NCBI GenBank assembly: GCA_028870355.1 | Contig: JAGWPU010000141.1 | Span: 1-40,692, forward strand | DNA from: Gammaproteobacteria bacterium | GTDB taxonomy: Bacteria; Pseudomonadota; Gammaproteobacteria; Steroidobacterales; Steroidobacteraceae | Length of the DNA stretch: 40,692 nt | Reading direction: 5' to 3' | Shown: positions 1-40,692 of the stretch, piece by piece | Layout of the letters: every line of letters begins with the position of its first letter | Numbering within the stretch: the stretch's first letter is position 1 | Translations under genes and position numbers: made by a program | The notes under the pieces: generated by a model | What the model was told of the DNA's origin: nothing | Database searches by the model: none | The model's input: only the letters and a program-made list of their open reading frames with translations

Positions 1-139
1 CGCTGCCGCCGGACACCGCGCCGCCGACGCCGCCGCCGCCGCAGGCGCTGAGCGCCGCCGCGCCGAGCGCGATCACGCCGAAGCGGCGCCACCGCGCGGC
101 GATCGCGTGCCAACGGCTGAACCCGTTCGTGAAGTTCAT
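1..139 (-). CDS. N-terminal part of a lipoprotein (partial, runs off the window)
   Basis: Reading leftward from an ATG at 139, the frame stays open to the window edge (46 codons). It encodes a classic lipoprotein signal: a short N-region with several Arg (HAIAARWRRFG), a hydrophobic core (VIALGAAAL) and a lipobox L-S-A-C, with the predicted lipidated Cys at about residue 33. A glycine-rich stretch follows the Cys, usual for a flexible linker. A GGAG ribosome-binding site lies about 9 bases upstream of the ATG. The mature domain lies outside the window, so the function cannot be told. The signal peptide and the start are seen directly; membrane anchoring is inferred from the lipobox. Confidence 0.7.
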   Translation of the reverse strand, partial: MNFTNGFSRWHAIAARWRRFGVIALGAAALSACGGGGVGGAVSGGS

Positions 140-176
140 GATGGAGGTCTCCTCAAGAGCTGCTGCTCGAGGGCCG

Positions 177-244
177 AATTGTGCGAATGCGACGCGCAAT
201 CACCAACTGTCGGTTCGAACCGACAGCAAAATTGTGCAAAATGG
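177..244. repeat. Direct repeat of AATTGTGC elements around the palindrome
   Basis: AATTGTGCGAATGCG (177-191) and AATTGTGCAAAATGG (230-244) agree at 12 of 15 positions and flank the perfect palindrome at 207-226. Each copy also starts an imperfect inverted repeat: ATTGTGCG pairs with CGCGCAAT (193-200 region) with one mismatch, and AAATTG pairs with CAATTT near 248-253. This repeated, AT-richer architecture stands out from the GC-rich surroundings and suggests a regulated promoter for the lipoprotein gene. Confidence 0.4.
207..226. promoter_or_regulatory. Perfect 20-bp palindrome, probable operator
   Basis: CTGTCGGTTCGAACCGACAG reads the same on both strands with no mismatch and no spacer. 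It lies 68 bases upstream of the lipoprotein start, in the only non-coding stretch between that gene and the end of the flavoprotein gene. There is no T-run on either side, so it does not look like a terminator. A dimeric regulator site is the likeliest reading; the regulator is unknown. Confidence 0.5.
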
Positions 245-303
245 AGCAATTTCCGCGCCGCGCCCGATCTGGCGCAGCACCGCGCGGGCGGGCGTCGAGT
301 CGA

Positions 304-1299
304 TCAGGGCAGTGCGGGCCGCGGCGCCTCGCCGCGATGGATCGCCCAGTCCATCGCTCGAGTGATCCAGCCGCCCCCGAGGCTCGCCGCACCGACGTCG
401 CGCAGGTCGTACTCCCCGCCGCCGAGGATCGCGGCCGCCGCCCGTTGACCGCTCTGCACGGCCGGCCCGATCCCTTCGCACAGATCGCGCGTCGCGAGGC
501 CCGCCGCGTCCCCCACGAGGAACGCATTGCCGCGGCGCGCCGCCTCGCCGGCGGCCCGCAGGTAGTAGCTGTAACCGGTCGGTTCCTCGGGTACGCGAAT
601 CCCGAGCTGATCGTCGAGTTTCTCCGCGAAGCGCCGCCAGTGCTCCCGCAGATCGTCGCCCCGCTCCTTGAGGCGCAGCGCGACCGCGCCGATGCCGACG
701 TTCAACCACCCGCGATCCTTCGGCACGTACCAGCTGTATCCGGGCAAGCCGTGCTCGAAGAACCACAGGCGGCAGTCCGGGTCGCGCCAGTCGTACGGAA
801 ACTCGATCTCCAGCGTCGCGGTCTGCAGCGCGCGCTCGCGCGGCGCGAGATCGCGGAACAGCGCGCGGTGCACCGGACAGCGGGTGCCACCGGCGCCGAT
901 CAGGTAGCGGCAGCGGTATTCGCCGTCGATCACGAAGCCCTCGCCGTCTGCACGCACGTCCTTGACGGCATGATGGACGACCTCGACGCCCGAGCGTTCG
1001 AGCAGCCACGCGTCGAACTCGAACCTTCGGATCGAATGCTGCAGACACGGCACCGGCAGATGCACGCCCTTCAGGTACCAGTGCAGTCGCCGGAAGCTCA
1101 GGAACCGGTGGGGATAGGCCGCGACGTCGATCCCGAGGTCCGAGACGACCCGTGGTGTGATCCAGCCCGCGCACAGCTTGTGTCGCGGAAAGCGCTCGCG
1201 ATCGAGCAACAGCACGTCGACGCCCGCGGCGACCAGCCGCGCCGCCGCGGACGATCCCGCGGGGCCGCCTCCGACGACGATGATCTCGACGCTGCGCAT
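304..1299 (-). CDS. Geranylgeranyl-reductase-family FAD-dependent oxidoreductase
   Basis: 331-residue flavoprotein. The N-terminal Rossmann motif GGGPAGS (about residues 10-16) binds the ADP part of FAD. A second FAD motif GDAAGL followed by GEGI-like CEGIGPAVQSG lies near residue 263; this pair is typical of the geranylgeranyl reductase/FixC group, whose members reduce isolated double bonds in lipids or hydroxylate them. ATG at 1299 is preferred; a GTG lies one codon upstream. The gene starts 6 bases after the stop of the Cfa gene, so the two are almost certainly co-transcribed and probably act on the same lipid. Slightly short for the family. Substrate is unknown; a role in reducing or modifying a methylated acyl chain is inference from the operon. 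Confidence 0.75.
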   Translation of the reverse strand: MRSVEIIVVGGGPAGSSAAARLVAAGVDVLLLDRERFPRHKLCAGWITPRVVSDLGIDVAAYPHRFLSFRRLHWYLKGVHLPVPCLQHSIRRFEFDAWLLERSGVEVVHHAVKDVRADGEGFVIDGEYRCRYLIGAGGTRCPVHRALFRDLAPRERALQTATLEIEFPYDWRDPDCRLWFFEHGLPGYSWYVPKDRGWLNVGIGAVALRLKERGDDLREHWRRFAEKLDDQLGIRVPEEPTGYSYYLRAAGEAARRGNAFLVGDAAGLATRDLCEGIGPAVQSGQRAAAAILGGGEYDLRDVGAASLGGGWITRAMDWAIHRGEAPRPALP

Positions 1300-1305
1300 C
1301 ACGGC

Positions 1306-2535
1306 CTAGCGGGGGTAGAGGAACTCACGCGTGAGCGGGAGATCGTTGTTCTCCCGGCCCGTGAAGAGCACCTGGAAGAGTTGCAGCACGCCGGATTCGA
1401 ATGCGGCGACCGAGCCCGCGAGATACAGCCTCCAGGTGCGCACCAGCCGCTCGTCGAACATTTCCCGCACGCGCTCGGCCGACGCCTCGTACCGGCGCAG
1501 CCAATGGCGCAAGGTCAACGCGTAGTGCAAACGCAGGTTCTCCACGTCGAGCACCGACAGGTCCGACGGCTCGAAGATCTGCATCATCTGGCCGATCGAC
1601 GGCGGGTAAGCGCCCGGGAAGATGCGCTTCTCGATCCACGGATGGAGCGATCCGGGCCGATTCCGTCCGATCGAGTGGATCAGCCCGCGGCCGCTCCCGC
1701 CGATCGACTCGCGTGCCACGCGGCCGAGCGCCGCGTAGTTCTCGGCGCCGACGTGCTCGAGCATCCCGACCGAAACGAACACGTCGTAGCGACCGCGGAT
1801 GTTGCGATAATCGTCCTCGACGAACTCGACCCGCCCGTCGAGACCGAGTTCGCGCGCACGTCGGCGCGCGAACGCAAGCTGTTCCCGGGAGATGTTGAAC
1901 GCCCGGACCTTCGCGCCGTAACGACCCGCGATGTGCAGCGCGAGGCCGCCCCAGCCGCAGCCCGCCTCGACGACCGAGTCGTTCGCCGACAGCCGCAGCT
2001 TGCGGCACACGTGGTCCATCTTCGCGACCTGCGCTTCGTCGAGTCCGGCGTCCGCGCGCGGGAAGTACGCGCAGGTGTACGCCATCGTCTCGCCGAGCCA
2101 CAACGCATAGAAGTCGTTGCCGAGATCGTAGTGGTGATGGATGTTGTCGCGCGAGCCGTCGAGCGTATTGCGCCGCGGCCGGCGTACCCAGCCGGCGATC
2201 CGCTGCGGAAGCGGCTCCTCGCGCGCGAACCCGCTCCGGTATACGACGTTCATCAGCTCGATCAGGTCACCGTCGGTCTCGATCCGACCTTCGCTGTAGG
2301 CGTCACCGAAGCGAATCTGTGGATCGGCGAGCAGGCCGACGAGTGTCGCTCGATCGGCGAGCCGCACGGTCGCGACCGGGGGACCGGGTCGCGCGTCGAC
2401 GCGCTCGCCGGTCCATTCGAGCACGAAGTCGAGCGGCGGCTCGCCGATGCCCGCGAGCAGTCGCCGCAACAGCTTCGCTTCCAAGGATTCCCGGCCGTTC
2501 GCGCGCGAACCGACCGGCTGTGGAGCCGCATTCAT
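1306..2535 (-). CDS. cfa: Cyclopropane-fatty-acyl-phospholipid synthase family methyltransferase
   Basis: 409 residues, normal for the family. It transfers a methylene or methyl group from S-adenosylmethionine to the double bond of unsaturated acyl chains in membrane phospholipids. Seen: an N-terminal domain (about 1-125); the HHHYDLGNDFY and TMAYTCAYF region (132-157), with a Cys near 155 that matches the active-site Cys of E. coli Cfa; SAM motif VVEAGCGWGG (188-197); GMLEHVG with Glu near 260; and LIHSIG with His near 287, matching bicarbonate-binding residues of E. coli Cfa. The start was set at the ATG at 2535 because a GGGGAGGG ribosome-binding site precedes it; an open extension further upstream looks non-coding. 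It lies between the desaturase and flavoprotein genes. A true cyclopropane synthase or a mid-chain methyltransferase (UfaA1-like) are both possible. Confidence 0.88.
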   Translation of the reverse strand: MNAAPQPVGSRANGRESLEAKLLRRLLAGIGEPPLDFVLEWTGERVDARPGPPVATVRLADRATLVGLLADPQIRFGDAYSEGRIETDGDLIELMNVVYRSGFAREEPLPQRIAGWVRRPRRNTLDGSRDNIHHHYDLGNDFYALWLGETMAYTCAYFPRADAGLDEAQVAKMDHVCRKLRLSANDSVVEAGCGWGGLALHIAGRYGAKVRAFNISREQLAFARRRARELGLDGRVEFVEDDYRNIRGRYDVFVSVGMLEHVGAENYAALGRVARESIGGSGRGLIHSIGRNRPGSLHPWIEKRIFPGAYPPSIGQMMQIFEPSDLSVLDVENLRLHYALTLRHWLRRYEASAERVREMFDERLVRTWRLYLAGSVAAFESGVLQLFQVLFTGRENNDLPLTREFLYPR

Positions 2536-2605
2536 CCCACGACCCTCCCCGAATCCGCGTCCCTCCGATCCCGGGTGTACCCCCCGTCGTTCGGCCACCC
2601 GTCCG

Positions 2606-3742
2606 TCAGTCGAGCTGTGCCTGGAGCACCCGCATGCGGCGCCGCTGGAAGCGCAACTCGTACTCCAGCTCGCGCAGGCGCAGCTGCAGCGTCGATCGCT
2701 CCCAGCGCTCGGCGACCGCCCTCTTCGCATTCGCGAGCTGCTCCCGCAAATCAGACCACGTCGACACGATCCGGCAGAACGCCTCGTATTCCTCGGCGAC
2801 CCGTCGTCGCAGGTGTTCGACCTGCGCACGGCCCGGATTTCGCGCGAGCTGACGCTCGGTGCTGCGGAACTGCGCATCGAGGATCGCGCGCTGGATCTTG
2901 AACCACGGCACGCGCTTCAGTCCGTACGCCAGTCCGAGCCCCTGCATCGCCCGAATGAACCACTTCGACGGATCCCACTGCCACAGGCGCACGCCGTTGC
3001 GGTAGTCGTGCGCGAACATGTGATGGAAGTTGTGGTACCCCTCGCCGTAGGTCAGGAATGCGAGCACGAAGTTGTCGCGCGCGGTGTTCTCCTCGGTGTA
3101 CGGCTGCGATCCCCACATGTGGGCGAGCGAATTGATGAAGAAAGTGAAGTGGTGGCTCACGACCAGACGCAGCACGCCGACCAGCAGGAGCATCCCGACG
3201 ACGTCGCCGCTCCACCAGCCGATCAGCAGGGGCACGCCGACGTTCATCACGATCGTGATCGCGAGATAGTGCCGGTGCTGCCACATCACGAGCGGATCGC
3301 GTTGCAGGTCCCGAACGGTATTCAGGTCGCTGTCGCCGCTCGGGTAGTCCCGCAGCATCCAGCCGATGTGCGAGAACCAGAAACCGCGGCGGGCGCAGTA
3401 CGGATCCCGATCCGGATCGTCGATGTAGCGATGGTGCTTGCGATGGTCCGCGCTCCATTTGAGCGCGCTGTTCTGCAACGCCATCGCCCCGAGCAGCAGG
3501 TAGACGAGCCGCAGCACCGGCCGCGCCTCGTAGGTCGAGTGCGCGAACAACCGGTGATAGCCGCAGGTGATCGCGAGTTCGTTCGCGCTCAGGAACGCCG
3601 CGAACCAGATCCATTCCGCCGCGCGATAGCCGTGCGCGAAACCGTACCACGGCACCAGCACGACGGCCGCTGCCGTCGTCGCCGCGAACATCGCCATCGT
3701 CAACCCGTTGATCGGCGCGGTGGGTGTGCGCGCTGCACTCAT
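2606..3742 (-). CDS. Membrane acyl-CoA (delta-9 type) fatty acid desaturase
   Basis: 378 residues. Introduces a cis double bond into saturated acyl chains using a di-iron centre in the inner membrane. The three diagnostic histidine boxes are present: HRLFAH (about 63-68), HRKHH (100-104) and HNFHH (237-241), with hydrophobic membrane spans between them (about 15-60 and 165-195). The last 90 residues are charged and heptad-like, a probable coiled coil, as in longer proteobacterial desaturases of the DesB type. The ATG at 3742 has a GGAGG site upstream and is better than an in-frame start 33 bases further out. First gene of a probable operon desaturase-cfa-flavoprotein; the product double bond would be the substrate of the next enzyme. 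Confidence 0.9.
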   Translation of the reverse strand: MSAARTPTAPINGLTMAMFAATTAAAVVLVPWYGFAHGYRAAEWIWFAAFLSANELAITCGYHRLFAHSTYEARPVLRLVYLLLGAMALQNSALKWSADHRKHHRYIDDPDRDPYCARRGFWFSHIGWMLRDYPSGDSDLNTVRDLQRDPLVMWQHRHYLAITIVMNVGVPLLIGWWSGDVVGMLLLVGVLRLVVSHHFTFFINSLAHMWGSQPYTEENTARDNFVLAFLTYGEGYHNFHHMFAHDYRNGVRLWQWDPSKWFIRAMQGLGLAYGLKRVPWFKIQRAILDAQFRSTERQLARNPGRAQVEHLRRRVAEEYEAFCRIVSTWSDLREQLANAKRAVAERWERSTLQLRLRELEYELRFQRRRMRVLQAQLD

Positions 3743-3890
3743 CGACTCACTCCTCCGCGGAGCGTCCGCGGGCACTGTCCTTGGGTGTTCGCCCGGAACG
3801 GGCGTTCGGTCGGCGTCTTCCGCCTTGCAGCGTCCCCAGGGCGACCGGATCGACGCCAGCCGTCCGGTCCCGGGGCTCGAGCCGACCGTC

Positions 3891-5828
3891 CTAGTTTAAC
3901 GGGAGCGGTGCCGGGGCGGAAGACGCCGCCGCGAGGAGTCCGTCGAACTCGCGCAGCAGCACCTCGATGTCGACCGGCTTCGGCAGGATCCGGTCGGCGA
4001 CCGCCCGCGCCTTGCCGATCTGGCGATCCGAGATGTCGCCGGTCAGCACGATCGTCGGCGGCTTGCGGCCGAGCGCCGCGACCAGCTCGACCACGACCTG
4101 ATCGCCGGTCTGGCCCTGCTGCAGATGGAAGTCGCACAGGATCAGGTCCGGGCGCGTGCCGCCCTCGACGCGCCGCAGGGCCTCGGCGCGCGACGCGGCA
4201 TGCACGACGGTGTACCCTTCGAGGGAGAGCAGCAGCCCCATCGAGCGGGCGACGCCGACGTCGTCCTCGACGTGCAGGATCGTGCCACGGCGGCTGGCCG
4301 GCCCCCCGGCCGATGGCGGCGCCTGGGGCGCCCGAACGTCCGTTGGCGCGGGCGCGGACACGGACGCAAGCGCCGGCGCGCCGAGCGCAACGTAGACCGT
4401 GAAGGTGGATCCCCGGCCGACCGCGGAGTCGATCCGGACTTCGTGGCCGAGCAGCCGGCACAGGTTCTGCACGATCGACAGGCCGAGGCCGACCCCGCGA
4501 CGCTGGTCGAAGCCGGTCGCGTCCACCCGATAGAACGCATCGAAGACCCGCGGCAGGTGCTCGGCGTCGATTCCGACGCCGGTGTCGATCACGTCGATCG
4601 CGAGCCGCTCGCCGTCGCGACGCACGCGCAGGCGTACCCCGCCCTCGCGGGTGTACTTGATCGCATTGCCCAACAGGTTCCGCAGGATCACCGGCAGGAG
4701 CGTCGGATCGCTGTGCGCGATCTCCGGGCTGTCCTCGATCTCCAGCGTGAGACCGCGGCCCGACGCCGCGAGCGCGAAGTCCGCACGCAGGCGACCGAGT
4801 ATCTCGGCGAGCGGAAAGTCGCGCGGCGCGGGCACGATCGCACCCTGTTCGAGACGATTCACGTCCATCAGCGCGGCGAGCGTGTCGTCGAGGTAGCGCA
4901 CCGCCTCCTCGAGCAGCGCGAGCGAGGGCTGGAGCGGGCCGCCCGCGAGGGTGCGCGACAGCACCGTGTGCAGGTTCCAGATCGTCTGCAGCGGCTGGCG
5001 CAGGTCGTGGCTCGCGGCCGCGAGGAACCGCGACTTGAACTCGTTGGCCTGCACCGCGACGTTGCGTGCGGTCTCGAGTTCGAGTTCCAGCCGCTTGTGC
5101 TCCGTGACGTCGCGCCCGACCGACTGGATCTCGCGCAGCCCGCCATCGCCGTCGAACAGTGCCCGGTTCACGAGCTGCACCCAGTGGATCTCGCCGTCCG
5201 GGTGCGGGAACCGGCATTCGACCGTGACGATCGGGGTCGCGGGCGAGAGCCGCCCGTTCTGCGCTTCGATCGGGGCGACGTCTTCGTGGAACGGATAGCG
5301 CGACCAGGGAGTGCCGAGCACCTCGTCGCGCACCTTGCCGATCGTGCGGCAGAATGCGCCGTTCACGAACACCAGCACCCCATCGGGCGTGTAGCGCTGG
5401 ATCAGATCGGTCATGTCCTCGATCACCGCCAAATAACGCAGTTCGCTTTCGTGGGCCTTCGCGGCGGCGACGCGCGATCGGCGCGCGTACCGGTGCATCC
5501 GCCAGACGACCCAGACGATTCCGAGCGCGGTCGCAAAGAAGATTGCGGCGGCCGCGGCCGCGTCGCGATTGAGCACGAGCGCCGGGGTGGGCAACAGCAA
5601 CAGGAAGTACGCCGCGATCGCACTCGCGACCGACACGGCGACGCCCGCGCCGGCGCCGCAGAACACCGCGGCCAGGGTGAGCGCCGGATAGAAGGTGACG
5701 AAGGTCCACCCAGGCGCGTGCGGCATGACCGTGAGCCGCAGTCCGAGCGCAGCGCAATATATCGCCGCCGCGAGCAGATATCGCTTCGCAGCAGACCAGC
5801 GTTCGCTAATCGTTGCGACCGGTGACAT
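3891..5828 (-). CDS. Membrane-bound hybrid histidine kinase (DUF4118-like-PAS-HisKA-HATPase-REC)
   Basis: 645 residues. Four hydrophobic segments in residues 15-112 resemble the KdpD-type DUF4118 membrane module. Then come a PAS domain (about 128-245, with GRDVTEHKR at its end), the dimerisation/phosphoacceptor helix with ASHDLRQPLQ (His 274), an ATPase domain with N-box LRNLLGNAIKY and G-boxes DTGVGI and GVGLGLS, and a C-terminal receiver domain with the acceptor Asp in LILCDFH (about 566) and Lys in LPKPVD. All catalytic residues needed for autophosphorylation are present. A GGGAG site precedes the ATG at 5828. The gene lies upstream of, and on the same strand as, the lipid operon with a gap of 148 bases, so partial read-through is possible. 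The signal sensed is unknown. Confidence 0.85.
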   Translation of the reverse strand: MSPVATISERWSAAKRYLLAAAIYCAALGLRLTVMPHAPGWTFVTFYPALTLAAVFCGAGAGVAVSVASAIAAYFLLLLPTPALVLNRDAAAAAAIFFATALGIVWVVWRMHRYARRSRVAAAKAHESELRYLAVIEDMTDLIQRYTPDGVLVFVNGAFCRTIGKVRDEVLGTPWSRYPFHEDVAPIEAQNGRLSPATPIVTVECRFPHPDGEIHWVQLVNRALFDGDGGLREIQSVGRDVTEHKRLELELETARNVAVQANEFKSRFLAAASHDLRQPLQTIWNLHTVLSRTLAGGPLQPSLALLEEAVRYLDDTLAALMDVNRLEQGAIVPAPRDFPLAEILGRLRADFALAASGRGLTLEIEDSPEIAHSDPTLLPVILRNLLGNAIKYTREGGVRLRVRRDGERLAIDVIDTGVGIDAEHLPRVFDAFYRVDATGFDQRRGVGLGLSIVQNLCRLLGHEVRIDSAVGRGSTFTVYVALGAPALASVSAPAPTDVRAPQAPPSAGGPASRRGTILHVEDDVGVARSMGLLLSLEGYTVVHAASRAEALRRVEGGTRPDLILCDFHLQQGQTGDQVVVELVAALGRKPPTIVLTGDISDRQIGKARAVADRILPKPVDIEVLLREFDGLLAAASSAPAPLPLN

Positions 5829-6112
5829 GCAGGCAGGCTCCCTCCACGCGCCCCGCGCAGGCGCGCTGTGCCGGAGTCTGCAAGCGCGTCCGTAACACGA
5901 ATATACGGGTTTCCACGCTTGACGCGCCGGGAAATCCCCAGGTTCGCCGTGATCGCGGCCGGCGGGCGCGGCGATCGGCTAGGGATTAATCGGCTACCTC
6001 GCTAGCGACAACTCCCCATGGCATCGATCCACGCAAGCTCGCAGACTGTGCCCCGAAGGATCGAGCCCGAGGGCCAGGGACGGCCCGTACATACGTGAAG
6101 GAGCGCGCACCC

Positions 6113-6763
6113 ATGAAATCCGACAACGACATCCGCCGCGACGTGCAGAGCGAACTGCAATGGGATCCGAGCGTCGATGATCGCAACATCGGCGTGATCG
6201 TCAAGGACGGCGTGGTCACCCTGACCGGCGAGGTCCCGCAATTCTCGGATCGCTGGAACGCCGAGGACATCGCGAAGCGCGTCGGCGGCGTGCGCGCGAT
6301 CGCGAACGAGCTGCAGGTACGCATCCCGGTCGCGGGCGCCCGCAACGACACCGAGATCGCGGAAGCGGCGGCGAACGCGCTGCGCTGGCACGTGGCCACC
6401 GTCGCAGCGGAGATCAAACCGGTCGTGAACGACGGCTGGATCACCCTGACCGGGCAGGTGACCTGGGGATTCCAGCGGGTCGCCGCCGAGAACGCGATAC
6501 GCAACCTGATCGGCGTGAAGGGCGTGACGAACAACATCCGGGTGCTCTCCGCGGTCAAGCCCGCGGACGTGAAGGGAAAGATCGAGGACGCGTTCAAACG
6601 GCATGCCTTGCTCGACGCGAAGGACATCGCGGTCGAGGTGCACGACTCGACGGTCACGCTCGTCGGCCACGTGCACACCTGGCAGGAGCGCGAGGACGCG
6701 GCGCGCGCTGCGTGGGCCGCGCCGGGCGTCGTGAACGTGGAGAACCGCCTGACGATTCAGTGA
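6113..6763 (+). CDS. Triple BON-domain protein (OsmY-like)
   Basis: 216 residues made of three consecutive BON repeats (about 1-70, 75-145 and 148-216), each with the pattern of a hydrophobic VxVxDGxVTLxGxV core ([36 protein letters not shown]). BON domains are thought to bind membranes or lipids, and OsmY-type proteins are stress induced. There is no signal peptide, so unlike E. coli OsmY it is probably cytoplasmic. The start at 6113 is set by a GAAGGAG site 9 bases upstream. Monocistronic: divergent from the hybrid kinase and convergent with the thioesterase gene. The 284-base upstream gap contains an ATCGGCTA direct repeat (5974-5981 and 5989-5996) but no promoter I can assign with confidence. 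Confidence 0.85.
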
Positions 6764-6777
6764 GTCGGGCGGAAGGC

Positions 6778-6812
6778 GCGGCGGCGGCCAACGGATGGAT
6801 CACCGCCGCCGC
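6778..6812. terminator. GC-rich stem-loop between convergent genes
   Basis: GCGGCGGCGG (6778-6787) pairs perfectly with CCGCCGCCGC (6803-6812) around a 15-base loop. It sits just after the BON gene and before the thioesterase stop, a place where a bidirectional terminator is expected. There is no T-run, so it may only help Rho-dependent termination or RNA stability. Confidence 0.35.
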
Positions 6813-6831
6813 GGGGCGCTCGCGTCATGGG

Positions 6832-7299
6832 CTACAGCGCCGCGAGCGCCGGTAACGCTGCGACGACCTCGGGCGCCGGCACGTAGGCGCGAACGAACTC
6901 GGTCGGCCAGCGCGCGGGCCGGCCGCTCTCGAGTGCGATGCACGCGTACTCGACCTGCGCGCGCGCGAGCGTCGCATCACCCGCGCGCCGGACCTGGAAG
7001 CGCCGTCCGACGCGCAGCGACCCGGTTCCCGGCACGAGCCAGGTCGCGACCTCGATCCGGTCGCCGCGCAGGGCCGGGCGGCGATAGGCGACCACGCTGC
7101 GCACCACGGCCATCCCGCGATCGAGCGCAAGACAAGCCTCGATCGGCAACCCGAGCCGCGCGGAGTGATCCCACGCGGCGCGGTCGAACCAGGTCATGTA
7201 GACCGCGTTGTTCACGTGCTGGTACTCGTCGATGTCCGCCTCGGCGACGTCGAACGACACGACATGCGGTACCGGCAAGTCCCACGGATCAGCGTGCAT
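6832..7299 (-). CDS. Hot-dog fold acyl-CoA thioesterase (4HBT/YbgC type)
   Basis: 155 residues, usual for the family. These enzymes hydrolyse acyl-CoA thioesters. The N-terminal block DIDEYQHVNNAVYMTWFD (about 22-39) carries the D-x-x-x-H-x-N-N-x-x-Y pattern of 4-hydroxybenzoyl-CoA/YbgC thioesterases, with the catalytic acid and the helix that runs through the hot-dog sheet. A GAGGG site lies 7 bases from the ATG at 7299. It follows the flavodoxin-like gene on the same strand with a 24-base gap, so the two are probably one transcript. The acyl substrate cannot be told from sequence; a link to lipid turnover is a guess. Confidence 0.8.
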   Translation of the reverse strand: MHADPWDLPVPHVVSFDVAEADIDEYQHVNNAVYMTWFDRAAWDHSARLGLPIEACLALDRGMAVVRSVVAYRRPALRGDRIEVATWLVPGTGSLRVGRRFQVRRAGDATLARAQVEYACIALESGRPARWPTEFVRAYVPAPEVVAALPALAAL

Positions 7300-7323
7300 C
7301 GGGCGCCCTCGATCGCCGTCGAA

Positions 7324-7818
7324 TCAGAAGATCCCGAGCGCGATCCCGCCCGCGAGCGTCGCACCGAGCTCGCCGCAGCGCTCGCGGTCCGGCTCGTCGA
7401 TCGTCTTCGCACGCAGGATCTGCTCCGGCGTCTGCGCGTGAGTGCAGACGATCAGCGGGTCCGCGATCGCCTTCAACCGCCAGCCGGTCGCGATCCGTTC
7501 GATCTGCCGTGCGGCATTGTGACCGTCGCTGCCCGCACAGACCATCGTGGCATAGGGACGACCCACGAGCCGGTCGAGGACCGCGTAGTAGGTCCTGTCG
7601 AAGAAGCGTTTGACGACGCCGCTGATCGCCGCGAGATTCTCCGGTGTCGCGAACAGGTACCCGTCGGCGCGCAGCAGATCCTCCGCGCCCGCCCGATCGG
7701 CGTGCCGCACGCACACCTCGACCGCGGGCTCCGCCGCGGTGGCCCCTCGAGCGGCGGCGTCGACCATCTGCGAGGTCCCGCCGGTATCGCTGTGATAGAC
7801 GATCAGGATCGATCGCAT
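7324..7818 (-). CDS. Flavodoxin-like / NAD(P)H-dependent FMN protein
   Basis: 164 residues with a flavodoxin fold. The N-terminal ILIVYHSDTGGTSQM is the FMN-phosphate loop (residues about 4-18), and YLFATPENLAAISGVVKRFFDR (about 54-75) is the isoalloxazine-contact segment shared with FMN reductases and WrbA/YieF-type proteins. The later CAGSDGHNAARQIERI matches the third flavin loop region. Probably a soluble one- or two-electron carrier or quinone/azo reductase; the partner is unknown. Starts divergently from the peptide transporter gene across a 180-base gap and precedes the thioesterase gene. Confidence 0.75.
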   Translation of the reverse strand: MRSILIVYHSDTGGTSQMVDAAARGATAAEPAVEVCVRHADRAGAEDLLRADGYLFATPENLAAISGVVKRFFDRTYYAVLDRLVGRPYATMVCAGSDGHNAARQIERIATGWRLKAIADPLIVCTHAQTPEQILRAKTIDEPDRERCGELGATLAGGIALGIF

Positions 7819-7998
7819 GCCGGCACCCGACGGCCGATCACCGATCGACGCCCGCGTGCGCCGCCACCGACGCGCAGGCGCACAGCAGGATCGGGCCAGC
7901 CCAGGACCGGCGGATGGACAGCGGCATCGTGGCTCCGGATGTAACGGCGCGAAAATCGGGTAACCTTGCGCGCATTATGCGTTGAAACGGTGGCCACG

Positions 7999-9756
7999 AT
8001 GCAAACCCCCGCTCGCCCCGCGACCCAGACGCGGTCCTTCACCGTCGTCTACCTGATCGAGATGTGGGAGCGATTCGGCTTCTACGGAATGCAGGCGCTG
8101 ATCGTGTACTACATGGTGCAGCGACTCGGCTTCCCCGACGACCGTGCGAACCTCGTGTGGAGCGCGGCCGCGGCGCTGATCTACGTCGCACCGGCGGTCG
8201 GCGGCTGGGTCGGCGACCGGTATCTCGGGACGCGGCGCACGATGCTGATCGGCGCGATCGTGCTTGCGCTCGGCTATGCGCTGATGTCGGTCCCGAGCGA
8301 GACCACGTGGACGCTGTTCGGCGCGCTCGGGGTGATCGTCGTCGGCAACGGCCTGTTCAAGCCGAACGCGGCGAACCTCGTCCGCAAGATCTACGAGGGC
8401 GACGACGCGAAGATCGACAGCGCGTTCACGATGTACTACATGGCGGTCAACGTCGGCTCGACCGTGTCGATGCTGCTCACGCCGTGGATCAAGGACGAAG
8501 TGAACCGAACCTACGGCCACAATCTCGGCTGGCACGCCGCGTTCGCGGTGTGTTTCATCGGGCTCGGCATCGGCCTGACGAACTTCTTCCTGATGCGCAA
8601 GGCGATGCAGAGCATCGGCTCCGAGCCCGACGCCTCGCCGCCGGTGCCCGGCCGCCTCGCCGCGGTGCTCTCAGGTTCGGTGCTCTGCGTCGCGCTCTCG
8701 GCGGTGGTGTTGCAGTACGAATCGGTCGCACGGGTGTTCGTGTACGCCGCCGGCGCGGTATTGCTCTGGATCTTCGTCCATCTGATCTCGACCAGCCACC
8801 GCCACGAGCGTGCCGGCCTGATTGCGGCGCTCGTGCTCGTGGTGCAGACGATCTTCTTCTTCATTTTCTATCAGCAGATGTCGACGTCGCTCGCGCTGTT
8901 CGCGTTGCGCAACGTGGACTGGCACCAGACCCTGTTCGGCGTGCGCTTGTGGACCTGGACGCCGGCGCAGTACCAGGCCCTGAATCCGATCTGGATCATG
9001 CTGTTGAGCCCGGCGCTCGCCTGGGGCTATGCACGCGCCGGCGCGCGCGGCAAGGACCTGTCGATCGCGGCGAAGTTCGCGCTCGGATTCTCGGTGGTCG
9101 CGGTCGGATTCTTCATCTACGGCATCGCCGGCCACGGTGCGGTGAACGGCATGACCTCGTCCTGGTACATGATCTGGGGATACGGCTTCTACTCGCTCGG
9201 CGAACTGCTGGTGAGCGGGCTCGGGCTCGCGATGATCGCGCGCTACATTCCGGAACGCATGGGCGGGTTCATGATGGGCGCGTATTTCGTCGCGACCGGC
9301 ATCTCCCAGTACCTCGGCGGCGTCGTCGCGAACTTCGCGAGTCTGCCGAGCCGGGTGGCCGAGATCGTGAAGGCGGTGCCGACCCGCGGCGCTGGCTGGG
9401 TGAGCGCGCACTACCCGCAGGCACTCGCGCTGAAACTCGACGATTTCCGCGCATGGGTCGGCGCGCTGCCGGTGGACGACGCGTCGAAGCTCGCGAAGGC
9501 GCTCGCGGCCGCGCACGCCGCGCCGTTCGCGACCCTGCCGACCGCGACCCAGCAGCGGCTGGCGCAGTTCAGCGACGCGCTGCACGTCGCGACCCTGCCG
9601 GTCTACACGCGGCTGTTCAACGAACTCGGCTACGCGGCGATCGTTTGCACGCTGATCGCCGCGGCGGCCGTGCCGACGATGAAGCGCCTGTCAGCGACCC
9701 ACGCGGGCGCGCAGCCCCCGATCGCACCGCCGGACGCCGTCGACGAAGGTCGTTGA
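7999..9756 (+). CDS. POT/PTR2-family proton-dependent oligopeptide transporter
   Basis: 585 residues with 12 or more membrane spans. Seen: the family signature EMWERFGFYG (about 21-30; the ExxER proton-coupling motif), DRYLGTRRTM in the first cytoplasmic loop, and the PTR2 block FFFIFYQQMSTSLALFA. It imports di- and tripeptides or related compounds with protons. It is longer than the usual 490-520 residues because of an insert of roughly 60-90 residues (about 442-531, soluble, rich in Ala/Leu/Asp) before the last membrane span, plus a short tail. ATG 7999 is preferred over an in-frame TTG 33 bases upstream because family homology begins just after it. The ribosome-binding site is weak. It stands alone and is convergent with the Rieske operon. 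Confidence 0.87.
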   Translation: MQTPARPATQTRSFTVVYLIEMWERFGFYGMQALIVYYMVQRLGFPDDRANLVWSAAAALIYVAPAVGGWVGDRYLGTRRTMLIGAIVLALGYALMSVPSETTWTLFGALGVIVVGNGLFKPNAANLVRKIYEGDDAKIDSAFTMYYMAVNVGSTVSMLLTPWIKDEVNRTYGHNLGWHAAFAVCFIGLGIGLTNFFLMRKAMQSIGSEPDASPPVPGRLAAVLSGSVLCVALSAVVLQYESVARVFVYAAGAVLLWIFVHLISTSHRHERAGLIAALVLVVQTIFFFIFYQQMSTSLALFALRNVDWHQTLFGVRLWTWTPAQYQALNPIWIMLLSPALAWGYARAGARGKDLSIAAKFALGFSVVAVGFFIYGIAGHGAVNGMTSSWYMIWGYGFYSLGELLVSGLGLAMIARYIPERMGGFMMGAYFVATGISQYLGGVVANFASLPSRVAEIVKAVPTRGAGWVSAHYPQALALKLDDFRAWVGALPVDDASKLAKALAAAHAAPFATLPTATQQRLAQFSDALHVATLPVYTRLFNELGYAAIVCTLIAAAAVPTMKRLSATHAGAQPPIAPPDAVDEGR

Positions 9757-9793
9757 CGCCACCGCTCCTCGCCTCGGCGGACTGCGCGTTCGA

Positions 9794-9812
9794 GCGCGGC
9801 CTCAGGCCGCGC
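9794..9812. terminator. Perfect hairpin around the Rieske stop codon
   Basis: GCGCGGCC (9794-9801) and GGCCGCGC (9805-9812) form a perfect 8-bp stem whose 3-base loop is the TGA stop of the minus-strand Rieske gene. It lies between two convergent genes. No T-run follows on either strand, so intrinsic termination is uncertain; it could block read-through or protect the 3' end. Confidence 0.35.
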
Positions 9813-11040
9813 CGACGGCGTCGAGCTCGCGCCGGTACCACTGCTGGAACGTCGTGACCCGGCGCTCGTGCTCCGAGTAGCGCCCCGGCCGGTACCGGCT
9901 CGACAGGATGCCCGCCTGGTTGTTTTCCGTGATTTCCTTGTCCTGCAGGGTCGTCCGATCCCATCCCCAGATCATCTTCGGCACGTCCACGTCCGTCGCC
10001 CTGCCATCGACGAGCCAGGTGAGCTCGACGTCGGTCTGCATCGGCCCGCGCGGCGAGAACTGGAACAGCACCGCGAAGTCGTTGGTCGCGACCAGGTGGG
10101 TGAACGGGCTGAACGACAGGTACATCCGTCCCTGGTCGGCGCCGAGGCGCTTGCCCATCAGACGGGACGCGAAACGCCCGTCCTCGGTCTCGGTGTCGTA
10201 GTCCGGCCGGATCGGCCGCTGCAGCAGCAGGCGCAGGTGCGTGGACTCCGGCCCGTCGTCGATCGTCCCGATCGGACGACCGAGCGCGGCTGCGCGCCGC
10301 TCCCAGGCCTCGAGCAGCGGCCGATACGCGTCCACCGCCTCGGCCGGACCCGAGCTCGGCCCCGCGCCGAACGCGACCAGGGCTTCCGCGGGATGCATCG
10401 AGCAGAACTCCGGGTGCGACGGGGTGCAGTGGTAGCACTCGACGAAGTTCTCGACGACGAGCTTCCAGTTCGCGACGGTCGGGTAGGATGCCCGGTGCGC
10501 GATCTTCGCGTCCGCGAAGCCGTGGAAATCGAGGTAGGGATCCATCGCGCCGAAGGTCGCGTCGAAATCGACCGGTTCCTGCTCGCTCAGGTTCACGAAC
10601 ACGAAGCCGTGGAACACCCGGACGTGGCAGCGATGCAGCCCATGGTCGGCCTTCGAGAAGTCGGTCGGCATCAACCGCGCGGCGAGCAATCGCCCGTCGA
10701 GACCGTACGACCACGCGTGGTACGGACAGGTGAGCCGTTGCACGTGGCCCGCGGCCTCCGTGCAGATCAGCGAGCCGCGATGCCGGCACACGTTGTAGAA
10801 CGCGTTGATCGCACCCTCGTCGCCGCGCACGACGATGATCGACTCGGCGCCGATCCGGAACAGGAAATAGTCGCCCTTGCGACGCAACGAGTCGACGTGC
10901 CCCGCGACGATCCATTTGCGGCTCACGACGTGCGCGAGGTCGCGCCGATAGATGCTCTGCCCACAGTAGTACTCGCGCTCCAGGCTGAAGAGCGCCGGGG
11001 CGGGGATCCGCTCCGCAGCGTTCGCGGTCGACGTCGTCAC
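9802..11040 (-). CDS. Rieske non-heme iron oxygenase, large subunit (GbcA/quaternary-amine demethylase type)
   Basis: 412 residues. The Rieske [2Fe-2S] centre is seen as C85-x-H87 (CRH) and C105-x-x-H108 (CPYH). The catalytic iron site follows as NWKLVVENFVECYHCTPSHP (191-210), with His 204 and His 209. This arrangement and length match alpha subunits that oxidatively demethylate quaternary amines such as glycine betaine (GbcA), carnitine or stachydrine, releasing formaldehyde. The start is a GTG at 11040 with GAGGAG 8 bases upstream. It is the last gene of an operon with two dimethylglycine/sarcosine-dehydrogenase-like proteins, which supports an N-methyl substrate. A reductase partner (GbcB type) is not in the window. 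The exact substrate is unknown. Confidence 0.83.
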   Translation of the reverse strand: MTTSTANAAERIPAPALFSLEREYYCGQSIYRRDLAHVVSRKWIVAGHVDSLRRKGDYFLFRIGAESIIVVRGDEGAINAFYNVCRHRGSLICTEAAGHVQRLTCPYHAWSYGLDGRLLAARLMPTDFSKADHGLHRCHVRVFHGFVFVNLSEQEPVDFDATFGAMDPYLDFHGFADAKIAHRASYPTVANWKLVVENFVECYHCTPSHPEFCSMHPAEALVAFGAGPSSGPAEAVDAYRPLLEAWERRAAALGRPIGTIDDGPESTHLRLLLQRPIRPDYDTETEDGRFASRLMGKRLGADQGRMYLSFSPFTHLVATNDFAVLFQFSPRGPMQTDVELTWLVDGRATDVDVPKMIWGWDRTTLQDKEITENNQAGILSSRYRPGRYSEHERRVTTFQQWYRRELDAVGAA

Positions 11041-11077
11041 TCGATGGTCTCCTCGGGATGTTCCGGCCTTACGGCGT

Positions 11078-13525
11078 TCAGATCCGGATCCGTTGATTCT
11101 TCGGGTCGTACAGGGGTTGCAGGGACGCGGTCGTCGCGTAGCGCCGGCCGGCGATCTCGATCTCGTAGTCTCTGGCGCCGACCGAATCGAACGGCGCGCC
11201 GTCGGGGCTGCTGACGTAGCCGAGACCGACCGCGGCCCCGAGCGTGTGCGCGAACATGCCCGAGCGCACGTGCCCGACCAGCGCGTCGCCGCGCCAGATC
11301 GGCTCGTTGTGGTAGACGAGCGGCTCCGGCGAGTCGAGCTTGAACTGCACGAGTCGGCGGCGAAGACCGGCACGGCGCTGCTCGAGCAACGCATCCCGGC
11401 CGACGAAGCCGCCCGGCTTGTCGAACTTCACCGCGAACCCGAGACCCGCCTCGAGGGGTGTTTCCTCGTCGGTGATGTCGTGTCCCCAGTGCCGGTAGGC
11501 CTTCTCGATCCGCAGCGAGTTCAGCGCATGGTAGCCCGCGTGCACGAGGCCGAACGAGGCGCCCGCGCCGCTCAGTTCCTCGTAGACGCCGACCATGAAC
11601 TCGGTCGGCACGTAGAGCTCCCAGCCGAGCTCGCCGACGTAGGTGATCCGGGTCGCCCGGACGAGCGCATGACCCAGCTCGATGATCCGGCTGGTCGCGA
11701 ACGGGAACGCCGCGTTGCCGAGATCATCCGGCGTGAGGGACTGCAGGAACTCCCGTGAGCGCGGTCCCATCACCGAGATCACCCCGTAGCCGGAGGTGAC
11801 GTTGGTGAGCACGCAGTTCGCGCCCGGCTCGATGTGCCGCCGGAGCCAGTCGACGTCGCGCGTCTCGGTCTCGGCGCCGCCGACGATCATGAACGCGTCG
11901 TGCGCGAGCCGCGTGATCGTCAGATCCGCCTCGATGCCGCCGCGCTCATTGAGCCATTGCGTGTAGACGACCCGACCGGGCGCGACGTCGACGTCGTTCG
12001 CCGAGACGCGGTTCAGTATCCGGACCGCATCGGCTCCCTCGAGCCGGAATTTCGCGAACGACGACTGATCGAACAGCCCCACGCCGGTGCGCACCGCGTG
12101 GTGTTCGCGCGCGCTGTGCTCGAACCAGTTCTGCCGGCCGTAGCTGTACTCGTAGCGGGGCTCGACGCCGGACGGCGCGTACCAGTTCGCGCGCTCCCAC
12201 CCGAAAGCCTCGCCGAAACACGCGCCCACGGCCGCGAGCCGGTCGTGCAGCGCCGAGCGGCGCACCCCGCGCGCGGTCTCGTACTGGCGGAAGGGCCAGT
12301 GCGTCGCGTACAGCAGGCCGAGACTCTCGCGCACCCGGGCACGCAGGTACTTGCGGTTCGCCTGGAACGGCATGTTCCTGCGCACGTCGACCTCCCACAG
12401 GTCGACCGGCGGATGGCCGTCGCGGATCCATTCGGCGACGACCTTGCCGACGCCGCCCGCGGACTGCAGGCCGATCGAGTTCATGCCGGCGGCGACGAAA
12501 CAATTCGCGAGCTCCGGCGACTCGCCGAGATGGTAGCGTACGTCCGGCGTGAAGCTCTCGGGTCCACAGAAGAACTTCTGCAGCCCCGCCCCCTCGAGCG
12601 CCGGGATGCGGCGCATCGCGTCGACCAGCACCGGCTCGAAATGCGCGAAATCGCCGGCGATCTCGCCGAATTCGAAATCCTCCGGGATGCCGTCCATCCC
12701 CCAAGGGCGTGCGTGCGGCTCGAACGCGCCGACGAGCAGCTTGCCCGCGTCCTGCTTGAAGTAGCTGCAATGATCGTAGTCGCGCAGCACCGGCAGATCG
12801 GGATGCAGCCCCGCGACGTCCTTGAAGAGCGCATAGTAGTGCTCGCAGGCCTGCAGCGGCACGGTGACGCCGATGCTCGCCGCGAGATCGCGGGTCCACA
12901 GGCCGCCGCAGAGCACGACCGTCTGCGCATCGATCCGCCCGGTCTCCGTCTCGACACCGGTCACGCGCCGGCCGTCGTGGTGGATCTTCGTGACCTTGAC
13001 GTTCTGGAAGATCGCGACGCCGTGGTTGCGCGCACCCTTCGCGAGCGCCTGGGTGATGTCGACCGCATTCGCGTAGCCGTCGCTCGGGATGTGGATGCCG
13101 CCGATCACGTCGGCAAGATCCGCGATCGGGTACAGCGCGCGGATCTCGTCGCGGTCGACGACGTCGACGCGCAGCCCGAACACCTTCGCCATCGAGGCAT
13201 TGCGCCGCAATTCCTCCATTCGCGCCTCGGTCGTCGCGAGCGAGATCGACCCGCACTGCCGGTAGCCGGTCGCCTGACCGGTCTCGGCCTCGAGACCGCG
13301 GTACAGCGCCGAGGTGTAACGCGCGAGCTGCGTCATGTTGATGGACTGGCGCAGCTGCCCGACGAGGCCTGCGGCATGCCAGGTCGTACCGCTGGTCAGC
13401 TGCTTGCGCTCGAGCAGCACGACGTCGCTCCAGCCGAGCTTGCCGAGGTGATACGCGATCGAGCAGCCGATCACGCCGCCGCCGACGATCACGACGCGTG
13501 CGCGCGTGGGAAGTTCGTTCGCCAT
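11078..13525 (-). CDS. FAD oxidoreductase-GcvT fusion, dimethylglycine/sarcosine dehydrogenase-like (copy 1)
   Basis: 815 residues in two parts. Residues 1 to about 390 form a DAO-type FAD domain with VVIVGGGVIG (11-20) and SGTTWHAAG, whose His 50 matches the residue that binds FAD covalently in mitochondrial dimethylglycine and sarcosine dehydrogenases. Residues from about 430 to the end form a GcvT-like aminomethyl/tetrahydrofolate domain (TYVGELGWELYVP; the NSLRIEKAYRHWG block). Such enzymes oxidise N-methyl groups and hand the one-carbon unit to folate. GAGGG precedes the ATG at 13525. Only 3 bases separate it from the upstream paralogue and 37 from the Rieske gene, giving a three-gene operon. 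Substrate choice between dimethylglycine, sarcosine or another N-methyl amine is open. Confidence 0.85.
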   Translation of the reverse strand: MANELPTRARVVIVGGGVIGCSIAYHLGKLGWSDVVLLERKQLTSGTTWHAAGLVGQLRQSINMTQLARYTSALYRGLEAETGQATGYRQCGSISLATTEARMEELRRNASMAKVFGLRVDVVDRDEIRALYPIADLADVIGGIHIPSDGYANAVDITQALAKGARNHGVAIFQNVKVTKIHHDGRRVTGVETETGRIDAQTVVLCGGLWTRDLAASIGVTVPLQACEHYYALFKDVAGLHPDLPVLRDYDHCSYFKQDAGKLLVGAFEPHARPWGMDGIPEDFEFGEIAGDFAHFEPVLVDAMRRIPALEGAGLQKFFCGPESFTPDVRYHLGESPELANCFVAAGMNSIGLQSAGGVGKVVAEWIRDGHPPVDLWEVDVRRNMPFQANRKYLRARVRESLGLLYATHWPFRQYETARGVRRSALHDRLAAVGACFGEAFGWERANWYAPSGVEPRYEYSYGRQNWFEHSAREHHAVRTGVGLFDQSSFAKFRLEGADAVRILNRVSANDVDVAPGRVVYTQWLNERGGIEADLTITRLAHDAFMIVGGAETETRDVDWLRRHIEPGANCVLTNVTSGYGVISVMGPRSREFLQSLTPDDLGNAAFPFATSRIIELGHALVRATRITYVGELGWELYVPTEFMVGVYEELSGAGASFGLVHAGYHALNSLRIEKAYRHWGHDITDEETPLEAGLGFAVKFDKPGGFVGRDALLEQRRAGLRRRLVQFKLDSPEPLVYHNEPIWRGDALVGHVRSGMFAHTLGAAVGLGYVSSPDGAPFDSVGARDYEIEIAGRRYATTASLQPLYDPKNQRIRI

Positions 13526-13528
13526 CGT

Positions 13529-15946
13529 TCAGACCCTCATCCGCGCGTTGTCGGGATCGAATGCCGGACGCTCGAGCACGACCGCCGGGCGTCGCTTCCC
13601 TTGCAGCAGGATCTCGAAGCGCGTCCCGGGCGCCGCGAACTGCGGATCGACGCACGCGAACGCGAGGCTCTTCGCGACGCGGTGCCCGTAGCCGCCCGAG
13701 GTCGTCAATCCGATGCTCCGGTCGCCGAGCAGGACCGGCTCGGCGCCGCGCGCATCGGTGTCCTGCGCATCGACCTCGAGGTACACGATCCGCAGCGGCC
13801 GCGGTGCGGTCGCCTGGGTCGCGGCCTTGCCGACGAAGTCCTCCTTGCCGAAGTCGATGAAGCGCGCCATGTCGGCCTCGAGCATGTTGAGCTCGTTGGT
13901 GAGCTCGGTGCTCCATGCCTTGTAGCCCTTCTCGATCCGCATCGAATTGACCGCGTACAGCCCGTAGTCGGCGATACCGAGGCGCTGGCCCGCGTCCCAG
14001 AGCGCGTCGTAGATCGTCGTGATCGAATCCATCGGCGCGTGCAACTCCCAGCCGAGTTCGCCGACGTAACTGACTCGCAGCGCACGCACCGGCCGGCCGG
14101 CGACCGTGATCTCGCGAGCCGAGAGCCACCGGAAGCCGGCATTCGACAGGTCCGCGTCGGTGAGCGTCGCGAGCAGTTCGCGCGAGCGCGGTCCGGAGAG
14201 CACCAGAACGCCGTAATCGGCGGTCACGTTCGTGACCACGACGCGCTCCCCGGGTCGCTGGCTCTGCATCAGGAGGTCGAGATCGCGCAGCTCCGCGGCG
14301 GCCGCCGACAGGGCGTAGAAGCGATCGTCGGCGAGGCGGCTCACGGTCATCTCGCCGGCGATGCGTCCGCCGCGCGACAACGGGTGCACGAGCGCGATGC
14401 CGCCCGCCTTGCGCGGCATCCGGTTCGCGCATACCCGGTTCAGGAAGGCCTCGGCGTCCGGCCCGGTGATCTCGAACTTCGCGAATCCACTGAGATCGAG
14501 CACGCCGACGCGCTCGTGCACGGCCGCGACCTCGTCACGGACGACGTCGAACACGTTGTTCCGCGCGTAGCTGGGCTGCTCGACGCGACCGTCGAGCGAG
14601 AACCACTTCGGCCGCTCCCAGCCGAAGGTCTCGGTGTAGACGCAGCCGTGGCCCGCGAGTTTCGCGTACAGGGGGCTGACCTTGCGCGGCCGACCGTCCG
14701 GTTCCTCCTCCCCGGGCAACCGCGTCGTGAACGTGGTCCGATAATCGAGGAACACCTTCGCACGCACGTAAGCCACGTCCGCGAACCCGCCGAAGCGACG
14801 CGGATCGAATTCCGTCATGTTGATCTCGGCGTCGCCGTGCACCATCCACTGTGCCAGATACTTGCCGCAGCCGCCGCCCTGCGCGATCCCGAACGAGGTG
14901 CCGCAGCAGTCCCAGAAATTCGTCAGTCCGGCGACCGGCCCGAGCAGCGGCGCGCCGTCGGGCGTGTGCGGGATCGCGCCGTTGATCACTCGCCGGATCC
15001 CGGCGTCGCCGAAGATCGGCATCCGTTCGAGCGCGCGCTCGAGCCAGGGCCCGATCCGCTCGAGGTCGTCCGGGAACAGCTCGTTCGAGGATTCCCACGC
15101 CGGATGGCCCTGCGGTGCCCAGGCTTCGCGCAGGTCACTGTGCTCGTAGACGCCGATCAGGCCGGACTTCTGTTCCTGCCGGAAGTACCCCGACACGTAG
15201 GAATCGCGCATCACCGGGATCTCGACGCCGCCCTGCGCGAACGCCTTGATCGGGTGGGTCACGATGTAGTGGTGTTGCATGTTGGTGATCGGCGCATCCG
15301 CGCCGACCATCTCGGCGACCTGCCGCGCATAGCACCCCGCGGCGTTGACGACGACCTCCGCGACGATCGACCCCTGCTCGGTCGCGACTTCCCACTCGCC
15401 GCTCGCGCGCCGGGTGATGCCGGTCACCCGGTTGTGGCGAAGGACCGTGACCCCGAGGTCGCGCGCGCCCTTCGCGAGCGCGTTGCAGATCCCGGCCGGA
15501 TCACCATGTCCGTCGTCCTGCGTCCACCCCGCCGCGATCACCCCGTCGGTCGTCAGGTAGGGATTCAGCCGCTTGATCTCGTCGACCCCGACGATGTCCA
15601 TGCGGAACCCGATGGCCCGCGCGTACCCCAGGACCCGCTCGAGCCACGCGAGCTCGTCCGCGGTGTTCGCGAGCCGCAGGCCGCCGCTACCGTGCCAGCT
15701 GACGTACTGTCCGGTCAGCGCTTCGAGCCGCGGATAGAGCGCATTGCTGTACGCATGGATCTTCGCGAGGTTGTAGCTGCCGGTGATGCTCGGACACTGG
15801 CCGGCCGCGTGCCACGTGGAACCGGACGTCAACTCGTGCTTCTCGACGATGACCGTGTCGGTCGCGCCTTCGAGCGCGAGGTGATAGGCGAGGCTGGCAC
15901 CCATGATGCCGCCGCCGACGATGACGATCTGTGCGTGTGTTTTCAT
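13529..15946 (-). CDS. FAD oxidoreductase-GcvT fusion, dimethylglycine/sarcosine dehydrogenase-like (copy 2)
   Basis: 805 residues, same architecture as the downstream gene but clearly diverged from it. It has the FAD motif IVIVGGGIMGAS (7-18), SGSTWHAAG with the probable flavin-linking His 46, an FAD-domain C-terminal part, then a GcvT module (SYVGELGWELHAP; MRIEKGYKAW). The start is the ATG at 15946; the frame stays open upstream, but that stretch is promoter DNA facing the LysR gene. First gene of the operon. Having two different fusion dehydrogenases plus a Rieske oxygenase suggests stepwise removal of several methyl groups from one compound (for example trimethyl to dimethyl to monomethyl). 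That order is inference. Confidence 0.85.
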   Translation of the reverse strand: MKTHAQIVIVGGGIMGASLAYHLALEGATDTVIVEKHELTSGSTWHAAGQCPSITGSYNLAKIHAYSNALYPRLEALTGQYVSWHGSGGLRLANTADELAWLERVLGYARAIGFRMDIVGVDEIKRLNPYLTTDGVIAAGWTQDDGHGDPAGICNALAKGARDLGVTVLRHNRVTGITRRASGEWEVATEQGSIVAEVVVNAAGCYARQVAEMVGADAPITNMQHHYIVTHPIKAFAQGGVEIPVMRDSYVSGYFRQEQKSGLIGVYEHSDLREAWAPQGHPAWESSNELFPDDLERIGPWLERALERMPIFGDAGIRRVINGAIPHTPDGAPLLGPVAGLTNFWDCCGTSFGIAQGGGCGKYLAQWMVHGDAEINMTEFDPRRFGGFADVAYVRAKVFLDYRTTFTTRLPGEEEPDGRPRKVSPLYAKLAGHGCVYTETFGWERPKWFSLDGRVEQPSYARNNVFDVVRDEVAAVHERVGVLDLSGFAKFEITGPDAEAFLNRVCANRMPRKAGGIALVHPLSRGGRIAGEMTVSRLADDRFYALSAAAAELRDLDLLMQSQRPGERVVVTNVTADYGVLVLSGPRSRELLATLTDADLSNAGFRWLSAREITVAGRPVRALRVSYVGELGWELHAPMDSITTIYDALWDAGQRLGIADYGLYAVNSMRIEKGYKAWSTELTNELNMLEADMARFIDFGKEDFVGKAATQATAPRPLRIVYLEVDAQDTDARGAEPVLLGDRSIGLTTSGGYGHRVAKSLAFACVDPQFAAPGTRFEILLQGKRRPAVVLERPAFDPDNARMRV

Positions 15947-16055
15947 GCGATGAGACGGGCTCCCGATGGCGGATGACGACGATAAATTGAGCCTTGATCG
16001 ACAGACAAACGAATATTTTGATAGCTTAGCCCCGGTTTTTTTTCGAGCATCCCCC
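15947..16055. promoter_or_regulatory. Divergent promoter region between demethylation operon and LysR regulator
   Basis: This 109-base stretch is markedly AT-richer than its surroundings (for example AAACGAATATTTTGATAGC) and has a run of eight T at 16036-16043. It separates the minus-strand operon from the plus-strand LysR gene, the standard layout for LysR regulators that control a divergent operon and themselves. I could not fix a single T-N11-A box with confidence. Confidence 0.55.
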
Positions 16056-16982
16056 GTGAATCGGACCAAACCGGTGGTCGGCTTGCCGACCTTGACCTGG
16101 CTGCGCGCGTTCGAGGCCGCGGCGCGGACCTCGAGCTTCAGCGCCGCTGCGGCGGAGCTGAATCTCACGTCGGGCGCGATCGGCTACCAGATCCGCGCGC
16201 TCGAACGCCACCTCGGGTTCGCCCTGTTCGAACGGCTGCCGCGCGGCGTGCGCCTGACCGCGATGGGGGTCGCCTACCTGCCGCCCGTCCGCAAGGCGTT
16301 CGAGGAACTCGCGGACTCGACGATCGGCCTGTTCGGCGGCGACGCGCGGGCGCAGATCACGGTGCACGCGCCGGTGAGCCTCGCCGCGCTGTGGCTCGCG
16401 CCCCACTTGCCGTCGTTCGCCGCGGCGCATCCGTCGATCGACGTGCGGCTGTGCTCCGTGGTCTGGGACAACGCCTCGCCCGACGAGTCGACCGACCTCG
16501 AGATTCGATATGGCGATGGTCATTGGCTCGGCTATCGCTCGGAGCGCTTCCTGAACCAGGGAATCCTCGCGGTCTGCAGCCCGACGCTGCGGCGCGAGGC
16601 CAACGGCGAGACCCGCGGCGAGGCCGGGTCGGTCGCGCTGCTCGCGCGGCATCCGATCCACATCATGGGCTACGAGGATCACTGGCTGAGCGTGCAACGC
16701 GAACTGGGCCTGCGCGACGCCGGAACGCCGCGCGGGCCGACCGTGGACACCTCGGTCGCCGCGCTAGAACTCGCCGCGAACGGCATGGGCTGCGCGCTCG
16801 CGCACCGGATCTTCGCGGCGCCGTACCTGCGCACCGGCCGGCTGGTCACGGTGATCGACCGGGAATTCCGCGACCGCCGCTCGTATTTCGTCGTCATGCC
16901 CGAACGGGCGCGCCGCGTGCGCCGCGAAGTCGAGTCCTTCCGGGACTGGCTGCTGGAACTCGCCGCCGCCGAAATCGTCTGA
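16056..16982 (+). CDS. LysR-family transcriptional regulator (GcvA-like)
   Basis: 308 residues from a GTG at 16056, the normal size. The N-terminal winged helix-turn-helix (about residues 9-68) reads LPTLTWLRAFEAAARTSSFSAAA and then LNLTSGAIGYQIRALERHLG, close to the GcvA branch. The rest is the two-lobed effector-binding domain. An in-frame ATG at 15966 would add 30 acidic, low-similarity residues encoded by AT-rich promoter-like DNA, so it was not chosen; a GTG six codons further in is also possible. Divergent from the Rieske/dehydrogenase operon, so it probably activates that operon in response to the amine or a breakdown product. Ends 13 bases from the convergent hybrid kinase gene. Confidence 0.85.
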   Translation: MNRTKPVVGLPTLTWLRAFEAAARTSSFSAAAAELNLTSGAIGYQIRALERHLGFALFERLPRGVRLTAMGVAYLPPVRKAFEELADSTIGLFGGDARAQITVHAPVSLAALWLAPHLPSFAAAHPSIDVRLCSVVWDNASPDESTDLEIRYGDGHWLGYRSERFLNQGILAVCSPTLRREANGETRGEAGSVALLARHPIHIMGYEDHWLSVQRELGLRDAGTPRGPTVDTSVAALELAANGMGCALAHRIFAAPYLRTGRLVTVIDREFRDRRSYFVVMPERARRVRREVESFRDWLLELAAAEIV

Positions 16983-16995
16983 ACCGAGGCGCCTC

Positions 16996-18546
16996 TCATC
17001 CGCCAGTCCCGTCCGCGGCGACCGGGGGATCGCCGAGTGCGGTGATCGCTGCGGTCAGCGCGCCGGTGTCGACCGGCTTGCCCAGGAACCGGCACGACCG
17101 GATCGGCGCCCTGACGCCCCGGAGCAGCGAATCGAGGTCGCCGCTCAACAGGATCGCGGGCAGTTCCCAGCCGAGCGTTTCACGCAAGTGGTGCAGCAGG
17201 TCGATCCCGGTCATCTCGGCGCCGAGCCGATAATCGGCGAGCAGCAGGTCGCCCGCGCGCAGCTGCGGGGCGAGCGCGAGCGCCTCGCCGGGAGACCCGG
17301 CGCTGAGGACCCGGTAACCCGCGACCGTCAGGAACAGTTCGGTCGCGGTACGGACCGAGGCATTGTCCTCGACCAGCAGCAGACGGCCCCGCGCCGCAGG
17401 ATCGACGATCGTCGGGTCGAGTCCGGCGGGCGTCGCACCCGAACCTTCCGAGCGCAGGGCCTCGCGCGCGATGCGCACCACGACGTGGGTTCCCTCGCCG
17501 ACGGTCGAGCGCACGATCACCTGATAGCCGAGGAGCCGGGCCACCTCGCGCACGATCGCGAGCCCGAGACCGACGCCGAGACGCGGCGCTCCGGCCCGGT
17601 CGACCTGATAATACTCGTCGAAGATGCGCTCGAGCTTGTCGGCCGGGATTCCGATCCCGGTGTCCTCGACGCCGATGTCGAGGTGTTGCGGATCGATCCG
17701 CGCCATGACCCGGACGCCGCCCCGCTCGGTGTACTTCAGCGCATTGCCGATCAGGTTCTGCAACAACTGGGTGAACAGCAGGCGGTCGGTCGACAAGGTC
17801 GCGTCGGGTCGGGAGAACTCGAGGCGCAGCGCTTTCGCGGCTGCGACGGAGTCGAACTCGCGATGCAGGTCCGCGAACACGGAGGCGAGCGACACGTCGT
17901 CGAGCTGCGGCTTGATCGCCCCCGACTCCAGGCGGCTCACGTCGAGGAGCCCGTCCAGCAACCGCGTGGCCGCATCGATCGCGAGTTCCTCGCGGTGCAA
18001 CAAATCCTCGATGTCCGGACAGCCGTTCGCGAGCCGGCGCATCGCGGCGTTCAGCAGCCGGATCGTTTGCATCGGCTGGCGCAGGTCGTGGCTCGCGGTC
18101 GCGAGGAAGCGACTCTTCGCGCGGTTCGCGCGCTCGGCCTCCGCTCGGGCCGCGACCAGTGCGTCCCGCACCGACCGCCGCTCGGTCGCGTCCCGAATCG
18201 CGGCCGCAACGTAGCGCTCTCCCTGCCACTCGAACGGCGCGAGGCGGATTCCCGCCGGGAACTCCGAGCCGTCCGCGCGGCGGGCGTAGAGGTCCGAGAC
18301 CCGGCTCCCCATCTCCCGGCTCTGGGGATCCTGGTGGAACTCGGCCACGTGGTTCGCATGACGCTCGCGGAACCGTTCCGGCAGGAGCACGTCGAGGGAC
18401 CGACCGACCAGGGCCTCGGGCGCATAGCCGAGCACGGCACGCGCCGTCTCGTTCGCAAATCGGATCACCCCGCGCGAATCGACGGCGATCAGCGCGTCCG
18501 GGCTGAAATGCAACAGCTGTCGTGACAGCGCGGCTATGTCACTCAT
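16996..18546 (-). CDS. Soluble hybrid histidine kinase (PAS-HisKA-HATPase-REC)
   Basis: 516 residues without membrane spans. A PAS domain (about 5-125, ending IRDATERRS) is followed by the phosphoacceptor helix with TASHDLRQPMQT (His 153), an ATPase domain (N-box LLQNLIGNALKY, G-boxes DTGIGI and GVGLGLA) and a C-terminal receiver with Asp in LLLADYR (about 438) and Lys in LGKPVD. It shares the unusual HDLRQPxQT H-box and the HisKA-HATPase-REC order with the membrane kinase at 3.9-5.8 kb, so the two are paralogues with different sensors. Divergent from the small kinase/FixJ-type pair across a 273-base gap, which suggests a shared circuit. Confidence 0.86.
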   Translation of the reverse strand: MSDIAALSRQLLHFSPDALIAVDSRGVIRFANETARAVLGYAPEALVGRSLDVLLPERFRERHANHVAEFHQDPQSREMGSRVSDLYARRADGSEFPAGIRLAPFEWQGERYVAAAIRDATERRSVRDALVAARAEAERANRAKSRFLATASHDLRQPMQTIRLLNAAMRRLANGCPDIEDLLHREELAIDAATRLLDGLLDVSRLESGAIKPQLDDVSLASVFADLHREFDSVAAAKALRLEFSRPDATLSTDRLLFTQLLQNLIGNALKYTERGGVRVMARIDPQHLDIGVEDTGIGIPADKLERIFDEYYQVDRAGAPRLGVGLGLAIVREVARLLGYQVIVRSTVGEGTHVVVRIAREALRSEGSGATPAGLDPTIVDPAARGRLLLVEDNASVRTATELFLTVAGYRVLSAGSPGEALALAPQLRAGDLLLADYRLGAEMTGIDLLHHLRETLGWELPAILLSGDLDSLLRGVRAPIRSCRFLGKPVDTGALTAAITALGDPPVAADGTGG

Positions 18547-18761
18547 GGGTTGGTCGCGTCCGCTGCAGGGCCGCCGGGCTCGGTGGCCCGAACTGCCGGG
18601 CTATCGTTTCAGTTTACCCGATCTGCCGCCGGCCCGGGACCCATAAGGGTGAGGCGCAAGCGGATCCGTGAAACCCGCGGCTGCGCCGGGCCGACGAATT
18701 CGGCACTCTGTCAGCCCGGTGGTTGGCTGAAAATCATTTCTGGAGTCGATTCTCGGGGGTG

Positions 18762-18779
18762 CCGGCGTCGGGACGCCGG
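18762..18779. promoter_or_regulatory. Perfect inverted repeat in the leader of the kinase/regulator operon
   Basis: CCGGCGTC and GACGCCGG form perfect 8-bp arms separated by GG, 40 bases upstream of the kinase ATG at 18820. It could be an operator or a hairpin in the 5' leader. The rest of this 273-base divergent gap shows no feature I can assign. Confidence 0.35.
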
Positions 18780-18819
18780 AGCCGTCAGTCTTGCCTGGGT
18801 CAGTACTTAAGGTGCAGCG

Positions 18820-19572
18820 ATGGACAGTAAACCGCCCGCGGCGGAGTCGGGCGCGATCCTCAACCAATTGATGGAGATTGCGCGGATCTCAGCGCTCGCC
18901 GAAATGGCGAGCGGGATCGCTCACGAGCTCAATCAGCCGCTCGGCGCGATCGCGACCTTCGCACAAGCCGGGGAACGGATGCTGAACCGCGCCGACCCGC
19001 TGCTCGCACCCGCACTCGACGTGTTCCGGCAAATCAGCCAGGAGGCGCTCGGGGCCGGCGCAGGCATCCGCCGGATCCGCAGCCTGTTCGAGTACGAACC
19101 GGCGACCCGCGAGACCTGCCGGATGCCGGAGGTGGTCGAGGAGTTGCGACCGGTGCTCGAGATGCTCGCGCTGCGCGCACACGGCACGCTCGAGATCACC
19201 GAGGCGCGACCCGGTCTGCCCGAGGTGCCGATCGACCGCCTGAAGGTTCAACACGTGCTGTTCGCCCTGGTGCAGAACGCGTTCGACGCGTCGGTCGAGC
19301 ACGCCGCCGAGGCGCAGCCGCGGGTACGGATCGTGGTGACCGGTGACCGCTACGCGGTCGAGACCAGCGTGTTCGACACCGGCGCGGGCATCGCGCCGCA
19401 GATCCGTGAACAGCTGTTCCGCCCGTTCTTCACGACCAAGGCGCGCGGGACCGGGCTCGGTCTGGCGTCGAGCCGCGCGATCATCGAAGCCCATGAAGGT
19501 ACGATAGGATTCGAATTGCACCCCCAGGACGGGAGCCGTTTCTGGTTCCGCCTGCCAGCCGCGGCCAACTGA
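18820..19572 (+). CDS. Short cytoplasmic sensor histidine kinase
   Basis: 250 residues: only the phosphoacceptor and ATPase domains, with no PAS or membrane part. H-box ASGIAHELNQPLGAIATFAQAG (His 35), N-box ALVQNAFDAS (Asn 153), G1 box FDTGAGI (Asp 186), F-box RPFFTTK (201-207) and G2 box GTGLGLASSRAII (210-222) are all intact, as in the FixL/DctB group. Lacking its own sensor, it may get its signal from a partner protein or from the hybrid kinase next door. AAGG lies about 8 bases from the ATG. The FixJ-like regulator gene follows after 12 bases, so this is a kinase/regulator operon. A degenerate paralogue of the same length lies at 25.2 kb. Confidence 0.87.
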   Translation: MDSKPPAAESGAILNQLMEIARISALAEMASGIAHELNQPLGAIATFAQAGERMLNRADPLLAPALDVFRQISQEALGAGAGIRRIRSLFEYEPATRETCRMPEVVEELRPVLEMLALRAHGTLEITEARPGLPEVPIDRLKVQHVLFALVQNAFDASVEHAAEAQPRVRIVVTGDRYAVETSVFDTGAGIAPQIREQLFRPFFTTKARGTGLGLASSRAIIEAHEGTIGFELHPQDGSRFWFRLPAAAN

Positions 19573-19584
19573 CGAGGAGTCGGG

Positions 19585-20214
19585 ATGACGAAACCCACGG
19601 AGACGCAGAACGCGAGGGGCACGATCTACGTGGTCGACGACGACGACGGCATGCGGCGCGCGCTGACGCTGCTGCTCGGCACGGTCGGTTTCGACACCCG
19701 CGCGTACGCCCGCCCGAGCGAGTTCCTCGCGAACCTGAAGCCCGACGAGCCCGGCTGCCTCGTGCTCGACATCCGGATGCCTGAAATGAGCGGCCTGGAA
19801 CTACAGCAGCAGCTGAACCAGACCGGGTGCATGCTGCCGGTGATCTTCATCACGGGACACGGGGACGTGCCGATGGCGGTTCAGGCGATGAAGGCCGGCG
19901 CGTTCGAGTTCATCCAGAAGCCGTTCCGCGAACAGGACCTGCTCGACAAGGTGAACCACGCGCTGCGCCACGATGCCGAGAACCGGCAGGATCTCGCGCG
20001 CCGCGCGGAAGTGCTGAAGCGGCTGGAAACCCTGACGCCGCGGGAACGCCAGGTCATGGATCTGGTGGTCGAGGGCGGTGCGAACAAGGTGATCGCGATC
20101 GATCTCGGCCTGAGCGAACGCACGGTCGAGATCCACCGCGCGAAGGTCATGGACAAGATGGGTGCGCGTTCAGTCGCGCACCTGGTCAAACTGCACATGA
20201 TGATCGCCGAGTGA
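19585..20214 (+). CDS. FixJ/NarL-type response regulator
   Basis: 209 residues. N-terminal receiver (about 13-125) with acidic pocket VVDDDD, phosphoacceptor Asp 62 in VLDIRMP, the Thr/Gly switch in FITGHGD and Lys 112 in IQKPF. C-terminal LuxR-type helix-turn-helix (about 145-209) with LTPRERQVMDLVVEGGANKVIAIDLGLSERTVEIHR, cut here only as the visible family core (LTPRE and SERTVEIHRAKVM). The TGHGDVPMAVQAMKAGAFEF loop is the FixJ-subfamily hallmark. Transcribed 12 bases after its partner kinase. Targets are unknown; hemN 300 bases downstream is a reasonable candidate, because FixJ-like systems often control oxygen-related genes, but no shared site was found. Confidence 0.87.
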   Translation: MTKPTETQNARGTIYVVDDDDGMRRALTLLLGTVGFDTRAYARPSEFLANLKPDEPGCLVLDIRMPEMSGLELQQQLNQTGCMLPVIFITGHGDVPMAVQAMKAGAFEFIQKPFREQDLLDKVNHALRHDAENRQDLARRAEVLKRLETLTPRERQVMDLVVEGGANKVIAIDLGLSERTVEIHRAKVMDKMGARSVAHLVKLHMMIAE

Positions 20215-20249
20215 TCCCGGCGGGCGCGCGGTCCGCGTGCGGAGGCGCC

Positions 20250-20339
20250 TCAGGGCGACTTGCCGGCCCGGCGCGATGCGTAGACGACGAACCCCACCAT
20301 CAGCGCGAGCGTGATCGCTCCACGTACCAGGTCGCTCAT
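20250..20339 (-). CDS. Possible 29-residue single-span membrane protein
   Basis: A short minus-strand frame from an ATG at 20339 encodes MSDLVRGAITLALMVGFVVY followed by ASRRAGKSP: one hydrophobic helix (about 7-20) and a basic tail, the shape of many real bacterial small membrane proteins with a positive-inside C-terminus. A GGAG lies 11 bases upstream. The frame stays open further upstream, but that part looks non-coding. No known family recognised. It lies between the FixJ-like gene (convergent) and hemN (divergent). The remaining 175 bases up to hemN contain a TACAAT box (20467-20472) but no clear -35 or FNR-type site. Confidence 0.35.
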   Translation of the reverse strand: MSDLVRGAITLALMVGFVVYASRRAGKSP

Positions 20340-20514
20340 GTCCGACGATTCTCCGCTGGGTTTCCCGAGACCCCGGGAATCGTAGACGACCCGGATGCCC
20401 GCGCCCATACGGGGCGCACCGGGTCCCTCTAAGTAGTCTCCCGCAGATGGACCGGATCGGCGGCGGTACAATACGGCGAGTATCCCCGGCGCGGTGGCGC
20501 GGGAGGCGGGCCGA

Positions 20515-21906
20515 ATGACGACCGACGTGCTGTTCGACGACGAATTGATGAGGCGTTACGATCGCGAGGGGCCGCGTTACACCTCGTATCCGACCGCGGT
20601 TCAGTTCCACGACGGCATCGGGCTGCCCGCGTATGCGGAAGCCGCCGCGAGCAGCCCCGGCGCGCTCGCGAAAGCCCCGCTGTCCGTGTACGTGCACATT
20701 CCGTTCTGCCAGAGTCCCTGCTTCTATTGCGGTTGCAACAAGATCATCACCCGCCAGATGGACCAGGCGGACGCCTATCTGGAGCGCCTCGCGCGCGAGA
20801 TCGAGCTGCGGAGCCGCCATTTCGACCGGACGCGCGAAGTCGAGCAGCTGCACTTCGGCGGCGGCACGCCGACGTTCCTGAGCCAGGACCGGCTGGCGTC
20901 GGTGATGAACGTGATCGACCGGCACTTCCGGCTGACGCGGGCAGCGACCCGCGACTATTCGATCGAGATCGATCCGCGTACGGTCGATCCGCCGCGCCTC
21001 GGGGCGCTGGTCGAACTCGGCTTCAACCGCGTGAGTCTCGGCGTCCAGGACTACGACCCCGAGGTCCAGCGCGCGATCAACCGATTCCAGCCGATCGACA
21101 CCGTGACGCGCCTCGTCGATACCGCACGCGGGCTCGGCCTGCGATCGCTGAACTTCGACCTGATCTACGGCCTGCCGAAGCAAACGCCGCAGACCTTCGC
21201 CGCGACCCTCGACGCGGTCGTCGCCCAACGGCCGGACCGGCTTGCGGTCTACGGCTACGCCCACATGCCGCAGACCTTCAAGGCGCAGCGCAAGATCGTC
21301 GCGACCGACCTGCCGGGCCCGGCGGTGCGGCTCGAGTTGCTGAAGCTCGCGATCGACACGCTGACCGCCGCCGGATACCTGTACATCGGCATGGACCACT
21401 TCGCGCTGCCCGGCGATTCGCTCGCCCGTGCGCAGGCGAACGGCACGATGCACCGCACCTTCCAGGGATATACGACCCACGCGAGCCGTGATCTCGTGAG
21501 CCTCGGCGTGAGCGCGATCGGTCAGCTCGGCCGGCTCTACGTTCAGAACCAGAAAACGCTGTCGCTGTATTCGGCGATGCTCGACGAGGGACGTCTCCCG
21601 CTGCATCGCGGCGTTGCGATGACCGACGACGATGTCGTGAGACGCGACGTGATCCATCGTATCATGTGCGACAACGCGATCGACGTCGATGCGGTCGAGC
21701 GGCGCTTCGGAATCGATTTCGACGACTATTTCGCGGACGAACTGCACCGACTCGACACCCTGGTCGACGACGGGCTCATCGAACGCGCCGCTCGTCGGAT
21801 CGGGCTGACCCCCCGCGGACGCCTGCTGATGCGCAACGTCGCGATGGTCTTCGATGCGTACAAGAATGCCGGCGCCGGCGCGCCGCGTTTGTCACGAGTG
21901 ATCTGA
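20515..21906 (+). CDS. hemN: Oxygen-independent coproporphyrinogen III dehydrogenase
   Basis: 463 residues, right for HemN. This radical-SAM enzyme decarboxylates two propionates of coproporphyrinogen III to give protoporphyrinogen IX without oxygen, in the cytoplasm. The [4Fe-4S] motif is seen as CQSPCFYCGC (CxxxCxxC plus the extra Cys). Typical HemN blocks follow: GPRYTSYPTA at the N-terminus, HFGGGTPTFLS, and RVSLGVQDYDPEVQRAINR. The ATG at 20515 has GGGAGG 9 bases upstream and is preferred over a GTG 21 bases earlier. Its place beside a FixJ-like regulator suggests control by oxygen or redox state. Convergent with glpK, with 19 bases between stops. Confidence 0.94.
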   Translation: MTTDVLFDDELMRRYDREGPRYTSYPTAVQFHDGIGLPAYAEAAASSPGALAKAPLSVYVHIPFCQSPCFYCGCNKIITRQMDQADAYLERLAREIELRSRHFDRTREVEQLHFGGGTPTFLSQDRLASVMNVIDRHFRLTRAATRDYSIEIDPRTVDPPRLGALVELGFNRVSLGVQDYDPEVQRAINRFQPIDTVTRLVDTARGLGLRSLNFDLIYGLPKQTPQTFAATLDAVVAQRPDRLAVYGYAHMPQTFKAQRKIVATDLPGPAVRLELLKLAIDTLTAAGYLYIGMDHFALPGDSLARAQANGTMHRTFQGYTTHASRDLVSLGVSAIGQLGRLYVQNQKTLSLYSAMLDEGRLPLHRGVAMTDDDVVRRDVIHRIMCDNAIDVDAVERRFGIDFDDYFADELHRLDTLVDDGLIERAARRIGLTPRGRLLMRNVAMVFDAYKNAGAGAPRLSRVI

Positions 21907-21925
21907 CGCACGCCGCAACGGACGC

Positions 21926-23425
21926 TCAGTCTACCCAGCCGAGGGATCGATCCACCGCCTTCTTCCAGCCCGCGCACAGGGTCGCGCGGCGCGCGTCGGT
22001 CATCGTCGGCGCGAAGCGCTTCTCGAGCGTCAGCTCCGCCGCGAGATCCGCGCTGCTGCGCCAGTGACCGACCGCGAGGCCGGCCGCGAACGCGGCCCCG
22101 AGCGCGGTCGTCTCGACGGTCTTGGGGCGCAGCACGTCGATCCCGAGGATGTCGGCCTGGAATTGCATCAGGGTCTCGTTCACCGCCATGCCACCGTCGA
22201 CCCGCAGTTCGGCGATCGCCGTGCCGGAATCGCTGCGCATCGCCTCGAGCACGTCGCGCGTCTGATACGCGGTCGCCTCGAGGGCCGCGCGGGCAAGGTG
22301 TCCGCGATTCGCAAAGCGGGTCAGTCCGGTGATCACCCCGCGCGCATCGGGCCGCCAGTACGGGGCGTACAGCCCCGAGAAGGCCGGCACCATGTACACG
22401 TCGCCGTTGTCCTCGACCTCGCGCGCGAGCACCTCGACGTCGGCGCTGCGCTCGATCAGTCCGAGGTTGTCCCGCAACCACTGAACGAGCGCACCCGCGA
22501 TCGCGACCGAACCCTCGAGCGCGTACCGCGGCGCGTCCCGGCCGAATCGGTACGCGACCGTGGTGATCAGGCCGGCGCGCGAGCGCACCGGCCGCGTGCC
22601 GGTATGGGTCAGCAGGAAACAGCCGGTCCCGTAGGTGTTCTTGGTCGCACCGGGCTCGAAACACGCCTGCCCGACCAGCGCGGCCTGCTGATCCCCGAGG
22701 ATTCCGGCGAGAGGAACGCCGGCGAGCGGGCCCCCGCTCACCACGCCGTAGGGCTCGCTGGAGGAGACGATCCGCGGGAGCGCCGCCCGCGGCACGTCGA
22801 ACGCGCGCAGCAACTCCTCGTCCCAGTCCAGGGTCTCGAGATTCATCAACTGCGTACGGCTCGCATTGGTGACGTCGCTCACGTGCACGCCGCCGCGCGG
22901 CCCGCCGGTCAGGTGCCACACCAGCCAGGCGTCGATGGTTCCGACCAGCGCGTCCCCGGTCTGCGCGGCGGCGTGCGCGCCCGCGACTTCGGCGAACAAC
23001 CACTCGACCTTCGGCGCGCTGAAATAGCTCGCGAGCGGCAGCCCGGTCTTCTCCCGGAACCGGTCATGGCCGCCGTCGGCCGCGTGGCGCGCCACCAGCG
23101 CATCGGCCCGGGTATCCTGCCAGACGAGCGCGTTGTGCAGCGGCCGACCGCTGTGTCGATCCCAGACGAGCACCGTCTCGCGTTGGTTCGTGATCCCGAT
23201 CGCGGCCAGATCGGCCGCGCGCAATCCGGCGTGCGACAGCGCGTCCGCCGCGACCCGGCGGGTATTTTCGAGGATCTCGAGCGGATCGTGCTCGACCCAG
23301 CCCGGTCGCGGAAAGATCTGCGCATGCTCGCGCTGCGCCGACGCGATGGGGTTTCCGGCGCGATCGAACACGATGAACCGCGTGCTGGTGGTCCCTTGAT
23401 CGATCGAACCGACGTACTGCGGCAT
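21926..23425 (-). CDS. glpK: Glycerol kinase
   Basis: 499 residues, the standard length. It phosphorylates glycerol with ATP to give sn-glycerol 3-phosphate and so traps glycerol that enters the cell. Seen: the FGGY-family N-terminal phosphate loop [15 protein letters not shown] (about 6-20), the substrate-contact region [12 protein letters not shown], the ATP-site block [13 protein letters not shown], and [12 protein letters not shown]. The ATG at 23425 is preferred over a longer open frame because the GlpK core starts directly after it. Not clustered with glpF or glpR. GlpD is encoded 6 kb away in the same window, beside the sulfoquinovosidase gene whose reaction can free glycerol. Confidence 0.94.
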
Positions 23426-23598
23426 GGCGACCCAGTCCTCTGCGACGCCGAACGGACGTCGACTCGATGATCGCACACGCCGCGAGCCCCCGGATATCCC
23501 GTAGCGTGCCGCGCCCGCTCCCGATGGCCGCCGACCACGTGACGGATTAGAGTGCGTCGAAGGGCTCGAACACGAGGACCCGCGGAGGACCGACGGCG

Positions 23599-25164
23599 AT
23601 GCGGGCGACGAGCGGCACCGAACCGGCCGACGCTGCGCCGCCCCCGTTCGCGGCGGCGGAACTGCTCGATCCGGCCGCGTATGCGCATCCGGTCGTGGCG
23701 GCGCGCGTGATCGAGACCAACACCTCGTGGGTCGTGTTGACGGGCGACTTCGCGTACAAGATCAAGAAGGCGGTGCGGCTCGAGTTCCTGGACGCGAGCA
23801 CGCTCGCGCACCGACGCTTTCTGTGCGAGGAAGAGCGCCGCTTGAATGCCCGCCTGGCGCCCGAGCTCTACCTCGAGGTCGTGCCGATCGTGCGCGACGC
23901 GCGGGGAATCCGCGTCGGCGGCGCCGGCACGCCCATCGAGTACGCGGTGAAGATGCACCAGTTCGACGGTACGCAGGAACTCGCCGCGCTGCTCGAGCGC
24001 GGCGCGGTGGAAGCGTCCGAGATCGCCGGGCTCGCGCGCCGCGTCGCGCGCTTTCACGCGGATGCGGCGGTCGACGTCGGCCGTCCCGACGGCGTGAACA
24101 CCACGCGAATGCGGGCCGCGGTCCTCGGCAATCTCGCGACGCTGCTCGCCCACGTCGGTGCGGACGGAACGGCGCCGGAACTCGGCCGGCTGATCGACTG
24201 GACGCACGATCGGCTCGAGCGCGACGCGCGCCGGTTCCAGGAGCGCGAAGCCGCCGGTCATGTGCGCGAGTGCCACGGCGATCTGCACGCCCGCAACATC
24301 GTGCGCTGGCAGGGTCGTTTGATTCCGTTCGACTGCCTGGAATTCGACCCGGCGCTGCGCTGGATCGACGTGATGAGCGACGCCGCGTTCCTGGTGATGG
24401 ATCTCGTCGGAAGGTCGCGCCCCGATCTCGCCGCGACGTTCCTCGACGCTTATCTCGACGAGACCGGCGACTACGCCGGCGTCGCGCTGTTGCCGTTCTA
24501 TGCGGTATACCGCGCGCTCGTCCGCGCGATGGTCGACACGCTCGCCGCGGAGGCACGAGCCGGCGGGCGGCGGGCCTTCACCGACCGCGCCCGCACGCGA
24601 ATCGGGACTGCCGCGCGCTTCGCGAACCCGCCGCCGGCGGTGCTCGTCGCGATGCACGGACCGTCGGGTGCCGGGAAGTCCTGGCTCAGCGAGCGGCTGG
24701 TCCCGAGCCTCGGCGCGGTTCGAATTCGTTCCGACGTCGAGCGCAGGCGCCTCGCGGGCGATGCGCCCGCGGCCCACGATCCGCGCGCGGATGCACTCAC
24801 CTACGAGCGGATGATCGAAGGGGCCCGCAGCTGCCTCGAAGGCGGCGTGGCCACGATCCTCGACGCGGCCAGCCTGCGCCGCACCGACCGCGATCGCTTC
24901 CGGGCGCTCGCCACGCGGGCCGGGGTCCCGCTGGTGATCCTCTCCTGCCGGGCCGAGCGACGGGTATTGACGGACCGCGTGGCCGCCCGACGACGCCTCG
25001 GGGCGGATGTGTCGGACGCGGATCTTCGCGTGCTCGACGCGCAACTCGCGACGATGGAGCCGTTCGGCGACGACGAGCGCGCCGACGTGATCGAGATCCA
25101 GACCGCCGAGCCCCGCGCGCTCGAGCGCGCGATCGCGGTGATCGCCCGGATCCGCTCTAGGTAG
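23599..25164 (+). CDS. Aminoglycoside-phosphotransferase-like / P-loop kinase fusion protein
   Basis: 521 residues in two modules. The N-terminal part (about 40-320) is a protein-kinase-like APH fold, with the catalytic loop CHGDLHARN (225-233, Asp 228) and a metal-binding segment IPFDCLEFD (Asp 245). The C-terminal part (about 345-521) is an AAA_33/COG0645-type P-loop domain with Walker A GPSGAGKS (354-361), followed by RSDVERRRL. This fusion is widespread in proteobacteria and its substrate is not established; despite database names there is no reason to call it an antibiotic resistance enzyme. GGAGG precedes the ATG at 23599. Divergent from glpK; the degenerate kinase gene follows 45 bases downstream on the same strand and may be co-transcribed. 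Confidence 0.82.
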
Positions 25165-25209
25165 AATTCCCTGCTGCAGGACCGCGGACGGAGCGCGACG
25201 ATTTCGTTC

Positions 25210-25962
25210 ATGACCAGGCAGCAAGCCGCACGGAGTCCGGCGACCGGAGAGGCGGCGTTCGCGGCCAGTCGGGTCGCGGACGCCGCCCGCAGCGCGGAAC
25301 TCGAGGAGCTCGCGGCGTGGCTCGCGCACCAGATGAACCAGCCGCTCGGCGCGATCGCCGCGTTCGCACAGGCCGGGAGCCGGATGCTCGCGGGACCGAA
25401 CCCGTCGATCGAGCAGGCGGCCGCGCTATTTCGCGAGATCGCGCGTCTCGCGCTCGACGCGGGCGAGGACGTCAGCCGGATTCGCGCGCGACACACCGTC
25501 GAGGTCGCGCCCGCGAACCGATACCGGATCGCGGACCTGATCGACGCGATCGAACCGCCGCTGCGCCGGATCGCGGCACGCTATCACGGCCGACTCGAGA
25601 TCGACGTAGGGCCCGAACTTCCCGAGATCCGGGTCGACGCGCCGCGCATCCAGTACGTCGTGATGAGCCTGGTCCGCAGCGGCTTCGCGGCCGCCGATCC
25701 CCGCCTCGTGACGCCGCACGTGCGCGTGGAGACCCGTGCCGACGCCGACGCGGTCGTCACGAGCGTCTTCGACGACGGCGCGCATCCGGCGGCGGCGGAT
25801 CACGACGCGTTCGATCCGTCGCTCGAGACGGCGGCGCCCCCGCTCGGCCTGAGCCTCGCGGCGAGCCGCTCGATCGTCGAGGCGCATTGCGGGACGATCG
25901 GCTTCGAGAAGCTCCACGGGGGCGGACGGACCTGGTTCCGGTTGCCGGCGGCCGAGCCCTAG
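25210..25962 (+). CDS. Degenerate histidine kinase paralogue (probable pseudokinase)
   Basis: 250 residues, exactly as long as the intact kinase at 18820-19572 and alignable end to end: LAHQMNQPLGAIAAFAQAG (38-56) against AHELNQPLGAIATFAQAG, and SIVEAHCGTIGFE against AIIEAHEGTIGFE at the C-terminus. The His (residue 40) remains, but HE is now HQ. The N-box QNAFDAS has become RSGFAAA, losing the Mg-binding Asn. The G1 box DTGAG is DDGAH, the F-box is gone, and G2 GTGLGL is PPLGLSL. ATP binding is therefore doubtful. The frame is fully open, so it is not a recent pseudogene; it may be a phosphoryl-transfer partner or dimerisation regulator. No response regulator gene adjoins it. Confidence 0.78.
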   Translation: MTRQQAARSPATGEAAFAASRVADAARSAELEELAAWLAHQMNQPLGAIAAFAQAGSRMLAGPNPSIEQAAALFREIARLALDAGEDVSRIRARHTVEVAPANRYRIADLIDAIEPPLRRIAARYHGRLEIDVGPELPEIRVDAPRIQYVVMSLVRSGFAAADPRLVTPHVRVETRADADAVVTSVFDDGAHPAAADHDAFDPSLETAAPPLGLSLAASRSIVEAHCGTIGFEKLHGGGRTWFRLPAAEP

Positions 25963-25975
25963 CGGGCCTGCGCCT

Positions 25976-28534
25976 TCAGGGCGTCGCGCGCCGGAACCAC
26001 AGCGCCTTCAGCGCCTCGAGCACCGCGAACGACGCGACGCCGACCGCGACGCCGAGTCCGGCGCCGCGCCAGCCGAGCGTCGCGAAATGAAACAAGTGCG
26101 CGGCCGGGGCCCAGCCGACCGCGACCGCGAGCATCGCGATCACCGCGCCGAACAGCACCCACAGGAACCGGTTCGGGCGGCCCACGGCACTGCGGAAGGT
26201 CGTGCCGAAGCTGCGGTTCACCAGGATCAATGACAGGTTCGCGACGACCAGCGAGACGAACACGATCGCGCGCAGGCGTTCGGCCACGATCCCGGCACGC
26301 GCGCCGATCACCAGCAGCGCGGCGAGCAGCAGGAACGCCACCGTCCCCTGGGCCACCGCCCAGAGCACGCGCCGCGGCCGCAGCAGCGGCTCGCGCGGAT
26401 CCCGCGGAGGCCGGCGCATCACGTTCTCCTCCTCCGGCTCCGCTTCGAACACCAGCGAGCAGGCCGGATCGATGATCATCTCGAGGAATGCGATGTGGAT
26501 CGGCGACAGCACGAGCGGCAAGCCGAGCAGCAGCGGCGTGAGCGCGAGCCCCGCGATCGGAATGTGCACCGCGACGATGTACTCGACCGCCTTCACCAGG
26601 TTGTCGTAGATCCGGCGACCGAGCCGGATCGTCTTCACGATCGAGCCGAAGTCGTCGTCCAGCAGCACGATCGAGGAGGCTTCGCGCGCCACGTCCGTGC
26701 CGCGGCCGCCCATCGCGATTCCGATGTGCGCCGCCTTGATCGCCGGGGCGTCATTCACCCCATCGCCGGTCATCGCGACGACCTCGCCCGCCGCCTTCAG
26801 GCTTTGCACGATGCGCAGCTTGTCCGCGGGTCGGATCCGCGCGAACACGCCGGTCTCCAGGACGAGCGTCGCGAGGCGTGCATCGTCGACCGCGTCGAGT
26901 TGCTCGGCCGTCAGCACGCGCGTCGACTCGAGGCCGGCCTCCCGGCCGATCGCCGCCGCGGTCGCCGGATAGTCGCCGGTGATCATCACCACCCGGATTC
27001 CCGCCGATCGGCACTCGGCGACCGCGGCCGGCACGTTCGCGCGCAGCGGGTCCGCGAATCCGAGGAGTCCCGCGTATTCGAACGTGATGCCCCGCGGGGT
27101 ATCCGGCAGGTCGTCGACGCCGACGCCCGGTCCCAGTGTCGCCTCGGCGACTGCGAGCACGCGGATGCCGGAGTCGCCGAGCGCGTCGACCGCCGTGCCG
27201 AGCGCGCGGGCACGGTCCGCGGACAGACGGCACAGCGATGCGATCGCCTCGGCCGCGCCCTTCGCGTGCGCGGCGAGCCGGCCATCGTCGGTGCGCAGCA
27301 CGTTCGCGACCGCGAACAGGTCCGGACGCAGCCCGTAGGAGCGCACGATGCCGGGCGCGGGAGGCGCGGTCTCGCCGTGCGCGCGCGCGAGCGCATGCAC
27401 CGCGAGGTCCATCGGATCGACCGGGTCGTGCGCGGTCGCGCGCAGCGCGGCGCGCAGCGTGCGCCTCACCGGGTCCGGGAGCGGGCCCGGATCGCGCGAC
27501 CGCCAGCTCGCGCCGGGAGCGACCACGGCGGCGACGCTCATGCGGTTCTCCGTCAAGGTGCCGGTCTTGTCGGTGCACAGCACCGTGGTCGCGCCGAGCG
27601 TCTCGATCGCCGCGGCGCGCCGGGTGAGCACGCGTGCGCGCGAGATCCGCCACGCGCCCATCGCCATGAACACCGCGACCACCAGCGGAAATTCCTCCGG
27701 CAGGAGCGACATCCCGATCGCGATGCCGGCGAGCAGCGCATTCAGCCACGATCCGCGCAGGGTCCCGAACAGCACCACGACCGCAGCGCCCGCGAGCGCG
27801 CCGACGATCGAGAAGTCCCGCACGAGCCAGCGCAACTGCCGCTGCAGGTGGGCCTGTTCCAGTTCGATCCCGCGCAGCGCGTGACCGATCTGCCCCATCT
27901 CGCTGCGCGCGCCGGTCGCGTGCACCCGCGCCCGGCCGGTACCGCGAACGATCAACGTTCCCGCGTAGAGTCGCGGCGAATCGTCGCCACCGGGCGCTTC
28001 CCGCCGGTCCTCGGCGCCGGCGTCGCGGGGTCGCGCGGACTTGCGGACCGACACGGATTCGCCGGTGAGCAGCGACTCGTCGACCAGCAGGTCCTCCGCG
28101 GTGAGCAAGCTCGCATCCGCCGCGACACGATCCCCCTCGGCGACGATCATCAGGTCGCCGACCACGACCTCGCGTCCGGCGATCTGCACGCGCCGCCCGT
28201 CGCGGATCACGATCGCTCGCGGGCTCGCGAGATTGCGAAGCGTCTCGAGCACGCGCTCGGTGCGCGACTCCTGCACGATCGTGATCGATACGGACAGCGA
28301 GGCAAAGATCAGCAGGATCACGGCCTCGACGCGGTCGCCGAGCAGCAGGTAGACCGCCCCGCCGGCGATCAGCAGCGCGAACATCGGTTGTCGCAGCACC
28401 TCGAGGACGATGCGCACGAGGTTGCGGTGGTCGGCCGACGGCAGCTCGTTGTACCCGTCCTGCCGCAGCCGGGCGCCGGCCGCTTCGGCGGTGAGACCGC
28501 GCAGCTCGTCCGATGGGTCGCTTTCGATGGGCAC
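25976..28534 (-). CDS. P-type cation-transporting ATPase (P2-like)
   Basis: 852 residues. All core motifs are present: TGES in the actuator domain (about 157-160), phosphorylation site DKTGTLT (Asp about 322), KGAAE in the nucleotide domain, and TGDGVNDAPA in the hinge. It has an N-terminal cation-ATPase domain and about ten membrane spans. The fourth span carries PEEFP (about 279-283) instead of the PEGLP of SERCA-like pumps, and the sixth has IIDPACSLVFEAE, so the ion is uncertain; Ca2+, Mn2+ or monovalent cations are possible. The start is placed at the GTG at 28534 because GGAG lies 9 bases upstream; in-frame ATG 28564 and TTG 28591 lack a site. Convergent with the pseudokinase gene, divergent from the AI-2E-family gene. 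Confidence 0.87.
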   Translation of the reverse strand: MPIESDPSDELRGLTAEAAGARLRQDGYNELPSADHRNLVRIVLEVLRQPMFALLIAGGAVYLLLGDRVEAVILLIFASLSVSITIVQESRTERVLETLRNLASPRAIVIRDGRRVQIAGREVVVGDLMIVAEGDRVAADASLLTAEDLLVDESLLTGESVSVRKSARPRDAGAEDRREAPGGDDSPRLYAGTLIVRGTGRARVHATGARSEMGQIGHALRGIELEQAHLQRQLRWLVRDFSIVGALAGAAVVVLFGTLRGSWLNALLAGIAIGMSLLPEEFPLVVAVFMAMGAWRISRARVLTRRAAAIETLGATTVLCTDKTGTLTENRMSVAAVVAPGASWRSRDPGPLPDPVRRTLRAALRATAHDPVDPMDLAVHALARAHGETAPPAPGIVRSYGLRPDLFAVANVLRTDDGRLAAHAKGAAEAIASLCRLSADRARALGTAVDALGDSGIRVLAVAEATLGPGVGVDDLPDTPRGITFEYAGLLGFADPLRANVPAAVAECRSAGIRVVMITGDYPATAAAIGREAGLESTRVLTAEQLDAVDDARLATLVLETGVFARIRPADKLRIVQSLKAAGEVVAMTGDGVNDAPAIKAAHIGIAMGGRGTDVAREASSIVLLDDDFGSIVKTIRLGRRIYDNLVKAVEYIVAVHIPIAGLALTPLLLGLPLVLSPIHIAFLEMIIDPACSLVFEAEPEEENVMRRPPRDPREPLLRPRRVLWAVAQGTVAFLLLAALLVIGARAGIVAERLRAIVFVSLVVANLSLILVNRSFGTTFRSAVGRPNRFLWVLFGAVIAMLAVAVGWAPAAHLFHFATLGWRGAGLGVAVGVASFAVLEALKALWFRRATP

Positions 28535-28727
28535 GCTCGACCACTCCGTCGCTCGATCCCGCATCTTCGGGCGACCGCCGGTGCGGGGCAAGCCCGCGGA
28601 CCGGGTCGAGGTGCTCGCGGATCCCCGTAGATGCGTACGCGAATGCCGGCGACGCCGGTCGGCCGATTTTGCGCGACAATGGTCGAGACGCGGCGAAGGT
28701 CGCCAGCGGCTCGCGGAACGGACGGCT

Positions 28728-29768
28728 TTGGAACCCAGACGCCTCGTGCTCGTTCTCCTGATCGCGGCGCTCGCGCTCGCGTGCGTAACGGTGTTGCGAC
28801 CGTTCCTCGCGCCGCTCGCGTGGTCGCTGGTCCTGTGTTACGTGACCTGGCCGGTCTATCGGGTGCTGCGACGCCCGTTCGGGCGCCACCGGTCGGTCGC
28901 GGCGCTCGCGATGGTGCTGCTCGTGACCGCGGCGCTCGTGTTGCCGGCGCTGTGGCTGATCATGTCGATCGGCGACGAGGGGCGGATCGTCTTCAAGGCG
29001 CTCTCGACCGCAGCGACGAACGGTCGCCCGCTGCCGCAGTCCCTGCGTTCGATCCCGTGGCTCGGCGACGAGTTGCAGCGCCAGGTCGCGCACTGGCGCG
29101 CGGAGCCTGCACAGATCGGCCGCGAGATCAGCGACTGGATGCGACGCTCGACGTTGCGGATCACGGGGGTCCTTGGACGCGTCGGACGCGGCGCATCGCA
29201 GCTGTTGATCACGTTGATGACGGCGTTCTTCGTGTACCGCGATGCCGGCACGCTCGCGCGCAGCGCCCGGCGCACGCTCGACCGGCTCGCAGGCACGCGC
29301 CTCGATCCGTATCTCGCGGTCGCCACCACGACCACGCGCGCCGTCGCGTACGGACTCGTCGTGACCGCATTCGCTCAGGGACTGGTCGCGGGACTCGGTT
29401 ACTGGATGATCGGCGTCGAGGGCGCCACCCTGCTCGGAGCGCTGACCGGCGTGCTGTCCGTGGTGCCGGTGCTCGGCACCAGTCTCGTCTGGGGTTCGGT
29501 CGCCCTGTACCTGATCGCCGCCGGGCACGCGTGGCGCGGGATCGCGTTGCTCGCGTGGGGGATGCTCGCGGTGCATCCGACCGACAACCTGATCCGCCCG
29601 CTGCTGATCAGCAACATCGCGAAGATCCCGTTCCTGCCGACGTTCTTCGGCGTGATCGGCGGGATCGCCGCGTTCGGCTTGATCGGCGCGATCATCGGAC
29701 CGGTCGTGCTCGCGGTCGCGCTGGCGGTGTGGCGCGACTGGATCGAGCGCGATCCGGCGGCACCTTGA
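28728..29768 (+). CDS. AI-2E family (PerM/YdiK-like) membrane transporter
   Basis: 346 residues with about seven or eight hydrophobic spans in the layout of this family: two N-terminal helices (7-50), a third (about 58-85), a soluble central segment, then a cluster from about 145 to the end. The C-terminal signature HPTDNLIRPLLISN and FFGVIGGIAAFGLIGAIIGPVV is diagnostic. Family members export AI-2, Na+/H+ or other solutes; the cargo here is unknown. The only workable start is a TTG at 28728 (no ATG or GTG in frame nearby), so the N-terminus is tentative. Divergent from the P-type ATPase with 193 bases between chosen starts; ends 10 bases from the convergent glpD stop. Confidence 0.82.
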   Translation: MEPRRLVLVLLIAALALACVTVLRPFLAPLAWSLVLCYVTWPVYRVLRRPFGRHRSVAALAMVLLVTAALVLPALWLIMSIGDEGRIVFKALSTAATNGRPLPQSLRSIPWLGDELQRQVAHWRAEPAQIGREISDWMRRSTLRITGVLGRVGRGASQLLITLMTAFFVYRDAGTLARSARRTLDRLAGTRLDPYLAVATTTTRAVAYGLVVTAFAQGLVAGLGYWMIGVEGATLLGALTGVLSVVPVLGTSLVWGSVALYLIAAGHAWRGIALLAWGMLAVHPTDNLIRPLLISNIAKIPFLPTFFGVIGGIAAFGLIGAIIGPVVLAVALAVWRDWIERDPAAP

Positions 29769-29778
29769 GGTCCGCGAC

Positions 29779-31275
29779 TCAGTTCCCGAGCCACGCCCGT
29801 ACGCGGTCCGCCTCGGCCCGGTCGTAGCGCAGGCCGAGCTTGGACCGACGCCACAGCACGTCCTCGGCGCTGCGCGCCCATTCCCGGTCCCGCAGGTGCT
29901 GCAATTCCGCTTCGAACAGGTCGGGCGCGATCTCCTCGCCGAGCCCGCGCGTGTCGGCTGCGCCGCCGAGGATCCGTTCGGCGATCGTCCCGTACGCCCG
30001 GCAGAGGCGGTCGATCAAGGTCGCCGGAAACGCGGCGTATCGCTGCCGCATCGAGGCAGCGAACGCCTCGTAGCCTCCCGGCGGGAAGTCGCCACCGGGA
30101 AGCGCCGCGGAACGGGTCCATGACGCCGAACGCACACCGAGAGCCGGCAGCAACTGGGCGAGCGCGTGCTCCGCGAGCTTGCGATAGGTCGTGAGCTTGC
30201 CGCCGAACACGGACAGCATCGGTGCGCCGGCGGGCGGCGCGTCGAGGTCGAACACGTAGTCCCGCGTGATCGTCGAGGCGTTCTGCCCGCCGTCGTCGTG
30301 CAGGGGCCGCACGCCCGCATAACTCCAGCGCAGATCGACGGGCGAGATCGGACGCGGCAGGTAGTCGGACGCCGATCGGCACAGGTACTCGATCTCCTCG
30401 GCATCGGCCCGCAGTGCGGTCGGATCGCCGTCGAAGGGCACGTCGGTCGTGCCGATCAACGTGAACGCCTTCTCGTACGGGATCATGAACACGACCCGTC
30501 CGTCGCTGTTTTGCAGCGTGTAGGCCTGTTCGCCGGAGTAGACCCGCGGGACGACGATGTGGCTCCCCTTCACGAGGCGCACCGAGTTGCGCCGCGGTGC
30601 TCCACTGCCGCGCAGGATCTGCTCCACCCACGGCCCCGCCGCGTTCACGAGCGCCCGCGCGCGCACCGCGCGGCCGCCGCCCGGTCCGGCGAGCCGAACC
30701 CGCCATTCGCGCCCTTCGCGCTCCGCCGACTCGAAGGCGGTGCCGATCTCGACGCTCGCACCGCGCGAGCGTGCGTCGACCGCATTGGCCACGACCAGTC
30801 GCGCGTCATCGGCCCAGCAGTCGGAGTATTCGAAGCCGCGGCGGAACTCGGCGCGCAGCGGGTCGAGTTCGGGGTCGCGGCCACGCCGGAGCGTGCGCGT
30901 CGGCGGCAGGCGCTTGCGCCCGCCGATGTGATCGTAGAGCCACAGGCCCGTCCGCAAGATCCAGGCGGGCCGCAGGCCCCGGTGCAGCGGCAGCACGAAG
31001 CGCAGCGGCCAGATCAGATGACCCGCCGCGGCCAGCAGGACCTCCCGCTCCGCGAGGCTCTCGCGCACGAGACGGAACTGGTATTGCTCGAGATATCGCA
31101 ATCCGCCGTGAATCAGCTTCGACGAGGCCGACGAGGTCGCGTTGCCGAGGTCGCCGCGCTCGACGAGCAGCACCGACAGGCCGCGGCCGGCCGCGTCGCG
31201 CGCGATGCCGACGCCGTTGATCCCGCCGCCGACGACGACCAGATCGACCGAGGATGACTCAAGCGAATTCGTCAT
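29779..31275 (-). CDS. glpD: Aerobic glycerol-3-phosphate dehydrogenase
   Basis: 498 residues, standard for GlpD. A membrane-associated flavoenzyme that oxidises sn-glycerol 3-phosphate to dihydroxyacetone phosphate and passes electrons to quinone. The FAD motif VVVGGGINGVGIARDAAGRG (about 13-32), the family block SSKLIHGGLRYLEQYQF (about 51-67) and the C-terminal signature FGGKLTTYRKLAEHA are visible. It starts 119 bases downstream of the sulfoquinovosidase stop on the same strand, so co-transcription is possible. That places it where glycerol released from sulfoquinovosyl-glycerol would be needed, with GlpK encoded elsewhere in the window. The ribosome-binding site is weak. Confidence 0.93.
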   Translation of the reverse strand: MTNSLESSSVDLVVVGGGINGVGIARDAAGRGLSVLLVERGDLGNATSSASSKLIHGGLRYLEQYQFRLVRESLAEREVLLAAAGHLIWPLRFVLPLHRGLRPAWILRTGLWLYDHIGGRKRLPPTRTLRRGRDPELDPLRAEFRRGFEYSDCWADDARLVVANAVDARSRGASVEIGTAFESAEREGREWRVRLAGPGGGRAVRARALVNAAGPWVEQILRGSGAPRRNSVRLVKGSHIVVPRVYSGEQAYTLQNSDGRVVFMIPYEKAFTLIGTTDVPFDGDPTALRADAEEIEYLCRSASDYLPRPISPVDLRWSYAGVRPLHDDGGQNASTITRDYVFDLDAPPAGAPMLSVFGGKLTTYRKLAEHALAQLLPALGVRSASWTRSAALPGGDFPPGGYEAFAASMRQRYAAFPATLIDRLCRAYGTIAERILGGAADTRGLGEEIAPDLFEAELQHLRDREWARSAEDVLWRRSKLGLRYDRAEADRVRAWLGN

Positions 31276-31394
31276 GGCACGACACCAGCGGATGGATCAG
31301 CGCAGGCGACAGGTTACCGCAACCCGTCGCGCCCGAACGTCGCCGAACGCGTCGACGCGCATCGGATTCGCGCCGTTCCGCGCGCAGCGCGCCC

Positions 31395-33413
31395 TTACAG
31401 GGAGCGCAGCGCCACGAACAGCGCGGCGTGGCGGCTGTCCTTGCGATAGAACACCGGCGGCTGGCCGAGCGGCGCATCGACCTCGGCGTCGCTCCCGCCG
31501 GGGTGCTCGGCGCCGCTCCAGACGTGAATCCACCGGACGCCCGCCGGCAGGTACGTGGCCCAGCGCCGCGCTCCCGCGTCGATCACCGGCGCGACCAGCA
31601 CGTCCGGCCCGTAGAGATACGCGGTTTGCGTCGCATACGCGCGTTCGTCGTCCTCGAAATGCAGGAACAGAGGTCGCTGCACCGGCAGTCCGCGACGCTC
31701 GGCCTCGACACACAGATCGGCGAGATACGGAGACAGATGCCGGTACACGCGGGTCATTCGCGCGAAGTGCGCCAGGACTTGCGGGTCCTGGTCGATCTGC
31801 AGGTTCTCCGTCGGGCGATTCCCCTCGTGCGTGCGCATCACCGGCGTGAACGCCGCCATCTCCGCCCAGCGCTGCAGCAACTCGGCGGTGCGCACGTTCC
31901 CGAACAGGCTCGTGTAGCCGCCGATGTCGCTGTGGTGGTACGCATTGCCGAGCAGGCCCGACGACAGCGCCCCGCAGATCACCGTCTGCAGTCCGTCGTG
32001 GCGGCTGAAATCGACCGACTGATCGCCGGCCCAGAGCAATGGGCAGTATTTCTGCACACCGCTGAAACCGGCGCGCATGAAGAACACCACCTCGCCGGTC
32101 TTGCCACGGTTGGCGACCGCGTCCGCGTTCACCTTCGCCCACACGGTCGGCCACGCATTGTGCGCGAGCATGCCGTCGAGCCCGCTCGCGAGCCGCACGT
32201 CGACCGGCAGGTACTCGCCGAAGTCGGCCATCCATCCGGACAGGCCGAGGTCCAGCAGGTTCTGGCCGATCACGCGCTCTTCGAACCAGGCGCATGCGCC
32301 CGGGTGGGTGAAGTCGACCAGGCCGCACTCGAACTCGCCGAAGTCGACGAGGTAGATCTCGTCACGGTCCGCGCGCCGGATGAGATAGCCCGCGCTCGCG
32401 GCCTCCTGGAACAAGCCGCCGTCGGCGCACAGATAGGGGTTCACGTAGCCGAGGAATCGGATCCCGCGTTCGTCGAGCTCGCGGATCCGGCGATCGAGCC
32501 CCGGGTAGCGTTCCTGGTTCCAGCGCCAGTCCCAGAACAGGCGCTTGCCGAACGAGGTCTCGCGGATGCCGACCCAGTCCTCGCACCACAGCCCGCTGAC
32601 CGCGCTGCCCGCCGCGATGATCCGCTCCAGCCGTTCGAAGCTGCGCGCGCCGTCCTTCAAGCCGACGATCGCGCCGCGCAGCACCCACGCCGGCAGGCGC
32701 GGCTGCCGTCCGAAGCGCGCCGACAGGGTCTCGACCAGATCGAGGAAATGCGCCGCATGCCACACCTCGATCCGCGACGGCACCTCCCAGACCTCGATCT
32801 CGTGGAACGCCGCGTGACGGAAGTCGAACGCCGAGTACGCCGTGGTCTCGACGTGCAACGCGTAGCGGCTCGAGGACAGGTAAGTCGGCTGAGGATAGTT
32901 CGTGTGGTAGTAGTCGCCGCCGCCGCCGTTGCGACGGTCGGCCTCGAACGTGATCTGGGTCGATTTGTCGCGTCCGACGCCAGGTTCCGAGGTCCACAGC
33001 GGGAAACGGCGGCCCCGCAGGTCGAAATACGACAATTGCTCGCCGCCGCCCCAGATCCGCTCGTTCGCGCCCGCGGCGATGCGCAGCCAGAAGCGGTTCA
33101 CGCCGGGCGTTTCGCAGTACCACGACAACTCCAGGTGCCGGTCGGTCTCGGCGACGCCGAGCACGATCGCCGGTCCCGCGGAACCCGCGGCCGACAGCAC
33201 GATCTCGGCGCCGCCCGTTCGCGGCGTGATCCGCGCCTCGACCAGCGGCACCCGCTCGACGAGATAGTCGTCGATCTGGAAGTTGCCTTTGGTCATCCGC
33301 ACGTCCGCCTCGCCGACGCCGAGGTACGCGCAGGGCGCGTCCGACCGGTGGCGCAACAGGGTCACGCCGCCGATCACGAGGTCGAATCCGTTGGTGTGCT
33401 CGATCAGTGGCAT
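31395..33413 (-). CDS. Sulfoquinovosidase (GH31 alpha-glycosidase, YihQ/SQase type)
   Basis: 672 residues, close to E. coli YihQ, and alignable along the whole length. It hydrolyses alpha-sulfoquinovosides such as sulfoquinovosyl glycerol to free sulfoquinovose. Seen: WGGGEQLSYFDLRGRRFPLW and TSEPGVGRDK (121-150), which are SQase hallmarks; nucleophile Asp 397 in GWMADFGEYLP; and acid/base Asp 464 in WAGDQSVD. Sulfonate-pocket residues recalled from published SQase structures are Lys 253, Glu 278, Arg 291 (FGKR), Trp 294 and Tyr 500 (GGYTSLF), the KERWY set of the Agrobacterium enzyme rather than the QQRWY set of E. coli. Spacing fits too (25, 13 and 3 residues). No signal peptide, so cytoplasmic. 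Divergent from the GntR regulator. Confidence 0.92.
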   Translation of the reverse strand: MPLIEHTNGFDLVIGGVTLLRHRSDAPCAYLGVGEADVRMTKGNFQIDDYLVERVPLVEARITPRTGGAEIVLSAAGSAGPAIVLGVAETDRHLELSWYCETPGVNRFWLRIAAGANERIWGGGEQLSYFDLRGRRFPLWTSEPGVGRDKSTQITFEADRRNGGGGDYYHTNYPQPTYLSSSRYALHVETTAYSAFDFRHAAFHEIEVWEVPSRIEVWHAAHFLDLVETLSARFGRQPRLPAWVLRGAIVGLKDGARSFERLERIIAAGSAVSGLWCEDWVGIRETSFGKRLFWDWRWNQERYPGLDRRIRELDERGIRFLGYVNPYLCADGGLFQEAASAGYLIRRADRDEIYLVDFGEFECGLVDFTHPGACAWFEERVIGQNLLDLGLSGWMADFGEYLPVDVRLASGLDGMLAHNAWPTVWAKVNADAVANRGKTGEVVFFMRAGFSGVQKYCPLLWAGDQSVDFSRHDGLQTVICGALSSGLLGNAYHHSDIGGYTSLFGNVRTAELLQRWAEMAAFTPVMRTHEGNRPTENLQIDQDPQVLAHFARMTRVYRHLSPYLADLCVEAERRGLPVQRPLFLHFEDDERAYATQTAYLYGPDVLVAPVIDAGARRWATYLPAGVRWIHVWSGAEHPGGSDAEVDAPLGQPPVFYRKDSRHAALFVALRSL

Positions 33414-33538
33414 CGCGTCAGCTCGCGGTCGCGGCGACGGAGCGCCGGATCGATGGAATCGTCGTCATGGATCGATCACGCCCTCGCGGTCGGAGTGGAT
33501 TCGGGCGCCGGCGCGACGCTTGCCCGACACCGCTAACC

Positions 33539-33555
33539 CTTATATCTTATATAAG
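33539..33555. promoter_or_regulatory. Operator 1 of the SQ locus: perfect 7-3-7 inverted repeat
   Basis: CTTATATCTTATATAAG has arms CTTATAT and ATATAAG that are exact reverse complements around CTT. It lies in the 262-base divergent gap between the sulfoquinovosidase and GntR genes, in one of the few AT-rich spots of the region. A near-copy is at 39584-39600. It overlaps plausible promoter boxes on both strands: TTGCCC-N17-TATCTT (plus, from 33520) and TTGCGA-N16-TATAAG (minus, from 33573). Likely the binding site of the adjacent GntR/UTRA protein, giving repression until an SQ-derived ligand binds. The rest of this gap shows nothing further. Confidence 0.72.
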
Positions 33556-33675
33556 ACTCGATCGACCTCGCAAGCCGACCTCGCCCGCCGCAGCGGCGAC
33601 GCCCTGCCGAGGGGCCGGGATGGACAGCGTCACCGGCTTCATCGTAGTGTCCTGCCATCCGCCATGGAGACTCCC

Positions 33676-34395
33676 GTGACCCAGACGCCGGGCTATCGCC
33701 CCCTGTATCGACAGGTCTACGACATTGTCGTGAGCCGTGTCGTCCAGGGTGCGTGGCGTCCCGGCGAAGCGCTGCCGAGCGAGCAGAGCCTCGCGAAGGA
33801 ACTCGGGGTGAGCCAAGGCACGGTGCGCAAGGTCCTCGACGCGCTGACCGCGGAGAAATTGCTCGAGCGACGCCAGGGCAAGGGAACCTACATCGCCGAG
33901 CACACCCAGGAACGCTCGCTGTTCCGCTTCTTCCGGATCTCGCGTCCCGGGGGCGAGCGCCTGAAGCCCGCGCGCGCGAACGAGACGGTGAAGGTGCGCG
34001 TCGCGCGCTCGGCCGAACGCGCGAAGCTCGATCTCGAGCGCGACGCCCGGGTCGTGGAGATCACCCGCACCCGCCTGATCGACGGACGCCCGGCGCTGCA
34101 CGAGGTGATCGCGCTCCCCGCGCACCTGTTCGCGGGCATCGAGAAGCGCGCCGAGCTGCCGAACACGCTCTATTCGTTGTACCAGACGGACTATGGCATC
34201 AACATCGTCGCGACGCGCGAAGAGGTCCGTGCGGATCTCGCGAACGCGACGGACCACCGGATCCTCGGCGTGCCGGTGGGCAGCCCGATCCTCGTGATCG
34301 ACCGCGTCGCGTTGTCGCTCCAGGAGCGCAAGGTCGAGTGGCGCGTGAGCCGGGTGAAGTCCGACAACCTCGTCTACGCGGTGACCTTGACCTGA
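33676..34395 (+). CDS. GntR-family (HutC/UTRA) transcriptional regulator of the SQ locus
   Basis: 239 residues. The N-terminal winged helix (about 5-72) has PLYRQVYDIVVSRVVQGAWRPG, then LPSEQSLAKELGVSQGTVRKVLD and RRQGKGTYI, typical of GntR. The rest is a UTRA ligand-binding domain as in HutC-type regulators, which usually sense a sugar or amino-acid metabolite. GTG 33676 is preferred because GGAG sits 6 bases before it; ATG 33664 is the alternative and has no such site. Divergent from the sulfoquinovosidase and convergent with the SQ operon (19 bases between stops). The repeated 17-bp inverted repeat in both divergent promoters is its most likely target. The ligand is probably SQ or a sulfo-ED intermediate (inference). 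Confidence 0.87.
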   Translation: MTQTPGYRPLYRQVYDIVVSRVVQGAWRPGEALPSEQSLAKELGVSQGTVRKVLDALTAEKLLERRQGKGTYIAEHTQERSLFRFFRISRPGGERLKPARANETVKVRVARSAERAKLDLERDARVVEITRTRLIDGRPALHEVIALPAHLFAGIEKRAELPNTLYSLYQTDYGINIVATREEVRADLANATDHRILGVPVGSPILVIDRVALSLQERKVEWRVSRVKSDNLVYAVTLT

Positions 34396-34414
34396 GCGCC
34401 CCGCGGGCGGCCGG

Positions 34415-35218
<804 letters not shown>

Positions 35219-36106
35219 TCAGACATCGGGATCGAAGGCTCGCGGTGGCAAGCCGGCGACGCCCGCCTCGAGCGCGAACAGGTCGCCGCCGCGGCCGTCC
35301 GGATCGCGCGCGGTGGTCACGTACAGCGTCGTGAGGCCGGGCCCGCCGAACGCCGGCATCGTCGGCGAGCGCGCCGGAACCGGATAGGCGGCGATCAAAC
35401 GGCCGTCCGGATCGAAACGGCAGACCCGGCCGCCCTCGTAGAGCGCGCTCCAGTAGCACCCCTGCACGTCGACCGCGGCCCCGTCAGGACGGCCGCGATC
35501 GGTCGCGGTCGGCTCGATGCGCAGGAACACGCGGCGATTCGTCGCGGCACCGGTCGCGACGTCGTAGTCGCACCGGTAGACGACGAATCTCGGCGTGTCC
35601 GAGTGGTACAGCGTCTTCCCGTCGGGCGAGAACGCGAGACCGTTCGACGTCATCAAGCCGCCGGCGAGCCGTACGAGTCCGCGCCGGTCGAGCCGGTACA
35701 GGCCGGCGCGGCCGCCGGCCTTCGGTTCGTCGATCGTCCCGACGAGCAGTCGGCCGGCCGGATCGACGCGTCCGTCGTTGAAGCGGCTGACCGTCGTGTC
35801 CTCGGGATTCGCGGCGAGCATCGCGCGCCGCGCGCCCGACGCATCGAACCGCCACACGCCCGACCGCAAGCCCGCGACGAAGCCGCCGCCGGCGACCGGC
35901 GCGACGCAGCCGATCGCCTCGCCCGCGTCGTACTCGACGCGGGTGCCGCGCACCGGATCGTAGCGAAACCAGCGGCCGGCCGGCACGTCCACGAACAGCA
36001 GTTCGCCGGACTCGGGCAGCCACACCGGGGATTCTCCGAGCGCGCAGCCGCAGTCGAGCACCCGGTGGAAGCGCGCGTCGCGCGCCGGACCCGCGATCAT
36101 GCGCAT
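35219..36106 (-). CDS. SMP-30/gluconolactonase-family lactonase, probable sulfogluconolactonase
   Basis: 295 residues, a six-bladed propeller metal-dependent lactonase. Metal ligands of the SMP-30 family can be placed: Glu in LGESPVWL (about 24), Asn in VSRFNDGRVDPAGRL, Asn in MTSNGLAFSPDG and Asp in RPDGAAVDVQG. In the sulfo-ED pathway it opens 6-deoxy-6-sulfogluconolactone to 6-deoxy-6-sulfogluconate, the dehydratase substrate. The first ATG (36106) overlaps the mutarotase stop by 10 bases; a second ATG at 36100 gives an ATGA overlap. Either way translation is probably coupled. The family is clear; the sulfonated substrate is inferred from the neighbours. Confidence 0.84.
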   Translation of the reverse strand: MRMIAGPARDARFHRVLDCGCALGESPVWLPESGELLFVDVPAGRWFRYDPVRGTRVEYDAGEAIGCVAPVAGGGFVAGLRSGVWRFDASGARRAMLAANPEDTTVSRFNDGRVDPAGRLLVGTIDEPKAGGRAGLYRLDRRGLVRLAGGLMTSNGLAFSPDGKTLYHSDTPRFVVYRCDYDVATGAATNRRVFLRIEPTATDRGRPDGAAVDVQGCYWSALYEGGRVCRFDPDGRLIAAYPVPARSPTMPAFGGPGLTTLYVTTARDPDGRGGDLFALEAGVAGLPPRAFDPDV

Positions 36107-36987
36107 CGCTCCGCGCCGACCGTGACGAGGCCGCCGATGCGCTCGCCGGGTGCGACGATCGACATGCCGCCCGACCGCAACGTCGGGCGATTGACCGCAT
36201 CGGCGACGTGGCTGACCGGTTCGACCCCGAGAAAGTCGCGGCCCGCGGGCACGAACACGCGCAGCACCGGGAACGGCGCAGCGGCGACGATCCGCACCGC
36301 GAGGCCATCCGGCTCGACGAGTCGCGCCTCGCCGCGCCAGCCGAAGAAGTCGTTGTCCAGCGGCCGATCACCGACCGCGAGTCCGCGTTCGGCATCCCAC
36401 GGCAATCCCGCGATCGCCTCGAGCGGCAGGGCATCGTCGCCGTTGCGCCACCATCCGTCCGCTGCGAACTCGAGGTGCTGACCGTCGCGGCGCGGGAACA
36501 AGGGATGCCAGCCGATGCCGAGCGGTACCGGGAACGCCTCGAGGTTCCGCGCGAGCAATTCGATCCGCAGTCCCTGCGGGTCGACCGCGACGCGCTGGAT
36601 CGCCTCGAATGCGAACGGCCAATCGAGCGCATCCTCGCCCGTCGGTCGGTGCTCGAGGCGCAGCTCGCATCCGGTCTCGTCGGCGTGCGTCACCTGCCAG
36701 CGGCGTTGCCAGCCGACGCCGTGCAGGGGATGGGCGCCCTCGGGAAAATTCCCGCGCAGTCGATATGAGCGCCCGCCAACGCCGAATCGTCCGAACGCGA
36801 TGCGGTTCGCGTAGGGCACGAGCGGGTAAGCGCCGGTACGGCGCACGTCCTGCGCCGCGACGGCCGCGTCCGGCGTCGGTCGCAGGATCGCGCGATCCCG
36901 TCGCGACAGCTCGACGATCGCGCCGCCGACCGACGGCGCGACGGCGGCGCGCCACTCACCGGCGCGCAATTCGATGCGCGTCGTCAT
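36097..36987 (-). CDS. Aldose 1-epimerase family, probable sulfoquinovose mutarotase
   Basis: 296 residues of the galactose mutarotase-like beta-sandwich. Conserved elements: YPLVPYANRI near residue 54 with the substrate-contact Arg, HPLHGVGWQ with the catalytic His (about 87-90), GIGWHPLFP with the second His, and the C-terminal Glu in GVEPVSHVAD. It interconverts anomers of a sugar. The sulfoquinovosidase releases alpha-SQ, while sulfo-ED dehydrogenases use one anomer, so a mutarotase fits the pathway, and such genes occur in known SQ clusters. Starts 7 bases after the aldolase stop and overlaps the lactonase gene, so it belongs to the operon. Substrate from context only. Confidence 0.83.
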   Translation of the reverse strand: MTTRIELRAGEWRAAVAPSVGGAIVELSRRDRAILRPTPDAAVAAQDVRRTGAYPLVPYANRIAFGRFGVGGRSYRLRGNFPEGAHPLHGVGWQRRWQVTHADETGCELRLEHRPTGEDALDWPFAFEAIQRVAVDPQGLRIELLARNLEAFPVPLGIGWHPLFPRRDGQHLEFAADGWWRNGDDALPLEAIAGLPWDAERGLAVGDRPLDNDFFGWRGEARLVEPDGLAVRIVAAAPFPVLRVFVPAGRDFLGVEPVSHVADAVNRPTLRSGGMSIVAPGERIGGLVTVGAERCA

Positions 36988-36994
36988 CGCACAC

Positions 36995-37795
36995 TCAATA
37001 CGCGACTCCGGGCGCAGCCGGGCCGGCCGCGCGCCCGCGGATCGCGCCGAGACAGTCTGCCGCGCGACCGGTCAGCATCGCGAGATCCGACGCGACCGCG
37101 ACCCAATCGTAACCGTAGCCGAGGTACTGGGCGACGATCTCCGGACTCCCCCCGACGGTACCGATCGGCTTGCCCGCCGCGTGCGCGTCCCGGGCCGCCT
37201 TCGCGATCATCGCCTGCACCTCGGGATGCGCGATCTCCCCGATCCGACCCATGGCCGCCGACAGATCGCCAGGACCGAGGAACAGCGAGTCGACACCCGG
37301 CACCGCCGCGATCGCCGGGAGTCGCTCGAGCGCCTCGGGGGTTTCGAGCTGGATCACGACCGCGATCGCTGCGTTCGCATTGCGCAGGTAGTCCCGGGTC
37401 TGCCCGTAGCGCGACCCCCGGTGCACCGCCGCGACCCCGCGCACGCCCTGCGGCGGATAGCGGGTATACGCGACCGCGGCCGCGGCCTCCTCGGCGCTCT
37501 GCACGAACGGGAACATCACGTTCCGGGCGCCCGCGTCGAGCACTCGCTTCACGTCGACCTGGTCGTTCCAGGGGACCCGAACGAGCGACTCGCACGGCGT
37601 CCCCGCGATCGCCCGCATCAAGCCGACCGCGTCCGCGAGATCGAGCGGACTGTGTTCCATGTCGACGACGAGGAAGTCGAATCCGCAGAAGCCGAGCGCC
37701 TCAGCGACTGCCGGCGCGGCGGACATCAGCCAGGTCCCGACCATCGGACCGGGCCCGCGCGTCGCGAGCCGCGTCTTGAACGGATTCGTCTCCAT
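36995..37795 (-). CDS. HpcH/HpaI-type class II aldolase, probable keto-deoxy-sulfogluconate (KDSG) aldolase
   Basis: 266 residues, typical for the family. Metal-dependent retro-aldol enzyme: base His in VVDMEHSPLD (about 45-54), Arg in LVRVPWND, metal ligands Glu in VIQLETPEA and Asp in FLGPGDLSAAMG. In sulfo-ED, an HpaI-like aldolase splits 2-keto-3,6-dideoxy-6-sulfogluconate into pyruvate and sulfolactaldehyde. The start at 37795 has GAGGAG 7 bases upstream, which rejects a much longer open frame running antisense of nothing but high-GC sequence. It follows the dehydratase gene by 17 bases and precedes the mutarotase by 7, so it sits in the middle of the pathway operon. Confidence 0.86.
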   Translation of the reverse strand: METNPFKTRLATRGPGPMVGTWLMSAAPAVAEALGFCGFDFLVVDMEHSPLDLADAVGLMRAIAGTPCESLVRVPWNDQVDVKRVLDAGARNVMFPFVQSAEEAAAAVAYTRYPPQGVRGVAAVHRGSRYGQTRDYLRNANAAIAVVIQLETPEALERLPAIAAVPGVDSLFLGPGDLSAAMGRIGEIAHPEVQAMIAKAARDAHAAGKPIGTVGGSPEIVAQYLGYGYDWVAVASDLAMLTGRAADCLGAIRGRAAGPAAPGVAY

Positions 37796-37812
37796 CGGCA
37801 ATCTCCTCGGGA

Positions 37813-39570
37813 TCAGTAGATCGGCGGTTCGGGCGTGGGCGCGCGCCCCGCGAGAAAATCGAAATCGCAGCCCTGCGGCGCCTGGCTCACGTGCGCTCGA
37901 TAGAGCGCCGCGTAGGAGCGCGGGTACGAGGGCGCCGGCGGTCGCCATTCGGCGCGGCGCCGCTGCCACTCGTCCGTCTCGACGCAGGCCTCGAGACGGC
38001 CCGCCGGCACGTCGAGCCGGACCCGGTCGCCGGTGCGCAGCAGCGCGAGCGGCCCGCCGATCGCCGCCTCTGGCGCGATGTGCACGATGCAGCACCCGTA
38101 ATGCGTTCCGCTCATGCGCGCGTCCGACAGGCGGACCATGTCGCGCACGCCGCGCGCGAGCAGTTTCTTCGGGATCGGCAGATTGCCCCACTCCGGCATT
38201 CCGGGGGCGCCGACGGGACCGGCGTTGCGCAACACGAGCACGGTGTTCTCGTCCACCTCGAGCGCCGGATCGTCGATGCGCGCCGACAGGCTCGCGTGAT
38301 CGTCGAACACGAGCGCCCGGCCTTCGTGCCGCAGCAGGCGCGGATCGGCCGCGCTCGACTTCAGCACCGCGCCGTCCGGGCAGAGATTGCCGCGCAACAG
38401 CGCGAGCGTCGAGCCTCGCGACAGCGGAACCACGGGGTCGTCGACGCCGCGGATCACCTCGTCGTCCCAGCAACGCGCGCCAGCGAGCGCCTCGCCGAGC
38501 GTGCGACCCTCGACGCTGAGCGCGCCCGTGTCGAGCCGATCCTTCAGCTTCGCGAGCAGCGCGGGCATGCCGCCGGCGAAGAAGAAATCTTCCATCAACC
38601 GGTCGCCCGAGGGGAACAGATTCGCGAGCACCGGCGTCTCGCGCGCCGCAGCGGCGAGATCCTCGAGCGTCAAGGCGACGCCGGCCCGACCCGCCATGGC
38701 GATCAGATGAATGGCGGCGTTCGTCGATCCGCCGAGCGCCATGTACGCGACGACGCCGTTGCGAAACGCCGCCGCGGTCGCGACGCGGTCGATGGTGAGG
38801 CCCTCCCGAACCATCGCGACGATGCGCTCGCCGCAGGCCGAGGCCATCCGCACGTGCCCGGAGTCCGCCGCCGGGATCGACGACGCACCGCTCAAGGTCA
38901 GGCCCATCGCGTCGACGATGGACGTCATCGTCGATGCGGTACCCATCGTGTTGCAGGTGCCGATCGACCGCGTCATCCGCGACTCCAGATCGATCCAGTC
39001 GTCGGCGGTGATGTTCCCCGCGCGCAGTTCGTCCCAGTATTTCTTCGTATGGGTTCCCGCGCCCGTCTTCACGCCGCGCCATTGTCCATTGGACATCGGA
39101 CCCGCCGGACAGAAGATCGCCGGCAACCCCATGCTGAGCGCGCCCATCAGCAAGCCCGGCGTCGACTTGTCGCACCCGCCGAGCAGCACCGCACCGTCGA
39201 TCGGATGGGAGCGCAGCAACTCCTCCGTCTCCATCGCGAGGAAATTGCGGTACATCATCGTCGTCGGCTTCACCATCACCTCGCCGACCGACAGTGCCGG
39301 CAACTCGACGGGATACCCGCCGGCGAGCAGCACGCCGCGCTTGACCGCCTCGGCGCGATCGCGCAGGTGGACGTGGCAGGGGCTCATGTCGCTCCAGGTG
39401 TTCACGATCGCGATCACCGGCCGGCCGAGGAACTCCTCGCGCCGCAGGCCCATCTGTTGCGTGCGCTGACGGTGCGCGAAGCCGCGCATGTCCTCGCGCT
39501 CGTACCACCGCGCGCTGCGCAGCACGGCCCCGGACGACCCCTTCTTCGGTTGGCTACTTGAATTCGTCAT
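37813..39570 (-). CDS. IlvD/Edd-family dehydratase, probable 6-deoxy-6-sulfogluconate dehydratase
   Basis: 585 residues, the size of sugar-acid members of the family (arabonate/xylonate dehydratases). The iron-sulfur cluster Cys motifs GGCDKSTPG (about 131-139) and GTCNTMGTAST are present, as is the C-terminal block MVRLSDARMSGTHYG, whose Ser acts as base in the family. It removes water from sulfogluconate to give the 2-keto-3-deoxy acid that the next gene product cleaves. The ATG at 39570 is 57 bases from the divergent suyA start, and the operator at 39584-39600 sits between them. First gene of the five-gene SQ operon. Family certain; substrate inferred. Confidence 0.87.
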   Translation of the reverse strand: MTNSSSQPKKGSSGAVLRSARWYEREDMRGFAHRQRTQQMGLRREEFLGRPVIAIVNTWSDMSPCHVHLRDRAEAVKRGVLLAGGYPVELPALSVGEVMVKPTTMMYRNFLAMETEELLRSHPIDGAVLLGGCDKSTPGLLMGALSMGLPAIFCPAGPMSNGQWRGVKTGAGTHTKKYWDELRAGNITADDWIDLESRMTRSIGTCNTMGTASTMTSIVDAMGLTLSGASSIPAADSGHVRMASACGERIVAMVREGLTIDRVATAAAFRNGVVAYMALGGSTNAAIHLIAMAGRAGVALTLEDLAAAARETPVLANLFPSGDRLMEDFFFAGGMPALLAKLKDRLDTGALSVEGRTLGEALAGARCWDDEVIRGVDDPVVPLSRGSTLALLRGNLCPDGAVLKSSAADPRLLRHEGRALVFDDHASLSARIDDPALEVDENTVLVLRNAGPVGAPGMPEWGNLPIPKKLLARGVRDMVRLSDARMSGTHYGCCIVHIAPEAAIGGPLALLRTGDRVRLDVPAGRLEACVETDEWQRRRAEWRPPAPSYPRSYAALYRAHVSQAPQGCDFDFLAGRAPTPEPPIY

Positions 39571-39583
39571 CTTGATCTGTAAT

Positions 39584-39600
39584 CTTATATCTAATACAAG
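39584..39600. promoter_or_regulatory. Operator 2 of the SQ locus, near-copy of operator 1
   Basis: CTTATATCTAATACAAG matches operator 1 at 15 of 17 positions and keeps the 7-3-7 dyad with one arm mismatch (ATACAAG instead of ATATAAG). It fills the centre of the 57-base divergent gap between the dehydratase gene and suyA, so a bound protein would block both promoters. This links the SQ operon and the sulfo-lyase genes to the same regulator as the sulfoquinovosidase. Confidence 0.7.
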
Positions 39601-39627
39601 AGTTACCAAAGTGGACCGTAGACCCCC

Positions 39628-39918
39628 ATGGCAAACATACCTCATCTCCTGATCCACGACCGCCGCGACAACGTCGGCGTGGTCGTGGTCGAGGGGCTCA
39701 CCGCGGGCACCGACATGCTGTGCGTCGTGACCGAGGACAACAGCGAGCGGCGGGCGACGTGCAATCAGGACGTGCCGATCGGACACAAGATCGCGTTGCA
39801 GGACCTGGCCGTCGGTGACACCGTGATCAAGTACGGCGAGGACATCGGCCGCGTGGTCGCGCCGATCCGCAAGGGCGACCACGTCCATACCCACAATCTG
39901 AAGACCAAGCGCTGGTGA
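39628..39918 (+). CDS. suyA: (2R)-sulfolactate sulfo-lyase small subunit
   Basis: 96 residues, equal to the N-terminal SAF domain of UxaA-type altronate dehydratases but encoded as a separate protein, as in SuyA. Seen: [19 protein letters not shown] at the start, [16 protein letters not shown] in the middle (the conserved GHK-x-A core), KYGEDIG, and the C-terminal [10 protein letters not shown] typical of the small subunit. SuyAB eliminates sulfite from sulfolactate to give pyruvate. Only 5 bases separate it from suyB. It is divergent from the sulfo-ED operon that makes the precursor sulfolactaldehyde. A split altronate or galactarate dehydratase is the main alternative; the cluster argues against it. 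Confidence 0.82.
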
Positions 39919-39923
39919 TACCC

Positions 39924-40692
39924 ATGGATCTCTCCAAACGTACCGTCTGGGCGTATCGCCGCGAAAACGGCCGCGTCGGCGTCCGCAATTACGTCGCGAT
40001 CCTGCCTCTCGACGACATCTCGAATGCCGCGTGCGAGGCCGTCGCCGCGCACATCCAGGGCACGATCGCGCTGCCGCACGCCTACGGCCGCCTGCAGTTC
40101 GGCGAGGACCTCGAACTGCACTTCCGCACGATGATCGGCACCGGCTCGAACCCGAACGTCGCCGCCTGCATCGTGATCGGCATCGAGCCCGCGTGGACCG
40201 AGCGCGTCGTCGCGGGCATCGCGACGACCGGCAAGCCGGTCGCCGGGTTCTGGATCGAGGGCAACGGCGACATCGCGACCGTCGCCGCGGCGTCACGCAA
40301 GGCCAAGGAATTCGTGCACCTGGCGTCGGAGCAGGTTCGCGTCGAATGTCCGCTGAGCGACGTTTGGGTTGCCGCGAAATGCGGCGAAAGCGACACGACG
40401 ACCGGTCTCGCCTCCTGCCCGACCGTCGGCAACATGTACGACAAGCTCGTCCCGCTCGGCCTGTACGGATGTTTCGGCGAGACCTCGGAACTCACCGGCG
40501 CCGAGCACCTCGCCGCCGCGCGCGCCGCCACGCCGGAGATCCGCGAAAAGTTCATGCGGACCTGGTCGGCCTACCAGCGCGACGTGATCGAGGCGCACAA
40601 GACCTCGGATCTCTCCGACAGCCAGCCGACGAAGGGCAACATCGCCGGCGGACTGACGACGATCGAGGAGAAGGCGCTCGGCAATCTCGAGA
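39924..40692 (+). CDS. suyB: (2R)-sulfolactate sulfo-lyase large subunit (3' end outside window)
   Basis: 256 residues are visible; the gene continues past the window edge. It is the UxaA C-terminal catalytic domain: [20 protein letters not shown] at the N-terminus (11-30), [13 protein letters not shown], then [20 protein letters not shown] (151-169) with Cys 153 and Cys 165, likely iron or cluster ligands in this lyase family, and [15 protein letters not shown]. The CGESDTTTG and DSQPTKGN blocks fit SuyB as I remember it. Together with SuyA it cleaves the C-S bond of sulfolactate into pyruvate and sulfite. Downstream genes are not visible; sulfolactaldehyde dehydrogenase, transporters and sulfite handling would be expected there. 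Confidence 0.82.

Follow-up and report, generated by a model that had tools for sequence, protein, structure and literature searches.

A putative co-regulated locus joining sulfo-Entner–Doudoroff and SuyAB genes for sulfoquinovose mineralization in a gammaproteobacterium

The window analysed here, a whole contig of 40692 bases, carries a locus that, judging from its genes, very probably encodes a co-regulated set of proteins with which a single cell would mineralize the head group of the sulfolipid. Genes of the sulfo-Entner–Doudoroff (sulfo-ED) pathway for sulfoquinovose (SQ) are divergent from the genes of a predicted sulfolactate sulfo-lyase, SuyA–SuyB, with 57 bp between them. This is the head-to-head arrangement described in an earlier note on this DNA, and all of the genes it named (GH31, GntR, SDR, SMP-30, mutarotase, HpaI, IlvD/Edd and SuyAB) were found as intact frames at about the places it gave, with the contig end falling inside the SuyB frame. 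SQ has been described as being among the most abundant organosulfur compounds (PMC12890257). Its breakdown by the sulfo-ED pathway is commonly depicted as a relay of two species via excreted sulfolactate. If one co-regulated locus recurrently covers the whole route, single organisms are predicted to release sulfite from SQ directly. We consider it moderately probable that the locus is a single regulon with one palindromic operator, passed on as a whole in uncultured Gammaproteobacteria, Caulobacteraceae and Niveispirillum-type bacteria, which would mineralize both halves of SQ, the sulfonate sulfur and, where the sulfoquinovosidase and GlpD are present, glycerol in one cell, so that no cross-feeding partner would be needed for SQ turnover.

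Sulfo-ED, sulfoquinovosidase and glycerol genes

The putative SQ dehydrogenase (SQDH), an SDR protein (34415..35182, minus strand), had sulfoquinovose 1-dehydrogenase (9gwu) as its best solved match with 302 bits, and the next match scored 212 bits. The available part of the report on the Pseudomonas putida enzyme (PMC12133307) names Arg152 and Arg154 as sulfonate contacts and Asp99, Arg101 and Gln198 as further contacts. All of these residues were kept in the SDR protein when counted along the alignment with 9gwu, and the catalytic tetrad given in the same text was conserved as well. The other sulfo-ED genes, all on the minus strand, were an SMP-30 family lactonase, the candidate sulfogluconolactonase (35219..36106, PF08450, 264 bits), an aldose 1-epimerase family protein, the candidate SQ mutarotase (36097..36987, PF01263, 122 bits), an HpcH/HpaI aldolase, the candidate KDSG aldolase (36995..37795, PF03328, 140 bits, start codon provisional), and an IlvD/Edd dehydratase, the candidate SG dehydratase (37813..39570, PF00920, 332 bits). 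The nearest solved matches of the aldolase were GarL/HpaI-type aldolases. According to the domain search, the SMP-30 lactonase is clustered with the PF00920 dehydratase and the PF03328 aldolase.

The GH31 protein (31395..33413, minus strand), the predicted sulfoquinovosidase (SQase), best matched the solved structures 5ohy and 5ohs, named YihQ and taken by us to be the Agrobacterium enzyme, with 969 and 967 bits, respectively, and NCBIfam model PRK10426 with 929 bits (cut-off 553). The top six distinct solved sequences scored 717–969 bits and the next row 138 bits; the names of four of the six are YihQ or sulfoquinovosidase, and the other two carry just the GH31/alpha-glucosidase label. Judged by these scores, YihQ-type SQases are the nearest relatives of the protein within GH31. 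The segments GLKDG and WCEDW, together with R and W in GKRLFW and Y in NAYHHSD, aligned with 5ohy, and these are presumably the sulfonate-recognition residues of SQases, at the positions of the K-E-R-W-Y type motif.

It was also considered that the SDR, SMP-30, HpaI and IlvD/Edd proteins break down an ordinary sugar, a pentose or hexose of the arabinose or xylose type, by a non-phosphorylative pathway, and that their genes lie by chance beside a GH31 glucosidase and the SuyAB pair. The NCBIfam label of the dehydratase is L-arabinonate dehydratase (886 bits, just above the cut-off of 882), and the first NCBIfam model of the SDR protein is D-xylose 1-dehydrogenase (299 bits, below the cut-off of 400). 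However, the solved match and the kept SQ contacts of the SDR protein, as well as the YihQ-type matches of the GH31 protein, argue for SQ, and in 69 of the 80 SQDH loci the fetched DNA contained a GH31 SQase homologue. Rhizobium loci are among these, and a sulfo-ED pathway has been described for that genus (PMC9594981). We regard the ordinary-sugar pathway as very unlikely and the locus as one for SQ.

Two observations go beyond the earlier note, namely GlpD beside the SQase and an operator common to both divergent promoters. GlpD, an FAD glycerol-3-phosphate dehydrogenase (29779..31275, minus strand, NCBIfam 707 bits, cut-off 352), lies directly downstream of the SQase, and 10 of the 21 nearest loci had it at most 1.4 kb after the SQase. 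Since GlpD adjoins the SQase, glycerol is probably used by the host too. The glycerol kinase GlpK (21929..23476, minus strand, TIGR01311, 722 bits, cut-off 590) lies 6.3 kb from GlpD and may be functionally tied to it and to the locus. A near-complete SQase was present in 10 of the 18 loci with SuyAB. Three of the 13 such loci with 10 kb beyond SQDH (L023, L026 and L029) had no GH31 sulfoquinovosidase there, so the SQase cannot be counted among the constant components.

SuyAB and the fate of sulfolactate

Two adjacent genes on the plus strand encode a small SAF-domain and a large GD_AH subunit, as in SuyAB. SuyA (39628..39918, 96 aa) matched PF08666 with 22.3 bits (cut-off 21) and shared 71–100% identity with the homologues of the 18 linked loci, 68% with the Paracoccus small subunit and 51% with the Cupriavidus one. 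SuyB (39924..40691, PF04295 and PF20629) is cut after 256 residues by the contig end at 40692, and a full relative has 391. SuyB was 74% identical to a Paracoccus protein whose gene cluster also encodes a hydroxyacid dehydrogenase, an Ldh-family protein and a sulfate exporter, and 67.6% identical to a UxaA-family protein adjoining hpsN and hpsO in Cupriavidus pinatubonensis, in which C–S cleavage is ascribed to SuyAB in the available text of PMC9594981.

The two-subunit UxaA-type enzyme could instead be a dehydratase for another hydroxy acid. The only NCBIfam model offered was galactarate dehydratase, at 65 bits against a cut-off of 731, the family has further two-subunit members (Variovorax, Sporomusa and Salmonella rows), and for the clade neighbours a sulfo-lyase function is predicted here. 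The earlier note had set placement of the 39.6–40.7 kb pair with altronate or galactarate dehydratases as one refutation of its reading. In the tree, SuyB instead fell into the sulfo-lyase clade of 23 of the 29 rows (100/99) with the C. pinatubonensis and Paracoccus proteins, while E. coli UxaA, E. coli GarD and one annotated altronate dehydratase were outside, the outer rows being on long branches flagged by the tool's warning. On this placement, altronate or galactarate dehydratase was rejected for SuyB. Annotated altronate dehydratases reached only 32–34% identity (among 60 of 311 matches listed), against 67.6–74% for the pairs of the C. pinatubonensis hps cluster and the Paracoccus cluster with its ComC-like, SlcC-like and exporter genes, and ComC and SlcC homologues adjoin SuyAB in the relatives. 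Another dehydratase is therefore very improbable, and the grouping with known sulfo-lyase clusters supports the assignment of SuyAB as sulfolactate sulfo-lyase.

SuyAB is (R)-specific and the sulfo-ED pathway yields (S)-sulfolactate according to the available parts of PMC9594981 and PMC12421959, so SlcC and ComC are needed. The earlier proposal that one cell takes SQ to pyruvates and sulfite held at the sequence level for the combination of sulfo-ED with SuyAB, but ComC, SlcC and the end of SuyB were absent from this assembly, in which the best SlcC-like match was 42%. The expected place of ComC and SlcC lies beyond the contig end, and both genes are present in the closest relatives, L010 and L011. 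As a candidate continuation, contig C39 was rejected, since L010 matched it only over positions 1720–2636 (89%), by eye an EamA-type gene, and the frames at 1–1700 look unrelated.

ComC was found in 18 of 18 SuyAB loci and SlcC in 16; the two loci lacking SlcC (L022 and L023) end within ComC. The ComC homologues had 54% identity with the Ldh-family dehydrogenase and the SlcC homologues 60% with the hydroxyacid dehydrogenase encoded in the Paracoccus cluster; their top NCBIfam models, both below cut-off, were sulfolactate dehydrogenase and phosphoglycerate dehydrogenase, respectively. Nine loci carried a further gene after SlcC, SlaB-like (resembling SLA dehydrogenase) in six and a YeiH-type exporter in three (one cut), and neither lay beside SlcC in the other 7 of the 16 loci. 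No SLA dehydrogenase was found in the locus. A candidate on contig C42 had no sulfonate context and matched a clustered gene of L030 with 77%; the L030 protein scored 725 bits with succinate-semialdehyde dehydrogenase 3jz4 versus 629 bits with 8c54, presumably the Rhizobium SLA dehydrogenase. The sole PF00174 protein was MsrP, not a SorA/SorT sulfite dehydrogenase, and was rejected for sulfite oxidation. There was no importer gene between 29.8 and 40.7 kb.

Recurrence of the locus and its putative operator

The same synteny in other genomes, for which the earlier note had proposed a search, was recovered: SuyAB adjoined sulfo-ED genes in 18 of 80 SQDH loci, all from other assemblies, and this recurrence makes a chance association unlikely. 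Among the 21 most similar loci, the three without SuyAB are cut by contig ends. SuyAB had the other orientation in L028 and L029, leaving 16 head-to-head loci. SuyB distances tracked those of SQDH, SG dehydratase and aldolase with Mantel r of 0.83, 0.81 and 0.80, respectively (19 sequences, 0 of 2000 permutations each). In a sample of 369 genomes of the class, the host's own included, SQDH was found at an E threshold of 1e-60 in seven (the six others at 46–51% identity) and SuyB in 13. Both were found in two further genomes, G022 and G109 (SQDH 46 and 48%, respectively). The sample contained two more genomes from the host's family, in which neither protein was found at that threshold. SQDH and SuyB of G022 share a contig, with about 14 kb between them. 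The nearest relatives are labelled as MAGs of Proteobacteria or Gammaproteobacteria.

A putative 18-bp AT-rich palindromic operator was found at two sites in the whole 2.93-Mb assembly at up to three mismatches, both in divergent promoters of the locus. Copy 1 (33539..33556, 0 mismatches) lies in the divergent region between the SQase and GntR genes, and copy 2 (39584..39601, two mismatches) lies in the 57-bp divergent region between the SG dehydratase and SuyA.

The pattern occurred in 0 of 100 shuffles of the window, and a reversed control pattern had one match in the genome. Its 12-bp core was present at up to two mismatches in the SuyA–SG dehydratase intergenic regions of all 16 head-to-head loci. 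The binding regulator is most likely the GntR/UTRA protein encoded inside the locus (33658..34395, plus strand, PF07702 92 bits, PF00392 77 bits). L023 and L026 kept the operator with no GntR homologue within the fetched DNA, so the binder may differ. A sigma-70 promoter scan of 31–40.7 kb gave no sites and was uninformative.

Proposed pathway and comparison with known systems

In the proposed pathway, the SQase would release SQ and glycerol from sulfoquinovosyl-glycerol, and glycerol would pass through GlpK and GlpD. SQ would be epimerized, oxidized by SQDH, hydrolysed by the lactonase and dehydrated by the SG dehydratase, and the KDSG aldolase would then yield pyruvate and (S)-sulfolactaldehyde. 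From the latter, (S)-sulfolactate would be formed by an SLA dehydrogenase and converted via sulfopyruvate to (R)-sulfolactate by SlcC and ComC, and SuyAB would cleave this to pyruvate and sulfite, the sulfite probably leaving the cell via a YeiH-type protein. The regulator, for which the GntR/UTRA protein is the most likely candidate, would act on the AT-rich palindrome found in each of the two divergent promoters, and SuyAB would thereby be switched together with the sulfo-ED and SQase–GlpD transcription units. Of this, the sequence itself shows the families of the genes, their synteny, the clade of SuyB and the distribution of the operator, while the substrates, the stereochemical relay, the binding regulator, the use of glycerol and the export are inferred.

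No report of an SQ sulfo-ED–SuyAB locus was found in the literature searched. Related tandem or joint systems are already published, however, and make the idea only partly new: a tandem ED–SuyAB pathway for sulfofucose, sulfo-TAL–SuyAB clusters for SQ and Ensifer sp. HO-A22 precede it. The known sulfo-ED pathway uses the same families for SQDH, lactonase, SG dehydratase and KDSG aldolase, with a GH31 SQase or mutarotase associated, but sulfolactate is excreted there (PMC12890257, PMC9594981), whereas here suyAB and the sulfo-ED operon have a common 57-bp divergent promoter region and a putative operator.

Paracoccus wurundjeri Merri has an experimentally supported tandem sulfofucolytic ED–SlcC/ComC–SuyAB pathway (PMC12421959, 2025), and the coexistence of such pathways in one bacterium was called unusual in that text. 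It likewise joins ED-type sulfohexose cleavage to pyruvate and (S)-SLA with sulfolactate racemization and SuyAB in one cell, but its substrate is sulfofucose, its dehydratase is of another family and, in the text available, a sulfofucosidase was not identified. The present locus could serve sulfofucose in the same way, since it shares the downstream SlcC/ComC/SuyAB module and most of the upstream families. However, the sulfofucose dehydratase belongs to PF13378/PF02746 and the one here to PF00920, and the locus has a GH31 sulfoquinovosidase, while the E. coli and Agrobacterium SQases were reported inactive on a sulfofucoside (PMC12421959). Sulfofucose is thus extremely improbable as the substrate, and SQ is preferred.

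The extended sulfo-TAL clusters of Thermotogae and Chloroflexi also combine SQ cleavage with SuyAB in a single gene cluster, but by a transaldolase route and in other phyla (PMC9594981). The same text describes slcC-comC-suyAB sulfolactate modules in Paracoccus and Chromohalobacter and suyAB in C. pinatubonensis. Paracoccus aestuarii has homologous SuyA, SuyB, ComC, SlcC and exporter genes, and C. pinatubonensis homologous SuyA and SuyB; those modules serve sulfolactate or DHPS made by others (PMC9594981), whereas here the genes are joined to sulfo-ED genes. Ensifer sp. HO-A22 holds sulfo-ED and DHPS-degrading clusters and was suggested to mineralize SQ, but with two clusters and a DHPS route, and a shared operator is not described in the part of the report available (PMC10599462). 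Some carriers of the locus, AAP38 and Acidocella facilis ATCC 35904, the latter also with a GH31 SQase homologue, have strain names in their records, so the claim is testable on cultures.

Gene Content and Predicted Enzymes of the Locus

The predicted sulfo-Entner-Doudoroff (sulfo-ED) genes were all located on the minus strand: sulfogluconate (SG) dehydratase (37813-39570, PF00920), KDSG aldolase (36995-37795, PF03328), mutarotase (36097-36987), lactonase (35219-36106), and the SDR-type sulfoquinovose (SQ) dehydrogenase, SQDH (34415-35182). A gene encoding a GntR/UTRA regulator (33658-34395, plus strand) was convergent with these genes and divergent from the GH31 sulfoquinovosidase (SQase) gene (31395-33413, minus strand), downstream of which glpD was found (29779-31275, minus strand). 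On the plus strand, suyA (39628-39918) and suyB (39924-40691), predicted to encode (R)-sulfolactate sulfo-lyase, were divergent from the SG dehydratase gene, with start codons 57 bp apart. The contig stops at 40692, within suyB, which is therefore incomplete. Every gene listed in the earlier note was found as an intact frame. By eye, two long genes at 11078-16168 resembled those for FAD-dependent oxidoreductases related to sarcosine/dimethylglycine dehydrogenase.

The GH31 protein scored up to 969 bits against solved chains named YihQ; six YihQ-type sequences, two of which carry only GH31 or alpha-glucosidase as a name, scored 717-969 bits, and the next row scored 138 bits. The SDR scored 302 bits against 9gwu (sulfoquinovose 1-dehydrogenase), versus 212 bits for the next SDR. 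Counted along the alignment with 9gwu, it keeps all the residues listed for Pseudomonas putida SQDH in an excerpt of PMC12133307, namely the SQ/sulfonate contacts Asp99, Arg101, Arg152, Arg154, and Gln198 and the catalytic tetrad Asn119-Ser147-Tyr160-Lys164. The families of the dehydratase and aldolase are those given for sulfo-ED (PF00920 and PF03328) in the relevant passage of the review PMC9594981. Counting against an SG dehydratase, the NCBIfam label of the dehydratase was L-arabinonate dehydratase (886 bits, cut-off 882), and no SG dehydratase model was among the results of this search.

Identity and Recurrence of SuyAB

SuyB was 67.6% identical to a UxaA-family protein adjoining hpsN and hpsO in Cupriavidus pinatubonensis and 74% identical to one from Paracoccus aestuarii, where the cluster order is GntR, two UxaA-family genes, tricarboxylate-type transporter, hydroxyacid dehydrogenase, Ldh-family oxidoreductase, and putative sulfate exporter. 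Both records annotate these genes only as UxaA family; because of their neighbours and an excerpt of PMC9594981, we regard them as SuyAB. In a tree of 29 rows, the window protein fell within a 23-row clade (support 100/99), in which the 19 sulfo-ED-linked rows formed a single group (99/98). UxaA and GarD of E. coli and an annotated altronate dehydratase lay outside the 23-row clade, though on long branches; placement of SuyB with altronate or galactarate dehydratases was what the earlier note had named as evidence against its proposal.

The SQDH scan gave 238 related stretches, of which the best 80 were retained as loci. The synteny proposed for a search in other genomes was recovered, with SuyA and SuyB adjoining sulfo-ED genes in 18 of these best 80 of 238 (L010-L012, L014-L018, L020-L023, L025-L030), head-to-head in 16 and the other way in L028 and L029. 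Three loci (L013, L019, L024) end before the expected SuyAB position, and SuyB was absent from the retrieved DNA of the remaining 59. A homologue of ComC adjoined SuyB in 18/18 loci, and one of SlcC, its partner in the sulfolactate racemizing pair, was found in 16 (L022 and L023 stop within ComC). SlcC was followed by a SlaB-like dehydrogenase in six loci (L018, L020, L021, L025, L027, L030) and by a YeiH-type exporter in three (L016, cut; L017; L026), and had neither gene beside it in 7/16. The best NCBIfam models, all below cut-off, were sulfolactate dehydrogenase for ComC (an Ldh_2 protein), phosphoglycerate dehydrogenase for SlcC, and YeiH for the exporter; identities to the Paracoccus counterparts were 54%, 60%, and 47%, respectively. 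A near-complete SQase was present in 10/18 SuyAB loci; in five of the other eight the DNA breaks off no more than 6.4 kb past SQDH, but L023, L026, and L029 had no SQase within 10 kb.

A search with full SuyB in 16 genomes chosen from those of the 80 loci found a copy of at least 76% identity in 15, including Microvirga roseola (81%, outside its retrieved locus) and Acidocella facilis (76%; provided that contig C6 is the scaffold of its locus, this copy lies about 5 kb past the retrieved DNA); the best match in Palleronia was only 34%. Across 19 sequences, SuyB distances correlated with the corresponding SQDH, SG dehydratase, and aldolase distances (r 0.83, 0.81, and 0.80; 0/2000 permutations each, a generous test since the sequences are related).

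The remainder of SuyB, ComC, and SlcC were not found in the host assembly (2.93 Mb, 162 contigs, estimated completeness 91.85%). Loci L010 and L011, whose SuyB proteins are 98 and 97% identical to that of the window over the shared part, carry the rest of SuyB, ComC, and SlcC next in order. Elsewhere in the host, a sulfolactaldehyde-dehydrogenase-like gene (C42:58423-59868) was 77% identical to the clustered gene of L030; since the L030 protein scores best with a succinate-semialdehyde dehydrogenase, sulfolactaldehyde is, by sequence, only a possible substrate of this candidate. A PF03601 (YeiH-type) protein was encoded on contig C156, and the sole PF00174 protein of the assembly was MsrP.

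Among other relatives, a sampled genome of the same class (G022:C12:18649-34173) encoded an SDR 46% identical to SQDH, with one in-frame stop, and a SuyB (73%) about 14 kb off. Five SQDH-SQase loci of Rhodospirillales MAGs (L071, L085, L086, L088, L089) lacked homologues of the SMP-30 lactonase, SG dehydratase, and KDSG aldolase in the retrieved DNA, which suggests a different route after SQ oxidation. The sulfo-ED loci L050 (Elstera litoralis), L057, and L061 had no lactonase homologue in the retrieved DNA, consistent with the lactonase-free variant suggested in an excerpt of PMC13372026.

A Palindrome Common to the Two Promoters

A palindrome common to the intergenic regions of the loci was spotted by reading those regions. 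The 18-mer TCTTATATAAGATATAAG had exactly two sites in the whole assembly at up to three mismatches: 33539-33556 (0 mismatches, SQase/GntR gap) and 39584-39601 (two mismatches, SG dehydratase/SuyA gap). The reversed-pattern control gave one match in the assembly. The 18-mer did not occur in 100 shuffles of the window, a figure that overstates the case because the pattern was chosen after inspecting the sequences. Its 12-bp core was exact in 17/21 nearest loci (20/21 at up to one mismatch) and, in the other 59, exact in one (Acidocella facilis) and within one mismatch in three, counts that include sites not in promoters. At up to two mismatches, the core was present in 16/16 head-to-head SuyA-SG dehydratase gaps. 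This recurrence and the genome-wide restriction to two promoters are the stronger facts, and the distribution would place suyAB and the sulfo-ED operon under one switch.

The GntR/UTRA protein is the candidate binder. Its homologue was found in 14/18 SuyAB loci; of the remaining four, two (L018, L022) break off close to SQDH and two (L023, L026) carried the palindrome but no GntR homologue in the retrieved DNA. In the Acidocella facilis locus (L079:2524-8816), whose arrangement is unlike that of the window, the core at 6287 separated a transporter-SlcC-ComC unit from a divergently oriented frame that resembled a thiamine-diphosphate enzyme and had a permease after it; the genes for SQDH, SG dehydratase, and SQase were near.

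Published Systems and Proposed Glycerol Use

A tandem ED-SlcC/ComC-SuyAB pathway is known for sulfofucose; in an excerpt of PMC12421959, its authors term such coexistence unusual, and its dehydratase is of a different family from that of the window. Sulfo-TAL clusters with SuyAB (PMC9594981, in part) and sulfo-ED plus DHPS clusters in Ensifer sp. HO-A22 (PMC10599462, in part) are also described. Our literature search, which covered excerpts, found no description of SuyAB in a sulfo-ED locus for SQ, though one may exist in print. The sulfo-ED-SuyAB locus is real and recurrent, and apparently co-regulated. All of its enzyme functions are predicted, and the mechanism in the earlier note, sulfo-ED and SuyAB in one cell, is right at the sequence level.

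According to an excerpt of PMC10755693, cleavage of sulfoquinovosyl-glycerol yields SQ and glycerol. Because both are released, and GlpD and GlpK (21929-23476) are encoded nearby, we infer that the host uses glycerol as well as SQ. In the window, GlpD follows SQase by about 120 bp, and it lies within 1.4 kb after SQase in 10/21 nearest loci, eight of them within 130 bp. In L020, a glycerol kinase and an MFS-like frame lie further on. In L017, a TonB receptor gene separates the regulator from SQase, which is followed by an MFS gene.
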